Positions 1 through 64,000 of a stretch of DNA of 64,000 nucleotides are shown here, in pieces. The DNA is from Chloroflexota bacterium. Lineage in GTDB: Bacteria; Chloroflexota; Anaerolineae; J036; Brachytrichaceae. Both the position numbers and the translations under genes were made by a program. Within the stretch, counting starts at the first letter, position 1. The number at the start of each line of letters is the position of its first letter. A model generated the notes under the pieces. The model did no database searches. It was not told where the DNA came from and was given only the letters and a program-made list of their open reading frames with translations. The stretch lies in the NCBI GenBank assembly GCA_025354985.1, contig JANXLU010000042.1, positions 62,001 through 126,000 of the forward strand, written 5' to 3'.

Positions 1-1641
1 TTCATCCGCCAGCACCAGGTCTGGGCGACCTGCGAACGCACGTGCGATACCAATTCGTTGCTTCTCTCCGCCGCTGAGTTGGCGGGGCAGCCGGTCGTAA
101 TAGCTGTCATCGAGTTTGACGGCATGTAGCAGGCGCGTCACCTCACCACGCACCTCTGCCGGTGGGACGATTTTGAACCGCCGAAGGGGTCGTTCGATCT
201 GGCGCCCGACCGAGTAGGCCGGATTGAGGGTGGCATCCGGATTCTGGAACACCATCTGGAGTTCCTTTACCAAACCTATGTCTCGGTGGCGGGCGTTTTT
301 GTCGAGGCTGAAGCTCATGAAGCGCGCGCTGCCACCTGTCATATCTTCGAGACCGATGATTGTTTTAACCAGCGTGCTTTTACCGCTGCCGCTCTCGCCG
401 ACCACGCCAAGAGATTTTCCACGAGGTAGCTGAAAGCTGACGCCATCGACGGCCTTTACGTTGTTCTGTTTGCCCAATCCGAACGCACCCAACAGGGCAT
501 TTCCACCCGATCGATAGTGAGTGCGCAACATGTCCACGTCGAGCACCATCTCCGGGAATTCCGGACTTGTCAGTGGGGCGGTCATTAGTGACGCATCACC
601 GGTGGACAGGAAGTCCTTTGGGTCGAGCTGTTCCGCCAATTCGCATCGTACCTTGTGTGATTTTGAGGTGCCCAGCGCGGTCAAGTTGGCCGAACCAATC
701 ACGTCGGGAATTTCACGCATGATTTGCCGATTGACGGAACAGGCGGGCTTGGCATGATCGCACCGTGGTTCAAATACACATCCGGGCGGCAATGCGCTTG
801 GCGCCGGCACACGACCACGTATTGGATGCAACATGCTGGTGGCCTTGTCGCTCCCGAGCCGCGGTATTGCGCGCAGCAGCCCTTGTGTATAGGGGTGGCG
901 CGGGTTTGCAAAAATTTCACCAACCGACGCCAGTTCGACCAATTCACCGGCATACATGACGCCGACACGTTCGCACACGCGTGCGACCACGCCCAGATTG
1001 TGGCTTATAAACAAAATTGCGGTGTCTATGTCCCGGCGCAAATCAGCGATGAGGTCGAGGACAGCCGCCTCGATTGTGACGTCAAGCGCGGTCGTGGGCT
1101 CATCCATTATCAACAAAGCGGGATTGTTGAGCAGTGCCATGGCTATGACAATACGCTGTTGCTGACCGCCCGATATTTGGTGCGGGTAGCGTTCGAGCAC
1201 GGCCTCGGGCACCGGCATATAGACGCGTTTGAGCATGGTGATGCAGCGTGCGCGCGCGTCCTCACGGCTCATATTTTGATGGGTGGTTAACACCTCATTC
1301 ATCTGTTCGCCAACGCGCATGACCGGGTTGAGCGAGGTCATGGGGTCTTGATAAACCATGCTGATCTTGTTGCCGCGCAGCTTGCGCAGCTCGTTCTCGC
1401 TTTTGCCGACCAGCGATTCGCCTTGGAACACAATGTCCCCGGAGGCCACCTTGCCGTTTCTCCCGAGATAGTTCACCAAACCAAAGGCGACGGTGCTTTT
1501 GCCGCAGCCGCTTTCGCCAACCAACCCCAGTGTTTCGCCCTTGAAGATATCAAAGCTCACGTCGCGCACGGCGCGAATGTCGCCCTTGCGCGTTTCGTAG
1601 CTGATGGCTAGGTTTTTTGCGGAGATGACAGGTACTTCCAT
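1..1641 (-). CDS. Fused double ATP-binding protein of a peptide/nickel-type ABC importer (partial)
   Basis: This protein energises import of peptides or similar solutes by the adjacent permeases, on the cytoplasmic face. Translating the complement from the ATG at 1641 gives one open frame of 547 codons that leaves the left edge without a stop. The first ATPase has Walker A GESGCGKST (about residue 41), signature ISGGQQQR (about 152) and Walker B LLIMDEPTTALD. A Cys-containing oligopeptide-transport (oligo_HPY-type) tail follows at about 270-320. The second ATPase has Walker A GESGSGKST (about 415), signature LSGGEKQR, and a Walker B whose DE is at the edge. A DppD-like and a DppF-like unit are therefore fused, as in the known YejF and GsiA proteins. 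The gene is last in the operon as seen here, 69 bases after the second permease. The frame was checked at both Walker A motifs and at residue 297. Confidence 0.93.
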   Translation of the reverse strand, partial: MEVPVISAKNLAISYETRKGDIRAVRDVSFDIFKGETLGLVGESGCGKSTVAFGLVNYLGRNGKVASGDIVFQGESLVGKSENELRKLRGNKISMVYQDPMTSLNPVMRVGEQMNEVLTTHQNMSREDARARCITMLKRVYMPVPEAVLERYPHQISGGQQQRIVIAMALLNNPALLIMDEPTTALDVTIEAAVLDLIADLRRDIDTAILFISHNLGVVARVCERVGVMYAGELVELASVGEIFANPRHPYTQGLLRAIPRLGSDKATSMLHPIRGRVPAPSALPPGCVFEPRCDHAKPACSVNRQIMREIPDVIGSANLTALGTSKSHKVRCELAEQLDPKDFLSTGDASLMTAPLTSPEFPEMVLDVDMLRTHYRSGGNALLGAFGLGKQNNVKAVDGVSFQLPRGKSLGVVGESGSGKSTLVKTIIGLEDMTGGSARFMSFSLDKNARHRDIGLVKELQMVFQNPDATLNPAYSVGRQIERPLRRFKIVPPAEVRGEVTRLLHAVKLDDSYYDRLPRQLSGGEKQRIGIARAFAGRPDLVLADE

Positions 1642-1710
1642 TACAGATACAGATTAAATTAATTGCCCGCGACGCCGAAAGGCCAACGTTGGGTCCGGTT
1701 TACAACGAAT

Positions 1711-2646
1711 TTAGCGATAGCGGTTTAATTGTTCCTGCAAGCCATCAGCCAGCAGATTTAATCCCAGGACCAGCGTCGCAGTGGCGATGGAACCGGCCAA
1801 TGCGCCCCAGGGATGACCTCCCAGGAGTTGAGCGCGCCCGGCATTGACAATGCTGCCCCAGTCTGGTGATGGCGGAGGCAGGCCCAGCCCCAGGAAACCC
1901 AGGGTTCCCATGGCGAAGACGGCGTAGCCCATGCGCAGCATGGCATCAATCAGAATTGGGCCGCGTGCATTTGGCAGGATTTCCACAAACATGATATACC
2001 ACGGGCTTTCACCGCGCGTCTGGGCTGCCGCAATATAGTCACGCGTCTTGATATCCAAGGTCAGGCTGCGGACTAATTTGGCAATACCCGGCGCTCCAGT
2101 TACGGTTACCGCGAGCACAATGGTTAACGGGCTGGGGCCAAGCGCGGCGAGGATGACCAAATAGAGCAGGATGGATGGAATACCGATCATGGCATCAAGT
2201 ATTCGCATCACGACTTCATCAACCCAGCCACCAAAATAGCCGGCCATAAGCCCGAGCGAACCACCGACGAGCAACGCTACGATCACCGAGATGGGGGCAA
2301 GCAGCAGGACGATGCGCGATCCATAGACTGTGCGTGCCCAGATGTCGCGCGCCTGTCGGTCCGTGCCGATCCAGTGCTCGGCCGAGGGTGGCTTTAGTAC
2401 CTGACCACGGAAGGATTGTTGCGCGTCATAGCGGGCGAGCAGCGGTGTGGTTGTGCAGTCGCTTGAAGCAGCCCAACAATCCGGACGCACCAACAGATCA
2501 TCGGCGCCAAGCGCCATGATGATCCAAAATAGCACCAAGGCGAGACCGACTACGGCGGCGGGTGAACCGATCAGGTTGCCGAGAGCAGCACGGAGCTTGC
2601 TTTCGCGTGCGGGCCGGGTAAATGGAACGGATTGAGCGTTGACCAT
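1711..2646 (-). CDS. ABC importer permease, DppC/OppC type
   Basis: Second transmembrane subunit of the peptide/nickel-type importer (BPD_transp_1 family), 311 aa, in the cytoplasmic membrane. A first membrane segment lies at about residues 30-48 (AVVGLALVLFWIIMAL), followed by an external loop and five more hydrophobic segments. The cytoplasmic EAA-type loop, which contacts the ATPase, reads AAAQTRGESPWYIMFVEILP near residue 210. The loop after the first helix is longer than usual and contains CWAASSDC, whose two cysteines could form a disulfide outside the cell; that is inference. The gene starts 2 bases after the stop of the upstream permease, so translational coupling is likely. The substrate cannot be read from sequence. 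Confidence 0.92.
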   Translation of the reverse strand: MVNAQSVPFTRPARESKLRAALGNLIGSPAAVVGLALVLFWIIMALGADDLLVRPDCWAASSDCTTTPLLARYDAQQSFRGQVLKPPSAEHWIGTDRQARDIWARTVYGSRIVLLLAPISVIVALLVGGSLGLMAGYFGGWVDEVVMRILDAMIGIPSILLYLVILAALGPSPLTIVLAVTVTGAPGIAKLVRSLTLDIKTRDYIAAAQTRGESPWYIMFVEILPNARGPILIDAMLRMGYAVFAMGTLGFLGLGLPPPSPDWGSIVNAGRAQLLGGHPWGALAGSIATATLVLGLNLLADGLQEQLNRYR

Positions 2647-2648
2647 GA

Positions 2649-3956
2649 TTATTGGTAGCGAATCCGTGGATTCAACCAGGTGTAAATAACATCGGCGAAA
2701 AGCTGGGTCATGACCGAGATCAAAATAAACACCATTGCCGCTGCTTCGACCGCAAAAACGTCTTTAAATAGTGCGGCCTCACGCACATAGCTACCGAGAC
2801 CGGGATAGCCGAACACGGATTCAACCACAACGATGCCGCCTATCAGCCAGTTGACGTGCTGAATAATGATGGTGATTGGAGCCATGAGCGCGTTTTTTAG
2901 CGCGTGCCGGAACACGATCGACCACTTGCTCAGACCTTTTAGTTGGGCGGTGCGGATGTAGTTGGTGCGCATGACTTCCACCATGCTGGTGCGGGTGATG
3001 CGCAGCACATAGCCCAACTCGATCAGGGTGAGCGTGGCAATCGGCAAAATCAGCATTTGCGGTCGCTCAAACAATGAATTGTCATTTGTGATCACAACCG
3101 CGCCCGGTAACAGCTCCAGCCAGACTGCGAATACCAAAATGAGGGCGATGGCGCTAACGAACTCGGGTGTTCCGGTGGCGAGCAAGCTCAGGGTTGAGAG
3201 CAGCCGATCCACCCATTTGCCTTCGTTCAAACCCGCCAACAATCCAAGCGCCAGCGCAAGGGGCATTACAACGATGAATGCAATTCCGGCCAGGATCAAC
3301 GTGTTCTTGATTCGGGTCAACAATGATTCAATCACGGGGCGACCGGTGAAAAACGAAACGCCCGGGTCACCGCGAAGCAACCCCATTTGAAGTGGGATGT
3401 ATTTGCGCGGCGCCCCGGCGGTGTTTTTCCACGCCGCCTTGGTCAATGTCCATGATTCCAGGGATTGCCCACGCACCCACATGCTGGCCTGATTTTCCCG
3501 GTTGATACCCCAGAAAACCGGGAATCCTTCCGCGTCCTTCTTCCAGACTTCGGGACCCAGCCTTTGCTCGGTTATTTTGCCGGCGGAATCCCGGCGCACG
3601 CTGATCATGGTCTCGCCATCCTCGGTATAGTTTTGGGTCAACGCGCCATCCGCACCCACCACCCACCAACTATATTGGCGACTTTCCGCATCATAGATGC
3701 GCTGCACCGGGCGCCCAAGCTGCTGAGTGGCCTGCCAGTCGCTCCCGATCAGCCAGCGAATGTAGCGCACAAGCGGGGGTTGATCCAACCCATTTTGCGC
3801 ATTGAATGACGCCTCCTGCTCGGGCGTAATCGTATTCCCAAGTGAGTTGATGGCGATGTTTCCCGGGGCGATTTCCAGGAAGAAAAAGACCAGGATCGAA
3901 GCTAGAAACAGGGTCAGCCCCAATGAGAAGAACTTGCGGAAAATAAAGTTGGTCAT
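2649..3956 (-). CDS. ABC importer permease, DppB/OppB type, with a large external insertion
   Basis: First transmembrane subunit of the importer. I take the ATG at 3956 (MTNFIFRKFF), giving 435 aa. An upstream in-frame TTG at 3971 lies inside a hairpin stem and would add only five residues. The N-terminal helix and the C-terminal permease core with its EAA loop (RTAQLKGLSKWSIVFRHALK) are typical. Family members usually have 310-340 residues; the extra length is one block of about 120 residues after the first helix, rich in Trp, Tyr, Asp and Gly (for example SRQYSWWVVGADGALTQNY) and ending before GLLRGDPGVSFFTGRPV. It should sit outside the membrane and may help dock the binding protein. It follows the binding-protein gene and precedes the DppC-type gene by 2 bases. 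Confidence 0.92.
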   Translation of the reverse strand: MTNFIFRKFFSLGLTLFLASILVFFFLEIAPGNIAINSLGNTITPEQEASFNAQNGLDQPPLVRYIRWLIGSDWQATQQLGRPVQRIYDAESRQYSWWVVGADGALTQNYTEDGETMISVRRDSAGKITEQRLGPEVWKKDAEGFPVFWGINRENQASMWVRGQSLESWTLTKAAWKNTAGAPRKYIPLQMGLLRGDPGVSFFTGRPVIESLLTRIKNTLILAGIAFIVVMPLALALGLLAGLNEGKWVDRLLSTLSLLATGTPEFVSAIALILVFAVWLELLPGAVVITNDNSLFERPQMLILPIATLTLIELGYVLRITRTSMVEVMRTNYIRTAQLKGLSKWSIVFRHALKNALMAPITIIIQHVNWLIGGIVVVESVFGYPGLGSYVREAALFKDVFAVEAAAMVFILISVMTQLFADVIYTWLNPRIRYQ

Positions 3957-3968
3957 GGGTGCGCTAAG

Positions 3969-4008
3969 CAAAAATCACTATCCTCGCAGCGGGGGATAGT
4001 GATTTTTG
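3969..4008 (-). promoter_or_regulatory. Intergenic hairpin between binding-protein and permease genes
   Basis: The arms CAAAAATCACTATCC (3969-3983) and GGATAGTGATTTTTG (3994-4008) are perfectly complementary over 15 bases, with a 10-base loop. The element lies 18 bases after the binding-protein stop codon and 12 bases before the permease ATG. In importer operons such a stem commonly protects the upstream message or causes partial termination, so that the binding protein exceeds the membrane subunits. That role is inferred here. The stem ends in A/T-rich sequence in both directions, so it can also act as a weak intrinsic terminator. Confidence 0.75.
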
Positions 4009-4026
4009 TTGAGAATCGACACGAAA

Positions 4027-5808
4027 TCAAGCCTTCTTGGAAGGATCGATAAACGCCTCGCGCCACAGGTGGAAGCTTGTGGGGTGCGCGGGCAGGTTGT
4101 TGACATGCTGCCAGCGCGCAGAGAAGATTGGCATCCAGAACGCAATGGCCACAGAGCCGCGATCCTGCTGGATTTTTTCAATATCCTTCATGATCGCCTT
4201 GCGGGCTTCAATGTCATATGTGCCCTGGGCTTTCTTCAACAGATCGCTGAATTCCTTGTCCACCCAGCGACTTTCATTCCAAGGCACGGGCTTGCCATTT
4301 TTGTCGGCAATGTAAGCCAGGGGCAGAATCATTACACCCAGTGGGCGATGAGTCCATGGCGTGATGCCGGCTGGCACTTCGGTCCACTTGTCCCAATAGG
4401 CGCTGGTTGGCATGGTATCCAGTTGAATGTCAAATCCACTGGCCTTGGCCGTGTCCTTGAGGGATTCTGCATAGGCGACCACGTCGCTCCAGCCTGTGCC
4501 AACTGAAAGCTTGACAGCCAAAGGCGTCTTCAGGCCGGCTTCAGTCAGCAGGGCCTTGGCCTTGACCGGGTCGTACTTGGGGATGTCGATGGCGGCATAG
4601 TCGGGGTGCACGGGTGCAACGTGGAAGTCTCCACCAATTGCGCCCTGACCGAAGTAGGCCTTATCCAAGATTGCGGGGCGGTCCTGACTGAGCTTGAGTG
4701 CCGTGCGGACCTTGTTATCCTTCCAGGGATCCTGATCCACGCGCATGCGCAGCACGCGACTCTGACCAGTGGGGATTGATTCGACAATAATTCCCTTCTT
4801 GGCCTTGAATGCCTGGGTGGCTTCGACTTGTGGCTCGTAAACGGTGTCAACCTGACCGCTCAACATGGCGTTGGTAGATGCGGTTTCATCCTCGCCCAGA
4901 TCGATGTATTCGATTGAGTCCAGATAGGGCAGCGGCTTGCCATCGACACCATTCTGCCAGTAGCCATCGCGCTTGGTCACTTTGACGCGCTCGCCGACTT
5001 TGATCTCGGTGAGGCTGTAGGGACCGGTGCCCGGGTTCTTGCCACTCTTGATGTCGCCATCAAAGCTGTGGTGCATGATCATGGCCGGATACTGCGACAG
5101 CGTCTCCGGCACGTCGAGCTTGGGCGCATCCAGCTTCAACAGAATGGTGTTCTTGTCGACAATCTGAATGCCCTCCGGCTTTAAGAAGCCTTCCCAAAGA
5201 CCCAGCATCGAAGACTTGGTCTCGGGCTTGAGCCATTCCTTGATGTTCCAAACGGCGTCGTCCGCGGTGAACTCGTCACCGTTGGACCACTTGATACCTT
5301 TGCGCAGGTTGAGTGTCCACTGGGTCAAATCGGCGTTTGGCTTCCAGCTCTCGGCGAGTACGCCGCGGGTGATGTTGTCTGGTCCGGTTTCGGTCAGGTA
5401 TTCAAACACCGGGCGGAACAAGTTTGCGTCAAAGTTCCATGAGAAGCGGGCCGGGTGATCCACCTTGGGAACGCGCATGCCAACCTTCAGCGTGCCGCCA
5501 CGAACCACGCCACCAGGCAACGGTGTGGGCTTTGGCGCCTGGGTCGGTGCTGGCACGGCGGTTGGTGCGGGAACTGCGGTTGCAGCAGGAGCTGGCGCCT
5601 TGGTTGGATCCGGGGCCTTGGTAGCGGCCGACGCAGAGGTTGGCGCGGGTGCCGCGGTGGGTGGCGCGCTGCAGGCCGCCAATGCGTAGGCGGAAGTCGC
5701 GCTTACACCGAGCAACGTAACCGTGCGCAGAAATTCGCGCCGCCCGACGCGGCCCTGACGCAGTGCTTTCTGTAATTCTGGTACTGCGGGATGTAGATTG
5801 TCAGCCAT
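4027..5808 (-). CDS. Extracellular solute-binding lipoprotein, DppA/OppA family (SBP family 5)
   Basis: Captures peptides or a related solute outside the membrane and delivers it to the permease pair downstream. I start at the ATG 5808 (MADNLHPAV, 593 aa) because a GGAG-type ribosome site lies about 12 bases before it; an upstream in-frame start would add 25 residues. The N-terminus combines a twin-arginine motif ([13 protein letters not shown]) with a lipobox ending LAAC, so it is probably a Tat-exported lipoprotein. A low-complexity Ala/Pro/Thr linker of about 55 residues follows, a style common in Chloroflexota lipoproteins. The rest has the family 5 core, including LAESWKPN and [20 protein letters not shown]. 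It is the first gene of the operon. Confidence 0.93.
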
Positions 5809-5886
5809 TGTTTTTGAACTCTCCTCTCTTGGTTTTTGTAGCGGTTTATTTATCGGCGCTCTGCCACAGATGGCAACCAGCACACA

Positions 5887-5910
5887 TATATATTACACCC
5901 AGGAGGGTGT
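5887..5910 (-). promoter_or_regulatory. Possible importer promoter overlapping a short inverted repeat
   Basis: Upstream of the binding-protein gene, the minus strand carries an A/T-rich TAATATATAT stretch that could supply a -10 element, directly preceded by the inverted repeat ACACCC-AGGA-GGGTGT (5895-5910). The repeat could be an operator or a weak end-of-transcript stem for purU, which stops at 5955. No run of T follows it on the minus strand, so an intrinsic terminator is not well supported. Confidence 0.3.
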
Positions 5911-5954
5911 GTTTGAGTGTCAATTGTTGTGGTCGGGCGCGGCTTTTGAAATCA

Positions 5955-6812
5955 CTATGCAAAGACAACCACGCGATTATTGAAGACTATTGTCTTGCGC
6001 GCAACATGCCGCCGGATGGCATGGGACAGCACCAGCTTTTCAACATCGCCGCCCATGCGCGTAAGGTCCTCGACCGAATCACGGTGCGTCACGCGCACCA
6101 CATCCTGGTCGATGATCGGACCCTCATCCAAATCGGCGGTGACGTAGTGGGCGGTGGCGCCGATCAGCTTGACGCCACGATCATAGGCGCGGTGATATGG
6201 ACGAGCGCCGATAAACGCCGGCAGAAATGCGTGGTGTATGTTGATCATGCGCCCGGAATATTCGCGCACGAATGGCGCCCCGACAATGATCATGTAGCGC
6301 GCCAGAACGACCAAGTCTATCTTGCTCTCGTTGAGCATCGCAATTTGGGTCTGTTCCTGGGCCTCGCGGTTTTCCTTGTCAATCGGGAAATGATGAAAGG
6401 GGATGCCAAAGCGAGCGGCCACCGAGGCATGATCGGCGTGATTGCTGAGGATGAGTGGCAGGTCGACCGCCCACTCGCCACCTTGCACACGGCCAAGGAT
6501 TTCATATAGACAGTGTGCGGGCTTGCTGACAAACAGCGCCATGCGGAGGCGCTCATCCGAGAAATGCAGTTTCCAGCTCATACTCAGACGGTCTGCGACG
6601 AGGGTTTTGAAATAGTCGCCAATCTTTTCACGCGGGATCGCGAACGCAGCAAGATCCCATTGAACGCGCATAAAAAACTCGTTGATCTGGCTGTCGACAT
6701 GTTGCTCCAGTGAGAGGACGTTTCCACCATTGTCTGCGATGAATTTGGTGATTGCTGCAACCAGGCCCTTTTGATCCGGGCAATGCAACAGCAGGATAGC
6801 CGAAGTGTGCAT
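5955..6812 (-). CDS. purU: Formyltetrahydrofolate deformylase
   Basis: Hydrolyses 10-formyltetrahydrofolate to formate and tetrahydrofolate in the cytoplasm. The 285-aa protein has the usual length and order: an N-terminal ACT domain (LLLHCPDQKGLVAAITKFIA) and a formyltransferase-fold domain. The catalytic region is clear: NIHHAFLPAFIGARPYHRAY supplies the Asn and His, and GATAHYVTADLDEGPII supplies the Asp. It is transcribed away from a dimethylglycine dehydrogenase-type gene with only 37 bases between the start codons. PurU genes are known to accompany sarcosine or glycine-betaine demethylation genes, where they recycle folate loaded with one-carbon units. A TAAAAT -10 element six bases before the ATG suggests a leaderless message. 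Confidence 0.95.
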   Translation of the reverse strand: MHTSAILLLHCPDQKGLVAAITKFIADNGGNVLSLEQHVDSQINEFFMRVQWDLAAFAIPREKIGDYFKTLVADRLSMSWKLHFSDERLRMALFVSKPAHCLYEILGRVQGGEWAVDLPLILSNHADHASVAARFGIPFHHFPIDKENREAQEQTQIAMLNESKIDLVVLARYMIIVGAPFVREYSGRMINIHHAFLPAFIGARPYHRAYDRGVKLIGATAHYVTADLDEGPIIDQDVVRVTHRDSVEDLTRMGGDVEKLVLSHAIRRHVARKTIVFNNRVVVFA

Positions 6813-6849
6813 GCGCGGATTTTATGCTGATTCGGACTAAAATCCGCAC
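6813..6849. promoter_or_regulatory. Face-to-face divergent promoters for purU and the flavoprotein gene
   Basis: This 37-base gap holds two mirror-placed -10 elements. For the plus-strand gene, TAAAAT at 6838-6843 is followed by six bases and the ATG at 6850. For purU, TAAAAT read on the minus strand (6824-6819) is followed by six bases and its ATG at 6812. Neither gene has a Shine-Dalgarno site, so both messages should begin at or next to the start codon. Each promoter's -35 region must overlap the other's -10 or start codon, so the two polymerases would compete. Confidence 0.6.
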
Positions 6850-9282
6850 ATGCAACAACACGCCAGACTTGTCATAGTGGGAGCAGGCATCGTGGGCTGC
6901 GCGGCAGCCTATCATTTTGCAAAGGCTGGATGGAAGGACGTGGTGGTCATTGACAAGGGCGATCTGCGGGTCAACGAGGGCTCGTCATCACATGCGCCGG
7001 GCGGCATGTTTCTGACCAATCCGTCAAAGATGATGGTGGAGTTTGCCAAATACTCGCAGGCGCTTTACAAGTCCCTGACCCATGAAGAGGGACCGACCTT
7101 GTTTGAATGTGGCGGTCTTGAGGTTGCCTATACCCGTGACCGATGGAATGACCTGCACCGCAAGCGCGGATTTGCCAAGGCCTATGGCTTGGAAAGCACG
7201 ATGATCACGCCCTCTGAAATAAAACAATTGGTGCCGATTATGGATACCTCCAGGATTTTTGGGGGTTACTTTGTAAATCGAGATTCGGTTTCAAAGAGCG
7301 TGCGCACCTGCGAAGCCATGCGCCGGCTTGCAACCGAGACGGGAGGCGTGCAGTTTTTTGGTAACACGGCGGTGACTGATCTGGAAGTTGCAGGTGGTAG
7401 GGTGGTTGCCCTGCAAACCGAAGGTGGAAGGATCGCATGCGAACAGGTGCTTTGGTGCACCAACATCTGGGGTGATACGGTGTCGCGCGCAGCCGGGCTG
7501 CGCATTCCGCTGATGGCGGCAGAGCATCTGCTTACATATACCGATGCGCTGCCGGAGCTGGCGGGCGAAACAATCGAGCAGCGACATCCGTTGATGCGTC
7601 ATCAGGACCATAGCATGTATTTCCGCCAGCGTTTTGATAGTTATGCGGTGGGAAGCTACCGGCATATTCCGCTGATGGTTTGGCCAAAGGATATTGGCAA
7701 AAGCGCCATGCGCCCGTTTAGCGCGGAGCATTTCAAATCCGGATGGGATAGCGCGGTTGAACTGTTCCCAACACTGGCAAACCGGACTCTGGTGGAGAAA
7801 TTTAACGGTATGTTTGCATTTACCGTGGATGGCTATCCGGTGATGGGTGAAAGCGCGGTGAATGGTTTGTGGGTGGCGACCGGCTCATGGCTGACCCACG
7901 CGGGTGGTGTCGCAAACGCAATCGTCAATTGGATGACCACGGGCGACCCAGGGCTTGATCTGCGCGAGGCCGACATCACGCGATTTCAACCCCACTACTA
8001 CTCGAACCGATATATCGAAGCGCGCTGTACGCAGAACTATCGCGAGGTATATGACATCATTCACCCAGTTGATCAGATTTCAAATCCGCGGAATGTCAAA
8101 CTGAGCCCGGTGCATTCGCGTCTGGTAGAGCAGAAGGCAGTGTTCTTTCAGGGCGGTGGATGGGAAAACGCTCAGTGGTTTGAGGCAAACGCCAGATTGC
8201 TCGCGCGGTATGAGCCGCGCATCCCTCGGCGGGCAAATTGGGAAGCCCGCAACTGGTCGCCAATTCAGGGTGCCGAGCATTTGCACGTACGCGAGCACGT
8301 GGGTGCGTTTAATCTGGCTTCGCTGGCTATTGTGGAGCTTGCTGGACCGGGTGCACTGACGTTTCTGAATCAGCTGTGCGCCGGGCAGATGGATAAGGCA
8401 GTTGGCAAGGTTACCTATACCTCGCTGTTAAATAATCGCGGTGGCATCGTTGCTGACGTTACGGTCATCCGCAGGGCGATTAATGTCTTTTGGTTGATAA
8501 CGGGTGGTGCTATATTGCCGCACGATCTGGCTTGGATAAACCAACACGCGCCGACGGATGGGAGCGTGACGGTGACCGATGTGTCATCCAGCTGGTTCAA
8601 GATGGGTTTATGGGGGCCAAAGGCACGCGATGTGTTGGCTGGTATTGCCGAGCAAGATGTGAGCAGTGTGGCTTTCCCGTATTACAGCACGCGAGAGATT
8701 ACCGTGGACGCCGTAAACGTCTTTGCGCTTCGGATGAGTTATGCGGGTGAACTTGGTTGGGAGCTGTATTGCAAGCAGGAGAGCGCGACACGTTTGTGGG
8801 ACGCGGTTTGGGCGGCCGGGCAGGCCCACGAAATCATTGCGGCCGGCAGTGGCGCGTTTGACAGTTTGCGATTGGAGAAGGGTTATCGCTTGTGGGGCAG
8901 CGACATTCACACCGACTACAACCCGTATGAGGCGGGTATCGGCTGGGCGGTTGCAATGAAGAAGCACGCCTTCATCGGGCGGGATGCGCTTGTGGCCTCT
9001 CAGGCCGCCGGACTGCACAAGAAACTGTGCTGTTTGTTGATGGACGAATACAGCATGGCACTGGGAAAGGAGCCGGTGATGCATGAGGGCAAGCCCGTGG
9101 GATATGTGACCAGCGCAAATTATGGTTACAGCCTGGGCAAGTTTATTTGTTACGCGTATTTGCCAGTTGAGCTGGCAGTGACGGGCACCGAGTTGACCAT
9201 AGAGTACTTTGGCAAACCGCAACCGGCCGTCGTTAGCGAAGAGCCGGTATTTGATCCGAAGATGGTTCGAATGAAAGCCTGA
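6850..9282 (+). CDS. FAD-dependent dimethylglycine/sarcosine dehydrogenase-type enzyme with GcvT domain
   Basis: Predicted to oxidise an N-methyl amine such as dimethylglycine or sarcosine and pass the methyl carbon to tetrahydrofolate. The 810-aa protein has a DAO domain (about 1-370) with the FAD motif VIVGAGIVGCAAAYHFA, an FAO_M linker (about 375-430), a GcvT folate-binding domain (about 450-720) and a GcvT C-terminal barrel. His48 in GSSSHAPGG matches the position of the histidine that carries covalent FAD in dimethylglycine dehydrogenase (family knowledge; linkage inferred). Length and order fit DMGDH/SARDH enzymes. The divergent purU supports a folate-linked demethylation role. The exact substrate is uncertain. 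The start is the ATG six bases after TAAAAT. Confidence 0.9.
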   Translation: MQQHARLVIVGAGIVGCAAAYHFAKAGWKDVVVIDKGDLRVNEGSSSHAPGGMFLTNPSKMMVEFAKYSQALYKSLTHEEGPTLFECGGLEVAYTRDRWNDLHRKRGFAKAYGLESTMITPSEIKQLVPIMDTSRIFGGYFVNRDSVSKSVRTCEAMRRLATETGGVQFFGNTAVTDLEVAGGRVVALQTEGGRIACEQVLWCTNIWGDTVSRAAGLRIPLMAAEHLLTYTDALPELAGETIEQRHPLMRHQDHSMYFRQRFDSYAVGSYRHIPLMVWPKDIGKSAMRPFSAEHFKSGWDSAVELFPTLANRTLVEKFNGMFAFTVDGYPVMGESAVNGLWVATGSWLTHAGGVANAIVNWMTTGDPGLDLREADITRFQPHYYSNRYIEARCTQNYREVYDIIHPVDQISNPRNVKLSPVHSRLVEQKAVFFQGGGWENAQWFEANARLLARYEPRIPRRANWEARNWSPIQGAEHLHVREHVGAFNLASLAIVELAGPGALTFLNQLCAGQMDKAVGKVTYTSLLNNRGGIVADVTVIRRAINVFWLITGGAILPHDLAWINQHAPTDGSVTVTDVSSSWFKMGLWGPKARDVLAGIAEQDVSSVAFPYYSTREITVDAVNVFALRMSYAGELGWELYCKQESATRLWDAVWAAGQAHEIIAAGSGAFDSLRLEKGYRLWGSDIHTDYNPYEAGIGWAVAMKKHAFIGRDALVASQAAGLHKKLCCLLMDEYSMALGKEPVMHEGKPVGYVTSANYGYSLGKFICYAYLPVELAVTGTELTIEYFGKPQPAVVSEEPVFDPKMVRMKA

Positions 9283-9303
9283 GTGCAGAAGCAGACCGAC
9301 CGC

Positions 9304-9309
9304 TAGAAT
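9304..9309 (+). promoter_or_regulatory. -10 element of a probable leaderless histidine kinase message
   Basis: TAGAAT is followed by seven bases and the ATG at 9317. No Shine-Dalgarno sequence lies before the ATG. The spacing matches the other leaderless candidates in the window. Confidence 0.55.
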
Positions 9310-9316
9310 CGTTATC

Positions 9317-10435
9317 ATGAGCGATACGGGTGAGGCACGACACCGTGCGTTGATTGATCTTGGCGCGCGGCTGGATGCGTCATTGCAGCCAGATGTGGTT
9401 CTCCCTGCGCTGGTTCGCGCAGTAGCCGAGGCACTGGATGCGCCTTATGTCGCCGTCACCATCCGGCGTATCGACGTTGATATTGACGAAGTGGTGGCCG
9501 AGTATCGCGCGGGCGAAGAAGGGCTTGAGACTGGACGGACGGCAGGAATCGGCGGCGAGACGCGGCAATCAGGGCAAATACCCCCGGTGTGGTTGGAAGG
9601 AACGCCAACCCGCTTTATGGTGACCTATCAGGAGATGCCAATTGGTGAACTTATTGTGGCATCGTGTGCAGGGGGTGAGGCGCTGAACGCGGAAGAACGG
9701 GCATTGGTTGAGCGCGTGGTGAAACAGGCCGGCCCGGCCGCACACGTGGTGCGCATCACCAGTGACCTGCGGCGGGCCCGTGAGCGGCTGGTGCTGGCGC
9801 GTGAAGAAGAGCGACGCCGGTTGCGTCACAATCTGCATGACACGATTGGGCCAACATTGGCGGCACTGGATTTAAAAGTGGGCGCAGTGCGGAATTTGTT
9901 GGCGCGTGATCCCGCACAGGCCGAACGAAAAATGCTCGAGGTTAGACAGCAGATTCGAGATGTCATCTCGGATATTCGCCGGGTGGTTTACAACCTGCGC
10001 CCGCCGGCGCTGGATGAGCTGGGTATGCTGCCGGCAATACGAGAGCAGGCGGCGCAGTTCTCAATCGAGGGATTGGAGGTGCTGGTCCAAGCGGCGGACA
10101 CATTGCCCACGATGCCCGCCGCAATCGAGGTGGCAATCTATCGAATTGTGATGGAAGCGCTCACCAACGTCCACCGTCACGCACAGGCACGACATTGTTG
10201 GATCGCGCTGGAACTGGATGAGCGTGCGTTCAACATGAGCATCGCGGATGACGGCGTTGGCCTGGGGCAGGTTGCGCGGGAGGGCGTGGGTATGACCAGC
10301 ATGCGGGACCGGGTGGGTGAGCTGGGCGGGTCGTTTGAAATTACGCCGCGGTCAGGCGGCGGAACTCATGTACGTGCTCGGATTCCCATGGATGTGGGCG
10401 CGTTTGCGACCCGTGTGATGACGCCTGAAGACTGA
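9317..10435 (+). CDS. Cytoplasmic sensor histidine kinase, GAF plus HisKA_3 (NarX/DesK-like)
   Basis: A two-component sensor kinase of 372 aa. Residues 1-150 look like a GAF domain (LGARLDASLQPDVVLPALVR at the start). A coiled segment rich in Arg and Glu (about 151-170) leads to the HisKA_3 dimerisation and phosphorylation region, RRLRHNLHDTIGPTLAALD, with the phospho-acceptor expected at His174. The ATPase part has the N box EALTNVHRHAQA and the G boxes ADDGVGLG and GVGMTSMRDRV. I see no membrane segment, so the signal should be intracellular. Such kinases normally sit next to a LuxR-type response regulator; none is adjacent, so it is an orphan here. It converges on the RraA-like gene with one base between stop codons. 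Confidence 0.93.
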   Translation: MSDTGEARHRALIDLGARLDASLQPDVVLPALVRAVAEALDAPYVAVTIRRIDVDIDEVVAEYRAGEEGLETGRTAGIGGETRQSGQIPPVWLEGTPTRFMVTYQEMPIGELIVASCAGGEALNAEERALVERVVKQAGPAAHVVRITSDLRRARERLVLAREEERRRLRHNLHDTIGPTLAALDLKVGAVRNLLARDPAQAERKMLEVRQQIRDVISDIRRVVYNLRPPALDELGMLPAIREQAAQFSIEGLEVLVQAADTLPTMPAAIEVAIYRIVMEALTNVHRHAQARHCWIALELDERAFNMSIADDGVGLGQVAREGVGMTSMRDRVGELGGSFEITPRSGGGTHVRARIPMDVGAFATRVMTPED

Positions 10436-10436
10436 T

Positions 10437-11117
10437 TCAGTGCCAGCCGTATTTGTCGGCCATGTCTTGTAGCTTAAATCCTGGTGCCTGCACCATGGCG
10501 ACGGTCTCGGCTTCCTTCTTGAGCACTGCATCGGCCGCGGCGGAAAGCTGATCGGCAACGGACAATGGAATGCTCACGATTCCGTTTGCGTCGGCGTGGA
10601 GCAGGTCGCCGGGATTGATAGTGAGACCGCTGATCTCTACCCGCACGCCCAACTCGACAATGCGCGGCATGCCATGGGACACCGTGCACCCGGCTGCGAA
10701 GACGCCGAATCCCGGTGCACGCTGGCGGATGCCGGAGATGTCGCGGACGCCGCCGTCGGTAATGAGCCCAACCGCGCCGCAGGCTTGAAAGGTGCTGCTC
10801 ATTACATCGCCGGCGTGGCAGCTGCGATTTCGATTTTGACTGACATCTTTCAAGACCACGAACACCGGCCGGCCGGCGGCCTTGATGGCTTTATAGAGCG
10901 CATAGAGTTGATTGGGCGCGGTGTAATTTTCGGTGGTGCTGTCCGCGGTGGCCGTGATGGCATAGCCGACCTTGGCGGTGTAGTCGGGCATCATGGCGCG
11001 GATGTCAAGACCGCAATAGCCCTCAACCTGCGGACGCACTTTGAAGGATTCGATGGCATTGGCGATGGTGGCCGAGTCATAGCTGGCGAGCTTGGCGAGT
11101 TGTTCGAGAGGTGACAT
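10437..11117 (-). CDS. RraA-family protein, possible 4-hydroxy-4-methyl-2-oxoglutarate/oxaloacetate aldolase
   Basis: A 226-aa member of the RraA fold, which includes class II pyruvate aldolases acting on 4-hydroxy-2-oxo acids, and RNase E inhibitors. The family active-site strip is intact: GLITDGGVRDISGI gives the Arg and Asp used for substrate and metal binding, and the N-terminus has SYDSATIANAIESF. Proteins with this strip in catabolic settings are usually aldolases or decarboxylases rather than RNase regulators. The ThDP-dependent enzyme encoded 210 bases upstream on the same strand supports a role with 2-oxo acids. A second RraA-family gene lies at 57796-58569. The start has a TAAACT -10 element six bases before the ATG. 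Confidence 0.87.
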   Translation of the reverse strand: MSPLEQLAKLASYDSATIANAIESFKVRPQVEGYCGLDIRAMMPDYTAKVGYAITATADSTTENYTAPNQLYALYKAIKAAGRPVFVVLKDVSQNRNRSCHAGDVMSSTFQACGAVGLITDGGVRDISGIRQRAPGFGVFAAGCTVSHGMPRIVELGVRVEISGLTINPGDLLHADANGIVSIPLSVADQLSAAADAVLKKEAETVAMVQAPGFKLQDMADKYGWH

Positions 11118-11129
11118 TAGTAGAGTTTA
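11118..11129 (-). promoter_or_regulatory. -10 element of a probable leaderless RraA-family message
   Basis: On the minus strand TAAACT (11129-11124) is followed by CTACTA and then the ATG at 11117, a six-base spacer. No Shine-Dalgarno site is present. The rest of the 210-base gap up to the ThDP-enzyme stop shows no other recognisable signal. Confidence 0.55.
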
Positions 11130-11327
11130 GCGCGAAATTGCGCGTCTTTGCATGTAATTGATGTGGGGGGGCGCAGGCAGGATTGCCAGCCAACAATGGT
11201 AAGACAGGCGGTTCACGCATCTGGCCATTTGGACCATGCGCCCTATGGCTCCGCTCAGTCAGTGCGGCGTGTGTTGTGTGCGGCATACCGGTCGGAAACA
11301 GAGACGTGTGACGTGGGCTGAAGGAAA

Positions 11328-12881
11328 CTAGGTAAGGACCTCGATGAGGCGGGGGCCGGTTTCGTGGAGGCCAATGGCGAGCGCCCTGTTGAATTCATCC
11401 TGAGTGGTGGCGCGCGAGGCGGGGACGCCCATGCCGCGGGCCAGGCTGACAAAATCCAGTGTTGGGGAATCCAAGCGGAGCATGTCGTGGGCTTTGGGTC
11501 CGACCTCGAGACCTATGGCTTTCATCTCGCTTTGGAGAATCGCATATTTTCGATTATTAAACACCACGGTGATGACATCCAGTTGTTCGCGTGCCTGAGT
11601 CCAAAGCGATTGGATGGTGTACATGGCCGAGCCATCGGCCTGCATGTTGATGATCTTGCGGCCCGGGCAGGCCACGGCCGCGCCGGTTGCCACGGGCATA
11701 CCCTGACCGATGCTGCCACCGGTTACTGCCAGCCAGTCGTGAGGCGCGGCGGCGCTCATCCAATCATCCGAGGCCAGGCTGCTGGTCAGGGCCTCGTCGG
11801 ATATGACGGCGCCTTCGGGCAACTGGGCGGCAAGCGACAGCCATATTTTTTCGATAGTGAGATCGCCGGTGGGCAGGTCGGGTGCCACAAATGAGTTCCG
11901 GTTGGCTACGGTGCGTGGCGCGTGGAGGGCGTCGGCCAGCGCCTCAAGCGCGCCGATGACATCCTCATTCAGCGCGGCCAGGGTATGCATGGCACAGTCA
12001 GCGGGTTGAAGCTCGCTGGGAAGGTTGGGGTAGCCGAAGAAGCCGACCGGTCGCGTCACGCCGACCATGACGAGGTGTTTTATGCCTTCCAGTTGCTTTT
12101 GGGCCTGCGGAATGGGATAGGCCAGCCGCGTAAGCTGGGCTATGCCCACTCCACGGGCGCCGCGCGGGCTAAATCGATGCCCAAACACACGGGCGCCTAC
12201 CGCTTGGCCAATACGGCTGACCAACTCTTGACCGTGCGCGGTCCAGGCCGGCCCACCCGCGTAGAGAGCGGTGGGTTCGCCACGCGCCTGAGCTTGCCGC
12301 AGCATGACCGCGACGTGGTCAATCGTCGCCGGGTCGACATGTGCAGGCGGGATGAGGTCCGGTGCCGGCAGCGGTGAACTGGATTCGGTCCACATACAGT
12401 CACCCGGGAATATCACGGTGGCGACCTGCCCTGGCGGGCGACGTGCCGCAATCAATGCGTTGACCGCATCTCGGGGCACTCCGTGTGGTGTGGTGCAGGT
12501 GCCGATCCATCCGCTGACATTGCCGGCCAACGCGTGGATGTCACTTGCCAGGGGTGCGTCATACTTTTGGTGCCAGGTGGCGTGTTCTCCAACGATATTG
12601 ATGAGCGGGCTATGGGCGCGGCGGGCGTTGTGCAGGTTGGCGATGCCGTTGCCCAGACCGGGGCCAAGGTGTAGCAGTGTGCAGGCTGGCACGCCGGTCA
12701 TGCGTGCATAGCCATCGGCGGCACCCGTGGCCACACCTTCAAACAGGGCCAGGATGGTGCGCATGCCCGGGACGCGATCAACCGCAGCCACGAAGGCCAT
12801 TTCCGAGGTACCGGGGTTGGTGAAGCATACGCTGACACCACCATTAACCAGAGTCTGAATTAAGGACTGCGCACCGTTCAT
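11328..12881 (-). CDS. Thiamine-diphosphate-dependent enzyme, acetolactate synthase/benzoylformate decarboxylase-like
   Basis: A cytoplasmic ThDP enzyme of the large acetolactate synthase superfamily, acting on 2-oxo acids. From the ATG at 12881 (MNGAQSLIQTLVNGGVSVCF) it has 517 aa, close to the usual 520-570. The N-terminal Pyr domain carries the conserved Glu in LALFEGVATGAADGYAR. The C-terminal PP domain has the Mg-ThDP motif QADGSAMYTIQSLWTQARE ending at FNNRKY. A TTG 15 bases upstream is possible, but CATAAT lies exactly six bases before the ATG. True acetolactate synthases usually lie beside ilvN and ilvC, which are absent, so a catabolic decarboxylase or lyase is more likely. The substrate is unknown; the nearby RraA-family gene suggests 2-oxo acids. 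Confidence 0.85.
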   Translation of the reverse strand: MNGAQSLIQTLVNGGVSVCFTNPGTSEMAFVAAVDRVPGMRTILALFEGVATGAADGYARMTGVPACTLLHLGPGLGNGIANLHNARRAHSPLINIVGEHATWHQKYDAPLASDIHALAGNVSGWIGTCTTPHGVPRDAVNALIAARRPPGQVATVIFPGDCMWTESSSPLPAPDLIPPAHVDPATIDHVAVMLRQAQARGEPTALYAGGPAWTAHGQELVSRIGQAVGARVFGHRFSPRGARGVGIAQLTRLAYPIPQAQKQLEGIKHLVMVGVTRPVGFFGYPNLPSELQPADCAMHTLAALNEDVIGALEALADALHAPRTVANRNSFVAPDLPTGDLTIEKIWLSLAAQLPEGAVISDEALTSSLASDDWMSAAAPHDWLAVTGGSIGQGMPVATGAAVACPGRKIINMQADGSAMYTIQSLWTQAREQLDVITVVFNNRKYAILQSEMKAIGLEVGPKAHDMLRLDSPTLDFVSLARGMGVPASRATTQDEFNRALAIGLHETGPRLIEVLT

Positions 12882-12909
12882 AAGGACATTATGCAATATC
12901 GCCTATACT
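12882..12909. promoter_or_regulatory. Divergent leaderless-type promoters for the ThDP-enzyme gene and deoC
   Basis: On the minus strand CATAAT (12893-12888) stands six bases before the ATG at 12881. On the plus strand TATACT (12904-12909) stands nine bases before the deoC ATG at 12919 and three before the in-frame ATG at 12913. Neither gene has a Shine-Dalgarno site. Only 37 bases separate the chosen start codons. Confidence 0.45.
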
Positions 12910-12918
12910 TTTATGTGT

Positions 12919-13896
12919 ATGAGTGCAAGTGCATTGACCTCTCTTAACCTTCCCCGCAATCCGGGCATGCCGTTGGACTTGGATTGGGTGGCGCAGGTTC
13001 GGGTGAATCGAAGCGCGGTAGAGCGACGGTGCGCGACGCATCCAGCCCGGCGCAGCGTAAAGAAAGATTGGCAGGCAGCGTGGCTGCTGCGCGCCATCGC
13101 CTGCATCGACCTGACCACGCTCGGTGGTGACGACACGCCCGGGAACGTGCAGCGATTGTGCCTTAAAGCCAGGCACCCGGTGCGCCAGGATTTACTTGAG
13201 GCGATGGGCGCGCAGGGATTGCACCTGACGACCGGCGCCATCTGTGTGTATGACGCGTTTGTGCCCACAGCTGTGACCGCACTTATGGGCAGCGACATCC
13301 CGGTGGCTGCTGTTAGCGCAGGTTTCCCGGCAGGATTGAATCCGCTTGAATTGCGGGTCAAGGAAATTGAGCACAGCGTGGCGGCTGGCGCGCGCGAGAT
13401 TGACATTGTGATAACCCGTGCGCACGCGCTTACCCAGAATTGGCAGGCACTGTATGACGAGATTCGCCTGTTTCGGGCGGCGTGTGGGGATGCGCACCTT
13501 AAGACCATTCTTGAGACCGGCGAGCTGGGAACATTGAAGAATGTGATGAAAGCCAGCCTGGTGGCGATGATGGCCGGGGCTGACTTCATCAAGACAAGCA
13601 CGGGAAAAGCTGTCACCAATGCCACGCTTCCCGTGAGCCTGGTGATGCTGCGGGCGATCCGCGAATATGATGAGCGCACGGCGTTCAAGGTGGGGTTTAA
13701 GCCCGCGGGTGGGATACGCACCGCGAAGCAATCGCTGGACTGGCTGCTGTTGATGAAAGACGAGCTGGGGGATTGCTGGGTGCATCCGGATTTGTTTCGG
13801 ATTGGGGCGAGTGGGCTCCTGACGGACATTGAGCGCCAGCTTGAACACCATGTGACCGGGCAATACTCCGCGGTCAACCGTCACGCGATGGCTTAG
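12919..13896 (+). CDS. deoC: Deoxyribose-phosphate aldolase
   Basis: Cleaves 2-deoxyribose 5-phosphate to glyceraldehyde 3-phosphate and acetaldehyde in deoxynucleoside catabolism. The protein has 325 aa from the ATG at 12919; an in-frame ATG at 12913 would add two residues. The TIM-barrel landmarks are clear: the proton-relay region AREIDIVI, the strand HLKTILETGEL, the Schiff-base lysine in ADFIKTSTGK, and the second active-site lysine in GFKPAGGIRT. The length fits the longer DeoC group (about 320 aa) rather than the 220-250-aa form. It precedes the LipM-like gene by 21 bases on the same strand, perhaps only as a shared transcript. No other nucleoside gene is near. Confidence 0.93.
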   Translation: MSASALTSLNLPRNPGMPLDLDWVAQVRVNRSAVERRCATHPARRSVKKDWQAAWLLRAIACIDLTTLGGDDTPGNVQRLCLKARHPVRQDLLEAMGAQGLHLTTGAICVYDAFVPTAVTALMGSDIPVAAVSAGFPAGLNPLELRVKEIEHSVAAGAREIDIVITRAHALTQNWQALYDEIRLFRAACGDAHLKTILETGELGTLKNVMKASLVAMMAGADFIKTSTGKAVTNATLPVSLVMLRAIREYDERTAFKVGFKPAGGIRTAKQSLDWLLLMKDELGDCWVHPDLFRIGASGLLTDIERQLEHHVTGQYSAVNRHAMA

Positions 13897-13917
13897 CGTG
13901 CCGAAGCGCGGGGTGGC

Positions 13918-14736
13918 ATGAATTTTCGGCTGATTTTCGACGAACCGGCGGACGGCGCGACCAACATGGCGCGCGATGAGGCCATTTCGCAAACCGTTGG
14001 GCGGCATGAAGCCGAGCCAACGCTGCGGTTTTATGGTTGGTCGCCTCAAGCGATCAGCCTGGGGCAGAGCCAGCGACACAGCACGGTGAACCGCGCGCAA
14101 TGCGAGGCGCATGGCGTGGATGTGGTGCGACGTACGACCGGCGGGCTGGCGATTTTGCACACGGATGAGCTGACGTATTCGATTCACTTGCCTAAGGGGC
14201 ACCCGTTGGCCGAAGGCGATGTGATGACGAGCTACCGTAGGATTTCGGTTGCGATTATTGAGGCGCTGAGACGATTGGGTGTCCGGGACGTTGGGGCGAG
14301 CGCGGTGGCCAAGGCTGACAAGGCCACCGGACCAGTATGCTTTGAGGCGCCGAGTGACTACGAAGTGACTGGACGGATGTTAACCGGCGCTGATTCAGGG
14401 ATTACGAAGAAGCTGGTGGGGAGCGCGCAGCAGCGCCGGCTGGATGCTGTATTGCAGCATGGCAGCCTGCCCTTGCGTGGGGACATAGGTCGGGTTTGTC
14501 AGTTTTTGGTCGGCGCTCCCGAGGCTGGCGTGGTGCGTGCGCGGGCAGGGACGCTGGCTGAGGCGGTGGGTCACGAGGTGGATTGGCGCACGGCGGTTGA
14601 TGTGTGGGTGGGCGCGTTTGCCGCAGTGCTCGGATTGGAGTTTGAGCCTGGCGTGATGATGGATGCGGAGGTCACACTCGCCGGGGAACTGCGGGTTTCG
14701 CGGTATGCAAATGAGGCCTGGACGGGGCGGCGGTGA
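13918..14736 (+). CDS. Lipoate/octanoate ligase-fold protein, probable octanoyltransferase (LipM-like)
   Basis: A 272-aa member of the biotin/lipoate protein ligase family, likely moving octanoyl groups onto lipoyl domains. The conserved ligase strip is RRTTGGLAILHTDELTYSI. The segment GPVCFEAPSDYEVTG aligns with the region of LipM that holds its catalytic cysteine, so Cys141 is the candidate nucleophile and favours octanoyltransferase over ATP-using ligase. The lysine and glycine segment KKLVGSAQQRR is separated from this strip by about 12 extra residues (RMLTGADSGITK), an insertion I do not recall from standard LipM. No lipoate-dependent dehydrogenase or glycine-cleavage gene is adjacent. 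Confidence 0.82.
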   Translation: MNFRLIFDEPADGATNMARDEAISQTVGRHEAEPTLRFYGWSPQAISLGQSQRHSTVNRAQCEAHGVDVVRRTTGGLAILHTDELTYSIHLPKGHPLAEGDVMTSYRRISVAIIEALRRLGVRDVGASAVAKADKATGPVCFEAPSDYEVTGRMLTGADSGITKKLVGSAQQRRLDAVLQHGSLPLRGDIGRVCQFLVGAPEAGVVRARAGTLAEAVGHEVDWRTAVDVWVGAFAAVLGLEFEPGVMMDAEVTLAGELRVSRYANEAWTGRR

Positions 14737-14772
14737 GGGACGGCGTGCTTCCGCTGTTACATTAACAGTCGA

Positions 14773-14778
14773 TAGAAT
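14773..14778 (+). promoter_or_regulatory. -10 element of a probable leaderless amidase message
   Basis: TAGAAT is followed by TTGCGA (six bases) and the ATG at 14785. The upstream in-frame TTG at 14779 would fall inside the promoter spacer, which favours the ATG as the start. Confidence 0.55.
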
Positions 14779-14784
14779 TTGCGA

Positions 14785-16194
14785 ATGACTACGGACCCGG
14801 CAGAGATGACAGCGGTTGAAATGGCGGCGCGGTATCGCGCTAAGACGTTGTCCCCTGTGGAAGTGATGGACGCGGTGTTCAAGCGCATAAATGAGGTGAA
14901 CCCAAGGCTAAACGCGTACTGCACACTGACCGAGGAGGAGGCGATGGCGCAGGCACGCGCGGCCGAGCAAGCAATCATGCGCGGGGATGTGCTCGGGCCA
15001 CTCCATGGGATCCCGGTGAGCGTAAAGGACTTGTTGGTGACCGCGGGCGTGCGAACGATGCGAGGCAGCGCGATCTATGAGCATACGATCCCGGAGGACG
15101 ACTCGCCGGCTGTTGCGCACATCAAGCGCGCCGGTGCGATCCTGACCGGCAAGACCACCACACCGGAGTTTGGCTGGAAGGGTGAGACGGATTCGCCCGT
15201 GACGGGGTTTACCAAAAATCCTTGGGATCATGGGCGCACCGCAGGCGGGAGCAGTGGCGGGGCGGCGGTGGCCGTGGCGACCGGGATGGGACCGATGGCC
15301 GTCGGCACGGATGGTGCAGGGAGCATTCGCATCCCGGCGAGCCTGTGCGGGATCTTTGGGTTTAAGCCAAGCGCGGGGCGGGTGGCCGGCTATCCACCCA
15401 GCTCGGTCGGGGTGCTGAGCCATGTGGGGCCGATGACGCGCGCGGTGCGTGATGCGGCACTGATGCTGCAAAGTATGGTCGGACCGGATGGGCGCGATCC
15501 GTATTGCCTGCCGCACGATGGCGCGGACTTTGTAGCCGGGTGCGAAGGTGGTGTGCGCGGTTTGCGAATTGCCTGGAGCAGGAATCTGGGTTACGCACCT
15601 GTAAACGCGGAGGTTGGCGCAATCACGAGTCGGGCAGCTGAGGTCTTTGCTGCTGATCTGGGTTGTTCGGTCGAGGAGCGCGACCCGGGTTTTACCGACC
15701 CGCAGCCGATCATAAAGGTGTTGTGGGCGTCCGGATTGAGCGCCGCGCTGCGTGGCTACTTGCCGGAGTGGCGCGCGCGTATGGACCCGAACCTGGTGCG
15801 GATGATTGAAAGCCGCGATGGTTTGTCGGCGGCGGATCACGCGGGTGCGCTGGCCGCACGGGTGCAACTGTTTCAGCAGGTTGAGCGTTTCTTTGAGGGC
15901 GTTGACCTGCTGGTGACCCCAACCATGCCCACAACAACATGGCCATTGGCGGGGCCGGTGCCCTATGAGCCGGATGGTGTGGTGAGCGCGGCGTTTCGGT
16001 ATACGCCGTTTACGTTTCCGTTCAATATCACCGGGCAACCGGCGGCCACGGTGCCGTGCGGGTTTGATTCCGCCGGGTTGCCGGTTGGATTACAAATTGT
16101 GGGCCCGCGGTTTGCAGATGCGCGGGTGCTGCGTGCGGCAGCGGCGTTTGAGGCGGCGTGCCCGTGGGCGCATCGCAGGCCGGTCATCGCATGA
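14785..16194 (+). CDS. Amidase-signature family hydrolase
   Basis: A 469-aa amidase-signature enzyme (GatA, aryl-acylamidase and similar) that hydrolyses a carboxamide bond in the cytoplasm. The Ser-cisSer-Lys triad is visible: the Lys in GIPVSVKDLLVTAG, the cis-Ser in TAGGSSGGAAVAVATGMGP, and the nucleophile Ser in VGTDGAGSIRIPASLCGIFG. The C-terminus ends with the family segment NITGQPAATVPCGFDSAGLP. GatA is unlikely because gatB and gatC are not adjacent, though they could be elsewhere. The start is set by a TAGAAT element six bases upstream. The stop codon overlaps the DUF3592 start as ATGA. Confidence 0.9.
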   Translation: MTTDPAEMTAVEMAARYRAKTLSPVEVMDAVFKRINEVNPRLNAYCTLTEEEAMAQARAAEQAIMRGDVLGPLHGIPVSVKDLLVTAGVRTMRGSAIYEHTIPEDDSPAVAHIKRAGAILTGKTTTPEFGWKGETDSPVTGFTKNPWDHGRTAGGSSGGAAVAVATGMGPMAVGTDGAGSIRIPASLCGIFGFKPSAGRVAGYPPSSVGVLSHVGPMTRAVRDAALMLQSMVGPDGRDPYCLPHDGADFVAGCEGGVRGLRIAWSRNLGYAPVNAEVGAITSRAAEVFAADLGCSVEERDPGFTDPQPIIKVLWASGLSAALRGYLPEWRARMDPNLVRMIESRDGLSAADHAGALAARVQLFQQVERFFEGVDLLVTPTMPTTTWPLAGPVPYEPDGVVSAAFRYTPFTFPFNITGQPAATVPCGFDSAGLPVGLQIVGPRFADARVLRAAAAFEAACPWAHRRPVIA

Positions 16195-16655
16195 AGAAGC
16201 CAATCATGTCGGCAGCTCAGACACCGGTGGCCCAACCCGCGCTCGGGTGGGGCATCGTGTTTGCATTTTTAGCGGGTTTGTTGTTTATCGCGGGTGGGCT
16301 GTGGGTGCGCGGGCAGGACGCGCAGGAGCGACGCACGCTGATAGAGACCAGCGGGACAATTGTGGATTCGCTGAGCCGAACCGAGCGCAAAGATGGGAAC
16401 AGCAAAGTGACGTATGCGCCGGTCATCGAATTTGCGGCCAAAGGCGACCGCACCTCGTTTACCGGGAGCTATGACAGCACGAAGCTGAGCAATGGCACAA
16501 CCGTGGTGGTGCGCTATGACCCAGCCAACATTGCTGCGAGCGCCCGGGTGGTGGACAGCCTTGAAGGTTTGACACCATTGGCTATGATTGGTGTGGGGAT
16601 TTTTTCCGTGGCTGCCGGGTTGGTTGAGGTTGTGAAGGCGAGGCGACGGGCTTGA
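16191..16655 (+). CDS. DUF3592 membrane protein
   Basis: A small membrane protein of 154 aa from the ATG at 16191, which overlaps the amidase stop codon (ATGA) and so is probably translationally coupled to it. It has a hydrophobic helix near the N-terminus (GIVFAFLAGLLFIAGGLWV), an external beta-rich stretch matching DUF3592 (SGTIVDSLSRTE, YAPVIEFAAKGDRTSF, VVVRYDPANIAAS) and a second helix near the C-terminus (LAMIGVGIFSVAAGLVEVV). The function of DUF3592 proteins is not established. An in-frame upstream start exists but would lie inside the amidase gene. Confidence 0.8.
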   Translation: MKKPIMSAAQTPVAQPALGWGIVFAFLAGLLFIAGGLWVRGQDAQERRTLIETSGTIVDSLSRTERKDGNSKVTYAPVIEFAAKGDRTSFTGSYDSTKLSNGTTVVVRYDPANIAASARVVDSLEGLTPLAMIGVGIFSVAAGLVEVVKARRRA

Positions 16656-16813
16656 CATTTTGGTGAAGCCGGCCGCAAGAATGCAATACTGCTGTTTGAG
16701 AAATGTGAGCGCGGGCAGTTGGGCATCCCACATGCGCGAGCCAAGAAACCCGACGTGGTCAAGGACGATGGTCTGAGCGCCGGCGCCTGTCAGCTCATAG
16801 TGCGGGTGTCACG

Positions 16814-16819
16814 GATAAT
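16814..16819 (+). promoter_or_regulatory. -10 element of a probable leaderless regulator message
   Basis: GATAAT is followed by CCAAGC (six bases) and the GTG at 16826. The preceding 150 bases after the DUF3592 gene show no other gene. The exact spacing supports the GTG as the true start of the regulator. Confidence 0.5.
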
Positions 16820-16825
16820 CCAAGC

Positions 16826-19800
16826 GTGGCCGGCAAACAGGCACCCAAGCTGCCACGCTCGCGACTAGTGCGCAGTGTGATGGCAGGGTTGCGCCGCGGG
16901 CCGGTGCTGATTACGGCGCCGGCCGGATTTGGCAAGACCACGTTGCTGCAGGCGGTACTGCAGCAGCGCCCAAACACGTACTATTTGCGGCTCACGCCGA
17001 CCGATGTAGACCGAGCCCACCTGGCGGGACGCCTCGTTCCCCTATTGATCGATTCAGCAACCGTGTTGCTTGATGATGTGCACCACCTTCAGGACGCTGC
17101 AAATGCGCTTTCGTGGCTGAACCAACACATAAACAACCGCGCCAATCACTTTGTGCTATCGGGTCGGCGGGAGCCGGATCCGGCGTGGGGCACGCGATTT
17201 TTCCGCATCACGCACGAGCACCTGGCATTTAGCGCGGTCGAGGCGCGTGCGCTGTTAGGGCCCTCTCGGCAATTCACCGGCGCTGGGATCATGGCCTGGC
17301 ACGCGCGGACGAAGGGTTGGCCGATCGCGCTGGCTGTTTTGGTCAGACAGATTGGTGAGCCCGGTATGGCATTGCCGGACACAGTGTTGATCCCACCGAG
17401 TGATCATGTCGGAACTTCGCTGCTTGCCTATCTTGCCGAACGCCTGATTCGGACGCTTCCTGAACAGCTGTTTGAATTTATTCAAACGGTGGCTCATCCA
17501 ATGGAGTTTAATGACGAACTGGCAGCCGTGCTAACCGCGGGTTCGATCACGCTGGCAGCGCACCTGCGCGGCGAAGTTGAACAGCGGAGCCTATTTATTG
17601 AGCATGCCGAGGTGGACGGCTGGTTTCGATTTCATGATTATGTGCGCGACTATCTTATTGACCGACTGGCGCGGTCTTCGCCCGAGAGAAGCTGCGCGAC
17701 GCTGGCCCGTGCAGCCGACTGGTTTGAATCTCAAGGGGACCTGCCCGCGGCGGTAGATCACGCATTGCTGGCAGGGCAGCCGGAGCAAGCCAGCCGAATT
17801 TTGGCAGCCCTCGAAGAGCATTGGGTTTGGAGCGCCGGGCGATCACAAACCTATCGTCGCTGGGTGCTCAGCCTGCCGCGCACGGTTCTCGAACGCCACC
17901 CGCGGCACCTTGCCCAACTCAGCCGTGTACTGTTTGACGTTGACAAATATGACGAGGCACAGCAGCTTATGCGTGACGCGCTGCTTATCGTGAACGAAAG
18001 TACGGACGGTCAGGTGCGGGCCTGGGTCAAGGATGCTGCAGCGCTGCAGGCCGGCCGGGTAGGCCACAGCGATGAGGCCATGCGTCTGGCTACTGAGGCC
18101 CTGAACGAGCCCGACCTTGCGCCCACCACGCGGCAGAGCGCGCTCAACACACGCGCAAGCAACCTGGCACTGCAAGGACGGCTGCGGGCCGCCAAACCAG
18201 TGTTTGAACAAGCGCTGGCACTTGCACAAACGCTGGGGAATGCCACCAATATCTTCCGTGTGCAACACAACTTGTCATTGCTGGTCAACCAGCCGCTTGG
18301 CAACTTTGTGGAAGCGCGCCGTCTGCTTAAAGCCAACGATGCATTTTGTGCCGACAAGCCCGGCTGGCGCAATCGCCACCTGCTGGGCTGGGCGGGTCTT
18401 CACGAAGCGCTTGGGGAATGGTCTGAATTGGCGGATTGCGTGCGCCAGATGGAACTGACCAACATCGAGCTGGAAGAGCGCGGAGAGGACCGCATTTGGG
18501 AATACTGGTTTGGGGCCTTCGCGCTGGGTGGTGGCGGAGATTATGCCGCGGCCGAGGCGAAGCTTGACCACATGCATACCGCCGCTCATACTCAGGCGGA
18601 TGGACCGGCCAGCGAACAGTGGGCACGTGCCTGGCTCCTTCGCAAACGGGGTGATTTGGCGGGCTGCATCGCGCTTGCCGATCGCGAATTGCCGCTCCAT
18701 GGCGACGCACCTTACTATCAGTCGGCCATCGCATTTGAGCGGGCATGTGCGGCCCTCTCGCTGAACTCCGCCGAACCAAGCTGGATTGCGCCGGCCGCGC
18801 CGTATATTCGGATGCATCACCAGCTGCGCGCCCGGGCATACATGCTCCGCTGGCGGGCGATGCTGGCTGTGACCGGTCAGGCGTGCGGTCACCCGCGCTG
18901 GCGGGCACACGCGCGCGCGGCAATGCGTCTGTCAGCGGATGCGTCTTTGACCGAGATCTTGGTGCATCGCGAACCTGAACTGGGGGGACTTTTCCAGGCA
19001 ATGCTGATCGCAGGCGGGCTCGGCGGCCGGGAGGTGGAAGCGTCGCTGGCACGCACCGGTCACATCGCGGCGGCGCTGGCGTTACTGAACTCTAGTGATA
19101 GTCGGGTGATTACCCGCGCCGTAACCGCCATCCGCGCGATAGGTGATGAACGGGCAATTCCGGCACTCACAGCGGCGCTGGCGCGGCAGACGGATAGTCC
19201 TGCGCGGTCTTCGCTGGGGCGTGCGGTGCACGTGTTGCAGGAAGCCTCACCGCCAGTGATCACCGTGCAGCTTATGGGCGCGTTTTCGTTAAAACGCGGT
19301 GAAGCCGTCATTGATGACGCAGCCTGGCAGCGCCCATCGGCCCGTCTTCTTCTGCAATATTTGGCATTGCATGCGGGAAAATCGCTGGTGAGAGAAAAGG
19401 TCATTGATGACCTTTGGCCCAACGCCGGGCCAGCCGCCGGGCGCGACGCGTTTAAGACCGCACTTAGCCGTGTGCGCAAGGTTGTCGAGCCGTTTCTTTC
19501 AGCCAAAGCGCACATCCGCTATTGGTCCGCCGATGGTGACATGATCCACGTTCACCAGGACTATCTGCAAACCGACATGGCGGTGTTTGAAAGAGAGTGC
19601 CGAGCTGCACTTGTAAGCGCGGATCGTGGCGACAATCCCGAGCTGCACACGGTGCAACAAGCATTGCTGCAATGGGCCCCTTTGCTACCCGGTGCGCAGA
19701 ATGAGGCCTGGACCGTGCAACCACGCGAACGGCTGCACGATTTGTACGTGCGCGCATGTGCCATGGTTGGCCAAGCTTATCTTGAGACAAATTTGCTTCC

Positions 19801-20020
19801 GGAAGCCGCCCAATGGGCCGAACGCGCCATTGTGGTCGCGCCGTGGTCAGAGGAGTGTTATCAAACCCTTATGCGTGCGCAATCCCGACAGGGCAACCGT
19901 ACCGGTGCGTTACATACGCATGCTGTTTGTGTTAATGCGTTGGATCGTGAGCTTGGCGTGCACGTATCCGAGCTCACAGCCTGGCTCGGGTCTCGATTAC
20001 GCCGCGGCGAGCCGATCTAA
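16826..20020 (+). CDS. STAND ATPase/TPR/BTAD transcriptional regulator (SARP-MalT hybrid)
   Basis: A 1064-aa signal-integrating transcription regulator. Residues 1-310 form a MalT-like STAND ATPase with Walker A APAGFGKTT (31-39) and Walker B TVLLDDVHHL (about 77-86). Residues of about 310-720 are TPR-like helices. A HEAT/PBS-lyase-type stretch (ITRAVTAIRAIGDERAIPAL) lies near 770. From about residue 815 comes an OmpR-type winged helix (QLMGAFSLKRGEAVID, then SLVREKVIDDLWPN) followed by a bacterial transcriptional activation domain with TPR character. SARP-type proteins with this winged helix activate nearby genes, so the small and giant genes downstream are the obvious candidate targets (inference). 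The GTG start is supported by GATAAT six bases upstream. The 3' end lies 49 bases from the small gene. Confidence 0.9.
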   Translation: MAGKQAPKLPRSRLVRSVMAGLRRGPVLITAPAGFGKTTLLQAVLQQRPNTYYLRLTPTDVDRAHLAGRLVPLLIDSATVLLDDVHHLQDAANALSWLNQHINNRANHFVLSGRREPDPAWGTRFFRITHEHLAFSAVEARALLGPSRQFTGAGIMAWHARTKGWPIALAVLVRQIGEPGMALPDTVLIPPSDHVGTSLLAYLAERLIRTLPEQLFEFIQTVAHPMEFNDELAAVLTAGSITLAAHLRGEVEQRSLFIEHAEVDGWFRFHDYVRDYLIDRLARSSPERSCATLARAADWFESQGDLPAAVDHALLAGQPEQASRILAALEEHWVWSAGRSQTYRRWVLSLPRTVLERHPRHLAQLSRVLFDVDKYDEAQQLMRDALLIVNESTDGQVRAWVKDAAALQAGRVGHSDEAMRLATEALNEPDLAPTTRQSALNTRASNLALQGRLRAAKPVFEQALALAQTLGNATNIFRVQHNLSLLVNQPLGNFVEARRLLKANDAFCADKPGWRNRHLLGWAGLHEALGEWSELADCVRQMELTNIELEERGEDRIWEYWFGAFALGGGGDYAAAEAKLDHMHTAAHTQADGPASEQWARAWLLRKRGDLAGCIALADRELPLHGDAPYYQSAIAFERACAALSLNSAEPSWIAPAAPYIRMHHQLRARAYMLRWRAMLAVTGQACGHPRWRAHARAAMRLSADASLTEILVHREPELGGLFQAMLIAGGLGGREVEASLARTGHIAAALALLNSSDSRVITRAVTAIRAIGDERAIPALTAALARQTDSPARSSLGRAVHVLQEASPPVITVQLMGAFSLKRGEAVIDDAAWQRPSARLLLQYLALHAGKSLVREKVIDDLWPNAGPAAGRDAFKTALSRVRKVVEPFLSAKAHIRYWSADGDMIHVHQDYLQTDMAVFERECRAALVSADRGDNPELHTVQQALLQWAPLLPGAQNEAWTVQPRERLHDLYVRACAMVGQAYLETNLLPEAAQWAERAIVVAPWSEECYQTLMRAQSRQGNRTGALHTHAVCVNALDRELGVHVSELTAWLGSRLRRGEPI

Positions 20021-20057
20021 ACGGCGGACTGGTTACCGGGTGGTTACCGGGATGGTG

Positions 20058-20063
20058 TAATCT
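20058..20063 (+). promoter_or_regulatory. -10 element of a probable leaderless message for the small/giant pair
   Basis: TAATCT is followed by ATTGAA (six bases) and the ATG at 20070. This is the only recognisable signal in the 49-base gap after the regulator gene and is the best argument that the small gene begins here. Confidence 0.45.
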
Positions 20064-20069
20064 ATTGAA

Positions 20070-20291
20070 ATGAATCGCAAGCGGACACCATTGCACACAT
20101 TCGTGGTTCGCTGCCTTGTAACGGAGCCGAACCAGGTGCTGGGCGGCCAGGTAAGCGAACCGGCATCCCCGGATGAGTGGCAGGCCCGCTTTACAACCGC
20201 CGATGAGTGCTTGGCCCTGATCCTGGCACGAACCACCAGTTTGACCAGCATCCAACTTTCAAAATCCAATGAAGACCATAACGAACCTTAG
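20070..20291 (+). CDS. Small protein preceding the giant secreted protein
   Basis: A 73-aa soluble protein of unknown function. It begins MNRKRTPLHTFVVRCLVTEP and contains VLGGQVSEPASP and FTTADECLALILARTTS. The pattern (a FVVR strand, a GGQV strand, a short loop and a DECLALI helix) resembles a class of small proteins I associate with Chloroflexota, in which a strand-strand-helix unit ends in a leucine-rich helix; this is recollection, not a search. The gene starts six bases after a TAATCT element, and its last 23 bases overlap the start of the giant gene in another frame, so translation of the two may be coupled. It could alternatively be a leader peptide. Confidence 0.55.
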   Translation: MNRKRTPLHTFVVRCLVTEPNQVLGGQVSEPASPDEWQARFTTADECLALILARTTSLTSIQLSKSNEDHNEP

Positions 20292-23200
20292 GACGTGGAT
20301 AATTTTGGCCACGTGCGCCAGCCTTATGGCCTCATCTCAATCTGCCGCCGCAACGTATGGAAGCGCGAGCAAGCCCGTGACGTCACCCATCATGGCAAGC
20401 CGCTTCGCTGCCGACAGCCTGCCAAATCCCACGAACAATCCGGCGGTTCTGGGCACGCCGATCAGCATCTCGCGGGTGCAATCGGCCGCCACAGCAGGCA
20501 CGGCCAGTGGCACGCTGGTGGTTACTTACACGATTGCAAACAACCTGACGCCGTTGGTCGCTCCGCAGTTTAGCCCATCCGCCACCATCACCGCGACCCT
20601 GGCGCAATTTAGCGCGTTTAATTACGCGGATGACCCCAATACCCTTCGTGGGCTCCTGCTTGGCGACGCGCTTACCGCGAGCGCGGGGCTTGTCAGTGGA
20701 TCACCCGTGCCCGATAAAAGTGGTCTTAATCTGGCGTATAGCCTGCCCGACCTGCCGCCACTCAGTCGGGTGAGCGTGGTGCTCACTCTGAGCGTACCGG
20801 CATCCTCAGCGAGCGCGCTGTCACTTGACAGCGGCCTGATCGCCTGGGGCACACTCCGCGGACGGCTGGCCAAAGCCAGCGCGCCCGCACTCAGCCTGGC
20901 TCCTGACGCGCTCGCGGGCTGGCTGGGTCGCACGGTGGATGCCGACACGCAGGACAGCGTGATGCTGGATCAGCTGGGTGCACTGGACGGAACCCCGGCG
21001 GGTATTTTCGGCTTTGTCAGCGGTCTGGGCTTTGAGGCCTACAAGGGTGCGCTGCGTGGCACCCGCGGCACGCTCTGGAGCGGGGCGGGTAATTCATTGG
21101 ACAAGAGCAGCCTGTTGATTGCGATGTTACGGGCCAGCGCCATACCGGCCCGGTATCGCCATGGCGCGCTGGATGGCGCGCATCAATCGCAATTGGTTGC
21201 CAGCATGTTTTCCGCGCCCGGCGGCGCGCTGGGCCTGGTGCCCGCGGGTGACACACTTAGCGATCCGGCTCACGATCCGGCCCTGCTCGCTGCGGTCGCC
21301 GATCACTGGTGGGTGCAGGCCAACCTTGGCGGCACCTGGACCGATCTGGATCCGTCGTTTGCAAACGCTGCAGCTGGGCAGTACTTTGCCAGCAGCATCG
21401 CCACCGATGGCACGGATCTAATTCCCGAGGTTCCGGATATGTTTCGGCACAAGATTACGCTCCGGGTAAAGACCGAACGGGCGGATGGCGGCAGCCTGTT
21501 TGGAACGGGTTTTGCCTACGAGTTCCCGCTCTCGACCACACTGGTCGCCGAGTCGCTGGTGGGCGTGCCGGTATCGCTGCAGCACTTGGTGAAGGTCAGT
21601 GGCGGGGGCGGGTCTATTTTTAGCTCCCAGGCCATTGACTACGTGCCCTTTCTAATACTGGGCGACCGCGCTGATCTTCGATCCATCGATGGCCAGACGT
21701 TTCAAGATCAGACCAGCACCTTTGGTGGCGGGCTGGCCAACACGGTGCACACCGCGGAATGGCTGGAAATCGATCTGCGGGATGCAGATGGCAGCGTGCG
21801 CACGGTCTCGCGCGAAATCGCCGACCGGCTGGGCTATGCCGCGCGGCAATCGGGCACGGCTGCGGTCGGCGCGAGCGCGGGCACGCCACTGGTGAGTGAG
21901 AACCAAATTTTCCAGATCCTGGCCGCGCCTTCGCGCGTGCCGGCATCGGCGCGGAACCTGCAGATTGCCGCGCTGATGGCGGCCAACCAGAGCGTAGTGC
22001 AGGAGCTTGCCCGCGTGGATGCGCTGCAGCCCGCTGACGTGGCCGGGCGCGACCTTGCGGCACGCGAGGCAACGAAAGCGTATCGTGCGTGGGCCGGCAA
22101 CGTGCTGAGCTTGATCGACCTGACCCATTACATCGATTCGGATCAGGCGGCGGAGCAGCTGGGCGCCAGCATGTTGGTAAAGCCATTTGTGACCAGCCCG
22201 CGGATTATCATCGCCACAAGCGATGTGGGTGACACGGGCAACATCACGATGACGCTTGACCTGCTGGTGGATCACATAAGCGCATACGCATACCCCGCGC
22301 AGAGCCAGGCGGTTGAAGGTGCGTTTCAAGCCATGCGCGGATACGTTGAGTCTTCGATAGAGGGCACGGCGCTCTCCGAGGTCACGTCCAAGACCGCGCG
22401 CACGACGTACGCGGTGTTTGAGGCCCTTAAGAGCGCAGCTAATCCGGGCATCTTTATCGCCTACCCGGATGACATGACCGGGCTGGCTGCGGCGAATATT
22501 TCCGACCTGGCCAAGGCACGCATCGCAGCCGCGGTGGCCGCGGGCAAGATTGTGATCGCGCCCAATCAAATGGTGACCCTCGGTGGCGTTAGCACGATTG
22601 GATGGTGGGAGAAGGATCCGGCCACGGGTGAGGTGATTGGGGTGATGCAGGATGGTTTGCATCAGGCCATCATCGAGTACACGGCACTTTCGCAGTTAAA
22701 CAACCCGTCGTTCATATTTATCGGGTTCTGGCACGGTTTTACTCAGGCCTGCTTTGCCATTGCGTCCGGGGTGCTTTCGAAAGTGGCTGAGGGCAAGCCG
22801 TTTACCGTGAAGGATGTGATTCGACCACTTCTGTATACGGCAATGATCGAGGCGGAACTGGCGCTCGCCTCGGTTGGTTCCAGCATCTTGAAGGGAGCAG
22901 CACGGGAGATTATTGACAAGCTGATCAGCAGCACCGAGGAATGCTTTAAGGGCGACTGCCCCACTGACGAGAAATTACTGACGTGGGCGTTCGACAAGCT
23001 CATAGCCGCGGTGAAGAAGGCGGTTGTGGCCGGCGAAGAGCCGCCTTTCGAGATCAACTTCGACAGCTATAAGGTGTCCACGCAGGTCGGCAAATTTGCC
23101 GCGTATCTGTTTTTTGCTCGGGCTTCGGATCCTGCTATTCCGCCAGAGCAGCTGATTGGTCTCAGGGTGCAAGTTGACCCCGCGCGCGCCATCGCCGTCA

Positions 23201-26200
23201 CGCAAGTGCCAGCCACTGCAGCAGGGGCGAACATCTCGGCATCGCTGCAAGTTGCGCACGCATACGCGGGCAGCCCGGGAAGCGTGGGGCTATATGCGGC
23301 GGTGCCGAGCGGGCTGGGCGTGGGCGGGGCATGGCCGGGCGCGCCGTTTGCCAACTTTGGCGCGAGTGGCTCGGTGGCGGTTTCGGGTGCGAATCTGATC
23401 CTTGGCCCGGGCAGCGGCACACTCACGGTCGGCGGTGCACCATTCACGGCGGCCGGTGGGGTGGCGATGGGAAACGCGACGGGCACGCTACAGGTCAGCG
23501 CGGCGGGTGTAATTACGGAGAAAGTCAACTTCCTTGGCAGCGCACAGGTATTTGCCCTGAGCGTGACACCGATGAGCTCCACGATCACGCCATTGCAAAG
23601 TGCTACATTTGGCGCGCAGCTCGCGGCCAATTTCAGTGGCGACTACACGATGACTGTCGAAGGCGCACCGGGCTGGCGGGTGGCGCTGGATGCCGGGCGG
23701 CACATCACGGCCACTCCGCCGCTTGGCGCGACACCCGGTGACTATACGATTGCCGTCACTGCTCAGTCGGTGGCGCTGCCGCGTCTGCAGCTGACCGTGG
23801 TGCACACGGTCACGCTGGTTTCAGTCGACGGCGCGCAACTGACGGTGCTGCCCGATCCGCTGACCACGGTGCCTTGGGGACCGGGAACGGTGAGCGGCCA
23901 ATTGCAATTGACGCAAGCGGCGTATCGTGTGGTTATCACCAACACGGGTAACCTGGATGCGCGGTACGACGTGACTGTGTGGAATCTGCCGGTCGGTTGG
24001 AGCATACTCAACAACAGTATTGGCGCAACCACAACCGTGGCATTGCGCGCAGGCGCAACCACCCAGCTGGGCTTATATGTCTCCCCGACCCTGGCGGCAT
24101 TGCCACCCGTGGGCAGCGCGTTTCCGTTTTCGCTGACGGCGGTCAAATCCGGCAATGCAGCCGTCCAGGCGAGCGCCATTGAAACGTTTGTGGTGCCCGG
24201 GCTGGCTTTTGCCGCGTTGACGGTTGCGCCCGACCCGGCCTATGGCAGTCTCGGGTTCTCCACCACGCTTGCCACCCAGCTGAGCAATGCGGGCAATGTG
24301 ACAGCGACGTTTGCCGAATCGATCACGTTGAGCGATGCCGACTGGTCAGCGGCTGCGCTGCCGCCAGTGTCGCTGGCGCCGGGACAGGCGATCACGCGAT
24401 CAATCGTTATCAGCACGGCGAGTGGCGCTGTTGGAACCAAACACCCGCTGCAAATCATGGCAGGTGCGGGCGGCCAGACCGCCACCACCTATGTAAGCGT
24501 GCACATGCTTGGTCCAACCGGCGCGTGCAGCGTGCGCTTCGCGGCTGGGTTGGAAGACGGGAGCGACCAGCTCCTTGGTGCAGCGGCCAGCAATATGGCA
24601 AACGCCATCAGCGCGCTCGAAGCCGCGCCGGGAGACCTGGCCCTGCGCACAGCCGCCGTCATGGCCATCCGGTCGTTGGTGGTCCGGGCCGCGCCGCTGC
24701 TGCCTGCAGGCGGCGTCGCCGGGCTTACCTCGATGGCCGATGGCCTCGCCAGCGACACCAACGCCGCGCAGGTGACCACGCGGCTGGGCGGTTTGTGCGC
24801 GGTCGAAACCGATCTGGCCATCGCGTTGGCGCAATCCGCCCGGCACCGATGGCAGGCGCAGTTTACGCCAGCCACTGCGGTGTCCTTGCCAGGGCGACCG
24901 GTGACCTACACGTTTGACATACTGAACCGCGGATCCGAGACCAGCACATATACCGTGACGTTGGGTTCAGCACTGCTGGCAGGGCCGGTGGCAACGCATC
25001 CCACACTGGCCGTGGGCGCGCACACTTCCACATCTGTTTCGCTGGTAACCACCACGCTTGGCTTGTTCCCGCTGTTTGCCGTCGTCGTGTCGGATGTTCC
25101 AATCACAGAAGGCATTGGTGCGCAAGAACACATCCCGGCCGCATTACTGGTCGTTGACCGACTGGCTCAGGTGGTCGACGTTTCCGCCACGCCCGGCTTT
25201 GTGGAGACCGGGAGCAACATCACCCAGCTCTCCGCCCGTATCGCCAACGTGGCCAACGTTGCAGTCAGCGGTCTGGCCACCACGCAGGTGTTTTCACCGG
25301 ATGGCTCGGCGCTCGTTACCACGACTGCGCCACTCAACCTGACGTCCGCGCCCGCTCCGCAGTCGGTGGACCTGGGACCGTTCTCAACCGCCGGCCTGGC
25401 GGTGGGTGTTTACACGATTTCGTTCGGGTTGGCCATTAGCACGCCGACCAATCTGGCTGGTAGCGCGCCCATCACCGGCTTTGGCACGCTCGCAGTCGGC
25501 CAGGGGCTGATTGTGCGTGAGACTGTCTCGCCAACCATGGTGCCGCCCGGCAATAGTGTGATTACGGATGTAATCAGCACCGAGCGGGTAAACATTGGTG
25601 CAGGGGCGGCCGGCGAAACAGGAACCCCGCTGGCCGTTTATTCGCTCACGATCAGCTCGGTGACCAACGCCAGCACCAGCGACCCAACCGTGGGCGTTTC
25701 GCTTACCCTCGACGCGGGCACCTATGACGCCGTGCTGGATGATGGCGCGTATCGTATCGGCCCGGTCGGCACTATAAACGGTCTGTGGCGCAGCGGATTT
25801 AATGCCAGCGTCTATGTGACTACCACGTTGGCGCGCGCCTACCCGATAGCCCAAGGCACGGACTTTGTGAATGGCGGGTCGGCCACCGTGGAAGAGGCCC
25901 GCGCGCTTAACCAAAGCGCCAGCGCGCGCATCTACCTGCCCGCGCCTGCCACGGTGTATTTCTGGATTCCTGACGGATACGGCGGAGACAACGCCGGCGC
26001 GCTGGCGGTAAGCGTGCGCAAGATGGTCACCTCCAGCACCGCGCTAAACCGCCAGGTGGAGGGTGCGCTGGCGGCGGCGCTACCGGCGCAGGAGGCGGAT
26101 ACACTGGCCTTCAACAACTGGTCGCAGAGCAACAGCTGCATGGCCTGCCACATCCAAACGCAGAGCATGATCGGGCATGATGCCGCGCATAGCAAGGTGC

Positions 26201-29200
26201 CGCACAGCCTGGGTGATGCGCGGGTGATCGATGCCGTTCGCAGTTTGATCCTGGGCTCGGTGGACAACAACGGTGTGATGGGCAATGGCAGCGCAGGACG
26301 CGAGGTGGCCGCCACTGGATTTGCACTGTGGGCGCTGGCGCGCGACAGCGACCGAGCTGCGGCGGCCGCGCCGGCGGAGTTGCGCCCGCCCGGCATCCGC
26401 CGCTATGAAGAAAGCCACCCCGCGCTGCGCTTTAACAATCTGCCTTTTAACGGGGGCATCACCTGGGCCCGCTATTCAGACGCCAGCGACAGCGGCGGCT
26501 ACCTGGCCACCAGCCGCACGGCGGGTGACTCGGTCAGCCTGACGTTTGACGGTCGGGCTGCCTGGGTTGGCTTTATTGGGCAGACAAACACCGGGCTGGC
26601 CCGGGTCTTTGTCGATGGCGTGGTGGTCGAGACTTTGGACACGTACCGCACCACCCGGACCGACTTTCAGCGTTACTATGGCGGGCTGGTCACCGGCACG
26701 CACACCATCAGTGTGAGTGTGCTTGGCACGCATACGGTTAATGCCAGCGAGAACTACGTGGTGCTGGATTATTTCGATGTGTGGGATGGCAGCGACCTGG
26801 CACCCGGGCGCTTTGAGGAGGATGATCCACTGCGCGTGGCGCACACCGAAGATTGGGGGCAATCCAATAACCCCCCAGCCATCGGCGGAAAATATTTTGG
26901 CGACGGCAGCAACATCTGGTTCTTCTTCGGCGGCGACTCGGCGACAATTCAAACGCTGGCCGGTGGCACGGGTCAGATGGAGGTGATCGTAGATGGGCAA
27001 TCGCAGTCGCTGGTGAACGTGTCAAGCTACACCTATTTCACGCGAACTTTTTCGTTTGCCGGGTTTGGCCCGGGCGGTCACGTGATGCAGGTGCGCGCAT
27101 TCAGGGGCAATGCCGTGGTGGATGCCTTTATCGCGCCGGGCACTGCACCTTTCATCACTTCGCCGCCAACCGCCGGAATCACACGGCGTGAAGAGGTCGA
27201 TAGCAGTTGGACCTACAACGGCGCGGCCTTTGTCAGCAGGTCCGTGACATGGGCGCTTATTGGTAACAACCACGCCAGCGGCGGTGCGGCGGCCAGCACC
27301 ACGACCATGAGCGACACCGCCAGCACCGTGTTTAGCGGCACGTGGGCCAACCTCGGTCTCGTTACGGGCGCGGATTGTGGCCTTGTGCAGGTCGCGTTGG
27401 ACGGGGTGGATCAGGGCACGTTGGATACCTACAGCCGGTATGAGGGCACACTGACGCGAAACTGGCCTGCCCTATCCGCGGGCGCGCATACGCTCACCCT
27501 TACGGCGCTGGGCGCGAACAATGGCACCTCGTTTGGGGTGCGTGTGACCCCGGATTATCTGGATGTGTGGGATGGCAGTACGCTTCCTGCGGGCGAATTT
27601 GGCGAGGGCGACCCGCTGCAATATGCCTGGCAGAACCCACGGGTGATTTACAGCAACAATTGGGCGACGAGCACGCTGCCCGCCGCGGCCACCAATGGCA
27701 CGAATGCATATAACGGCACGAGTGCATGGTTCTCGTTCTCCGGTGACTCGGTCACGTTTCGTTCGGTCGGCGACACCAATACCGGCCTGGCCGAGGTGCT
27801 GGTGGACGGGCGTCACCTGGCCACGGTGGATAACTTCGTGGCTTCGGCTGCGGTCACTCGCACGTGGTCGTTTAACGGGCTGGATGCCGGGCCGCACATG
27901 TTGCAGGTGCAACAGCTGCATGGCGGGCTGAGCGTGGATGGATTTGCCGCGCCTGGGGTGGCGCCGTTTTATGCGCAGCCGACCGGGACGGGGATCGTGC
28001 GGCATGAGGAAAGCGACTCGCTTTGGCGCTATAGCGGCACAGCCTACCCGCGTGTTTCGATGAACTGGAGCAACCTCTTTCACAGTCAGCTTAGCGGGGG
28101 CTGGGATTGGGAATCCGCCACAACCGGCGCCACCGCCACGCTCACATTTAGCGGCACTTGGCTGATGCTGGGCTTGAATAGCTGCAATTCTTGCGGCAAC
28201 GCCGCAATTGCGATCGATGGCGTGCTACAAGGTGTTATTGATACGTATACATCCACTGAGACCGCGCTCAGCCGGATGTATTCCGGTCTGAGCCCCGTGA
28301 CCCACACCCTGACCATCACCGTGCTGGGCACCAGCAACGCAAGCTCCAATGGAAGTATGGTCATGGTTGACTACGCCGACACATGGGATGGGGCCGGCAT
28401 GCCAACAGGCGTATATCAGGAGGCTGACGCGCGTATTAACCATACCACCAACTGGATCGCGGCGCCGGATGTGGTGGCCAGCGGGGGTTCCTTCTACTCC
28501 AACGGAAGCAACGCATGGTTCCCGTTTACCGGCGGCTCGGCCACGATACAGGCCTATGGCAATACGTGGACCGGGGTCGAGGATGTGTTGCTGGATGGCG
28601 TCTTCCAAGGCACGTTAACCACCACGGCTGCCGGCGCTGTCACCCAAACGTATAGCCTGACCGGTCTGCCAACCGGGCCGCACGTGATGCAGATACATGC
28701 GCGCGCGGGCAGCGCCACTTTGGATGCGTTTGTCACACCGGCGGGCGGCGCGGGTCTTGCACCCATCGTGCACGGCGCCGGGCTTGCGCTTGCGCGTGCC
28801 GAGCCGCCCGTGGCGGACGCTCTGCTTGCTCCAAGCGACCAAACGGCCGCGACGGTCGGTCAGAAATCCAATATCAGCACAGCGCTGATCGCGGCTGCGC
28901 ACACCACCGGTCCGACGTATCCAGCGGGCTACGCCGGGCCGGGGCCAGCGCTTAGCGCGTCGGCAACGGTGGTCACTCAGGGCGTGGGGCTTACAGCCAC
29001 TATGGTCCGCATGGCCGACTATCTGGTCAGCCAGCAGCTGCCCAGCGGGATGTGGGTTGCAAACACCGGCGGATTCACCGAGAACCTATGGTGGTTGACG
29101 GACTTCAACGGTGTGGGCTCGCACCCGGCCAGCACGGCCTACAACATCATGGGGCTGCGCCGCGTGTATGAGATGACCGGCGACACGGTCTACCGAGACG

Positions 29201-31641
29201 TGATCACGCGGGCCGCCAGCGCGCTGGTCACCCTGCCCTATACCCAAAATCATTCGGTGGTGCTGCATGAGTTGATTGGGTTGGCCTTTGCCCAGCCGTT
29301 GATCCTGAGCCCGACGCTGACAGCTCAGACCGCCGCGCGCGCGGCCGAGCTAGCGGCGTATTTGCGCGCAAACCAAAACCCGGATGGCGGGTGGGGTCGG
29401 GGCGAGGGCGGCGTGATCACGCCCTCCGACCCGTTGCCCACCGCGGGGGTGTTGTATGCACTGTCACTGTTGCAACCCAACAGCGTGGATCCGGCGTTGA
29501 CCGCTGCGGCCAGATACCTGATCGCGCAACAGCGCGTGGATGGTCAATGGTCTTCAATATTTTCCACCAACAACGCCAGGCCGATCCTAACCACCTCGTG
29601 GGTGGATATTGCGCTACCGTATATTTATGATGTGCTCAGCAGCTACAGCGTGAGCGTCACACATTGGGTGCCGATCAGCGGAGTGACCGTAATCGATGCT
29701 TCGGTAAACCCGTCCGCCAGCGTTTCCAGCAGCAGCGGTGAGGCCACCTATGGCTGGGCATATAACCAGGCGCCCAACGTGCCACTACAAACCCTGTCCC
29801 ATGCCGCCAACCTTACCGGGATGCGCCCGGGTGAAACGCGCCAGGTGACCAACGGCACGGTGGTCAGCTACCTGATCGAGAGCGGGAGCAACGTGGTACG
29901 GCTGGCCCCGCGCTTCGTCACAGCCGGGCATTTGGTCGCGGTAGCACCAGGTGAACGTACCAGTGCACCGGGTGAGGTTGTGACGTTTACGGTCACCCTC
30001 GCAAACCCTTCGAGCGCGGGCGATGTCTACACGCTCTCGCTATCCGGACTGTCGGATCAGGTGGTGTCGGGCTTGCCGCTGACCATGGTCATCCCGGCCG
30101 CGGGCTCGGCCGCGCTGGTGGTGTCGGTCACGCTGCCCGCCACTGCCCGCATCGGTGATGCGCCGTTTATCGTGCAAGCCATCAACCGCGGTGGTGGTGC
30201 GGATCAGGCCGGGGCGGTGATTCATGTGATCGATCCATTCGACATTGCCGTGCTGCCCGCACGGCGGATCGCCAGCGCGGGCGGTCAGGTGACATATACC
30301 ATGGTCATCACCAACAACGAGCTGGTGACGCGATCGTATGCGCTGTCCAGCACCGGTCTGGCCGGGGATGTGCTCGATATGCCACAGGTCATCACGGTCA
30401 ACCCCGCCGAGCGCGCGAGTGTGCTCTTTACGGTCACAGCGCTGAACACCACGCCTATCCAGCTTTTCCGCATACTAACAGCCGAGCCGGTAAGCGGGCT
30501 CACCCGCGGCGCAGACGCCGCCCTGGACGTAATCGGTCGGCAAGGTGTGACGGCCGCGATATCCCCAGCGTCCGTCACAACCGCGCCGCAGATGGCGATC
30601 CGGCTCTCTGCAGTGATCACCAACACCGGTGATCTTTCAGATACCTACGATCTGAGTCTGCAGCTCCCCGCGGGTTGGAGCAGCGCGATCCAGGCCAATG
30701 GTGTGGGCATAACTGCTCTTCAACTTCCAGCCATGGCGCTCAACACAATGCGCTTGTACCTGGTAATCACCCCGGCGCTGGCCAGCGCCGGCGGCACCGG
30801 TGCGGTGTCTCTAACCGCACAGTCTCGCACGAACGCGGGCGTGAGCGCAGTTGTCACGGCAAGCGTGATCGTCCGCGCGCCCGGCTTGGCGCTGAGGATC
30901 GCGCCACAAAGCGCGCACGCCGCGCCGACTGTGACGAGCACCTGGCAAGTGTTGGTGACCAACACCGGGTCGGTTGTGGGAACGTTTGTGCTCACGCCCA
31001 GCGGCTTTGGCGCGGCCAACGCCACACTATCACCCGCATCACCCGCGATTGTGACGCTTGGCCCGGGGCAAGCCACCCAGGTGGTTATGACAATTGGGGC
31101 GTCACCCTTTGCCCTACCCGGCCCGCACTCGTTTGGGGTGATTGGCGCGCTGCAAAGCAGCCCGGACATATTGGCACAAGATAGCGCTACACTGATCATC
31201 GATGGTGCGCGGGCCATTCAAACCAGCATCGGCCCGGCACTGGTAAACCTGACCTCCACACTGGGTGTGGGCACCTATATGCTGTTGATCACCAATACGG
31301 GCGACCTGGCTGATGACTATCTTGTCACGCCCGGACTCGCGCGGAGTGACGGCGCCCTCACGGTGATCGCGGAGACCAACCATGTGTTTATCCCAGCGCA
31401 CTTCAGCGGCGCAGTGTTGTTTACCGCACAATCCATTCTGCCGGGAGATTTTGCCGTGGTCGCACAGGTCTCATCCATGCGCGGGGTTGCCAGCAGTTCG
31501 AGCCAGGCGGTGCTGCGCATTGCGGGAGCGCTGCCAACCGCCACACCGACGGCTACGGCAACGCCATCACCAACGCAGACACCGACGGCTACGCCTGGTC
31601 ATCGGCAATTTGTGGTGGACCTGCCGCTGGTGCAGCGCTAA
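20269..31641 (+). CDS. Giant secreted multidomain protein with transglutaminase-like, CxxCH alpha-toroid, triple-repeat and Ig-like modules
   Basis: A 3790-aa exported protein. Residues 1-28 are a signal peptide. A transglutaminase-like domain spans about 215-365 (GNSLDKSSLLIAMLRASAIP, then HWWVQANL and WTDLDPSF), with Ser276 where the catalytic Cys is expected. About 365-1000 is a mixed region I cannot name. About nine Ig-like/NEW3 modules carry ITNTGNLDARYDV-type motifs, four between about 1170 and 1720 and five between about 3210 and 3720. An alpha/alpha-toroid (squalene-cyclase fold) begins near 1930 with NSCMACH (Cys1957, Cys1960, His1961), is interrupted by three repeats of about 260 residues (2042-2830), and resumes at about 2912-3125 with NPDGGWG and VDGQWS. 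The C-terminus is a TPTATPT linker plus VVDLPLVQR. Function unknown; surface adhesion or polymer binding is one inference. Confidence 0.88.
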   Translation: MKTITNLRTWIILATCASLMASSQSAAATYGSASKPVTSPIMASRFAADSLPNPTNNPAVLGTPISISRVQSAATAGTASGTLVVTYTIANNLTPLVAPQFSPSATITATLAQFSAFNYADDPNTLRGLLLGDALTASAGLVSGSPVPDKSGLNLAYSLPDLPPLSRVSVVLTLSVPASSASALSLDSGLIAWGTLRGRLAKASAPALSLAPDALAGWLGRTVDADTQDSVMLDQLGALDGTPAGIFGFVSGLGFEAYKGALRGTRGTLWSGAGNSLDKSSLLIAMLRASAIPARYRHGALDGAHQSQLVASMFSAPGGALGLVPAGDTLSDPAHDPALLAAVADHWWVQANLGGTWTDLDPSFANAAAGQYFASSIATDGTDLIPEVPDMFRHKITLRVKTERADGGSLFGTGFAYEFPLSTTLVAESLVGVPVSLQHLVKVSGGGGSIFSSQAIDYVPFLILGDRADLRSIDGQTFQDQTSTFGGGLANTVHTAEWLEIDLRDADGSVRTVSREIADRLGYAARQSGTAAVGASAGTPLVSENQIFQILAAPSRVPASARNLQIAALMAANQSVVQELARVDALQPADVAGRDLAAREATKAYRAWAGNVLSLIDLTHYIDSDQAAEQLGASMLVKPFVTSPRIIIATSDVGDTGNITMTLDLLVDHISAYAYPAQSQAVEGAFQAMRGYVESSIEGTALSEVTSKTARTTYAVFEALKSAANPGIFIAYPDDMTGLAAANISDLAKARIAAAVAAGKIVIAPNQMVTLGGVSTIGWWEKDPATGEVIGVMQDGLHQAIIEYTALSQLNNPSFIFIGFWHGFTQACFAIASGVLSKVAEGKPFTVKDVIRPLLYTAMIEAELALASVGSSILKGAAREIIDKLISSTEECFKGDCPTDEKLLTWAFDKLIAAVKKAVVAGEEPPFEINFDSYKVSTQVGKFAAYLFFARASDPAIPPEQLIGLRVQVDPARAIAVTQVPATAAGANISASLQVAHAYAGSPGSVGLYAAVPSGLGVGGAWPGAPFANFGASGSVAVSGANLILGPGSGTLTVGGAPFTAAGGVAMGNATGTLQVSAAGVITEKVNFLGSAQVFALSVTPMSSTITPLQSATFGAQLAANFSGDYTMTVEGAPGWRVALDAGRHITATPPLGATPGDYTIAVTAQSVALPRLQLTVVHTVTLVSVDGAQLTVLPDPLTTVPWGPGTVSGQLQLTQAAYRVVITNTGNLDARYDVTVWNLPVGWSILNNSIGATTTVALRAGATTQLGLYVSPTLAALPPVGSAFPFSLTAVKSGNAAVQASAIETFVVPGLAFAALTVAPDPAYGSLGFSTTLATQLSNAGNVTATFAESITLSDADWSAAALPPVSLAPGQAITRSIVISTASGAVGTKHPLQIMAGAGGQTATTYVSVHMLGPTGACSVRFAAGLEDGSDQLLGAAASNMANAISALEAAPGDLALRTAAVMAIRSLVVRAAPLLPAGGVAGLTSMADGLASDTNAAQVTTRLGGLCAVETDLAIALAQSARHRWQAQFTPATAVSLPGRPVTYTFDILNRGSETSTYTVTLGSALLAGPVATHPTLAVGAHTSTSVSLVTTTLGLFPLFAVVVSDVPITEGIGAQEHIPAALLVVDRLAQVVDVSATPGFVETGSNITQLSARIANVANVAVSGLATTQVFSPDGSALVTTTAPLNLTSAPAPQSVDLGPFSTAGLAVGVYTISFGLAISTPTNLAGSAPITGFGTLAVGQGLIVRETVSPTMVPPGNSVITDVISTERVNIGAGAAGETGTPLAVYSLTISSVTNASTSDPTVGVSLTLDAGTYDAVLDDGAYRIGPVGTINGLWRSGFNASVYVTTTLARAYPIAQGTDFVNGGSATVEEARALNQSASARIYLPAPATVYFWIPDGYGGDNAGALAVSVRKMVTSSTALNRQVEGALAAALPAQEADTLAFNNWSQSNSCMACHIQTQSMIGHDAAHSKVPHSLGDARVIDAVRSLILGSVDNNGVMGNGSAGREVAATGFALWALARDSDRAAAAAPAELRPPGIRRYEESHPALRFNNLPFNGGITWARYSDASDSGGYLATSRTAGDSVSLTFDGRAAWVGFIGQTNTGLARVFVDGVVVETLDTYRTTRTDFQRYYGGLVTGTHTISVSVLGTHTVNASENYVVLDYFDVWDGSDLAPGRFEEDDPLRVAHTEDWGQSNNPPAIGGKYFGDGSNIWFFFGGDSATIQTLAGGTGQMEVIVDGQSQSLVNVSSYTYFTRTFSFAGFGPGGHVMQVRAFRGNAVVDAFIAPGTAPFITSPPTAGITRREEVDSSWTYNGAAFVSRSVTWALIGNNHASGGAAASTTTMSDTASTVFSGTWANLGLVTGADCGLVQVALDGVDQGTLDTYSRYEGTLTRNWPALSAGAHTLTLTALGANNGTSFGVRVTPDYLDVWDGSTLPAGEFGEGDPLQYAWQNPRVIYSNNWATSTLPAAATNGTNAYNGTSAWFSFSGDSVTFRSVGDTNTGLAEVLVDGRHLATVDNFVASAAVTRTWSFNGLDAGPHMLQVQQLHGGLSVDGFAAPGVAPFYAQPTGTGIVRHEESDSLWRYSGTAYPRVSMNWSNLFHSQLSGGWDWESATTGATATLTFSGTWLMLGLNSCNSCGNAAIAIDGVLQGVIDTYTSTETALSRMYSGLSPVTHTLTITVLGTSNASSNGSMVMVDYADTWDGAGMPTGVYQEADARINHTTNWIAAPDVVASGGSFYSNGSNAWFPFTGGSATIQAYGNTWTGVEDVLLDGVFQGTLTTTAAGAVTQTYSLTGLPTGPHVMQIHARAGSATLDAFVTPAGGAGLAPIVHGAGLALARAEPPVADALLAPSDQTAATVGQKSNISTALIAAAHTTGPTYPAGYAGPGPALSASATVVTQGVGLTATMVRMADYLVSQQLPSGMWVANTGGFTENLWWLTDFNGVGSHPASTAYNIMGLRRVYEMTGDTVYRDVITRAASALVTLPYTQNHSVVLHELIGLAFAQPLILSPTLTAQTAARAAELAAYLRANQNPDGGWGRGEGGVITPSDPLPTAGVLYALSLLQPNSVDPALTAAARYLIAQQRVDGQWSSIFSTNNARPILTTSWVDIALPYIYDVLSSYSVSVTHWVPISGVTVIDASVNPSASVSSSSGEATYGWAYNQAPNVPLQTLSHAANLTGMRPGETRQVTNGTVVSYLIESGSNVVRLAPRFVTAGHLVAVAPGERTSAPGEVVTFTVTLANPSSAGDVYTLSLSGLSDQVVSGLPLTMVIPAAGSAALVVSVTLPATARIGDAPFIVQAINRGGGADQAGAVIHVIDPFDIAVLPARRIASAGGQVTYTMVITNNELVTRSYALSSTGLAGDVLDMPQVITVNPAERASVLFTVTALNTTPIQLFRILTAEPVSGLTRGADAALDVIGRQGVTAAISPASVTTAPQMAIRLSAVITNTGDLSDTYDLSLQLPAGWSSAIQANGVGITALQLPAMALNTMRLYLVITPALASAGGTGAVSLTAQSRTNAGVSAVVTASVIVRAPGLALRIAPQSAHAAPTVTSTWQVLVTNTGSVVGTFVLTPSGFGAANATLSPASPAIVTLGPGQATQVVMTIGASPFALPGPHSFGVIGALQSSPDILAQDSATLIIDGARAIQTSIGPALVNLTSTLGVGTYMLLITNTGDLADDYLVTPGLARSDGALTVIAETNHVFIPAHFSGAVLFTAQSILPGDFAVVAQVSSMRGVASSSSQAVLRIAGALPTATPTATATPSPTQTPTATPGHRQFVVDLPLVQR
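26392..27174 (+). repeat. Large in-frame repeat 1 of 3 in the giant gene
   Basis: Encodes residues 2042-2302 (261 aa), starting GIRRYEES. Each unit has two beta-sandwich-like halves. The first ends with a LDYFDVWDGS strip; the second has DGSNIWFFFGGDSATIQ and ends VDAFIAPGTAPF. Internal phrases such as VDGVVVETLDTY and TGTHTISVSVLG recur in all three units. Confidence 0.8.
27175..27990 (+). repeat. Large in-frame repeat 2 of 3 in the giant gene
   Basis: Encodes residues 2303-2574 (272 aa), starting GITRREEV. Landmarks match repeat 1: LDGVDQGTLDTY, AGAHTLTLTALG, DYLDVWDGST, then GTSAWFSFSGDSVTF and VDGFAAPGVAPF. A 17-base stretch around the DVWDG codons (gatgtgtgggatggcag) is identical to repeat 1, which indicates duplication at the DNA level. 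Confidence 0.8.
27991..28762 (+). repeat. Large in-frame repeat 3 of 3 in the giant gene
   Basis: Encodes about residues 2575-2831, starting GIVRHEES. Landmarks match: IDGVLQGVIDTY, VTHTLTITVLG, DYADTWDGAG, then GSNAWFPFTGGSATIQ and LDAFVTPAGG. The extra segment NSCNSCGN has two cysteines not found in the other copies. The 3' limit is approximate because the toroid sequence resumes gradually. Confidence 0.75.
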
Positions 31642-31645
31642 CGAA

Positions 31646-31773
31646 AATCAGCCGGGCACGTTCAGTGATCAGCGCTTCGGGCCCCGAACTCACGGGGGTC
31701 CGAGCGCTGATTGCGGTGAAACGCGACGTCGGCGGTTTCCTGCCCGTTCGTTTGCCCATGGGCCGGGCTGATT
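31646..31773. terminator. Nested inverted repeats between convergent genes, probable two-way terminator
   Basis: Between the stop of the giant gene and the stop of uxuA, an inner stem pairs ATCAGCGCT plus flanking GC bases (from 31668) with AGCGCTGAT (to 31711), with a bulge and a mismatch next to the loop. An outer stem pairs AATCAGCC (31646-31653) with GGCTGATT (31766-31773), partly overlapping the uxuA stop. The arrangement is symmetrical and fits transcription ending from both sides. There is no long T run. Confidence 0.55.
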
Positions 31774-32833
31774 ACGCCGGGCCGCCAGCCTCGACATTTG
31801 CAGCCTGAACCAGTGCGCGCATGTATGCGATTGAGTATGCAGTGCCTACGCGCGGGCCACCAAGCATGGCCGGGATGTGATCGGGGATGATGCAGCCATC
31901 AAATTGCACGTCGCGCAGCGCTTTCATCACGGCATACATGTCCTGATAGCCGTCGTCGATCAGGGTCTCGGTCCAGGGCTCGGGCATCGGGTTTGAGACA
32001 TTGCGGAAATGCACTTTGTAGAGCTGTCCAGCGCCGGCAAAGTGCTTTATTGCGTCAATCACGCTGTTGCCCATGCCAATGGGCCCGCCTTCGAGCCAGC
32101 ACCCGATGCACAGACATACGCCAATGTTTGGGCTGTTTGCAATTTCCATGGCCTGTTTGTAACCGGCGAAGTTGCCAAACATGCACCGTGGTACGCCACC
32201 CAGGGCATAGACCGGCGGGTCATCCGGATGTATGCCGATGCGCACGCCGGCATCCTCGGCCACTGGCGCGATTTGGCGGATCATATGGGTGTAGTTGTCC
32301 CAGAGTTCCTCCTCGGAGTAGCGCCGGCCATGGGTGAGCTCACCTGAAAAGGTATGGTCACCCCACCAGCCTACGGCGTCGGTGATGTCAAGCCGGCGGG
32401 CATCCATGCCGCCGCGGCCCTTAGCCTTGCCAGAGGACCAGATGCCATTGCCCATGTGGGCATAGGTGTTGTAGCGGACGCCGGCGGCGCCGATATTGCG
32501 AATGAACTGTTTGAATTCTTCGATCTTGGCGTCACGACCTGGCAAGTTAAGGGTGACCTCGGGCATGTTGTGGACGCGCATGCTGCCGATGCGATAGACC
32601 TTTAGACCGTGATTGGCAAAGCGGGCGACGATGCCCTTGTAATAATCAGCGGAGTAATCCAACCCCGGTGCGCGACCTTCGGACACCATGGCCCACTCCA
32701 CACCCAGTTGCTGGAAGAACTGCAGGTCTTCATCGCTGGCATCCGCTCCGGTCTGGATGGCGAGCTGGATACCTTTGGTGCTGGAGGCGTAGCCTGGGAC
32801 GGCACGCATGGGATAGAGGGTTGGGGTTGTCAT
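31772..32833 (-). CDS. uxuA: Mannonate dehydratase
   Basis: Dehydrates D-mannonate to 2-keto-3-deoxy-D-gluconate in hexuronate breakdown. From the ATG at 32833 (MTTPTLYPM) it has 353 aa, near the family's usual 350-390; an in-frame upstream start would add 21 unlikely residues. The TIM-barrel metal-site strip GIHPDDPPVYALGGVPR is intact, as are CLCIGCWLEGG, KVHFRNVS and the late PDHIPAMLGG. It stands alone here. A KduD-like dehydrogenase 26 kb away acts on the same class of product, so the two could share a pathway. No Shine-Dalgarno site was found. The 280-base gap to the divergent importer gene should hold both promoters, but I see no clear pair of elements in it. Confidence 0.93.
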   Translation of the reverse strand: MTTPTLYPMRAVPGYASSTKGIQLAIQTGADASDEDLQFFQQLGVEWAMVSEGRAPGLDYSADYYKGIVARFANHGLKVYRIGSMRVHNMPEVTLNLPGRDAKIEEFKQFIRNIGAAGVRYNTYAHMGNGIWSSGKAKGRGGMDARRLDITDAVGWWGDHTFSGELTHGRRYSEEELWDNYTHMIRQIAPVAEDAGVRIGIHPDDPPVYALGGVPRCMFGNFAGYKQAMEIANSPNIGVCLCIGCWLEGGPIGMGNSVIDAIKHFAGAGQLYKVHFRNVSNPMPEPWTETLIDDGYQDMYAVMKALRDVQFDGCIIPDHIPAMLGGPRVGTAYSIAYMRALVQAANVEAGGPA

Positions 32834-33113
32834 GGGATGGTAAGTTTGGCACAGATTTTGGTCGATTAATGAGGCACTGCCGCTTCGGCCCCTCACGCGA
32901 TCCGTCTCCGGTTCGATACGCTGTCACGCGACAAGCTCAAAATGTCTTTTTGGTGGGCACTGAAATAGCCGATGTTCGGTGGGAGAGTGTTCCAGCACAA
33001 AACATTGGCTTTACTAAATGGCAGATGCAAATTATTGCTATCTCAAGTATGATATTTGATGTGGGCAGGCAGCCCGGATATATATAAGAAACCAAGAAAA
33101 AGAGGAAGAAATC

Positions 33114-34358
33114 ATGCGCCAACATCAAACGTTCAACCCCAAATTGAGAGAACGCACCGTAGCCGTCGTATCGGCTGCAGGTCTTCTGCTGCTTGCAGCG
33201 TGCGGCGCGCCCACGGCCGGCGCGCCGGGTGGATCAGGCGCGACCAGCGGCGAGCCAATCCCGATTTGTTTTTCGGTGGCTCAGACCAGCAACACGGCCT
33301 TGCTCGGGCAGGACCAGGTGGTTGGGGCGAAAATTGCGGAGAAATACTTTAATGACAAGGGCGGCGTGAACGGCCGTCCGATCAAGCTGTTTTACGAAGA
33401 TACTGCTGGCGATGAAAACGGCGCCATCAATGCGTTTCAAAACTGCATTAACAAGGACAAAGTGGTGGGTATCGTAGGACCCACCCTCTCTCAGCAGGCA
33501 TTTGCTGCGGACAAGATCGCCGACGCCGCCAAGGTGCCGGTGTTGGGGCCGTCGAACACGGCCGCTGGTATCCCGCAAATCGGCGAGTATGTGTCGCGTG
33601 TTTCCGCCCCGGTTGCGGTGGTGGCGCCGAACGCGGTGCGAGAGGCGCTGAAGCAGAATGCAAACATCAAGAATGTGGCGGTGGCCTTTGCTCAAAACGA
33701 TGCGTTTAGCAAATCAGAAACCGGTACGTTTCAAAAAACCGTCACCGAAACGTTTAAGCTCAATCTTGTGACCGTGCAAACCTTTCAGACGACGGACACT
33801 GATTTCACCACACAGGCCACCAATTTGATCAACAGTAAACCGGAGTTGATCATTATTTCCGGTCTCGCCGCAGATGGCGGCAACCTGGTCAAGCAACTGC
33901 GCGAGCTTGGATATAAGGGTCTGATGATTGGCGGGAACGGCTTTAACACGACGCAGGTATTCCCGGTGTGTCAGGCGCAATGCGATGGATTGATCATTGC
34001 ACAGGCGTATGCACCGGGGCTGGACAGCGCGATTAACAAGGACTTTATTGCCGGCTATGACGCGGAAAAGAAATCCAAGCTGCCCCCGCAATTGACTGCG
34101 CAAGCGTTTACCGCGGTCCAGGTGTTTGTGGATTCGCTTAAGGCCATTGACACCAAGACCAAGCTGAGCGGGATGCAGCTGGCCGATATTCGCACCGCAC
34201 TCAACCAGCAAATGCTGTTGGGTGGGAAATATGACACCCCCCTGGGACCGATCTCGTTTGATAAGGAGGGCGAAATTAACCAGGGCAAGTTTTACGTGGC
34301 GCAGGTCAAGATGACCAGCGGGACCGAGGGCAACTTCAACATCATCGGAACGTATTAG
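33114..34358 (+). CDS. livK: Branched-chain amino acid/amide-type solute-binding lipoprotein
   Basis: Binds the substrate of the following LivHMGF-type transporter outside the membrane. The 414-aa protein has a signal peptide ending in the lipobox LLLLAACGAP, so it should be a lipoprotein, then a Gly/Ala/Ser linker. The type I periplasmic-binding fold begins IPICFSVAQTSNTALLGQD and includes YFNDKGGVNGRPIKLFYED and VVGIVGPTLSQQAF, typical of family Peripla_BP_6. The ATG at 33114 follows a GAGGAAG ribosome site. Substrates in this family range from leucine to amides, urea and aromatic acids, so the substrate is not assigned. It is the first gene of a five-gene operon divergent from uxuA. Confidence 0.92.
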   Translation: MRQHQTFNPKLRERTVAVVSAAGLLLLAACGAPTAGAPGGSGATSGEPIPICFSVAQTSNTALLGQDQVVGAKIAEKYFNDKGGVNGRPIKLFYEDTAGDENGAINAFQNCINKDKVVGIVGPTLSQQAFAADKIADAAKVPVLGPSNTAAGIPQIGEYVSRVSAPVAVVAPNAVREALKQNANIKNVAVAFAQNDAFSKSETGTFQKTVTETFKLNLVTVQTFQTTDTDFTTQATNLINSKPELIIISGLAADGGNLVKQLRELGYKGLMIGGNGFNTTQVFPVCQAQCDGLIIAQAYAPGLDSAINKDFIAGYDAEKKSKLPPQLTAQAFTAVQVFVDSLKAIDTKTKLSGMQLADIRTALNQQMLLGGKYDTPLGPISFDKEGEINQGKFYVAQVKMTSGTEGNFNIIGTY

Positions 34359-34410
34359 TCCTGCACATGTTGCAAAGACAACCAGCCGGGATAGGCGCTT
34401 TGGCCGACTG

Positions 34411-35361
34411 ATGGACATCGGCCTTACTTTCCAACAGCTGCTAAATGGGCTGTCGATAGGGTGCGTCTATGCCATTTTTGCGCTTGGCTACACGCTTATT
34501 TTTTCGATTCTGCGCATCATCAACTTTGCACATGCATCGGTGTTTACGCTGGGCGCCTATTTCACTTATTTTCTGATCGGCGGGAAGTTTGGGTTTAACG
34601 GGTTGCTTTCGAATGGCCAATTGCCATTTGCGCTGCCGTTTCTGATTGCGTTGGTTGTTGGTGCGGTGCTGGCCGGATTGGTGAGCATGGCGATTGAGCA
34701 GCTGGCGTTTAAGCCATTGCGCAACAGAGGCGCCGATCCGCTTCTGACGTTGGTGTCATCACTCGGCGTGGCCATCGTGGTGGTCAATGTCATCCAATAT
34801 CTGGTGGGTGCTGAAATCTATGCGTTTCCATCAAGCGTCTTGAGTGGATTGCCGGCCGCGGTCAACTTTGGGAACGCGGATCGGGCGATTCCGATCCGCA
34901 CAATTCAAATTGTCATCCTCGCGGTATCGGTTGTGATCATGATTGGTCTTACGCTGTTGGTTGAGCGCACGAGGACCGGCAAGGCGCTAAAAGCCATCGC
35001 GGAAGACGCCACGGTTGCCGGGCTGCTTGGCATCAACGCGGATCGTTTGATCATGGCCACATTCTTCCTAAGCGGGTTTGTCGGTGGGCTGGCTGGAACG
35101 TTGGTCGGTTTGAGCGTGAGCATTGCCGGACCGTATTTTGGAATCGCGTTTGGGCTAAAGGGACTGGCCGTGATCGTGTTGGGCGGGCTTGGGAGCATAC
35201 CGGGCTCGATCCTGGGCGGCCTGCTGATCGGTCTGGCCGAGGCGTTTGTGCCATCCAGCGCCATCGCGATAAAGGAAGCAGTGCCTTTTGCCATATTGTT
35301 TTTGGTGTTGATAGTGCGCCCACAGGGTCTGATGGGGCGGTCGCTGGTGCAGAAGGTATGA
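34411..35361 (+). CDS. livH: ABC importer permease LivH
   Basis: One of two membrane subunits of the branched-chain amino acid-type importer, 316 aa, with about eight hydrophobic helices. Family landmarks are GCVYAIFALGYTLIFSILRI near the N-terminus, INFAHASVFTLGAY, RTRTGKALKAIAEDATVAGL in the cytoplasmic loop that meets the ATPases, and GLKGLAVIVLGGLGSIPGS. It lies 52 bases after the binding-protein gene and 18 bases before livM. Confidence 0.94.
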   Translation: MDIGLTFQQLLNGLSIGCVYAIFALGYTLIFSILRIINFAHASVFTLGAYFTYFLIGGKFGFNGLLSNGQLPFALPFLIALVVGAVLAGLVSMAIEQLAFKPLRNRGADPLLTLVSSLGVAIVVVNVIQYLVGAEIYAFPSSVLSGLPAAVNFGNADRAIPIRTIQIVILAVSVVIMIGLTLLVERTRTGKALKAIAEDATVAGLLGINADRLIMATFFLSGFVGGLAGTLVGLSVSIAGPYFGIAFGLKGLAVIVLGGLGSIPGSILGGLLIGLAEAFVPSSAIAIKEAVPFAILFLVLIVRPQGLMGRSLVQKV

Positions 35362-35379
35362 GTTGCCGGGAGCAGATTC

Positions 35380-36309
35380 GTGGCTGAGTTCGTCGCGATT
35401 TATGGAGTATTGATGGTGGCCATGGTGCTGGCCGCCACACTGGCGCTGTCGCTGTATCTGCCGCTCATGTCGGGACAGCTGTCGCTCGCCACGCCGGGGT
35501 TTTATGCCATCGGTGGCTATGTGGCGGCGATCCTGTCAACCAAGGTGATCCACGTCACCGGCCCCTATCCGATCCCACTCATTCTGGGTGAAATGATATT
35601 GGCTGGAGCGGGTTGCGGCGTGCTCGCGGTATTGATTGGCGTGCCCGCACTGCGCCTGCGCGGGGTGTATCTGGCACTGGCGACCATCGCATTTGTTGAG
35701 ATTGTGCGGGTGCTGTCCTTGACGGTTGAGTTCACCGGCGGGGCCATCGGCATCTTCAACATTCCGCAGCCATTTGTAACCGCTAATGGGATTGAGTACT
35801 TGTTGATCGCACTGCCGATGTTGATTTGCGCGGCGCTGTTTGTGTATCGGCTGGAACGGATCGGCGTGGGTCGGGCACTGGTGGCTATTCGCGAGGATGA
35901 GCTGGCTGCTGATGCCGTTGGGATAAACCCAACGCGCTACAAGGTGCTGTCATTTGCAATGGGTGCGATGCTGGCCGGAGCGGTCGGGGCGTTGAGCGCT
36001 CACTTTCTAAATACGTGGAACGCGCGCCAGGGAACATTTGACGCGAGCATTGCGGTGCTGGCGTTTGTGCTGATCGGTGGTTCGCGTTCGTTTGTGGGCC
36101 CGATCGTGGGCGCGATGGTGCTCACTGCATTGCCCGAAGGCCTGCGCGCGGTGGCTGGTATTGGCGAATTGCCGGTATGGCTGGCAACCTTGCTGCGCGA
36201 CGGCCGGGTGATTATCTATGGGCTGCTAATCGTGATTTGCACGCTAAACTTTCCCCAAGGGCTTATCGCGCCGCGACAGCCAGTACGAAAGGCGGTCAAA
36301 TCCTCATGA
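35380..36309 (+). CDS. livM: ABC importer permease LivM
   Basis: Second membrane subunit of the same importer, 309 aa, starting at the GTG at 35380 (MAEFVAIYGVLMVAMVL). The LivM landmarks are LSLATPGFYAIGGYVAAIL, GVYLALATIAFVEIVRVL, the cytoplasmic loop RALVAIREDELAADAVGINP, and VLIGGSRSFVGPIVGAMVL. Its stop overlaps the livG ATG as ATGA, which indicates tight translational coupling of permease and ATPase. Confidence 0.93.
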   Translation: MAEFVAIYGVLMVAMVLAATLALSLYLPLMSGQLSLATPGFYAIGGYVAAILSTKVIHVTGPYPIPLILGEMILAGAGCGVLAVLIGVPALRLRGVYLALATIAFVEIVRVLSLTVEFTGGAIGIFNIPQPFVTANGIEYLLIALPMLICAALFVYRLERIGVGRALVAIREDELAADAVGINPTRYKVLSFAMGAMLAGAVGALSAHFLNTWNARQGTFDASIAVLAFVLIGGSRSFVGPIVGAMVLTALPEGLRAVAGIGELPVWLATLLRDGRVIIYGLLIVICTLNFPQGLIAPRQPVRKAVKSS

Positions 36310-37067
36310 CCGTATTGCTTGACGTCCACGACATGACGCGCCAGTTTGGCGGGCTGGTCGCGGTAAACCATGTATCGCTACATGTGAATGAGGGCGAAAT
36401 TTTTGGCCTGATCGGCCCGAACGGCGCAGGCAAAACTACGTTGTTTAACCTCATGACCGGGCTCACGCCGCCCACGTCCGGCAAGCTTAGCCATCGGGGG
36501 CAGGTGATCACCGGGCTGGCGCCGCACGCCATCGCGCGGCGGGGGATCGCGCGGACGTTTCAAAACGTGCGGTTATTTGGAAACCAAACAGCACTTCAGA
36601 ATGTGCTGATCGCGCAACACATCCATGGCAAATCGGGGATGCTGGCAAGCGTGTTGGGGACAAAACGCGCACGCTCCGAGGCACGTGAGGCGCATGAACG
36701 CGCAATGGATTTGCTTAAGTTGACAGGGCTCACATACCATCAGGATAGTGAAGCGCGCAACCTGGCTTATGGTGATCAGCGTAGGTTGGAACTTGCCCGA
36801 GCACTTGCGCTGCGCCCCAACCTTCTGCTGCTGGATGAGCCAGCCGCTGGGCTAAATCCGGCCGAGAAGCGCAGTTTGAGTGATTTCATTCGGCGGATCA
36901 GACAGGAGTTTGCGCTCACGATCCTGTTGATCGAGCATCATGTACCGTTGGTGATGGGGCTGTGTGATCGGGTGGCGGTGCTGAATTTTGGGGAGCTGAT
37001 CGCGCTTGGGAACCCGGCAGATGTGCAGCATGACCCGGCGGTGATCGAGGCATACCTGGGCGCCTAG
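36306..37067 (+). CDS. livG: ABC importer ATP-binding protein LivG
   Basis: First ATPase of the importer, 253 aa from the ATG at 36306 (MTVLLDVHDMTRQF), which overlaps the livM stop by four bases. An upstream in-frame start would run through the livM gene and is rejected. Walker A is GPNGAGKTT, the signature region is NLAYGDQRRLELARALA (a common LivG variant of LSGGQ), Walker B is LLLLDEPAAGLNP, and the switch His is in LIEHHVPLV. It lies 11 bases before livF. Confidence 0.95.
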   Translation: MTVLLDVHDMTRQFGGLVAVNHVSLHVNEGEIFGLIGPNGAGKTTLFNLMTGLTPPTSGKLSHRGQVITGLAPHAIARRGIARTFQNVRLFGNQTALQNVLIAQHIHGKSGMLASVLGTKRARSEAREAHERAMDLLKLTGLTYHQDSEARNLAYGDQRRLELARALALRPNLLLLDEPAAGLNPAEKRSLSDFIRRIRQEFALTILLIEHHVPLVMGLCDRVAVLNFGELIALGNPADVQHDPAVIEAYLGA

Positions 37068-37078
37068 CTTCTAGCACG

Positions 37079-37780
37079 ATGCTTGAAATAAAGAATCTGA
37101 CCGTGAATTATGGCGGGGTGGTTGCGCTAAACCAGGCGAACTTGGAGGTGCGCGCTGGTGAAATCGTGACCCTGATCGGGGCGAATGGCGCGGGCAAGAG
37201 CACGCTGCTGCGGGCTGTTTCGCGAATCGTAACCGCGCGCGGTGGACAGCTGACCTATGATGGTCACGACCTAAACCGGCTGCGCCCGGATGAGGTGGTG
37301 CATATGGGCGTGGCGCATGTGCCGGAGGGTAGGCGGGTGTTGGCCAGGCAAACCGTGCAAGACAATCTCGCTCTGGGGGCGTATGTGCGTAGCGACACAC
37401 GGGCGATTGCGGCGGACATGCAGCGGCAGTTCGAGGTTTTTCCACGGCTGGCCGAGCGGCGCAATCAACTCGCAGGTCTGTTGAGTGGCGGAGAGCAACA
37501 GATGCTCGCGATTGCACGGGCGCTGATGAGCCGGCCAAAGCTGCTCTTACTTGATGAGCCCAGCCTGGGTTTGGCTCCCCTGATTGTGAAGGATATTTTT
37601 CGGATCATCGGCGAATTGCATCGGCAGGGCGTGACGATCCTGCTGGTGGAGCAGAATGCCCGCCTGGCACTTGAGACCGCAGACCGCGGCTATGTGTTGG
37701 AGGCGGGCGAGATCGTGCTTTCTGGCCCGGCCAGCGATTTGATCGAAGATGCCCGGGTGCAGCAGGCGTATTTGGGTTAG
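37079..37780 (+). CDS. livF: ABC importer ATP-binding protein LivF
   Basis: Second ATPase of the importer, 233 aa, the normal LivF length. Walker A is GANGAGKST, the signature LLSGGEQQMLAIARALM, and Walker B LLLLDEPSLGLAP, with LVEQNARLAL as the switch strip. VPEGRRVLARQTVQDNL is typical of LivF. It ends the operon and converges on the amylase gene with only 7 bases between stop codons and no visible terminator, so transcripts may overlap. Confidence 0.95.
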   Translation: MLEIKNLTVNYGGVVALNQANLEVRAGEIVTLIGANGAGKSTLLRAVSRIVTARGGQLTYDGHDLNRLRPDEVVHMGVAHVPEGRRVLARQTVQDNLALGAYVRSDTRAIAADMQRQFEVFPRLAERRNQLAGLLSGGEQQMLAIARALMSRPKLLLLDEPSLGLAPLIVKDIFRIIGELHRQGVTILLVEQNARLALETADRGYVLEAGEIVLSGPASDLIEDARVQQAYLG

Positions 37781-37787
37781 GTTCTCC

Positions 37788-40700
37788 TTAGTTCCCGCAC
37801 GGTGCGATATTGCGCCAGTTCGACGCCGTGTCGGCAACAGTTTGCACCCCGTTGACGCCGTAGACCAAGGTAAGCTGGCGGTTGGCAACCTCACCGCAGG
37901 TGGCGTCTTTCTCCACGAAGTCCCAGGAACCCAGTGCATATTTGTATTCGATTTGGGTGCCTTCCGTGCCGGTCAGCGTGATCGTCCACGTATTGGGTGC
38001 GGTCTGGCTGAGCACGACGCCGCCCGGGTTCCACTGCGGCAGACCACCATCCAAACGATCCAGGAAGCCGGCAATGTAGACCGAGCGTCCGGCTGTGGGG
38101 GCCGCGGTCACATTGAAGGTCAACGTGACTGTGCGAAGCTCAGCGGTCGCCCTCAGTTCGTTGGAATTGCCCGACCGGTTAAAGCTAAGGTCCAGTGAAC
38201 GGACAACGTAGTAATAGGTCGCGCCCTGAGTAATTGCGAGGTCAAGGTAGGTTGGCACAGTGGTCTGTCCAACTTTTACGTAGGGCCCGCCCGATGAGTC
38301 GCCACGGAGTACTTCGTATCCGTAGAGTGAGGCATCAGTGACGGCGTCCCATGCCAGCTGAATGCCCGCGGGTGACGCGGCGGTTACGACCAAGTTTGTC
38401 GGGGAAGCAGGCGCAGTTGTGTCACCGCTTGAGGCCACGGAAAGTTTGCCTGGGTTTGAGGGCAAGGCCCCGGCCGCCACAGGGCCGGAAAAGTCGGCAA
38501 CCAGCCAGTCGCGGCCATTGGTTGTACTGTAGCGATACACGTAGTCGTAGGAGCCAACGGCTTCAGGCAGCAGACTGGCTTTGTACTCATCGTTGTTGCC
38601 GGCATCTGCGTTGAACGTGGCGTCCCCCCAGACCCAACCAGCGGCGCCAGCCGGATTGGTTCCGACCGGGCCAAAACCAATCCGGGCAAGCAAACCCGGC
38701 GTTGGACCGGGAACATTGGTGAGACCGTCAATCCAAATTTGGCCATAGACATTCGGCGTGCGGTTTACGGCGCTGATGGTGTGATTGATGGAGGGCGGCC
38801 ACTGTGTATTTGCCCAGCCAATGGTCGGGTGCGGCAGCCCGGCCGTTTCGTTTGAAGCCGTGCCTTCGTTGCCGGCGCCATCGCGGGCCTTTATGACATA
38901 GTAGACCGTGTGACCGCCCGTGAGGCCGCTGTCAACAAACGCGGTTGTCGTGCTGCTACCGACCTTGACATATCCACCACCGCTGACCACGCTGCGATAG
39001 ATGACATAGCCACTCGCGCCAGACACTGCGTTCCAGCTCAGGCTTATGCTGGTGCGCCCTTCGGCGGTGACCGCGAGCCCTGTTGGCGCGGATGGACCGG
39101 TGAGATCGGCCCCGCTGACCGTCAGAATGGTCGCCGAGCGCGGCGCAATGGTGACGGTGAATGAGCCCGAGGCCACGGCCGATGCGGTTGCCGCGCCGAC
39201 GGTGTAACCTTTCTTGGGCAAAACACCATCCGGTAAAAAGCCGGTGACCTGAATGGCGGTGGTCGTGGTGGTCGTGCTGCGGTTGATGACGACCACTGCG
39301 GCTGCGTCGCCGCTCTTGCGGCCATACGCAACGAGGCCGGTCGCATCGTCGGCAGTGAGCATGCGCAGGTCACCATTGACCAAAGCTGGCGTGCTTGCGC
39401 GCAGGGCGGCGAGTGTGCTGTAATGTGACTTCAGGCTGTTATCTTGAACGCCGCCAGTCTGCGGCCAAGGGAAGGTGCGGCGGTCATCCGGGTCATCGCC
39501 GCCAGTCATGCCCACTTCGTCCCCGTAATACACCGTGGGGGCGCCTGGCAGGGTGAACTGAATCAGGGACGCAAGCTGGACGGAGCGCTTACCCGTTGCA
39601 AGATTGGCGGCGTTAAATTCTTTCTCAGCGCGATTTGCTGCTCCGGGGGTCAGCGTCCAAAGAATGCGCTCGGTATCGTGGCTATCCAGCAGGTTCATCA
39701 GGCTGTAGTAAGCCGCGTCAGGATAGTCTTCGCGGATCGAACTAATACGGCTCGCGAACTCGCTCGGCGCAAGAATACGGCCGCTGTCGCCAAAACCCTT
39801 GGAGTCAAACGACCCCGGGGTGAGCAACCCGATTACCGCGTCGCGCAGGCGATAGTTCATGGTGCTGTCGGCCAGGTTGCCACGCAAGAAACGCAACAGG
39901 GTGCTGTCTTTTTGCCAGAGCTCACTGATGATGAGCGCGTTTGGATCCTGGGTTTTCACCACGTTTCGGAAAGACTCCCAATAGCCTGAGGGAAAGGATG
40001 CATCGCCCATCACATCCAGCCGCCAGCCGGCAGCGCCGCGTTTTAGCCACAATTTTGAAATACTATTCGGGTCATTGACAAAGTAGGATTGAACCGCGGG
40101 GTTGGCCTTGTTTAGCACGGGGATGCTGTCAAACCCGAACCAGCCGTTATAGTAAGTATCCGCGCCGCCAGCCGTTGTGGGTGCGCAGGGTGACGGTTCC
40201 AAACCGGCCGGGGCACGAAAGCCAAACCAGTTGCGATAGACCGACGAGCTGGCCTCGCACGCGCCCACTGTGGCGAAGTGCCGGTAGCGGTCAAAGAAGG
40301 CGCTATCGCTGGACATGTGATTAAACACGCCATCCAGGATGATGCGAATCCCGCGTCCGCGGGCCTCCTTAACCAGTTCGCGAAAGTCCTCGTTGTTACC
40401 CAGGGCCGGGTCGATGTTTGTGTAGTCGGCGGTGTCGTAGCGATGGTTGGATTTGGCGGCGAAGATCGGGTTGAAATAGATGGTGTTTACGCCAATCGAT
40501 TGCAGGTATTCAAGGCTCTCTTTGACGCCTTCAAGGTCACCGCCAAAGTAATCCCGGCCACGCGGAGATTCCTTGGTTGGGCTGGAGGCGGGCGGATTTG
40601 CGTCATACCGCCATGGACAGTTGGTGGCGCCATCGGTGTAATTTCGGCAATAGCCTTCGGGCAGGCTGTTCCAAGGGAGCGCGACGACGGGATCGTCATA

Positions 40701-41984
40701 GCGAACATCACCAGTCTTGGGGTCGTTACGCTTGTTGCCATTGCGAAAGCGATCCGGAAAGATTTGGTAGATCGTGGCGTTTTTTGCCCAGGACGGTGCG
40801 GTAAAGGCCGGGTCGTAAAACATCAGTGCAAAGCTTTGATCGACCGGATTGGCGGTCACCGCACCCAACCCACCGTCCAGGGCGGCGGTGTTGTCGGCAT
40901 AGTGTGCCGTCGCGCTGCCATCATTTATTACGAAGCGGTACCACAGATTGTTCGGTGTGGCCGACGAAAGCGTAGCCTCCCAATAATCGCAGCGTTTGGT
41001 TTCCAACCCGCTCTGGAAGCACGGTTCATCGGCGGCGGCAATATGCATGGGAGCGAAGCGCTGACCGTTGGCGTTTACGTCATAGATGCGAACGTTTACG
41101 CCGGTAACATCGTTGTGATAGGTGCGCAGGCGAACGCGCACATCGGTGCCCACCGGCACGGCACCGGACGGTGTGCGGTACAGCGAATCACGCGAATCAT
41201 GGCGCAGGCCATCCCACTCCACGTTGTTATCATGAGACGGGAGTGCGGATTCGACCTTTACTGAAGGCGTGTTGGTGGCGGTGTTAAAACTAATTGTGAC
41301 AATGCCATTGGCCGGGACAGTGAATGGAACATTGTTCCCGCCACCACCCTGTCCGTAATTTGGATTTGACCAGCTTTCATTGGTGGCAATTTTGAACTCA
41401 TAGCTGCCGGCCGGGATGGCGCTGGTTACATAGGTGAAGATGCCATCGCCATCGACATCGGTCATCAGAGTAGCGAGGCAATCCGGGGCCCAATCTCCGG
41501 CGCAACCGATCTCGCTGTTAAAACTGCCCGGAATGGTGTATATCGTGTTGCGGACATTGTCGGCGATGTAATGGGTTTTATGATCGTAATAGAAGCGCAC
41601 GGATTGTGGCGCAGCCAGGGTAAGGGCGATGTTTGGTCCGTTTAGCTTGAAATCCGCGCCATAGCTCTCGGCCCAGCTGCCGAGCGCGATTTTGTAATTC
41701 CAGGCACCGGCAGGAATGACAGACGAGGTGAACACATACACATCGTTGCCGGCCGCGGTCAGCGCCGATGCGGGGCATCCCGGATCCCAAGTGCCGCAGG
41801 CTCCGGACGTGGCGGCGGTTTGCAAATCTCCGGCGAGGTTCACCGAGGCGGGCGAGGTTGCGGTGACAGAACGGGGCCCCGCGGCCCTTATAGACTGCGG
41901 GTGAAGAGGCGACACAAGCGCAAGCAGTGCGGCCACGGTCAATGCTTGGCGCCGAATCATCGATAACTTGTTTGAATATTGCAC
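37788..41984 (-). CDS. Secreted multimodular GH13 alpha-amylase/pullulanase
   Basis: A 1398-aa secreted enzyme for starch or pullulan. The GTG start at 41984 is chosen because AGGAGG lies four bases upstream. After a signal peptide (LTVAALLALVSPLHPQ) come two X25-like starch-binding modules (about 45-115 and 145-235), a CBM34-like N domain (about 255-390) and a GH13 barrel from about 398 (IYQIFPDRFRNG). The catalytic residues are all present: Asp657 in GWRLDVMGDA, Glu688 in IISELWQ and Asp770 in LLDSHDTERIL. After the barrel are fibronectin III (961-1050), an unnamed 110-residue module (1051-1161), a second fibronectin III (1188-1276) and a C-terminal CBM20-like domain (1285-1398). The GH13 part most resembles neopullulanase/amylopullulanase-type enzymes. 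No sugar transporter is adjacent. Confidence 0.92.
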   Translation of the reverse strand: MQYSNKLSMIRRQALTVAALLALVSPLHPQSIRAAGPRSVTATSPASVNLAGDLQTAATSGACGTWDPGCPASALTAAGNDVYVFTSSVIPAGAWNYKIALGSWAESYGADFKLNGPNIALTLAAPQSVRFYYDHKTHYIADNVRNTIYTIPGSFNSEIGCAGDWAPDCLATLMTDVDGDGIFTYVTSAIPAGSYEFKIATNESWSNPNYGQGGGGNNVPFTVPANGIVTISFNTATNTPSVKVESALPSHDNNVEWDGLRHDSRDSLYRTPSGAVPVGTDVRVRLRTYHNDVTGVNVRIYDVNANGQRFAPMHIAAADEPCFQSGLETKRCDYWEATLSSATPNNLWYRFVINDGSATAHYADNTAALDGGLGAVTANPVDQSFALMFYDPAFTAPSWAKNATIYQIFPDRFRNGNKRNDPKTGDVRYDDPVVALPWNSLPEGYCRNYTDGATNCPWRYDANPPASSPTKESPRGRDYFGGDLEGVKESLEYLQSIGVNTIYFNPIFAAKSNHRYDTADYTNIDPALGNNEDFRELVKEARGRGIRIILDGVFNHMSSDSAFFDRYRHFATVGACEASSSVYRNWFGFRAPAGLEPSPCAPTTAGGADTYYNGWFGFDSIPVLNKANPAVQSYFVNDPNSISKLWLKRGAAGWRLDVMGDASFPSGYWESFRNVVKTQDPNALIISELWQKDSTLLRFLRGNLADSTMNYRLRDAVIGLLTPGSFDSKGFGDSGRILAPSEFASRISSIREDYPDAAYYSLMNLLDSHDTERILWTLTPGAANRAEKEFNAANLATGKRSVQLASLIQFTLPGAPTVYYGDEVGMTGGDDPDDRRTFPWPQTGGVQDNSLKSHYSTLAALRASTPALVNGDLRMLTADDATGLVAYGRKSGDAAAVVVINRSTTTTTTAIQVTGFLPDGVLPKKGYTVGAATASAVASGSFTVTIAPRSATILTVSGADLTGPSAPTGLAVTAEGRTSISLSWNAVSGASGYVIYRSVVSGGGYVKVGSSTTTAFVDSGLTGGHTVYYVIKARDGAGNEGTASNETAGLPHPTIGWANTQWPPSINHTISAVNRTPNVYGQIWIDGLTNVPGPTPGLLARIGFGPVGTNPAGAAGWVWGDATFNADAGNNDEYKASLLPEAVGSYDYVYRYSTTNGRDWLVADFSGPVAAGALPSNPGKLSVASSGDTTAPASPTNLVVTAASPAGIQLAWDAVTDASLYGYEVLRGDSSGGPYVKVGQTTVPTYLDLAITQGATYYYVVRSLDLSFNRSGNSNELRATAELRTVTLTFNVTAAPTAGRSVYIAGFLDRLDGGLPQWNPGGVVLSQTAPNTWTITLTGTEGTQIEYKYALGSWDFVEKDATCGEVANRQLTLVYGVNGVQTVADTASNWRNIAPCGN

Positions 41985-41988
41985 AATG

Positions 41989-41994
41989 CCTCCT
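41989..41994 (-). promoter_or_regulatory. Shine-Dalgarno site that sets the amylase GTG start
   Basis: On the minus strand AGGAGG is followed by CATT and then the GTG at 41984. The alternative ATG at 41960 has no such site. It is one of the strongest ribosome sites in the window and contrasts with the leaderless genes. Confidence 0.7.
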
Positions 41995-42318
41995 GGAATT
42001 GAGCAAGTAACTGCGTGTCACCTGCTTGCCCGTGGTCTGATTCCCCGGGTCCAAGATGGATCTCCAAGGCCCGCAACCTTCGATCAGTTTAACCGTGGGG
42101 TCGCCATGTGTCAAGCGGTACTACATCGAAGGATGAAGGCAAACTATCTGCCGGTCTTAGCACTGGGAAACAATACAAAGGTATACGACTCGTGCCCAGG
42201 CCTGTCGTTCATGCCAAACCGCGCCAAGCACCGATGCACAAAAGGTGCCGATTGCTTTCTGGACCGAGCGCAAAACATAGCTGGATAGCGCTTGATGACA
42301 ATTTCCGTCCCATGGGGC
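41995..42318. other. Intergenic stretch without a recognised gene
   Basis: About 320 bases between the divergent amylase and ArsR genes. Several short open frames exist on both strands, but none has a ribosome site, a recognisable motif or the coding character of the neighbours. The amylase promoter must lie here; I see no convincing pair of -35 and -10 elements. A loose dyad GTAAC-N5-GTCAC lies near 42006-42020. Confidence 0.5.
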
Positions 42319-42366
42319 TTGACAAACCAGGTGGTTTCGTGATATATAACACAATAGTTATATAAC
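42319..42366 (+). promoter_or_regulatory. Consensus-like promoter and candidate ArsR operators
   Basis: TTGACA (42319-42324) is followed after 17-18 bases by an ATATAT/TATATA -10 element (42342-42348). A perfect 10-base palindrome GTTATATAAC sits at 42357-42366, just after the expected transcription start. A near copy, GATATATAAC, overlaps the -10 at 42341-42350, exactly 16 bases earlier. This placement fits autorepression by the ArsR-family protein encoded downstream (inference). Confidence 0.6.
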
Positions 42367-42379
42367 ATGAATGTAAATA

Positions 42380-42727
42380 ATGAACGCAACACTTCAACTT
42401 GATGCGACGTTTGCCGCTTTGGCTGACCCAACCCGCCGCTCGATCCTGGCCAAACTGGCGGAGCGGGAACTGACGGTCATGGAGCTTGCAAAGCCTTTTG
42501 CTATGAGCCAGCCTGCGATTTCCAGGCATCTAAAAGTACTGGAGCGAGCCGGTCTTATCTCCCGCGGACGCGATGCGCAGCGCCGGCCATGCCGCCTCGA
42601 GGTTAAGCCGTTGGCAGAGGCAACTAATTGGATGGAGACGTATCGGCGCGCCTGGGAGGCAAACTTTGAACGACTTGATATCCTGCTCGACGAACTTAAA
42701 TCGATCAAAACACCACATGATGAATAA
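42380..42727 (+). CDS. ArsR-family helix-turn-helix repressor
   Basis: A 115-aa winged-helix DNA-binding protein of the ArsR/SdpR group. The DNA-recognition region reads ELAKPFAMSQPAISRHLKVL, followed by the wing ERAGLISRGRDAQRRP. No cysteine-based metal site of the CxC type is present, so metal sensing is unlikely. The start has an AT-rich leader and a TTGACA promoter upstream. It overlaps the next gene by 11 bases. ArsR regulators paired with SRPBCC and VOC proteins form a widespread operon whose inducer is usually unknown. Confidence 0.92.
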   Translation: MNATLQLDATFAALADPTRRSILAKLAERELTVMELAKPFAMSQPAISRHLKVLERAGLISRGRDAQRRPCRLEVKPLAEATNWMETYRRAWEANFERLDILLDELKSIKTPHDE

Positions 42728-43217
42728 AAACTCTTTGATTGTTACAACCCCAACTGATACAGAAATCGTAATAACGCGACTGTTTGTAGCACCGCGTCCA
42801 ATCGTATGGCGATGCTGGACGGAACCGGCTTTGGTGCGGCGTTGGTTGCTCGGCCCGCCAGGGTGGACGTTTGAGACGTGCGAGATCGATTTGCACGTAG
42901 GCGGTTCCTATCGCTACGTCTGGCGATCGGCGGACGGGGCGCCCCTGGGAATGCGTGGCACATTTACCGAGGTGACGCCACCCAGTCGGCTTGCGGATCG
43001 CCAGATATTTGACGAGGATTGGACCGGCGGCGAAACTGTCGGCACGCTTGTATTTGAGGAGGTCGGTGCCACAACCAAACTAACAAGCACGTTCTTGTAT
43101 TCCTCCAAAGCAGCACGCGATGGCGCCTTGGCAACCGGCATGACCGAAGGCATGTCCACCGGATATGACCGCTTGGATGAAATATTATTGTCAGTTGTGC
43201 AGTCCGATTCTGACTAG
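42717..43217 (+). CDS. SRPBCC (AHSA1-like) ligand-binding domain protein
   Basis: A 166-aa protein of the START/Bet v1-like AHSA1 family, with a deep hydrophobic pocket in its fold. Landmarks are FVAPRPIVWRCWTEPALVRR, RRWLLGPPGW and GMRGTFTEVTPPSRL. Two adjacent ATG codons (42717 and 42720) inside the end of the ArsR gene can serve as starts. Pairing with an ArsR repressor suggests it binds or modifies the same small molecule (inference). No enzymatic residue set is diagnostic. Confidence 0.88.
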   Translation: MMNKNSLIVTTPTDTEIVITRLFVAPRPIVWRCWTEPALVRRWLLGPPGWTFETCEIDLHVGGSYRYVWRSADGAPLGMRGTFTEVTPPSRLADRQIFDEDWTGGETVGTLVFEEVGATTKLTSTFLYSSKAARDGALATGMTEGMSTGYDRLDEILLSVVQSDSD

Positions 43218-43261
43218 GCAATCGAAAACAGCCAATAATTTAGTATAAAAAAGGATAGATC

Positions 43262-43720
43262 ATGCAAACAATCACCCCATTTCTCTGGTTCAACGGTAAC
43301 CTGGATGAAGCACTTAGTTTTTACCCGACTGTTTTTGAAAATACCAAAATCGACAGCGTCAATCGCATGGGCGACCAGGTGTTTTCAGCCGAATTCGAAT
43401 TAAACGGGCAAAAATTCATGGCACTCAACGTGACCCAAGAGCCGCACTTTCATTTCAACGAATCCATTTCGATGTACGTCAGCGCCGAAACACAGAGCGA
43501 AGTAGATGATCTCTGGGAGAAACTCACTGCGGATGGTGGATCGGAGGGCCGTTGTGGATGGCTCAAGGACAAGTTTGGACTGTCATGGCAGATTATTCCT
43601 CGGGCGCTGGGCCAACTAATGGGCGATCCGGATCCCGCCAAGTCCCAGCGCGTCATGCAAGCAATGATGAAGATGAACAAGATCACTATCAAAGATTTGG
43701 AGATGGCACACACGGGCTAG
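43262..43720 (+). CDS. PhnB-like VOC (glyoxalase-fold) protein
   Basis: A 152-aa protein of the vicinal oxygen chelate superfamily, PhnB/3-demethylubiquinone-methyltransferase-like group. The start MQTITPFLWFNGNLDEALSF, the strip VFSAEFELNGQKFMALN and the end DKFGLSWQIIPRALG match that group. Its function in this group is not settled. An AAGGA ribosome site lies about seven bases before the ATG, 44 bases after the SRPBCC gene. Third gene of the ArsR operon. Confidence 0.9.
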   Translation: MQTITPFLWFNGNLDEALSFYPTVFENTKIDSVNRMGDQVFSAEFELNGQKFMALNVTQEPHFHFNESISMYVSAETQSEVDDLWEKLTADGGSEGRCGWLKDKFGLSWQIIPRALGQLMGDPDPAKSQRVMQAMMKMNKITIKDLEMAHTG

Positions 43721-43792
43721 ATCCCGTCTGTTTGGAATGCGCCGCCATTACGCACACAAATTTTCGTTTGCAGTCGCAGAGTTTGGCGATAC

Positions 43793-44578
43793 TCACAGAT
43801 TCAAGTATTCGAATGTCCCGTACTCCTTGACCTCGGTTGCGGCGGCAAGCATCCTCCGAATGGCGGCACGATACAGGGACGAGGCCAGGCTGATGCGCTT
43901 GACACCTGCGGCCTTCAGCTCGGCTACGGAAAACGACCGTCCCTTGATCGCCACCATAAAATTCACGGGCTTGTCCACGGCGGCGCAGACCGCACGCACC
44001 GCCGCCAAATCGGGTAAGCCGGGTGCAAAGAGCACATCGGCGCCCGCCGCGGAGTATGCCTGGAGTCTCGCAATGGTATTTTGCAGATCGGTATGGCCGT
44101 GCAGGTAATTTTCCGCCCGCGCCGTCAGCGTGAATTGAAACGGCAACGTCCGGGCAGCCTGAACCGCCGCGGCCAACCGCCGGGTGGCCGTCTCAATGTC
44201 ATAGATGTGATCGGTCGCCTTGCCGCTGTAGTCTTCTATTGAGGCACCAACCAACCCAACCGCCGCCGCCATCCGTATCGTCTCGGCAACGCTCTCGGGC
44301 GCGTCACCAAATCCATTTTCAAGATCTGCTGATACCGGCAAATCCGTCGCCGCGACAATTTGACTGGCGCCTGCCAGCGACTCCTCCCGGGTGATCTCAC
44401 CGTCGTTTCGCCCAAGTACGCCGGCCGCTGCGCCACTGGAGGTCGCCAGCGCCTCAAATCCCAGCCCGGCCAGTGCTTTTGCCGAACCGGCATCCCACGG
44501 GTTGGGCATCACGAATACACCCGGGCGCTGGTGCAACGCAACGAATTTGTCGGCTTTGTCAGATTGTGTTTGGGTCAT
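43793..44578 (-). CDS. Isocitrate lyase/PEP mutase-superfamily enzyme
   Basis: A 261-aa TIM-barrel enzyme of the PEP mutase/isocitrate lyase superfamily, probably a C-C lyase acting on a 2-hydroxy or 2-oxo acid. Landmarks are VMPNPWDAGSAKALAGLGFE, the metal-ligand strip SADLENGFGD and GASIEDYSGK. The KKCGH-type loop of true isocitrate lyases is absent, so it belongs to the small oxaloacetate-hydrolase/methylisocitrate-lyase-like branch of unassigned function. It is divergent from the MBL/TetR pair, and the shared gap carries two operator-like dyads. Confidence 0.86.
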   Translation of the reverse strand: MTQTQSDKADKFVALHQRPGVFVMPNPWDAGSAKALAGLGFEALATSSGAAAGVLGRNDGEITREESLAGASQIVAATDLPVSADLENGFGDAPESVAETIRMAAAVGLVGASIEDYSGKATDHIYDIETATRRLAAAVQAARTLPFQFTLTARAENYLHGHTDLQNTIARLQAYSAAGADVLFAPGLPDLAAVRAVCAAVDKPVNFMVAIKGRSFSVAELKAAGVKRISLASSLYRAAIRRMLAAATEVKEYGTFEYLNL

Positions 44579-44648
44579 GATTTTTGTAGTCTAGCTTGTG
44601 TTGCACCTTTGTTAAAAGTTTACAACCATCACGAAAACTCATATTAAT

Positions 44649-44694
44649 CTAATGATATTAGTTAATAATCTAACTACATTAGTTTAATTAACAT
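44649..44694 (+). promoter_or_regulatory. Two tandem dyads and a -10 element before the MBL/TetR genes
   Basis: CTAATGATATTAG (44649-44661) and CTAACTACATTAG (44670-44682) share the form CTAA-N5-TTAG and are exactly 21 bases, about two helical turns, apart. TAACAT (44689-44694) stands six bases before the MBL ATG and can be the -10 element, so the second dyad covers the spacer and -35 region. The downstream operon encodes a TetR-family protein that probably binds here (inference). The opposite gene may also be controlled. Confidence 0.6.
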
Positions 44695-44700
44695 AGAACC

Positions 44701-45435
44701 ATGAAAATCACCAAACACGGTAACAGCCTCACTCAATTGACCCGCTTTCCCAATTTTTTTCCGATGAATTGTTATTTCGTGTGTGAGACTGATGGATTGA
44801 CAGTCGTTGACTCAACCATGCCCGGTGCCGCCAAGGAGATTCTTGCCGCGGCGCATGCGATTGGTTTGCCGATAAAACGTATCCTGATCACACATAGTCA
44901 CGCGGATCACGTCGGCTCGCTTGATCAGCTGCATGCAGCAGTGCCAGACGCGGAGGTACTGCTAACGCATCGCCAGGATCGTATACTGCGCGGTGACCAA
45001 TCGCCCGAGCCCGGGGAGCCGTCTGGCAAAATGCGCGGCAGTTATATGCGCCGAACCACGACCACCAAACAGTTCTATGCGCCTGGTGACCGAATAGGTT
45101 CACTGCTCGCGGTGGCTGCACCCGGGCACACACCAGACCAAGTTGCATTTCTTGATACCCGCGATTCCTCGCTCATTTGCGGCGATTCATTTCAAACAAT
45201 AACGGGCATTGGCGTGACCGGAACGTTTCGCATCGGTTTCCCGTGGATTTCGCTGGCGACCTGGAGTCGCGCCGTAGGTGTTGAAACGGCACGCGCACTG
45301 GTTGGTTTGACACCGTCCCGTCTGGCCGCCGGTCATGGGAACGTGTTGGAGTCACCTGTAGCCGCGATGACGGAAGCAATCACAGTGGAACAGTCAAACC
45401 TCGCGCCCACACATGGCACGCAGATCCGCGCTTGA
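44701..45435 (+). CDS. Metallo-beta-lactamase-fold hydrolase
   Basis: A 244-aa cytoplasmic hydrolase with the zinc-binding motif THSHADHVGS and further ligands in AAPGHTPDQVAF, DSSLICGDSF and AAGHG. Length and motifs fit the glyoxalase II-like MBL group, whose members cleave thioesters, lactones or phosphodiesters; the substrate is unknown. The last 23 bases overlap the TetR-family gene, so regulator and enzyme are made together. A leaderless start is possible (TAACAT, six-base spacer). Confidence 0.9.
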   Translation: MKITKHGNSLTQLTRFPNFFPMNCYFVCETDGLTVVDSTMPGAAKEILAAAHAIGLPIKRILITHSHADHVGSLDQLHAAVPDAEVLLTHRQDRILRGDQSPEPGEPSGKMRGSYMRRTTTTKQFYAPGDRIGSLLAVAAPGHTPDQVAFLDTRDSSLICGDSFQTITGIGVTGTFRIGFPWISLATWSRAVGVETARALVGLTPSRLAAGHGNVLESPVAAMTEAITVEQSNLAPTHGTQIRA

Positions 45436-46009
45436 GTTCACCGCACTCACGCCGCAGCTTGTAGTCCGGGCTGCGGCCGACCTGGCTGATGAGCTTGGTA
45501 ACGTGGAACACGTGACGCTCGCAGGTGTCGCCGCGCACTTTGGCATTCGGGTGCCGTCCTTGTATCATCATGTCGATGGCTTGGGCGGGTTGGTCCGCGG
45601 CGTGTCACTGCTGAGTTTGCTTGAGCTGGCAGACTGCATACGCGAGGCCGCCCGTGGCAAACAGGGCGGAGAGGCGTTGGTCGCGGTTGCCCATGCTTAT
45701 CGCAGGTTTGGCCGCGCCTTTCCGGGTCGCTACACGGCCACGGTGCTTGTGCGCGAGTCGAATGATGAGGAGCTGATGACGGCAGCACACGAAATAAACA
45801 GATTTTTGACAGAGCTGCTGTTGGCGTATCGGTTTCATACCGAGGATGCGCTGCATACGATACGCGCTTTACGCAGCCTGGCTCACGGCTTTATCTCGCT
45901 TGAGGCGATGGGCGCGTTTGGTTTGGATTTGGATCGCGAGGAAAGCTATCGGCGTATGATTGCCACGTTCATACAGGGGTTGGAGCAAGGCGCTGGTCGG
46001 CCACAATAG
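45413..46009 (+). CDS. TetR-family repressor with WHG-type C-terminal domain
   Basis: A 198-aa regulator. The N-terminal helix-turn-helix reads VTLAGVAAHFGIRVPSLYHH. The ligand-binding half ends in the TetR_C_33/WHG-type strip LAHGFISLEAMGAFGLD. It is co-transcribed with the MBL-fold gene, overlapping it by 23 bases, and is the likely reader of the two CTAA-N5-TTAG dyads 730 bases upstream. It converges on the GNAT gene with 27 bases between. Confidence 0.9.
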   Translation: MARRSALEFTALTPQLVVRAAADLADELGNVEHVTLAGVAAHFGIRVPSLYHHVDGLGGLVRGVSLLSLLELADCIREAARGKQGGEALVAVAHAYRRFGRAFPGRYTATVLVRESNDEELMTAAHEINRFLTELLLAYRFHTEDALHTIRALRSLAHGFISLEAMGAFGLDLDREESYRRMIATFIQGLEQGAGRPQ

Positions 46010-46036
46010 CCCGTCACGCCTTTGGAGCCGGGTAAA

Positions 46037-46495
46037 TCACGCGACAGTAAGCTCGTAACATACGCTAAGCGGATCTACAAAATATGGCCCAAACGGCGGG
46101 ATGCGCCGAAACCCCATTCGCTCATAAAGAGCGATGGCTTCTTTCTGGTGCACCCCGGTTTCAAGCCGTAGCAGGGAAATACCGTTGGCGTGGGCGTGAT
46201 CGGCCAGGAGATTCAGCATCAGTTTGGCAAATCCCATCCCCCGAAAGAGCGGGCGCACATACATACGTTTGATTTCGCCATATTCTGCCCCCATAAGCAG
46301 GATGCCGCCACATGCCGCGGGCGCGCCGTCACTGCGCAATACAAAAAACGCCACATTTTGGGCGATTAGCTTTTCAACACTAAAGCCGTGTCGGCTCTCG
46401 GGTGGATAGAACGATTCAAGGTGCTCCTGCAATTCCGAAATCAACCCGATTGCATCGGGCGTGTCCGGGCGTTCACGGGTGATGGCGACACTCAT
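46037..46495 (-). CDS. GNAT-family N-acetyltransferase
   Basis: A 152-aa acetyltransferase from the ATG at 46495 (MSVAITRERPDTP); an in-frame start further upstream would overlap the adaptor gene. The acetyl-CoA-binding strip is KRMYVRPLFRGMGFAKLML, preceded by ACGGILLMGAEYGE, and LYERMGFRRIPPFGPY marks the last strand. It resembles small PanZ-like or YedL-like GNATs that act on small molecules. It begins 29 bases after the adaptor gene and is probably last in the exporter operon. Confidence 0.9.
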   Translation of the reverse strand: MSVAITRERPDTPDAIGLISELQEHLESFYPPESRHGFSVEKLIAQNVAFFVLRSDGAPAACGGILLMGAEYGEIKRMYVRPLFRGMGFAKLMLNLLADHAHANGISLLRLETGVHQKEAIALYERMGFRRIPPFGPYFVDPLSVCYELTVA

Positions 46496-46523
46496 GATCA
46501 GTATTAGGGCGTTTGTTTCCCGA

Positions 46524-47831
46524 TCAAAATCTAACATCCACACTCATACCGGGTCGAAGCCCGGTTTGTGGGGAATTTAGAGCTATTGTCGTGCGGTAAA
46601 CCACGTCGCCGCCCAACGTCTCAGCCTGCGGTGCGATCAACACCACCGTGCCCGGCACCTCTTGTCCAAGCGCTTTGATCATCACACTCACGCTTTGCCC
46701 AATGCCCACCCGCGCTATGTCGCGTTCGCTTAAATCTTTTGTCTCGACTAGCAGCCGCTCCAGATCAGTGATCACCAACAGCAGGGCGCCGGGGCTCACC
46801 CGCTCGCCGGTGCTGACTGTTAACTTCGATATCGTTCCACCGGTGGGTGCGTGCACCGTAAGCTGCGAAAGCGCCAGGGTTGCGCTTTGCAGTAGAGCTT
46901 GGGCTTGGGTCAGCTGTGCCTTGGCGGAAGCCAGTTGCGCCGGGCTTGGCTGCAGCGCGTCTCGTTGTGCCAAAGCCAGGTCGAGTTGCGCTTTAGCCTG
47001 CGCCACATCGAGTTCTGAAGCAGGTTTTTCCGCCCTATCCAGACCGGCGCGTGCGGCATCCAAAATCTGTTGGGCCACGGCGACTTGGGCGGCGTCTGCT
47101 GGCTGGGCTGCGCGGTCATAGATCGCTTTAGCGGCATTATAGGAATTAGTGGCCTGCTCCAATGCCAGCGAAGCCGGGGTTGCGCCGATGCCGGCTTGGT
47201 TCGCGCTAAAGGCGGTGTCATAGGCAGCCTGCGCCTTTTTCAGCGCCGCCAGAGACGAAAGAAAATTAGCCCGGACCAGCGCGAGATCATCCGGGTTTGG
47301 TCCAGACTTAAGCTTTTGAAAGGATGTAACTGCGGCGTAGACCGCGCTCTGCGCCGCGACCACGTCGGATGATCGCCCTCCGCTCAGCGTACGGCTAAAT
47401 GCCACTGACGCTGCCTCAACCACGGCATCGGCCTGGCGCATTGCCGGGCCGGCTGGTGTCAGCGTCAAACCGTCCAGCGCCGCCTGTGCCTGTGCCACGC
47501 CTGCTTGTGCCTGGCTTACCTGCGCCCGAGCCAAGGCGTCATCCAGGACCAGCAACACCTGACCAGGCGTCACCTTGTCGCCAATGCGGACACTGATCTC
47601 ACTGATTCGCTCACTCGTCGGCGAGGATATGTGCGTCTCGGTTGCAGCCACCACGTACCCCGAGGCGGTGATCCCGCCAGCCGGCGCCGGAGAAACTGCG
47701 GTCCGGGTTGAAGCCGGTGCGTTCCCGTCCAACTGCACGGTTGGCAATGGCGCAGGCACACCTGTCCGCGGCGAGGTGCATCCGCTCAGAATTGCACATG
47801 TGATGGCCAGGGCGGCGCGTCTAATACTCAT
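46524..47831 (-). CDS. MacA/HlyD-type membrane fusion (adaptor) lipoprotein
   Basis: A 435-aa periplasmic or extracytoplasmic adaptor for the ABC exporter upstream. The signal peptide ends in the lipobox AILSGCTS. A biotinyl-lipoyl-like hairpin (SERISEISVRIGDKVTPGQV) and its C-terminal half (GGTISKLTVSTGERVSPGAL) enclose a long Ala/Gln-rich coiled coil (about residues 100-330). The end QTGLRPGMSVDVRF is typical. Its ATG overlaps the stop of the ATPase gene by four bases. Confidence 0.92.
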   Translation of the reverse strand: MSIRRAALAITCAILSGCTSPRTGVPAPLPTVQLDGNAPASTRTAVSPAPAGGITASGYVVAATETHISSPTSERISEISVRIGDKVTPGQVLLVLDDALARAQVSQAQAGVAQAQAALDGLTLTPAGPAMRQADAVVEAASVAFSRTLSGGRSSDVVAAQSAVYAAVTSFQKLKSGPNPDDLALVRANFLSSLAALKKAQAAYDTAFSANQAGIGATPASLALEQATNSYNAAKAIYDRAAQPADAAQVAVAQQILDAARAGLDRAEKPASELDVAQAKAQLDLALAQRDALQPSPAQLASAKAQLTQAQALLQSATLALSQLTVHAPTGGTISKLTVSTGERVSPGALLLVITDLERLLVETKDLSERDIARVGIGQSVSVMIKALGQEVPGTVVLIAPQAETLGGDVVYRTTIALNSPQTGLRPGMSVDVRF

Positions 47832-48508
47832 GATTCCACAATCCGCCCATCCCGCATAGTTACAATCCGCCGGGCATAGCTGATCACCCTCTGGTCATGG
47901 GTTGCAAAGACAAACGTCACACCGGTTTCCTGGTTTAGCCGGGTCATGATGTCCATAATTTGTTTGCCATTGGCCGTATCCAGGTTTGCAGTTGGTTCAT
48001 CCGCCAAAATAAACGTGGGCTTGGAGGCAAGCGCCCGGGCAATGGCCACGCGCTGTTGCTGGCCACCGCTCATTTGATCCGGTCGGTTGGCTGCACGATC
48101 CGCCAATTCCACCGATTCCAAGAGGCTGGTCACGCGTTTGCGCCGCTCCCCATCCGACAGCTTGTTGGCACCCAGCAGCATCGGTAGCTCGACATTTTCA
48201 AACGCGGTCAGCGTTGGGATGAGTGCGAAGAACTGAAACACAAAGCCAATCGTGTCGCGCCGCATGTCCGCGCGCTGATTTCGGTTCAGCCGGGACACAT
48301 CTTTGCCGGCGACAAAGACCGCGCCAGAGGTTGGCTGATCCAGGCACCCGATCAATTGCAATAGCGTGGTTTTGCCCGAGCCCGATGGACCCACCAGCGC
48401 GGTAAATTCTCCACTCGCGATGGTCACGCTGGCGTCATTTAAGGCGTGTGTTTCCACTTCGCCGATCTTGTAAACTTTTGATGCGTGTTCTACCCGTGCA
48501 ACTTCCAT
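47828..48508 (-). CDS. ABC exporter ATP-binding protein, LolD/MacB type
   Basis: A 226-aa ATPase of the MacB/LolD/FtsE group that powers mechanotransmission-type transport. Walker A is GPSGSGKTT, the signature MSGGQQQRVAIARALA, Walker B FILADEPTANLD and the switch strip FATHDQRV. It is encoded 10 bases after a FtsX-type permease gene and overlaps the adaptor gene. Confidence 0.95.
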   Translation of the reverse strand: MEVARVEHASKVYKIGEVETHALNDASVTIASGEFTALVGPSGSGKTTLLQLIGCLDQPTSGAVFVAGKDVSRLNRNQRADMRRDTIGFVFQFFALIPTLTAFENVELPMLLGANKLSDGERRKRVTSLLESVELADRAANRPDQMSGGQQQRVAIARALASKPTFILADEPTANLDTANGKQIMDIMTRLNQETGVTFVFATHDQRVISYARRIVTMRDGRIVES

Positions 48509-48518
48509 GGTGATTTTT

Positions 48519-49733
48519 TTACCCGCCCCTGAGCGCCTTGACCGGTTCCATACGGGATGCCATCATTGCTGGAAACAACGCACCAACCAACGTAACAACC
48601 AGTCCCGCGACAATTAAATTCACTGCATCGCCGACGGTGAGGTGTGCATAAATGGTTGACCCCACCAACAGACCCGTGGCACCAACATCCCCGATAAAGA
48701 AGCCAACGAGTGTGCCGTAGGCAACCAATGCGCCTCCCAGCACCAGCCCAATTGCGATCCCACCCAACGCCAGAAATGCCGACTCGATCAGGAATAGCGC
48801 CATAATTGTTCCCGGGCGCATGCCAATCGCAGACAAAATCCCGATTTCCCTGGTACGCTCAAACGCGGCCATGATCAACGTGTTCACCACGACGGTGGCT
48901 GTGATCGCCAGCACAATCAAATAGAGCATGACCATATAGCTTTGCGACAGCCTCTGAGTTTGCACGACCACATCATTGAGCTGTGACCAGGTCCTGACGT
49001 CATAGGTCGCGGTTTGCAATGCGGTCTTGACCGGCTCGGTCTGATCAATATCATTGAGTAGCACAAAGATCAAACTGGCGTGATCCCCGGCTTGGGTAAA
49101 GGCTTGAGCTTTCACCAGGGGCATCAGAACGGTTGTGTTGTCAAAGCCAGGCGTGCGCGTCGAATAAATACCACGCACTACAAAGGCCTGTTGATCAACA
49201 TCACCGTTTGAAGTGTTGGTGGTGAGATTCAATTTGTCTCCTGCATTTAGGTTTAATTGTGCAGCCAATTTTTCGCCAACCAAAACTCCATCGCGGTCGT
49301 CGGAAGTCAACCAGGCGCCTGATTTCAGCCCCTGTTGATACGGCGCGCTGGCGGGTGATGACGGATCGATGCCGAAAAGGCGCACGCCAACCGACTGATC
49401 GCTGCCCGCCACAAAGCCACTGGCAATCAGGCGTGGCGTGGCCGCCAGCACGGGTGCGAGAGTTGAGATGCGCATTGCCAGATCACCGGGTTTCTCAATC
49501 AGGTCAGTCCAGGCCAGGCTGGTTTTGCCCTCATCAAATGTTAGTGCGCGCACCTGAAGGTGGCCACTTTGCAAGCGAATGGCTGCGTCAAGCGCGTCGC
49601 GATATTCGCCATCCAGCACGGCGGCCATCAGCAACAGCAGCGAGATTCCCATGCCGAGCGCCAACGCGGAAAAAAATGAACGACGGCGGTTTCGGTTCAA
49701 GTTCTGCCACGCCATGCGTAAGAGTTGTTTCAT
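48519..49733 (-). CDS. FtsX/MacB-type ABC exporter permease (second copy)
   Basis: A 404-aa permease with the MacB topology: a first helix (FFSALALGMGISLLLLMAAV), a large extracytoplasmic domain (about 45-280) and three C-terminal helices. EIGILSAIGMRPGTIMALFL is the conserved FtsX coupling helix and LFPAMMASRMEPVKALRGG the usual end. It is paralogous to the next upstream gene, so the exporter is probably a heterodimer. Confidence 0.92.
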   Translation of the reverse strand: MKQLLRMAWQNLNRNRRRSFFSALALGMGISLLLLMAAVLDGEYRDALDAAIRLQSGHLQVRALTFDEGKTSLAWTDLIEKPGDLAMRISTLAPVLAATPRLIASGFVAGSDQSVGVRLFGIDPSSPASAPYQQGLKSGAWLTSDDRDGVLVGEKLAAQLNLNAGDKLNLTTNTSNGDVDQQAFVVRGIYSTRTPGFDNTTVLMPLVKAQAFTQAGDHASLIFVLLNDIDQTEPVKTALQTATYDVRTWSQLNDVVVQTQRLSQSYMVMLYLIVLAITATVVVNTLIMAAFERTREIGILSAIGMRPGTIMALFLIESAFLALGGIAIGLVLGGALVAYGTLVGFFIGDVGATGLLVGSTIYAHLTVGDAVNLIVAGLVVTLVGALFPAMMASRMEPVKALRGG

Positions 49734-49762
49734 AAGTGTGCTCGTTCAAAGCTGGTTAAACG

Positions 49763-50998
49763 CTAGACAAAATGCAACGATCGCGCGGGCTCATTCCGGC
49801 TGGCCTCACGCGCCGGATAAAACGCGGCCACGGTTGCGATGACGATGATGGTGACCGTGCGCTGGAGTACATGTTCCAGCCCCAGAGTGGGATATACCCG
49901 GTCATTTATCAAGGCCATGTAATCTGTGGTTGAGGAATAGCTGCTGAAGTCCAGCCCGACTCTGGCCATGATGCCATTGCAAAGCAGCCCGAAGCACACG
50001 CCAAATATCGCACCCACAATTCCGATCATGGCCCCCTCAAGGACAAAGAGCCGCGATATCTGGCCGGGGCGCAACCCGATGGCGCCAAGCAGCCCGATTT
50101 CGCGGGTGCGTTCGTATACCGCCATTAGCAGAAGGTTCAAAATGCCGATCCCGGCGATCACCATGATGATGAAACTAAAGATGTCCATAACGCCATTTTT
50201 GGAGTCAATAGCCTGCGTAAGCTCGGGATAAGCATCCTGCCAAGTTTCGAATTCCGCGGTGGGATGCGAAGGCCGGACCGCGGCAATCACAGGAGGCTCC
50301 TGACCCAGTTTCTGCATTGCGACAGTTACTGCGGTTGATTGACCGGGTAAATCATAGAGCGTTTGCGCCTCACCCAGCGAGATATACACCGAGCGTTTTT
50401 CGATATCGCGCAACCCCACATCGTAAATGCCAACCACGGTCATGGTGCGCTGGCGCAGTTGATCATGCGGGCCGCGACCGGCCAGAGTGAACCGATCACC
50501 GACCTTGATGTCCATTCCCTCGGCAAGGCCGCGACCGATCAACGCAAGATCCAGATCACCGGCTTGTAAATATCGCCCGGCGGTTACATTCTTCGCGATC
50601 AGACTGCTGGTTTGTTCGCGGTCCGGTTCTATCCCGGTGATGGCAAGCGGGAATGCGCCCTTTCGGTTGCTTGCCAGACCGCCCGTTTCGATCCGCCGTG
50701 CGACGGAAACCACATTGGGTTGGCTCTGGACAGCCTGGACAATAGCGGCATCATTGGCCAACGGCAACAGTGGTTTTTGCCCGGTCTTGGCCCCATATCC
50801 CGCGGCATGTACGGTGATGTTGCCGCCCAGCACCCGCACCGCGTTGCCATATATTGCCTGGTCAAACCCGGCAATGAGCCCGTCATAGAACATCATCAAC
50901 ATCATGCCCAGACTGATGGCCAGCAGCACAATCAACGTGCGCCTGCGCTGACGCCAGATGTTGCGCCAGGCCAGGCGCAGATATAGTCTGAGATTCAT
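49763..50998 (-). CDS. FtsX/MacB-type ABC exporter permease (first copy)
   Basis: A 411-aa permease from the ATG at 50998 (MNLRLYLRLAWRN), preceded by AAGGAG eight bases upstream; the ATG overlaps the TetR stop as ATGA. It has the same layout as the neighbouring permease: first helix TLIVLLAISLGMMLMMFYDG, a large external domain, then EIGLLGAIGLRPGQISRLFV and the ending AAFYPAREASRNEPARSLHF. Together with the next permease, the ATPase and the adaptor it forms a MacAB-like exporter of unknown cargo. Confidence 0.92.
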   Translation of the reverse strand: MNLRLYLRLAWRNIWRQRRRTLIVLLAISLGMMLMMFYDGLIAGFDQAIYGNAVRVLGGNITVHAAGYGAKTGQKPLLPLANDAAIVQAVQSQPNVVSVARRIETGGLASNRKGAFPLAITGIEPDREQTSSLIAKNVTAGRYLQAGDLDLALIGRGLAEGMDIKVGDRFTLAGRGPHDQLRQRTMTVVGIYDVGLRDIEKRSVYISLGEAQTLYDLPGQSTAVTVAMQKLGQEPPVIAAVRPSHPTAEFETWQDAYPELTQAIDSKNGVMDIFSFIIMVIAGIGILNLLLMAVYERTREIGLLGAIGLRPGQISRLFVLEGAMIGIVGAIFGVCFGLLCNGIMARVGLDFSSYSSTTDYMALINDRVYPTLGLEHVLQRTVTIIVIATVAAFYPAREASRNEPARSLHFV

Positions 50999-51702
50999 CC
51001 TTGATTCTCCTTTTCGCCGGGCAGCAACCACTGTTCCAGGGATTCCCGGTCTATCAGCTCCAAGCTTCCATTGTGCAGTCCCAGGGCATGGGCAATGGCC
51101 TCGGTAAAAGAACGCGTTAAATCCAATGTCAGCTTCATCCTGGTTTCGCCATCCGCAATCCTGTTCAAGATCTGGGCGGCAAATGCTTCACTCAGACCCA
51201 GCATTAGCGAAAGCGCCACGTCAGTGGCGGCAGCCACCGATGACGCGGCCATGCTGCCCTCGCGGATACCTTGTTCCAAAATTTCGACAATCAGTGGACG
51301 CATAATTGACACCGAGTGCAAGGTGGTTTTGTGGCGCACGATGGCATTGTCGTCGTGATACCAAACTTCCAGCAGTGCAAGCAGAAAGTTTCGGTGAGTG
51401 CCTTTCCACTGGTTTGATTCACGCATAAGCAGTTGGAGTTTCTCCAAGGCGCTTGACGCGTTGCGTAGTCTCGGCAGATTTACGCTAAAGTATTGTTCTC
51501 CCATCCGGGAAATAATTCCTTCAAGTACTGCCTGTTTGGATGGGAAGTAGTGGTAAAAGGCGCCCTTGGAAATACCTAGTTCATCCAGGATGTCCTGGAT
51601 CGACATTTGCATATAGCCGCGCGTGTACACCAGGCGCTGTGCTACGTCAAGTATTTCATTGCGTTTGCCTGCGTACTCGTCGTCCTTTACCTTGCGCGCC
51701 AT
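50995..51702 (-). CDS. TetR-family repressor of the exporter operon
   Basis: A 235-aa regulator, first gene of the TetR/permease/permease/ATPase/adaptor/GNAT unit. The helix-turn-helix is SIQDILDELGISKGAFYHYF, followed by PSKQAVLEGI. The ligand domain is longer than the TetR average (about 200). A perfect palindrome lies eight bases before the ATG, which fits autorepression. TetR control of MacAB-like exporters usually responds to an exported toxic compound or lipid; the inducer is unknown. Confidence 0.93.
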   Translation of the reverse strand: MARKVKDDEYAGKRNEILDVAQRLVYTRGYMQMSIQDILDELGISKGAFYHYFPSKQAVLEGIISRMGEQYFSVNLPRLRNASSALEKLQLLMRESNQWKGTHRNFLLALLEVWYHDDNAIVRHKTTLHSVSIMRPLIVEILEQGIREGSMAASSVAAATDVALSLMLGLSEAFAAQILNRIADGETRMKLTLDLTRSFTEAIAHALGLHNGSLELIDRESLEQWLLPGEKENQG

Positions 51703-51709
51703 AATTAAT

Positions 51710-51742
51710 AAACCGACGGTCGGTTTTATTAAATTAAGTATA
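51710..51742 (-). promoter_or_regulatory. TetR operator and promoter of the exporter operon
   Basis: The palindrome AACCGAC-G-GTCGGTT (51711-51725, extended one base each side) lies just before the TetR start codon. A TATACT -10 element is seen on the minus strand at 51742-51737, so the operator would cover about +5 to +20 of the transcript. Half-sites of this form are common for AcrR-like TetR repressors. Confidence 0.65.
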
Positions 51743-51759
51743 CCCCCGCACGCTATTTG

Positions 51760-53067
51760 TTATTGGAACAAGCTCAGGATACCAGTAAGCGCGTCTTCTG
51801 CGCCCTCTGGCATCCGCACCGGGCATTCAAATTGGGAAGCGATTTCCTGCTGCAACACTGATGACTGCCGGGCAAGCCCACCCGACAGCACAACGCCTTT
51901 CCACGATGCAGACGGGTCGAGCGCGAGCGCGGCCCGATAATAGTTTTGCGCCATCTGTGCAAATGCGGAGCGAAACACGTGGCCGATGGTCAGGTTGTCT
52001 TCCCGCAGGTTTCCAATCTGGCCGTGATCACCCAGCGCTCCTGCAAAGAAGGACAGGTCGATGGCAATGTCCGATGCAGGCGTCATGCGGGTCATTCGCT
52101 CAATTGTGCTCCATTGATCGCGTAGTTGATGGCCCTCCGCTTCCGCCAGCTGACTCAGTAGTTGCACGAGCGCGTTGAGCGCCCGGCCGGCCGGGAGATG
52201 AATCTGCGTGGCAAGCCAGCGGCCGGCAAAATACGGTCTGGTTTGGAATCCACCAGTAATGGGAGCTGCATGCATCATTGCCACTTGCGACCCAGTGCTG
52301 ACGTTGATCGACAACTCGCCCATTGCAAGCCCGGCGCCGAGCAAGGCGCATTGCTGATCTGACACGGGTGCCAATAAATCCAGTGTGCGGCCGGCGCGAC
52401 GAACCTGTCCAATGACAGCGCGTTCATCGACAACCATTGGCAGGCGCAGCTTATCAAGCCCAAGAGCAGCGAGCGCATCGTGATGCCAGGTGTTTGCGAG
52501 AATGTCGTACATCCCGCTGGCCGCGGCGTGGGTTCGGTCCGTGGCAAGCTCCGCACCCCCGCACCAATGCCGCCCGACAAAATCAGGGAGCGAACAGAAC
52601 AGCGCGTTGGGCGGAAGTTGGTTGTGTTGCGCGAGCCAAACCAACATCGCCACCGGGCGCGCCGCCCACACGTCATTGCCAAGCGCCAGCAGACGATCAA
52701 CACCCAGTGTCCGCTTCAGCTCCTGAATCAACGGTGCGCGACCCTCGTCCTGCAACCCTGCACGTTGATCCTGCCAGGTCAGTATGTTGCTGAGTTCAAG
52801 GCCAGTTGCGTTGGTGAGCACCATGCTGTGCATTTGGCTGCAAAGTATGATCGCCTCCGCATCTGGCGCCGCGGCCAGCAACCCATCCAACACGTCATCG
52901 ACGGCAACACAGACCGCGCGTGCACTCACTTCAAAGTGACCTCGCGGCAGATTGACGAGTGGTCCCGGGAATGGTCGCCGCGTTTCAAGCGTCACGCGTT
53001 TAGTGACAGTATCAAGGACACCGGCCTTGATCGAGGTGCTGCCCAAATCCATCCCGATCAACTGCAT
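51760..53067 (-). CDS. FGGY-family carbohydrate kinase
   Basis: Phosphorylates a sugar, ketose or polyol in the cytoplasm. The 435-aa protein starts with the ATP-site strip LIGMDLGSTSIKAGVLD and has the second strip GVVLSGGLARQSSVLQQ near the C-terminus; LTWQDQRAG marks the sugar site region. It is shorter than xylulokinase (about 480-500) and in length and the DLGSTSIK start is closer to the sedoheptulokinase-like branch. It is last in the sugar-acid operon, 7 bases after the SDR gene. A kinase implies that one pathway branch is phosphorylated, in contrast to the non-phosphorylating enzymes upstream. Confidence 0.9.
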   Translation of the reverse strand: MQLIGMDLGSTSIKAGVLDTVTKRVTLETRRPFPGPLVNLPRGHFEVSARAVCVAVDDVLDGLLAAAPDAEAIILCSQMHSMVLTNATGLELSNILTWQDQRAGLQDEGRAPLIQELKRTLGVDRLLALGNDVWAARPVAMLVWLAQHNQLPPNALFCSLPDFVGRHWCGGAELATDRTHAAASGMYDILANTWHHDALAALGLDKLRLPMVVDERAVIGQVRRAGRTLDLLAPVSDQQCALLGAGLAMGELSINVSTGSQVAMMHAAPITGGFQTRPYFAGRWLATQIHLPAGRALNALVQLLSQLAEAEGHQLRDQWSTIERMTRMTPASDIAIDLSFFAGALGDHGQIGNLREDNLTIGHVFRSAFAQMAQNYYRAALALDPSASWKGVVLSGGLARQSSVLQQEIASQFECPVRMPEGAEDALTGILSLFQ

Positions 53068-53074
53068 GGTGCTG

Positions 53075-53851
53075 TCAGGAATTCATTGCACCGCCATCGA
53101 CGACAAATGCCTGGCCGGTTGCAGCGCTTGCCTCCGGAAGCGCCAAACTGAGTGCGAAATGGGCAATTTCTTCCGGAGTGATTCTGCGTCCCAAAGGTGT
53201 GGAGCCGGCTTCTACATCGGCAAAAGAGCGCCCCAGACGGTTCGCGTCATAGGTCAGGCGCTTGTCGTTCATGCGGGACTTGACCACACCCGGGCATACG
53301 GCGTTGACTGTGATGCCATGCACCACCACCTCCAAAGCGAGCGAGCGGGTAAGGCCAAGGAGTCCATGCTTGCTGGCGGCGTACGCCGCGCCGTGAAAGC
53401 TTCCAGTCTTTCCCGCCACGGAGGCGATGTTGATGATGCGCCCATATTTCCGCGGAATCATGTGTTGCACGGCACACCGGCACAACCGATAAGGTGCGGT
53501 TAAGTTGACCAATAGGGTGTAATCCCAGAAGTCATTGTCAAAGGCAACCACCGGTTTTGGGTTGGCGCTGCTGCCAACGCCGGCGTTGTTCACCAGGATA
53601 TGCACCCCGCCAAAGGCATGTTCGGCTTGTTCATAGAAGCCTTCCGCGGCGGGCAGATCAGAAAGATCAAACGCACGCGTCATGCAGCCGCGACCAAGGG
53701 CCTCAATTTCCTTCTTTAGTTCGGCCAGCTCGGTTTGATCGCGCCCGGTTACGGCGAGGTTCGCCCCTTCTTTGGCCAGCGCCACTGCGATGGCGCGACC
53801 GATTCCACGGCTGGCACCCGTGACGAGCGCTGTTTGATCGGCGAGTCTCAT
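53075..53851 (-). CDS. Short-chain dehydrogenase/reductase (FabG-like), sugar-acid operon
   Basis: A 258-aa NAD(P)-dependent oxidoreductase from the ATG at 53851 (MRLADQTALVTGASRGIG). The cofactor motif TGASRGIG, the NNAGVG strip, Ser in IASVAGKTGS, and Tyr and Lys in YAASKHG form the full SDR catalytic set. It lies 2 bases after the HpaI-type aldolase gene and 7 bases before the kinase gene. The substrate is probably a hydroxyl of a sugar or sugar acid (context). Confidence 0.92.
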   Translation of the reverse strand: MRLADQTALVTGASRGIGRAIAVALAKEGANLAVTGRDQTELAELKKEIEALGRGCMTRAFDLSDLPAAEGFYEQAEHAFGGVHILVNNAGVGSSANPKPVVAFDNDFWDYTLLVNLTAPYRLCRCAVQHMIPRKYGRIINIASVAGKTGSFHGAAYAASKHGLLGLTRSLALEVVVHGITVNAVCPGVVKSRMNDKRLTYDANRLGRSFADVEAGSTPLGRRITPEEIAHFALSLALPEASAATGQAFVVDGGAMNS

Positions 53852-53852
53852 A

Positions 53853-54638
53853 TTATTTGGGCATCGGAGTATTTCGCAGCGTCTGCACATGCTGCTTTAC
53901 CACCTGCACGCCATAGCCCAATGGGCTGCCAATGTTTAGGAATCGATAGCCCCAACTGACCTTCTGTTGCAACTCGGCAATGTCTGACAGCGTTGTACCG
54001 CAAACCAGGTGGGTGCCCTGCAAACGCCGGCCAACATCCTGCATGATGTGTTGCACCCGCGGATTTTGCATATCGGTGATGATCCCCAGCGATGATGACA
54101 AGTCCATCGGCCCGGTCAATAACACGTCAATCCCGGGGACCTTCATGATCGCATCCAGATTGTTGTAGGCCTGCTCGCTTTCAATTTGCACAATCAAAAC
54201 CGTTTCTTCATTCGCGGTGCGAATGACGTTACCCCAGTCTTCGCCAACCAGCGCCGGCCAGCTGGGTGACACGCCGCGTTGCCCGATCGGCGGATACCGC
54301 GCGTACTGCACAGCCAGCGCAGCCTCCTCGGCGGTGTTTACCTGCGGGACCATCACGGCTACCGCGCCAACGTCATAGGCCTTCTTAATCAGGGCCGGGT
54401 CGTTCCATGCCACGCGAATCATGGGCGCAACGCCTTGTTGCCGCAGCAAGGCGGGAATGGCACCCAGGGATTCAACTCCAAACGGGCCGTGCTCGGTGTC
54501 GATCCACATGAAATCAATGCCCGCCGCGCAAGGCGCGGTCGCAAGATTTGGTGAGGTCGCGTCAAGCTGTGTTCCGAGACACAGTTCACCCCGTTGCAGT
54601 TTCTGTTTCAGTGGATTTGGGTATACATATTTGCTCAT
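53853..54638 (-). CDS. HpcH/HpaI-family class II aldolase
   Basis: A 261-aa metal-dependent pyruvate aldolase that would cleave a 2-keto-3-deoxy (4-hydroxy) acid to pyruvate and an aldehyde. The catalytic strips are MWIDTEHGPFG (the base His), IVQIESEQAYNN (metal-ligand Glu) and LTGPMDLSSSLG (Asp). Related enzymes act on 2-keto-3-deoxy-L-rhamnonate and on the HpaI substrate. An AAGGA site lies about 10 bases before the ATG. The 84-base gap upstream is the largest inside the operon apart from that before the permeases. Confidence 0.92.
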   Translation of the reverse strand: MSKYVYPNPLKQKLQRGELCLGTQLDATSPNLATAPCAAGIDFMWIDTEHGPFGVESLGAIPALLRQQGVAPMIRVAWNDPALIKKAYDVGAVAVMVPQVNTAEEAALAVQYARYPPIGQRGVSPSWPALVGEDWGNVIRTANEETVLIVQIESEQAYNNLDAIMKVPGIDVLLTGPMDLSSSLGIITDMQNPRVQHIMQDVGRRLQGTHLVCGTTLSDIAELQQKVSWGYRFLNIGSPLGYGVQVVKQHVQTLRNTPMPK

Positions 54639-54722
54639 GGTTTTCGTTTCCTTATGTTGCCTTCGGCATCACGAATTTGTGTCACGTGCACGATTGTGAA
54701 GCAGAAGGCGATGGTTTTGTTT

Positions 54723-55832
54723 CTAGACTGGCAGCGGCACGTGAAGTTCAGCCGCAGTTTTGCTGATCGCGTCCCACGTGACCTCGGGGATGGGAATACC
54801 CTCTCTTAGACGAAGCTCGCGTGATATCCATTCCGGGTCGCCGGGCAACAACACGGCTTCGACGCCCCGGGCTGGTTGCGAACTGCGCACCCGGGCATAC
54901 AACTCGTTGACCTTGCTCACATACTCTGAAACATTGACAAAATCAGAAATGTTGTACGCCGTTATGAGGAAGCCATTGCCGGCGAGGTTTCCCTCACCAA
55001 ACCGCGGCGTGCATGCAAACCCCATCCCTGACAGACCGCCTCCCAAAAGGTCCGCCATGACACTGACGCCGTAACCTTTATGCAGACCCATGGGCAACAG
55101 CGCGCCACCATCGTAGAACGCGGCGGGGTCTGAAGTGGGTTGACCGTCCTTGTCGATGAGAAGCCCGTCGCCCACCGGCAGTCCCTTGGCTTGTGCGACC
55201 TGCAACTTGCCTTCTGCGACGCCCGAGGTTGCAAAATCGACCAGAATTGGCCGCGGGCCATCCCCGCGCACCCCTACAGTGCGCGGAACTGCAAATGAAA
55301 AAGGGTTGGTACCAAACAGGCGCTCACGCCCGTTGAAGGGCGCCACGGCGGGGCCGGCGTTACACGTGGCAAAACCAATCAGGCCGGCCTCGGCGATCAT
55401 AGCCGTATATTCGCCCAGCCGACCCACGTGGTTGCAATGAGAAATCGTAACTGTTGCCACACCGGTTTTCAGTGCCTGAGCAATGACGGTCCGGGTTGCA
55501 AGACGTGCGGCGGGTTGCCCCCAACCCCAGCCTCCATCAACCCGTCGTATTGCGAGCCCGAGTCTTGATTCCGGCATCAGTTCCGGACGTGCGGCCGGTC
55601 GCACCCGGTTAAAGATGCGACTGGCCTCCGCCTTGGTTTGGCTAAACGAAACATAGCCCGGCAGCCGCATCACGCCATGCGAATCATGGCCACACAGATT
55701 GGCCTCGACCAACCCTTCCGCCACATCGTTGGCCATGTCGTCCGGCGTACCAGCTGCCGCAATGATCGCCCGGGCCAGTTCGTGAAGTTCCCTCCGGTCT
55801 ACGATGACGGTGTGCATATCGGTGTGGGTCAC
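54723..55832 (-). CDS. Malate/L-lactate dehydrogenase family (Ldh_2) oxidoreductase, copy A
   Basis: A 369-aa NAD(P)-dependent dehydrogenase of the Ldh_2 family (YlbC/DlgD/sulfolactate type), which reduces 2-oxo acids. The active-site strip is TISHCNHVGRLGEY with the catalytic His. NADP-site features are GTNPFSFAVPR and LVDFATSGVAEGK, and LPMGLHKGYGVSVMADLLGG follows. Its start codon overlaps the hydrolase gene stop by four bases. A paralog lies two genes upstream (56714-57793). Confidence 0.92.
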   Translation of the reverse strand: MTHTDMHTVIVDRRELHELARAIIAAAGTPDDMANDVAEGLVEANLCGHDSHGVMRLPGYVSFSQTKAEASRIFNRVRPAARPELMPESRLGLAIRRVDGGWGWGQPAARLATRTVIAQALKTGVATVTISHCNHVGRLGEYTAMIAEAGLIGFATCNAGPAVAPFNGRERLFGTNPFSFAVPRTVGVRGDGPRPILVDFATSGVAEGKLQVAQAKGLPVGDGLLIDKDGQPTSDPAAFYDGGALLPMGLHKGYGVSVMADLLGGGLSGMGFACTPRFGEGNLAGNGFLITAYNISDFVNVSEYVSKVNELYARVRSSQPARGVEAVLLPGDPEWISRELRLREGIPIPEVTWDAISKTAAELHVPLPV

Positions 55833-56674
55833 AGCACCCTTAGTCGGTTGGTCAACCGGCCGATCTGATCGATCTCGATGGTTACTTCATCGCCATCCTT
55901 CATAAACAAAGGCGGTTTACGGGCGCTTCCCACGCCTGGTGGGGTGCCTGTAACGATCAGGTCGCCCGGCTGCAATGTCATGTAATGGCTGCAGTGCGCC
56001 ACCAATCTGGCCACCGAGAAGATCATCTGCGCGGTATTTGAATTCTGAACCGTTTGACCATTCAGAATGCAGCGGATACCGAGCGTCTGCGGATCAGGTA
56101 TCTCGTCCGTGGTGGTGATGCTGGGCCCGATAGGGCAGCTGCCATCCAGGGATTTGCCCAACACCCACTGCTTTTGATCGTCGCCCATCTGCAGATCGCG
56201 CGCGCTGATATCGTTGGCGCAGACATACCCTCCCACGTGGCCCAGAGCGTTTTCCTCCGATACCCGGTGCGTCGTGGTGCCAATCACGATTCCGAGCTCG
56301 GCCTCATAGTCCATTTTTGTCGTCTGGTCTGCGTACCACGTGATCGTGGCGTTTGGATTGGCCAGTGAATTGCCAAATTTGGCGAAGATGATGGGTTTGT
56401 TGGGGATCGGTTGTCCGCCCTCTGCGGCGTGATCGCGGTAGTTCAACCCAATGGCGATAATCTTGCCCGGCGAGACCGGGGCGAGTAACTCCACTCCGGC
56501 GAGGGCCTGCGCCGAACTAGCGTCCAACGCGGCCTGCTGCGCCCGTGCGCGCGCGGCACCGTCCATCAGCAAGGTCAGCAAACTTCCTGCTGATGTGACA
56601 TCTACAAACTGATCGTGACCGGTCAAAACGCCGGTGCGGATGGAACCATTGGCGAAATATCGAATGAGTTTCAT
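55829..56674 (-). CDS. Fumarylacetoacetate hydrolase-fold enzyme
   Basis: A 281-aa metal-dependent C-C or C-O acting enzyme of the FAH superfamily. The strip IAIGLNYRDHAAEGG opens the fold, and the metal ligands are in MDYEAELGIVIG and ANDISARDLQMGD. The end region is LQPGDLIVTGTPPGVG. In sugar-acid clusters this fold includes 2,4-diketo-3-deoxy-L-fuconate/rhamnonate hydrolases, which yield pyruvate plus L-lactate. That role fits the neighbouring dehydrogenases, but acylpyruvase or isomerase activity is also possible. Confidence 0.92.
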   Translation of the reverse strand: MKLIRYFANGSIRTGVLTGHDQFVDVTSAGSLLTLLMDGAARARAQQAALDASSAQALAGVELLAPVSPGKIIAIGLNYRDHAAEGGQPIPNKPIIFAKFGNSLANPNATITWYADQTTKMDYEAELGIVIGTTTHRVSEENALGHVGGYVCANDISARDLQMGDDQKQWVLGKSLDGSCPIGPSITTTDEIPDPQTLGIRCILNGQTVQNSNTAQMIFSVARLVAHCSHYMTLQPGDLIVTGTPPGVGSARKPPLFMKDGDEVTIEIDQIGRLTNRLRVL

Positions 56675-56713
56675 ATTATTTTGTCGTTTAGATTGGTAAC
56701 TTGGATCGGTCGC

Positions 56714-57793
56714 TTAGGTTGGATTGAGCATGGTTGTGTCGACGCTCAAACTCCTTGCCAGCGTGATGAGAGACTGTACAGTGGCCTCTGCCATGGGTAT
56801 GCCGTGGGCTGTGCGTTCGGCGCGTGATCTTTGCTCCGGCTCGCCCGGCAAAAGCACCTCACCCTGAGGATGTTCCGGAGGCACCGACTTAAGGGCATGG
56901 CATGCCCGCTCAACATTGGCGAGATAGGTAGGCATGGGTATGAAGGCGTCGGGTCGCAATGCCAGAATGACAACACCGTTTCCACCGGCATAGTCCGGCA
57001 AAAAGGCGGCTGAGGCACCAGAAAGCATCCCGGCGATCAGTTCAACCATGACTCCAAAGGCATAACCCTTGTAACCACCCAGCGGAAGGATGGATCCACC
57101 TGAATAGAAGTCAGCGGGCTGCGTGGTCGGTCGACCTTGTTGATCAATGATCCACCCCAACGGCACCGAAATGCCCTTGTCAAGCGCCACCCGTAACTTT
57201 CCTTCCGCAACGGTGGACGTGGAACCATCCAGAAAAACGGGTGGGGCTGACCCGGCACGGGGAACGCCTATTGCGATGGGATTGGTCCCCAACACCCTGC
57301 CGGTCCCGCCAAAAGGCGTGACACCGGGTCCGGAGTTGCAAAATACGATGCCAATCAATCCGGCGTTAGCTATGTGTTCAACATATTGACCCACCCGCAT
57401 GATGTGATTACAGTGCTGAACTGCGGTCACACCAATACCATACTGGTGCGCCCGCGCAATCACCTGATCGCATGCAACATGGGCTGCCGGCGGCCCCCAT
57501 CCCCAACCGCAATCCACGATCACCGTCGCCAACATTGCCTGTGCCGGAATCACGATCGCGCGCGTGGCAGGCAACAGCGCCTCTCCGCGCGCGCCGGTTG
57601 ACCGTTTGGTCACCGAGGCATGAATAGCATCGGCATACATCGGCAGGCGGATGACGCCATGCGAGTCGTGACCCGCCAGATTTGCTCCGACCAGGGAATC
57701 TTTCACGATTACGGCCAGATCATCTGGTGTGCCAAGGGCGATCAGCACACGCAGCACAAACTTGTCCAGGTTATCAGCAGCAATGTGCAACAT
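56714..57793 (-). CDS. Malate/L-lactate dehydrogenase family (Ldh_2) oxidoreductase, copy B
   Basis: A 359-aa paralog of copy A with the same strips: AVQHCNHIMRVGQYVEH (catalytic His), GTNPIAIGVPRAGS, FLDGSTSTVAEGKLR and LPLGGYKGYAFGVMVELIAG. The two copies differ throughout, so the duplication is not recent and they probably handle different 2-oxo/2-hydroxy acids. It starts 2 bases after the RraA-like gene. Confidence 0.92.
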   Translation of the reverse strand: MLHIAADNLDKFVLRVLIALGTPDDLAVIVKDSLVGANLAGHDSHGVIRLPMYADAIHASVTKRSTGARGEALLPATRAIVIPAQAMLATVIVDCGWGWGPPAAHVACDQVIARAHQYGIGVTAVQHCNHIMRVGQYVEHIANAGLIGIVFCNSGPGVTPFGGTGRVLGTNPIAIGVPRAGSAPPVFLDGSTSTVAEGKLRVALDKGISVPLGWIIDQQGRPTTQPADFYSGGSILPLGGYKGYAFGVMVELIAGMLSGASAAFLPDYAGGNGVVILALRPDAFIPMPTYLANVERACHALKSVPPEHPQGEVLLPGEPEQRSRAERTAHGIPMAEATVQSLITLARSLSVDTTMLNPT

Positions 57794-57795
57794 AA

Positions 57796-58569
57796 TTAGG
57801 ATCGATTGCGCGCCTTTCGCTTCTTGACCGAACCGGCCGCGCGCACGGTCCGCCAGTCCTCAAATTCCCGCTGCGCCTGTTCGTTCAGCGGATAATATTT
57901 CCGCAAATCACCCCCCTGCGACAATCGCAGCCTGGTGAACTCTTCCCACTCGTCTTTTTCTCGAGACAGCTTGGCGATCTCGGCGGCGTGCGCCACCGGC
58001 ACCGCGATGGCTCCGTCATTGTCGGCGATGATGATGTCGCCAGGCAGGACCAGCACATCTGCGCACGCGATGGGAACGTTGACTGCGAAGGGCATGATCC
58101 GGTTTTGCCATCCGTGATTTGGCGTCACGCCGCGCATCCACATGCCAAGCTCCAGGTGTTCCGCATGTTCCCAATCCCGGATGCAGCCATCAATGACGAC
58201 GCCCAGTCCACCCTTGCCCATGAAATACGTCAGCATCATTTCGCCAAACACGCCGGACGCCATGTCTGCGCGTGCATCCACCACAATGATGTCGCCCGGC
58301 TGCGTGTGATACATCACATGCCGGTGCAATTGCATCTCGGTGTCGGCATATTCGTGGTTGGCGCTCATATCCTCGCGGCGCGGCATCCACTGCAAGGTGA
58401 GCGCCGGTCCGACCACGCTGCGTCCTTTTTTCCACGACGTCAACCCCGTCATGTGCTGATTCTTTATGCCCCGCTTGTAAAGCTCGCCACTGGCAGTGGC
58501 CGAGCCAATGCCGCGCAACGCTTCAATTAGTGAAGGGTCTGGCCGGGTGATATCAGGTGTCGTGATCAT
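57796..58569 (-). CDS. RraA-family aldolase/decarboxylase-like protein, operon copy
   Basis: A 257-aa RraA-fold protein with the active-site strip GVVIDGCIRDWEHAEHL (Arg and Asp present) and VLVLPGDIIIADNDGAIAVP. The C-terminal extension of about 30 Lys/Arg-rich residues is longer than in the other copy (10437-11117). Operon context with 2-oxo-acid enzymes points to a class II pyruvate aldolase or oxaloacetate decarboxylase role rather than RNase E control. It lies 6 bases after the KduD-like gene. Confidence 0.88.
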   Translation of the reverse strand: MITTPDITRPDPSLIEALRGIGSATASGELYKRGIKNQHMTGLTSWKKGRSVVGPALTLQWMPRREDMSANHEYADTEMQLHRHVMYHTQPGDIIVVDARADMASGVFGEMMLTYFMGKGGLGVVIDGCIRDWEHAEHLELGMWMRGVTPNHGWQNRIMPFAVNVPIACADVLVLPGDIIIADNDGAIAVPVAHAAEIAKLSREKDEWEEFTRLRLSQGGDLRKYYPLNEQAQREFEDWRTVRAAGSVKKRKARNRS

Positions 58570-58575
58570 GTTGTT

Positions 58576-59337
58576 TTAGCGGGCCATCCACCCGCCGTCA
58601 ACGGCGATGGTCTGGCCATGAATGAAGCTGGATGCGCTGGAGGCTAGAAACACCGCCAGCCCGCCCACGTCGTCGGCCGCACCCCAGCGCCCTGCCGGGA
58701 TGCGCTCACCAATCTGGCGCGAGCGCACTGGGTCATTCATAAGTGCAACATTCATGTCGGTCGCCATGTAACCGGGTGCAATGCAATTGACGTTAATCCC
58801 CTTGCTCGCCCACTCGTTGCACAGCGACTTGGTAAGCCCGGAGACCGCATGCTTGCTGGCGGCGTAGGCGGGCACGGTAAACCCACCCTGGTAACTCAAC
58901 AACGAGCCCATGTTGATGATCTTGCCGTGTCCCTGGCGCAGCATTTCGCGGCCAAAAACCTGGCAAAAGAGAAATAACGAACGCAGGTTTGTGTTAATCA
59001 GCGCGTCAAAATCTGCGAGTGCAAAATCTGCGGAGGGCGTGCGCTTGGTAATGCCGGCGTTGTTTACCAGAATATCGACGTGGCCAAAGTGGGCGAGCGT
59101 GGCGTCCAGTACGCGCTGCGCAGCCGTGATCTCGGCCACATCCAGGGATAAGCAAAGGATTTTTCGACCGGCCTCCCTCACGGCGTCTTCAATGGCGGCA
59201 GTGTTCCCGCTGCGCTGGACCGAAACAATATCAGCCCCGGCCTGCGCGAGCGCGGTGGCCACGCTCAGCCCAAGCCCGCGGCTGGCGCCGGTCACCACCG
59301 CCACCTGACCATCCAGTTTGAACTGGTCAAGAATCAT
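58576..59337 (-). CDS. kduD: KduD-like 2-dehydro-3-deoxy-D-gluconate 5-dehydrogenase (SDR)
   Basis: A 253-aa short-chain dehydrogenase from the ATG at 59337 (MILDQFKLDGQVAVVTGAS). The length and several strips match KduD closely: MGSLLSYQGGFTVPAYAASK (Ser, Tyr and Lys present), NEWASKGINVNCIAPGYMAT, RIPAGRWG and the ending IAVDGGWMAR. KduD interconverts 2-keto-3-deoxygluconate and 2,5-diketo-3-deoxygluconate in uronate breakdown. Homologs in other operons can act on related sugar acids, so the exact substrate is uncertain. It lies 20 bases after the stop of the next SDR gene upstream. Confidence 0.82.
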   Translation of the reverse strand: MILDQFKLDGQVAVVTGASRGLGLSVATALAQAGADIVSVQRSGNTAAIEDAVREAGRKILCLSLDVAEITAAQRVLDATLAHFGHVDILVNNAGITKRTPSADFALADFDALINTNLRSLFLFCQVFGREMLRQGHGKIINMGSLLSYQGGFTVPAYAASKHAVSGLTKSLCNEWASKGINVNCIAPGYMATDMNVALMNDPVRSRQIGERIPAGRWGAADDVGGLAVFLASSASSFIHGQTIAVDGGWMAR

Positions 59338-59357
59338 TTTTGGATGTTGGTCAACGG

Positions 59358-60185
59358 TCACTTTACGTATTTCTCGATGATTGGCGCAAGCAGTCCGCCG
59401 CCGCCATTTTTGGCCAGGTTGCCGCCGTCCATCGGGACAATGACGCCCGTGATCCAATCCGCCGAATCGGAGGCCAGCCAAACAGCCAGACCCTTGATGT
59501 CGTCCGGTTGGCCAAATCGACCGCGCGGCAAACCATGCAAAAAGCTGTCCCGCAGATACGGATCGTTCTCCATGCGTTTTTCAAGCCCGCCGCTGCCCAG
59601 CGTCTGGGCTGGCAGGATGGCGTTGACCCGCACGCCGCGCCCGGCCCATTCCGTGCTCAGCTCCTTGGTCATGTGAATGACGGATGCCATGGCCATTCCG
59701 TAGATGGCCTGCGTGCGCCCAAGCGACGTAACCCCGGCGATCGAGCCGATGCTCATGATGCTGCCCTTGCCCTGCTTTAGCATGCGCCGCCCGGCCAGCT
59801 GGCAGCAGTAAAAGCGGCTAATCACAAGGTTGTGAAAAGTCGTTTGAATGTCTGCAATGGTCATGTCTTCAGCCGGGCCGGCCTTGGCCTCGCCTGCCAC
59901 ATTTCCGAGGATATCGACATGGCCAAATTCGCGGTCGACGGTCTCGAAAACTTTATCAATGTAGTCAAACTGGGTGATGTCTCCGGCGATCGGGATCACC
60001 TTGCGACCCATCTGTGACAGCGTGTGCGCGGTGGCGTCGTTGCCTGCAGCGTTCCTGTCAAGCAGCACCAGGTCGGCGCCGGCTTCTGCGAAGGCAGTGG
60101 CCATGGCGCGGCCCATGCCTTGCGCCGTGCCGGTAACCACGGCGACGCGGCCGGTCAGATCAAACATTTTCATTTGGTTCATCAT
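59358..60185 (-). CDS. Atypical short-chain dehydrogenase lacking the catalytic lysine
   Basis: A 275-aa SDR-fold protein with an intact cofactor motif (VVTGTAQGMGRAMA) and catalytic Ser (IGSIAGVTS). The Tyr strip reads AIYGMAMASVIHMTK, so Met stands where the YxxxK lysine should be; the codon was checked as ATG on the minus strand. The N-terminal strand ILGNVAGEA also departs from the usual NNAG. The protein may bind NAD(P) without normal SDR chemistry or use another residue. Starts at 60185 or 60173 are possible; AAGGA abuts the first ATG. Confidence 0.88.
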   Translation of the reverse strand: MMNQMKMFDLTGRVAVVTGTAQGMGRAMATAFAEAGADLVLLDRNAAGNDATAHTLSQMGRKVIPIAGDITQFDYIDKVFETVDREFGHVDILGNVAGEAKAGPAEDMTIADIQTTFHNLVISRFYCCQLAGRRMLKQGKGSIMSIGSIAGVTSLGRTQAIYGMAMASVIHMTKELSTEWAGRGVRVNAILPAQTLGSGGLEKRMENDPYLRDSFLHGLPRGRFGQPDDIKGLAVWLASDSADWITGVIVPMDGGNLAKNGGGGLLAPIIEKYVK

Positions 60186-60222
60186 TCCTTTGCACTAATA
60201 TTTGCATGGTCACAGACGCCAA

Positions 60223-61269
60223 TTACGTCTGTCGCATATTGGGTTGAAATGCGAATCTGGGCGTTACACCCGGGTTCACGATATTTTCTTCGAGCGGCCA
60301 TTGACCGTTCAACACGTCGATAAGGTTTTGGATGCCGACATCCATCATGTCGAACTTTGCCTGCGCGGATCCCCCCGCCACATGCGGAGTCAAAATGACA
60401 TTGGCGCGACCAGCCAGAGGGTGCACGGGTGGCGGGATATGATCGACGAAGATATCAATCTCCCCAAAGGTGTCTATCCCGGCGCCACCCAGATGACCGG
60501 ACTCCAGGGCATTCTTGAGTGCAAATTCGTCGATCAGCTTGCCGCGTGATGTGTTGATCACGTAGGCACCAGGTTTCATCTTTGCCATGGCCTCAGCGTC
60601 AATCATGTGGTGGGTGACCCTGGTCAACGGCACATGAAGCGATACATAGTCTGATTCACCCAGAACCGTGTCAAGGTCGGTCATTGTGACCCCCAGTTCA
60701 TCCGCATCAAGAGTGGATGCGCTCTTGTTGTTTCGACAAGCCAATACCCTGGTGCCAAACCCGCGTGCCCGCCGCGCCGTGTGCACCGCGCTCCGGCCGA
60801 ATCCAATCAATCCAAGTGTCACCGTGCTCATCCGTGGAATGGTGGCCGTCGCTTGCCTGGCCACGCTGAGCTCGCCATCGACCATGGATTGCTGCATGAC
60901 GGCCAGCTTGCGGTTCAACGAGAGCATCATGGCCATCACGTGATCGGCCATCTCTTCAACGCAAAAGAAAGGGGTGTTCATCACCACAATACCGCGCTCG
61001 GTGGCGCGGGACACGTCAATCTTGTCGGTGCCGGTGCCAAAACGCGCGATGGCGCGACACTTGTCCAGTGCATCGATGACGGTTCGTGGCATTGGCGTGC
61101 CGATGACGGAAACGATGTCCGCGTCCCGAACCTTTGCCGCAATTGCTTCGGGATCAAGGTCATGGACTTCGTGCATCGCGAGGCCCGTGGCGGCATATTT
61201 TTTGCGTTCATAGTCGCCTGGTTCGAAAATTTGCGCGGTAAGGCGGACGATTTTGAATTGCGAATACAT
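60223..61269 (-). CDS. D-isomer-specific 2-hydroxyacid dehydrogenase
   Basis: A 348-aa NAD(P)-dependent dehydrogenase of the 2-hydroxyacid (PGDH-like) family. The nucleotide strip is TLGLIGFGRSAVHTARRARG, and the catalytic Arg, Glu and His are in INTSRGKLIDE, AGIDTFGEID and LTPHVAGGSAQAK. Residues 71-84 (PMPRTVIDALDKCR) lead into the substrate domain typical of the family. It converts a 2-hydroxy acid and a 2-oxo acid into each other; the substrate is unknown. It lies 6 bases after the MalG-type gene. Confidence 0.93.
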   Translation of the reverse strand: MYSQFKIVRLTAQIFEPGDYERKKYAATGLAMHEVHDLDPEAIAAKVRDADIVSVIGTPMPRTVIDALDKCRAIARFGTGTDKIDVSRATERGIVVMNTPFFCVEEMADHVMAMMLSLNRKLAVMQQSMVDGELSVARQATATIPRMSTVTLGLIGFGRSAVHTARRARGFGTRVLACRNNKSASTLDADELGVTMTDLDTVLGESDYVSLHVPLTRVTHHMIDAEAMAKMKPGAYVINTSRGKLIDEFALKNALESGHLGGAGIDTFGEIDIFVDHIPPPVHPLAGRANVILTPHVAGGSAQAKFDMMDVGIQNLIDVLNGQWPLEENIVNPGVTPRFAFQPNMRQT

Positions 61270-61275
61270 AACGGC

Positions 61276-62127
61276 TTAGCCCTTGGTTGCCCCGGCCGTG
61301 ATCCCGCTAACGAAGCGGTCGGTGAACATGACGTATAGCAGGGCGATAGGCAGCGACGCCAATGTGGCGGCGGCCATCATCGGACCATAAATGAGGAAAT
61401 CGCCGGCCGTGAATGCGCCAAGGACGCCTGATGTCAACATCCTGTTCGCCTCGCCGTTTACAAATGCGATCGAATACAAGAGTTCGTTCCACGAAGCGGT
61501 GAATGCGAAGATCCCCGCGGTAATGATCCCGGGCATCGCCATCGGCAGGGTGATACGGACGATGGCACCGATTCGGCTCGCTCCGTCCACCTGGGCGCAT
61601 TCCTCGGGCTCGCGCGGGACATTGGTGAAGTAGCCGCTCAACAGCCAGGTTGCAAACGGAATGAGAAAAGTTGGATAGGTGAGATACAGCGAGGAAATCT
61701 GGCCAAGGATGCCAATATCGCGCAAGATCAGGGCCAGAGGCACAAATAGAAAGCCGCGCGGCGCAAGATACGTGACGAAGATCAGAGTACCTGCAAGCGC
61801 CGCGCCGCGAAAGCGCAGGCGGGCGATTGCAAAGCCGGCCATCACCGAGATGCCGGTTGAAATGACCGTCGAAATGAGAGACACCGAAAATGTGTTGGCA
61901 AACCAGGTGAAATAACCCCTCTTGGTGAGCACGAGATCATAGTTTGATAGGGACGGGCGTTCCGGGATAAGGAAATTCCCGGTGAAGTTGTAGACGTCAT
62001 TTTCGCTCTTGAGCGAGGTCACGAATCCCCAGTAGAACGGGAACAATAGAAATAACAGGACCGCGCCTAACAGCAAATAGAAGGGCAGCGCCTTGAGCGC
62101 CTTTCGGACGGCTGGATTTGTAGTCAT
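61276..62127 (-). CDS. Sugar ABC importer permease, MalG/UgpE type
   Basis: A 283-aa membrane subunit of a CUT1-type importer for sugars, oligosaccharides or polyols. The first helix is LPFYLLLGAVLLFLLFPFYW; the EAA-type loop is EPEECAQVDGASRIGAIVRI, which meets the ATPase. No ATP-binding gene is visible nearby; CUT1 systems often share a MsmK/MalK ATPase encoded elsewhere, and one could also lie past the right edge. It follows the MalF-type gene by 1 base. Confidence 0.94.
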   Translation of the reverse strand: MTTNPAVRKALKALPFYLLLGAVLLFLLFPFYWGFVTSLKSENDVYNFTGNFLIPERPSLSNYDLVLTKRGYFTWFANTFSVSLISTVISTGISVMAGFAIARLRFRGAALAGTLIFVTYLAPRGFLFVPLALILRDIGILGQISSLYLTYPTFLIPFATWLLSGYFTNVPREPEECAQVDGASRIGAIVRITLPMAMPGIITAGIFAFTASWNELLYSIAFVNGEANRMLTSGVLGAFTAGDFLIYGPMMAAATLASLPIALLYVMFTDRFVSGITAGATKG

Positions 62128-62128
62128 G

Positions 62129-63058
62129 CTAGTCGTTTTGCTGCCGTCGGCGCACCATAATCAGGGACGCAACGATCAAGGCCGTCAATAGCGGGAACAT
62201 GGTCATGGTCACCGCTGCTCCGAGCCCGATACGACCCGAACCAAAGGTTAACTGGTAGGAGAGCAAGGAGAACAGCGATGTTGCATCGTTTGGCCCCCCA
62301 CGCGTCAGGAGGAAGGGAAGGTCGAAATCGCCAATCGTCCCAATGGTCGAAATTAGTACGACGACCATCACAATTGGTTGGATGATGGGAAACGTCACCC
62401 TCCAGAAGGCTACCCAGGGCGACGCCCCATCAATCTTGGCGGCTTCCAAAATCTCGACTGAGACGCCCTGGATCGCGGCCAGGAACGTGATGCCAAAGAA
62501 GGGCAGGCCACGCCAGATGTTGATCCCGATGAGCGACGCCATGGCAAATCGTTCGTCCCTCAGGAATGGAAGGTTTTCCGAGAAAATGTGCAGTTTCTCC
62601 ACCAGAATGATATTTGCGACACTGAATCCCGGAGCCAGGATCCATTGCCAGATCATGGTGCTGAACACCGTGGGCATGATCCAGGGCAGGAGCATCAAGG
62701 CCTTCACATAGCGCTGCCCGACGAAGGGACGGTTCAGGATTGAGGCCAGGCCCAGGCCCCCCAGGAACTTCAGGGCCAGGGCGAACACGGTATATACGAT
62801 GGAATTGATGACCGTCCGCCCATAGGGACCATAGCTAAAGAGCTTTTGGAAATTCTCAAGACCGGTAAAGTTTGCAGGGCCGCCGGACTCCTTGTCCGTG
62901 AAGCTGAGATACACGGCGTATACAAACGGATAGGCCATCATCACGATCAGGAAAATGAAGCCGGGGCTGAGCAGGATGGGTCCGAGGGTGCTTTCCCGGT
63001 AGAAGAGACGGGAAACAAATGCGCCGGTGGTTCGGTTTTGGGAACTTGGCGATGCCAT
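62129..63058 (-). CDS. Sugar ABC importer permease, MalF/UgpA type
   Basis: A 309-aa partner permease. The early helix is LLSPGFIFLIVMMAYPFVYA, and the EAA loop VEILEAAKIDGASPWVAFWR is well conserved. It is the first membrane gene after the binding-protein gene, separated from it by an 84-base gap with a strong hairpin. Confidence 0.94.
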   Translation of the reverse strand: MASPSSQNRTTGAFVSRLFYRESTLGPILLSPGFIFLIVMMAYPFVYAVYLSFTDKESGGPANFTGLENFQKLFSYGPYGRTVINSIVYTVFALALKFLGGLGLASILNRPFVGQRYVKALMLLPWIMPTVFSTMIWQWILAPGFSVANIILVEKLHIFSENLPFLRDERFAMASLIGINIWRGLPFFGITFLAAIQGVSVEILEAAKIDGASPWVAFWRVTFPIIQPIVMVVVLISTIGTIGDFDLPFLLTRGGPNDATSLFSLLSYQLTFGSGRIGLGAAVTMTMFPLLTALIVASLIMVRRRQQND

Positions 63059-63095
63059 AGGTGGAACTCAGGCGAGATCGCGGTGTCGATAAGAG

Positions 63096-63125
63096 TCAGG
63101 CATCCGGGCGCGCCCGGATGCCTGA
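63096..63125 (-). promoter_or_regulatory. Perfect intergenic hairpin between binding-protein and permease genes
   Basis: TCAGGCATCCGGGCG (63096-63110) is directly followed by its exact complement CGCCCGGATGCCTGA (63111-63125), a 30-base palindrome. Its distance from the binding-protein stop (63143) is 17 bases. The GC-rich stem is not followed by a T run, so it is better seen as an mRNA-stabilising or attenuating stem than as a full terminator (inference). Confidence 0.75.
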
Positions 63126-63142
63126 TCAACGCGGACTGCGGA

Positions 63143-64000
63143 TTAAGCCAGCACTTTTAGATCAGAGATGTCCTTCAACGCGCCATCCAGGGCCTTGCGG
63201 GGATCTCCGGAGGTTGCGGCTGCGGCGAACATCTTGCCCACCACGAGCTTTGTCTGCATCAGGCTCGACAACTTGCTCTGGTTCTTAAGGTTATAGCCGG
63301 CCGGCAGCGCCAGCTTGAACATTTCCTTGGCGATGGCGAGCTTTGGATCACTCGGCCAGATCGGCTCAGTCTCGTACTTCGGCAGCACCGGCAGGATGTA
63401 TCCCTGACCGGCCTGATAGAACTTGCTCAAATTCTTGATCGCAAAGAAATCCCGGATGTAGGCCTTTGCGGCATCCAAGTTGGCACCCGTGGTCTTATTC
63501 AGAATTCCCCACCAAGGCAGCGTGCATGCGCCGAAGCGGCCGGCCGGGCCCTTTGGCGGAACTGCATGGTTCATGCCCTCAGCGACAGCCGGGAAGTTTT
63601 TCTTGGCCGGAAGATAGATCGTGTTGACGTTGGCGGTCAGCGAGATCTTGCCCTGATTGAAGGCCGTGTTGTTCGCGCCGTCGTCGTAGGCGATTTCATC
63701 GGGGTCGCCGGCTTGCTTGTGGAATTTGATGAAGTAGTCGAGGGCGGCCAATGTTTCCTTGCTGTCCAAGGCAATTGAGCCGTCGGGGTTGAATTCCTTG
63801 CCACCAAACGCCCACAGCATGATGTAGGGGGCCGCGTTACCATCGCCGCCTGCTTTGTCGCCCATCGTCCAACCAAACGGGTGACCCGCGGCCTTGAGCT
63901 TGGTGCCCGCCACAAGCAGGTCATCGAAGTTGTCCGGAAATTTGTCGTAACCGGCTTCCTTGAACCAGTCCTGGCGGTAGTTCATAAACCAGTTGTGCTG
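63143..64000 (-). CDS. Sugar ABC importer solute-binding protein (C-terminal part)
   Basis: The visible 285 residues are the C-terminal half of a family 1 (sugar-type) solute-binding protein; the frame remains open to the right edge (reading HNWFMNYRQDW), so the start and signal peptide lie outside the window. An internal Met at 63985 is not the start. Landmarks are MLWAFGGKEFNPDGSIALDS, AFNQGKISLTANVN and PPKGPAGRFGACTLPWWGIL. It belongs with the two MalFG-type permeases. The substrate is expected to be the sugar, sugar acid or polyol that feeds the downstream enzymes. Confidence 0.9.
   Translation of the reverse strand, partial: QHNWFMNYRQDWFKEAGYDKFPDNFDDLLVAGTKLKAAGHPFGWTMGDKAGGDGNAAPYIMLWAFGGKEFNPDGSIALDSKETLAALDYFIKFHKQAGDPDEIAYDDGANNTAFNQGKISLTANVNTIYLPAKKNFPAVAEGMNHAVPPKGPAGRFGACTLPWWGILNKTTGANLDAAKAYIRDFFAIKNLSKFYQAGQGYILPVLPKYETEPIWPSDPKLAIAKEMFKLALPAGYNLKNQSKLSSLMQTKLVVGKMFAAAATSGDPRKALDGALKDISDLKVLA

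Follow-up and report, generated by a model that had tools for sequence, protein, structure and literature searches.

A BTAD regulator and a small-protein family as a candidate two-part control unit beside exported-protein genes in Chloroflexota

Activation of transcription by BTAD regulators is established for the SARP family. The SARP/AfsR-type regulators of Actinobacteria join a BTAD domain to P-loop and TPR parts and are cluster-situated near their presumed targets, and MalT/LAL regulators combine a P-loop and TPR N-terminal part with a LuxR-type HTH at the C terminus. BTAD has also been reported among the shell domains of contractile injection (eCIS) loci (Geller et al. 2021, PMC8213781). 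In a Chloroflexota locus we found a regulator with the elements of the SARP/AfsR type but in inverted order, with the sensor first and the BTAD domain last, and with an undescribed small protein as companion. Its N-terminal part is like that of MalT/LAL regulators, whereas a BTAD module with a putative winged helix replaces the LuxR-type HTH. At other loci of the phylum, a short BTAD gene together with a small gene precedes sheath, Pvc16, and AAA genes; the passages of PMC8213781 consulted name no small protein accompanying the BTAD genes.

The locus and its regulator

The regulator, a 73-aa protein, and a giant exported protein are encoded on one strand of the window, which is the whole stretch of 64,000 nucleotides that was analyzed and comes from a genome of 98 contigs and 4.19 Mb (Table 1). 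A gap of 49 nt separates the first two genes, and the second overlaps the start of the giant gene by 23 nt; an earlier sequence-only reading of this DNA had likewise noted the 49-base spacing and the overlap. That reading had also described the block as bounded by unrelated genes, and they are indeed an amidase gene with a short ORF on the 5' side, both on the same strand, and a convergent UxuA-like gene on the opposite strand on the 3' side. The two-way terminator that it had placed there was sustained only in part. The 131-nt region after the giant gene folds at -70 kcal/mol (z -4.6) and contains a very stable stem-loop, but no U-tract was found on either side of it. The stem-loop therefore differs from canonical intrinsic terminators, and its role as a two-way terminator is no more than plausible. 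Scans for Rfam families and tRNAs found nothing, and a promoter scan gave no more sites than shuffled sequences. Elsewhere in the window, at positions 37788 to 41984 on the minus strand, there is a long reading frame of 1,398 aa.

Table 1. Features of the locus, with positions in the window
Feature	Position	Strand	Basis
MalT-like STAND/TPR regulator with C-terminal winged-helix-like and BTAD parts, 1,064 aa	16826..20020	+	Pfam/NCBIfam, relatives
Small protein of 73 aa from an undescribed family associated with BTAD	20070..20291	+	Leave-one-out profile, AF2
Exported multidomain protein, 3,790 aa	20269..31641	+	Pfam/NCBIfam, comparison with relatives
Transglutaminase-fold module, giant residues 201-845, with well-modelled following part	20869..22803	+	AF2, 3isr match
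CxxCH motif, giant residues 1957-1961, start of toroid module	26137..26151	+	Sequence motif
Three tandem jelly-roll-like (CE2_N-type) repeats, giant residues 2064-2845	26458..28803	+	Self comparison, CE2_N E 4e-17
Squalene-cyclase-like alpha-toroid part, giant residues 3006-3096	29284..29556	+	Pfam/NCBIfam, QW-type repeats
C-terminal LPLVQR after Pro/Thr-rich linker	31621..31638	+	Sequence, motif comparison
Very stable stem-loop, flanked by the giant gene and the convergent UxuA-like gene	31665..31714 (about)	none	Fold energy

Pfam results showed a BTAD domain at residues 916 to 1054 of the regulator (E = 5e-15; 56.7 bits against a cutoff of 22.1) and matches to TPR and P-loop families, in agreement with the STAND/TPR/HEAT/BTAD architecture read from the sequence; HEAT_2 stayed just below its cutoff. 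The NCBIfam MalT model NF003420 covers residues 78 to 470 (E = 3e-28), with a score far below the equivalog cutoff. The P-loop carries the Walker A motif APAGFGKTT and the Walker B motif VLLDD at 80, and the middle of the protein is TPR rich, as expected of a MalT/LAL regulator. Before the BTAD domain, Trans_reg_C matches residues 839 to 890 with 17.9 bits, below its cutoff of 26.2, and no GerE match for a LuxR-type HTH was found at the C terminus in Pfam at an E value of 0.1. The BTAD domain takes the place where that HTH would be, and we do not class the regulator as MalT; its domains make it a sensor of MalT-like type whose C-terminal effector is BTAD.

Relatives of the regulator were found in 21 of 199 genomes of the class, its own included, and are 31 to 43% identical and mostly full length. 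The nearest orthologues adjoin other genes, and their downstream genes differ. A small ORF lies 3' of the orthologue at L046, L048, and L050, followed at L046 and L050 by an exported-protein gene; at L047 and L059, exported proteins are encoded directly downstream of the orthologue.

The small-protein family and its BTAD neighbors

Used alone as a query against 60 relatives, the 73-aa protein gave only weak, chance-like matches, some within long reading frames and none adjoining a regulator, so a profile made from regulator-adjacent ORFs was needed. With a four-row profile, small ORFs were found in 46 of 298 genomes of the class at an E value of 0.01, and with the 26-row profile that followed, the family was found in 85 of 400 Chloroflexota genomes. 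The small ORF of the window is not a chance frame, because a profile of the family from which it was left out nevertheless recovers it among the 539 ORFs of the window (E = 6e-10; next best, 0.011). The consensus of the family is FvlRiWxdexgxlrGqvxdpxsgxrrxFxsleeLlxfL. When 26 members were compared with Pfam and NCBIfam, no covering family was found, and the stray matches had E values of 0.008 or worse. A plasmid tblastn search with one small protein gave no match. No description of the family or of a small BTAD companion in Chloroflexota was found in the open literature, which mostly leaves out subscription journals. At two further loci, L119 and L178, tandem-repeat-like frames (ALSPRQLAPFRQKCVSGASWAGGAG and LLRPYDARGIGPMPAAARVTRAGAAAGGG) lie just 5' of the small-family genes.

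AF2 with 14 natural sequences predicted a beta-beta-beta-alpha fold for the small protein (pLDDT 77). No confident structural relative of the model was found (best Foldseek E value, 0.75; best VIA Z score, 5.7), and Foldseek gave nothing below an E value of 0.001 for it or for the model of giant residues 201 to 845. Release-factor domains, the MMO inhibitory subunit (6d7k, 2.0 Å over 55 residues), and HicB antitoxins appeared with Z scores of 4 to 6; these similarities may reflect a common arrangement only and were given no weight.

We examined 89 small genes, 82 of which are not cut by contig ends. A BTAD gene lies within 700 nt in 54 of these 82 intact loci, upstream on the same strand in 29, divergent in 11, convergent in 12, and downstream on the same strand in 2; about one third of the small genes lack a close BTAD neighbor. 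The first 30 loci may be biased, since the profile was made from BTAD-adjacent members. A second batch, picked by the score of the broader profile only, had a BTAD gene nearby in 38 of 56 loci. In seven whole genomes, six of them chosen for holding the small family, a choice that does not by itself favor adjacency, a BTAD gene is no more than 4.5 kb away from 22 of the 29 small genes, where 0.68 would be expected, and 22 of the 53 BTAD genes have a small gene at such a distance. The source genome has just five BTAD genes, and two of its three small genes are near one. Its two further small-family genes are G000:C57:5824-5976 (L174) and G000:C62:15091-15243 (L175); one is divergent from the gene for a 1,450-aa BTAD protein, and the other has no BTAD gene nearby.

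The partner regulators fall into three architectures, N-terminal BTAD (32), C-terminal BTAD (20), and short (13). A few of the regulators counted are separated from the small gene by more than 700 nt, and the class borders are approximate, since the profile reaches into TPR parts as well. The short ones are wHTH-BTAD proteins of about 300 to 370 aa without a STAND part. As all three architectures have a small partner, the element common to them is the effector module. Sequence distances of small and BTAD proteins are correlated (Mantel r 0.61, 52 pairs, 0 of 2,000 permutations), a figure confounded by species phylogeny. The pair recurs beside varying downstream genes, which makes the regulator and the small protein the conserved unit and the giant one cargo of it. 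Comparison of these sequences suggests that the two form a widespread, uncharacterized two-part control unit across Chloroflexota.

What follows the pair bears on whether the small protein serves the regulator or the downstream gene. By a crude hydrophobicity rule, the same-strand gene within 600 nt downstream encodes a signal-peptide-like protein in 32 of 51 loci; among other genes the proportion is 82 of 360 (p = 4e-8). Together with the small gene overlapping (13 of 51 loci) or abutting the downstream start in many loci, this enrichment would also fit a translational-coupling leader or an export or assembly helper for the cargo, and the linkage of small gene and cargo on one strand is equally what a partner of the cargo would show. 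We nevertheless consider such a cargo-serving role rather unlikely. The cargo ranges from exported proteins to cytosolic components of contractile injection clusters (sheath, Pvc16, and AAA proteins), 12 loci have the small gene convergent to the BTAD gene with no same-strand cargo after it, and the commonest constant neighbor is the BTAD gene. Because that neighbor persists while cargo and orientation vary, and because the small gene also accompanies short regulators that lack a STAND part, we favor an action of the small protein on the regulator.

A short BTAD regulator gene and a small gene also head contractile injection clusters, where they are followed by a sheath gene (L169 and L181) or a gene for a similar protein (L195), by Pvc16_N (L188), or by WHD-AAA ATPases (L158, L166, and L204).

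The giant exported protein and its homologues

The sequence-only reading had given the giant a transglutaminase-like fold, Ig-like modules, a CxxCH alpha-toroid, and three large repeats, all of which were found. Pfam and NCBIfam showed Transglut_core at residues 267 to 362, a FixG_C Ig domain, and the CE2_N-type modules. The model of residues 201 to 845 is confident (pLDDT 89), and its first part has the transglutaminase fold (Z 12.8 to 3isr and 9.5 to TglA). S276 aligns with the nucleophile Cys of 3isr (AGVC). In all 49 sequences compared, this position is Ser, Ala, or Gly, so that the Cys of the Cys-His-Asp triad of active transglutaminases and cysteine proteases is absent from every one, while His346 and Asp361 are invariant. 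Loss of the nucleophile throughout with retention of the fold suggests that the module binds rather than catalyzes. Protein 4.2 is a catalytically inactive transglutaminase and matches the giant in fold (Z 8.5); here, in contrast, the dead module is bacterial and sits in an exported giant protein.

The CxxCH motif, CMACH at residue 1957, has the form of a c-type heme attachment site. Between it and the remainder of the toroid are the three repeats of about 265 aa (2064 to 2330, 2326 to 2601, and 2598 to 2845), which are 37 to 39% identical. As the distance from CxxCH to the C-terminal part of the toroid is about 300 residues in proteobacterial forms and about 1,000 in the giant of the window, the repeats appear to be inserted into the toroid module. 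This module has two QW-type repeats and squalene-cyclase-type matches below the curated cutoffs, and the DxDD motif of squalene/hopene cyclases is absent from the giant. A CxxCHxQ[ST]Q-type motif occurs in the window giant and in all four other toroid-bearing giants compared (L222, L277, L281, and L295). The giants in which no toroid was detected, those with FG-GAP propellers included, lack it, except L220, whose sequence ends before the toroid. This distribution suggests a heme- or metal-binding toroid (residues 1957 to 3096). It is improbable that the giant is an extracellular redox protein with a heme-binding toroid as its redox or gas sensor, as there is a single motif with no second ligand identified, and the giant matches no cytochrome family in Pfam or NCBIfam.

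At its end, the giant has DLPLVQR, a variant of [YF]LP[LIV][LIV]x[RK], with which exported proteins of these genomes often end, as at L226, L230, L249, L261, L265, and other loci. In a loose form, the C-terminal pattern was found in 28 of 270 signal-peptide-like proteins and 8 of 717 others, and the strict pattern had 3 interior occurrences in 282,422 residues. It is possibly a C-terminal sorting signal not described before; no description was found in the open literature, subscription journals being mostly outside that coverage. This ending also bears on another reading of the giant, as a polymorphic-type contact toxin with the transglutaminase-like part as processing module. The giant presumably resembles such toxins in being large and exported and in having a conserved segment, GWWEKDPATGE-like, behind that part, but we hold this reading to be highly improbable. 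Polymorphic toxins have a C-terminal toxin domain and an immunity gene; the giant has no Pfam toxin domain and ends in the Pro/Thr-rich linker and LPLVQR, and no small same-strand gene follows, the next gene being the UxuA-like one.

A search of 99 relatives turned up the N-terminal module of the giant in 9, and relatives of this part up to 43 to 45% identical show that the giant ORF is not a chance frame. In the GTDB collection, 79 loci have the module, mostly in Chloroflexota but also in Planctomycetota, Proteobacteria, Acidobacteria, and an ANME-2 archaeon. The earlier view that the giant combines domain types seldom joined is not quite accurate, since the order of transglutaminase-like, Ig, jelly-roll, toroid or FG-GAP, and Ig modules recurs in many relatives.

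Upstream sequence was available for about 69 giant loci, and a small gene, a BTAD gene, or both lie within 700 nt in 11 of them and within 10 kb in 16. The small gene is directly 5' of the giant homologue with a close, divergent BTAD regulator of another architecture at L246, L247, L257, L264, and L289; at L251, L261, L265, and L275 it lies there with no BTAD gene next to it. L237 and L244 have a BTAD gene and no detected small gene, and at L241, L243, L260, L271, and L278 one or both genes are farther off. Neither gene was seen near the giant loci outside Chloroflexota. The pair turns up repeatedly at giants, in most cases with a regulator of another class, but the association is not a general one. 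The three genes had been read as a discrete system, with the proviso that giant homologues mostly lacking the partners would speak against it, and this is what most of them do; a fixed trio is not supported, and what stands is a regulator and small-protein unit that recurs beside exported-protein genes.

The main rivals of a regulatory unit are the cargo-serving role discussed above and coincidence, in which the pair controls other genes and has come to lie before the giant by accident in this genome. The bare giant homologues fit coincidence, as do the nearest regulator orthologues, which face other genes. We think it scarcely probable, given that the pair recurs independently with a different regulator class at the giant homologues counted above and that the genes here are so tightly arranged on one strand.

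A proposed mode of control

We regard it as evenly balanced whether the block represents a control unit of two genes, those of a BTAD regulator and a small protein of about 70 aa, placed before an exported-protein gene. In such a unit, a signal would be perceived through the TPR/STAND part of the regulator, and a nucleotide-driven rearrangement would expose its winged-helix/BTAD effector. The exposed effector would then activate the transcript of the small and giant genes, as we infer from the gene order and from BTAD regulators elsewhere. The small protein, with its predicted beta-beta-beta-alpha fold, would be produced from the same transcript as the giant and would probably bind and tune the effector module common to all partner regulators; action on the BTAD module is what the varied partners point to. 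Our guess for the sign of this effect is feedback inhibition, which is favored over activation because the small protein would be made together with the cargo. Export of the giant would rely on its signal peptide. Once displayed on the surface, the protein would use its dead transglutaminase, Ig, jelly-roll, and toroid modules as binding and spacer domains and not as a cross-linking enzyme. That the small proteins are dedicated co-regulators throughout the phylum, binding the winged-helix/BTAD part, and that the unit controls surface giants and contractile injection systems alike, seems to us conceivable, at somewhat less than an even chance.

The giants make up an exported family with a dead transglutaminase in several phyla, in which toroid and propeller modules are interchangeable. 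If the small protein is a subunit of the regulator, it would offer a way to study how BTAD/STAND activators are kept inactive or turned on, and a small gene beside a BTAD gene would be a simple marker of the exported and injection-system cargo of uncultured Chloroflexota.

What the first reader, a model, noticed from the sequence alone, without database searches (positions are those of the whole stretch)
31530..31641. TPTATPT linker plus terminal LPLVQR tail, a possible sorting signal
The giant protein ends with a Thr/Pro/Ala spacer and then VVDLPLVQR directly before the stop. I recall a terminal (Y/D)LPL(V/I)xR or K motif after such linkers on many secreted Chloroflexota proteins. A shared short hydrophobic and basic tail after a flexible linker is what a C-terminal sorting or anchoring signal looks like, yet I know of no described machinery for it.
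Basis: partly seen in the sequence, partly recalled or inferred. Interest (0 to 1): 0.6.

Follow-up and report, generated by a model that had tools for sequence, protein, structure and literature searches.

The report
YLP-like tail on Chloroflexota surface proteins
The giant secreted protein ends in a short peptide that recurs at the very end of many unrelated exported proteins in one bacterial phylum, where it seems to act as an address label; what reads the label is unknown, but a relative of a known protein-attaching enzyme keeps company with it.

Summary
ORF 20269-31641 ends LPTATPTATATPSPTQTPTATPGHRQF-VVDLPLVQR-stop. In 1.26 Mb (30%) of this genome, 9 of 1,004 ORFs end in such a tail (0.25 expected; 4 hits in total at 15 displaced positions); all nine begin with a signal peptide, three of them judged by eye. 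A strict YLPLVxR-stop DNA pattern over 84,980 species gave 84 stretches; 71 of the 80 listed are Chloroflexota. The tail follows unrelated folds and takes the place where relatives carry LPxTG-membrane anchors. NCBIfam already catalogues it as 'YLP-box putative sorting motif', but the window's own tail scores in neither model, so it is a divergent variant. No reader is named there and no paper turned up. Sortase is not discriminating and is absent from a relative with nine tails; exosortase and rhombosortase do not fit. New lead: a catalytically intact C25 peptidase closest to PorU, the T9SS sortase, is in 20 of 20 tail-rich and 7 of 48 tail-poor genomes, often beside an LPxTG-anchored stub. 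It usually carries the tail itself, and three tail-bearing genomes lack it, so its role is a hypothesis.

The parts
20269..31641 (+). ORF of the giant exported protein, 3,790 aa
20269..20352 (+). Sec-type signal peptide, about 28 aa
   Evidence: by eye from the translation
21067..21354 (+). transglutaminase-like domain (PF01841, E 1.2e-7)
23920..24198 (+). Ig-like stretch (best stretch of PF11614, E 2.4e-7)
27706..27915 (+). carbohydrate-esterase-2 N-terminal-like stretch (best stretch of PF17996, E 1.6e-18)
30235..30441 (+). Ig-like stretch (best stretch of PF11614, E 2.8e-10)
31531..31611 (+). Thr/Pro/Ala spacer LPTATPTATATPSPTQTPTATPGHRQF
31612..31638 (+). YLP-box-like C-terminal tail VVDLPLVQR
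   Evidence: kin
31639..31641 (+). stop codon TAA directly after the tail

Best explanation
The tail is a divergent YLP-box: a short C-terminal address tag, consensus [R/K/H]-[VIAL]-[YF]-L-P-[LI]-[VI]-x-[RK]-(0-3 residues), on proteins exported by the Sec route. Shown here: it is C-terminal, tied to export and to the phylum, fold-independent, and stands where other genomes carry LPxTG-membrane or exosortase-type tails. Inferred: after export the tag is read outside the membrane by a dedicated partner that keeps the protein on the cell. Most likely reader, also inferred (about 0.3): a PorU-like C25 cysteine peptidase that cuts near the tag and joins the new C-terminus to an acceptor, possibly the LPxTG-anchored stub encoded next to it. 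In T9SS, PorU is thought to do this with a far larger C-terminal domain.
For: Phylum census: 32 of 301 genomes, concentrated in some families; 288 hits against 65 with the reversed pattern in 80 genomes. 71 of 80 listed stretches from all species are Chloroflexota. No internal copy in 85,260 aa, and [VIL] at position -8 in 77 of 92 ORFs although that position was not searched for. Script-called signal peptide in 52 of 67 tailed ORFs against 85 of 358 neighbours. A trypsin fold ends at residue 300-304 of 323, before the tail. Choice-of-anchor Q: 35 of 57 readable C-termini end YLP-like, 4 in a membrane anchor, by genome. C25: 20 of 20 tail-rich against 7 of 48 tail-poor genomes (p 1e-11), 7 of 7 against 3 of 35 families (p 4e-6), tighter than the cargo family choice-of-anchor Q at 18 of 20 against 18 of 48. 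PorU is its best solved relative, E 1.4e-40, above gingipain R 2.2e-29; invariant His and Cys in 17 of 17 rows. LPxTG-type stub beside C25 in 10 of 20 loci, one of them truncated.
Against: No localisation or processing datum exists here. The window tail scores in neither YLP-box model up to E 10. For C25: G262, G037 and G150 carry tails without any C25, the only C25 of tail-rich G104 has lost both catalytic residues, and 25 of 30 C25 loci end in the tail themselves, so C25 may be mere cargo. The own C25 has no stub beside it. Genomes of one family are not independent, so the genome-level p overstates the link.
Confidence: 0.6

Rival explanations
1. Docking tag: the tail stays on and binds non-covalently, as an extended strand, to a groove of a surface receptor; C25 peptidases are only one more class of cargo.
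For: Free-ending hydrophobic strand without a membrane helix; extra residues after the Arg are tolerated (KPN, RGG, RP); C25 proteins carry the tail; tails occur in genomes without C25.
Against: No candidate receptor; C25 follows the tail more closely than another cargo family does.
Confidence: 0.25
2. Sortase substrate without a membrane helix: an LP-recognising sortase reads LPLVx.
For: LP core shared with LPxTG; sortases are common in the phylum and five of five f33 panel genomes have one next to a C25.
Against: No difference between tail-rich and tail-poor genomes (20 of 20 against 41 of 48); a 97% complete relative with nine tails shows no sortase; in the same loci sortase has its own LPxTG-membrane substrates.
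Confidence: 0.04
3. Stability signal: the tail guards against, or invites, extracytoplasmic proteolysis from the C-terminus.
For: Extreme C-terminal position and terminal basic residue.
Against: Does not explain the exchange with anchors on choice-of-anchor Q proteins.
Confidence: 0.06
4. Chance or a structural last strand of the preceding domain.
For: The own genome shows no excess at the DNA level.
Against: 9 of 1,004 ends against 0.25 expected; present after a TPT spacer and after unrelated folds.
Confidence: 0.03

Closest known systems
NCBIfam NF050076 sort_motif_YLP and NF053834 ultrashort_CTERM (YLP-box putative sorting motif)
   Same: Same position, core and lack of a membrane helix; 54 and 51 of 67 related tails match at E up to 1.
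   Different: The window tail has Asp in the Tyr place and matches neither model; the model names give no machinery.
T9SS C-terminal domain and PorU (C25)
   Same: C-terminal signal of exported proteins in genomes that hold a PorU-like C25, itself tailed as PorU is (that PorU bears a CTD is recalled).
   Different: About 9 residues, no CTD fold; no SprA match, though that search has no positive control.
LPxTG / sortase
   Same: LP core, C-terminal, on surface-type proteins with spacers.
   Different: No TG, no membrane helix, no basic tail after a helix; sortase not linked.
PEP-CTERM / exosortase
   Same: Fills the same slot after choice-of-anchor Q.
   Different: No membrane helix; exosortase matched in 3 of 40 genomes, 2 above cut-off.
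GlyGly-CTERM / rhombosortase, MYXO-CTERM / myxosortase
   Same: Many-to-one C-terminal tags on exported proteins.
   Different: Tripartite with a membrane helix (abstract openings); no rhombosortase above cut-off; myxosortase not tested.

Membership tests
NCBIfam YLP-box (NF050076, NF053834) | scores above the model cut-off | tested here: not met
   window tail: no match up to E 10; the own-genome tail of L174 scores 12.4, above the NF053834 cut-off of 10
NCBIfam YLP-box (NF050076, NF053834) | short helix-free tail ending in LPhhx[RK] at the stop of an exported protein | tested here: met
LPxTG / sortase substrate | LPxTG, then membrane helix, then basic tail | tested here: not met
   sequence
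PEP-CTERM or other exosortase substrate | membrane helix in the tail and an exosortase in the genome | tested here: not met
   no helix; none in G000, 3 of 40 genomes matched
GlyGly-CTERM | GG motif, helix and a rhombosortase above cut-off | tested here: not met
   no GG or helix in the tail; 0 of 26 genomes above cut-off
T9SS CTD cargo | SprA translocon in the genome | tested here: inconclusive
   0 of 26, but the search rang in no control
T9SS CTD cargo | folded C-terminal domain of about 80 residues (recalled) | tested here: not met
   nine residues after a TPT spacer
MYXO-CTERM | invariant Cys, helix, basic tail | tested here: not met
   no Cys and no helix in the tail; definition from the abstract opening
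PorU-like C25 as reader | cleaves or joins the tail | not testable with these tools
   only co-occurrence and neighbourhood

The most novel reading that the evidence does not exclude
Chloroflexota run a PorU-style transpeptidation without T9SS: a catalytically intact C25 peptidase removes the YLP tail of exported proteins on the cell surface and joins them to an acceptor, possibly the LPxTG-anchored DUF11-like stub encoded beside it, which a sortase has fixed to the wall. Genomes without C25 would use another clan CD peptidase or hold relic tails.
Probability: 0.2. Interest if true: 0.85.

Novelty: new variant of a known kind. Interest (0 to 1): 0.6.

Why it matters
If the tag is real, many large unrelated exported proteins per genome in Chloroploca, Roseiflexus, Herpetosiphon, Chloroflexus and their uncultured kin share one fate on the cell, which would explain how filamentous bacteria of this phylum hold their surface proteins. 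The C25 link gives a concrete enzyme to test and would extend a sortase-like chemistry known from Bacteroidota.

Tried and rejected
Sortase as reader: common, but not discriminating and not found in G262, which has nine tails. Exosortase: 3 of 40. Rhombosortase: only matches below cut-off, which also ring in all 14 control genomes and look like generic rhomboids. T9SS translocon: no match, without a positive control. A gene recurring next to tailed genes: none but other exported proteins and regulators. G180 as a tailed genome without sortase: dropped, because none of its hits proved to be a tail on an ORF of 60 aa or more. My first NCBIfam scan (E up to 0.01) missed the YLP-box models; only the scan of tails at E up to 1 found them. 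Structure prediction was not run: the C25 loci came from tools that its rule does not list.

Post hoc choices: the relaxed YLP pattern for choice-of-anchor Q ends was written after I had read them. In one search the script called 6 of 170 exported and 3 of 834 other ORFs tailed; I judged the three to have signal peptides by eye, and the Fisher value (9 of 173 against 0 of 831) uses that judgement. The tail-rich and tail-poor limits (4 or more, 1 or fewer strict hits) were also set after one search was seen. Chloroflexus genomes count as tail-poor although their tails are of the relaxed kind.
Full report
What is there. The ORF at 20269-31641 encodes 3,790 aa with a Sec-like N-terminus, a transglutaminase-like domain and Ig-like and carbohydrate-esterase-like stretches. 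It ends in a Thr/Pro/Ala spacer (31531-31611) and VVDLPLVQR (31612-31638) before TAA. The window lies in a 4.19 Mb genome of 98 contigs, placed in Chloroflexota by the kinship of its relatives (G222 has the contig lengths of Candidatus Chloroploca asiatica).

Chance. Over 1.26 Mb of this genome, 9 of 1,004 ORFs end in [LVIMF]P[LIFVM][VILMAF]x[RKQ]; composition predicts 0.25, and the same pattern 1-15 residues further in gives 4 hits over all 15 positions. The nine tails are VVDLPLVQR, RIFLPLVTQ, AIFLPLVTQ, RAFVPLVAR, SYFIPVLVR, PVLLPLLMR, SVFLPLVTQ, KYFFPLIKK and RITLPLIKK. The script placed 6 among 170 exported ORFs and 3 among 834 others; by eye those three, the window protein among them, also begin with signal peptides. 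Looser ends such as AFLPFIC and VFLPMVGH are seen in the same list. A broad DNA pattern shows no excess in this genome (94 against 134 reversed), so the signal is in ORF ends, not in raw DNA.

Spread. A GC-codon pattern for [YF]LPL[VIM]x[RKQHNS] matched 32 of 301 Chloroflexota genomes, up to 11 times in one. With a fully degenerate pattern 80 genomes gave 288 hits against 65 reversed, with 25-27 in each of three genomes of one genus (g152, which includes Chloroploca) and none in many others. Over 84,980 species the strict pattern gave 84 stretches; of the 80 listed, 71 bear Chloroflexota names. The other nine: two Marinobacter ORFs that look like cytochrome P450 and not exported (by eye), short ORFs in Rhodococcus and Streptomyces, an Elioraea contig whose tail region equals that of a Roseiflexus protein (likely mis-binned), and single contigs labelled Scytonema, Deltaproteobacteria, Gracilibacteria and 'bacterium'.

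Anatomy. Among 92 distinct tailed ORFs the core does not recur inside the proteins (0 in 85,260 aa), and position -8 is V, I or L in 77 and -9 Arg in 29, though neither was searched for. The script called a signal peptide in 52 of 67 full-length tailed ORFs and in 85 of 358 neighbours; several misses look like wrong starts. The tail follows trypsin (the solved fold ends at residue 300-304 of 323), peptidase M23, subtilase with MBG, beta-propellers, laminin G, SdrD_B and C25 domains.

Anchor exchange. In 4 of 10 first proteins NCBIfam's choice-of-anchor Q domain stood just before the tail. I read the C-termini of 70 such proteins: 57 end within the locus, of which 35 end YLP-like, 4 in a membrane anchor (one LPNTG-helix-RRERR in G126, one in the exosortase-bearing G011, and G055 and G088) and 18 otherwise. 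In this sample YLP-like ends were seen in no genome of the Anaerolineaceae-like f2 nor in G126, G174, G193, G288 or G291.

Known or not. NCBIfam release 20 holds two tiny models, NF050076 (11 positions) and NF053834 (10 positions), both 'YLP-box putative sorting motif': 54 and 51 of 67 tails match at E up to 1. The 67 were chosen from 83 non-redundant tails plus the window. The window tail matches neither up to E 10, while a tail from another protein of the same genome scores above the NF053834 cut-off. Full-text searches listed no paper on this motif; of the papers I saw only listings, except the abstract and outline of PMC4560394 and two passages of PMC3482391.

Who reads it. Sortase is in 20 of 20 tail-rich and 41 of 48 tail-poor genomes and was not found in G262, a 97% complete member of the window's family in which 9 of 11 pattern hits are tails on long ORFs such as RAFLPIVAR and RVYLPIVQR (in that genome too the DNA pattern alone is not in excess, 11 against 13 reversed). 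Exosortase and rhombosortase do not fit. Peptidase C25, met by chance because the own genome's C25 (L036) ends LYLPVVKR, is in 33 of 80 genomes: 20 of 20 tail-rich, 6 of 12 intermediate and 7 of 48 tail-poor, of which three are Chloroflexus with relaxed tails (the genus is inferred from G118's length of 5,258,541 bases, recalled as that of C. aurantiacus). By family it is 7 of 7 against 3 of 35. A cargo family, choice-of-anchor Q, follows the tail less closely (18 of 20 against 18 of 48). A profile of 17 Chloroflexota C25 domains matches PorU over its whole length at E 1.4e-40, gingipain R at 2.2e-29 and Lys-gingipain at 8.8e-18, with invariant catalytic His and Cys (that these two are the catalytic residues is recalled). 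PG0026 of P. gingivalis (PorU: name recalled) is the enzyme proposed to cleave T9SS tails and attach the proteins in a sortase-like way (abstract of PMC4560394).

Neighbourhood. Of 20 C25 loci read, nine have next to C25 a small exported protein with P/T-rich spacer, DUF11-like domain (by resemblance, not scanned), LPxTG-like box, membrane helix and Arg-rich end, and a tenth has a truncated one (LPETGRR, in the window's own family); giant YLP-tailed proteins stand next to several. In five of five f33 genomes of the panel a sortase domain lies within about 1 kb of a C25 domain. Against a C25 reader: 25 of 30 C25 loci end in the tail themselves, by my reading (2 do not, 3 could not be read); G262, G037 and G150 have tails and no C25 even with the specific profile; G104's only C25 has lost both catalytic residues; the own C25 stands alone.

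Verdict. A C-terminal sorting-type tag is well supported by comparison and untested by experiment. The window carries a divergent form of a motif already catalogued as putative. The PorU-like C25 is a new, testable but uncertain lead to its reader.

Noticed in passing
L412-L431 (C25 loci, G handles): Conserved pair: PorU-like C25 peptidase with YLP tail next to an LPxTG-anchored stub, often with a giant YLP-tailed protein and, in some genomes, a sortase.
   Followed up: partly
G005:C1:2764960, G216:C5:216506, G176:C1:2623866, G028:C21:70436: Sortase domains lie inside open frames of 2,900-3,800 aa, as if giant surface proteins carried their own sortase.
   Followed up: no
L221 and L224: Choice-of-anchor Q proteins of two genomes of one genus hold long arrays of a pentapeptide, YLPAS or YLPGT, inside the protein.
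   Followed up: no
window 37788-41984 (-): A 1,398 aa exported-looking protein in the window ends IAPCGN without a YLP-like tail, so the tail is not on every large exported protein.
   Followed up: no
L411 and L426 (G104): The only C25 of a tail-rich genome has Gln and Ser in place of the catalytic His and Cys.
   Followed up: partly
L114 (Elioraea record): Contig labelled Elioraea carries a protein end identical to that of a Roseiflexus protein (L133); likely a mis-binned contig.
   Followed up: no
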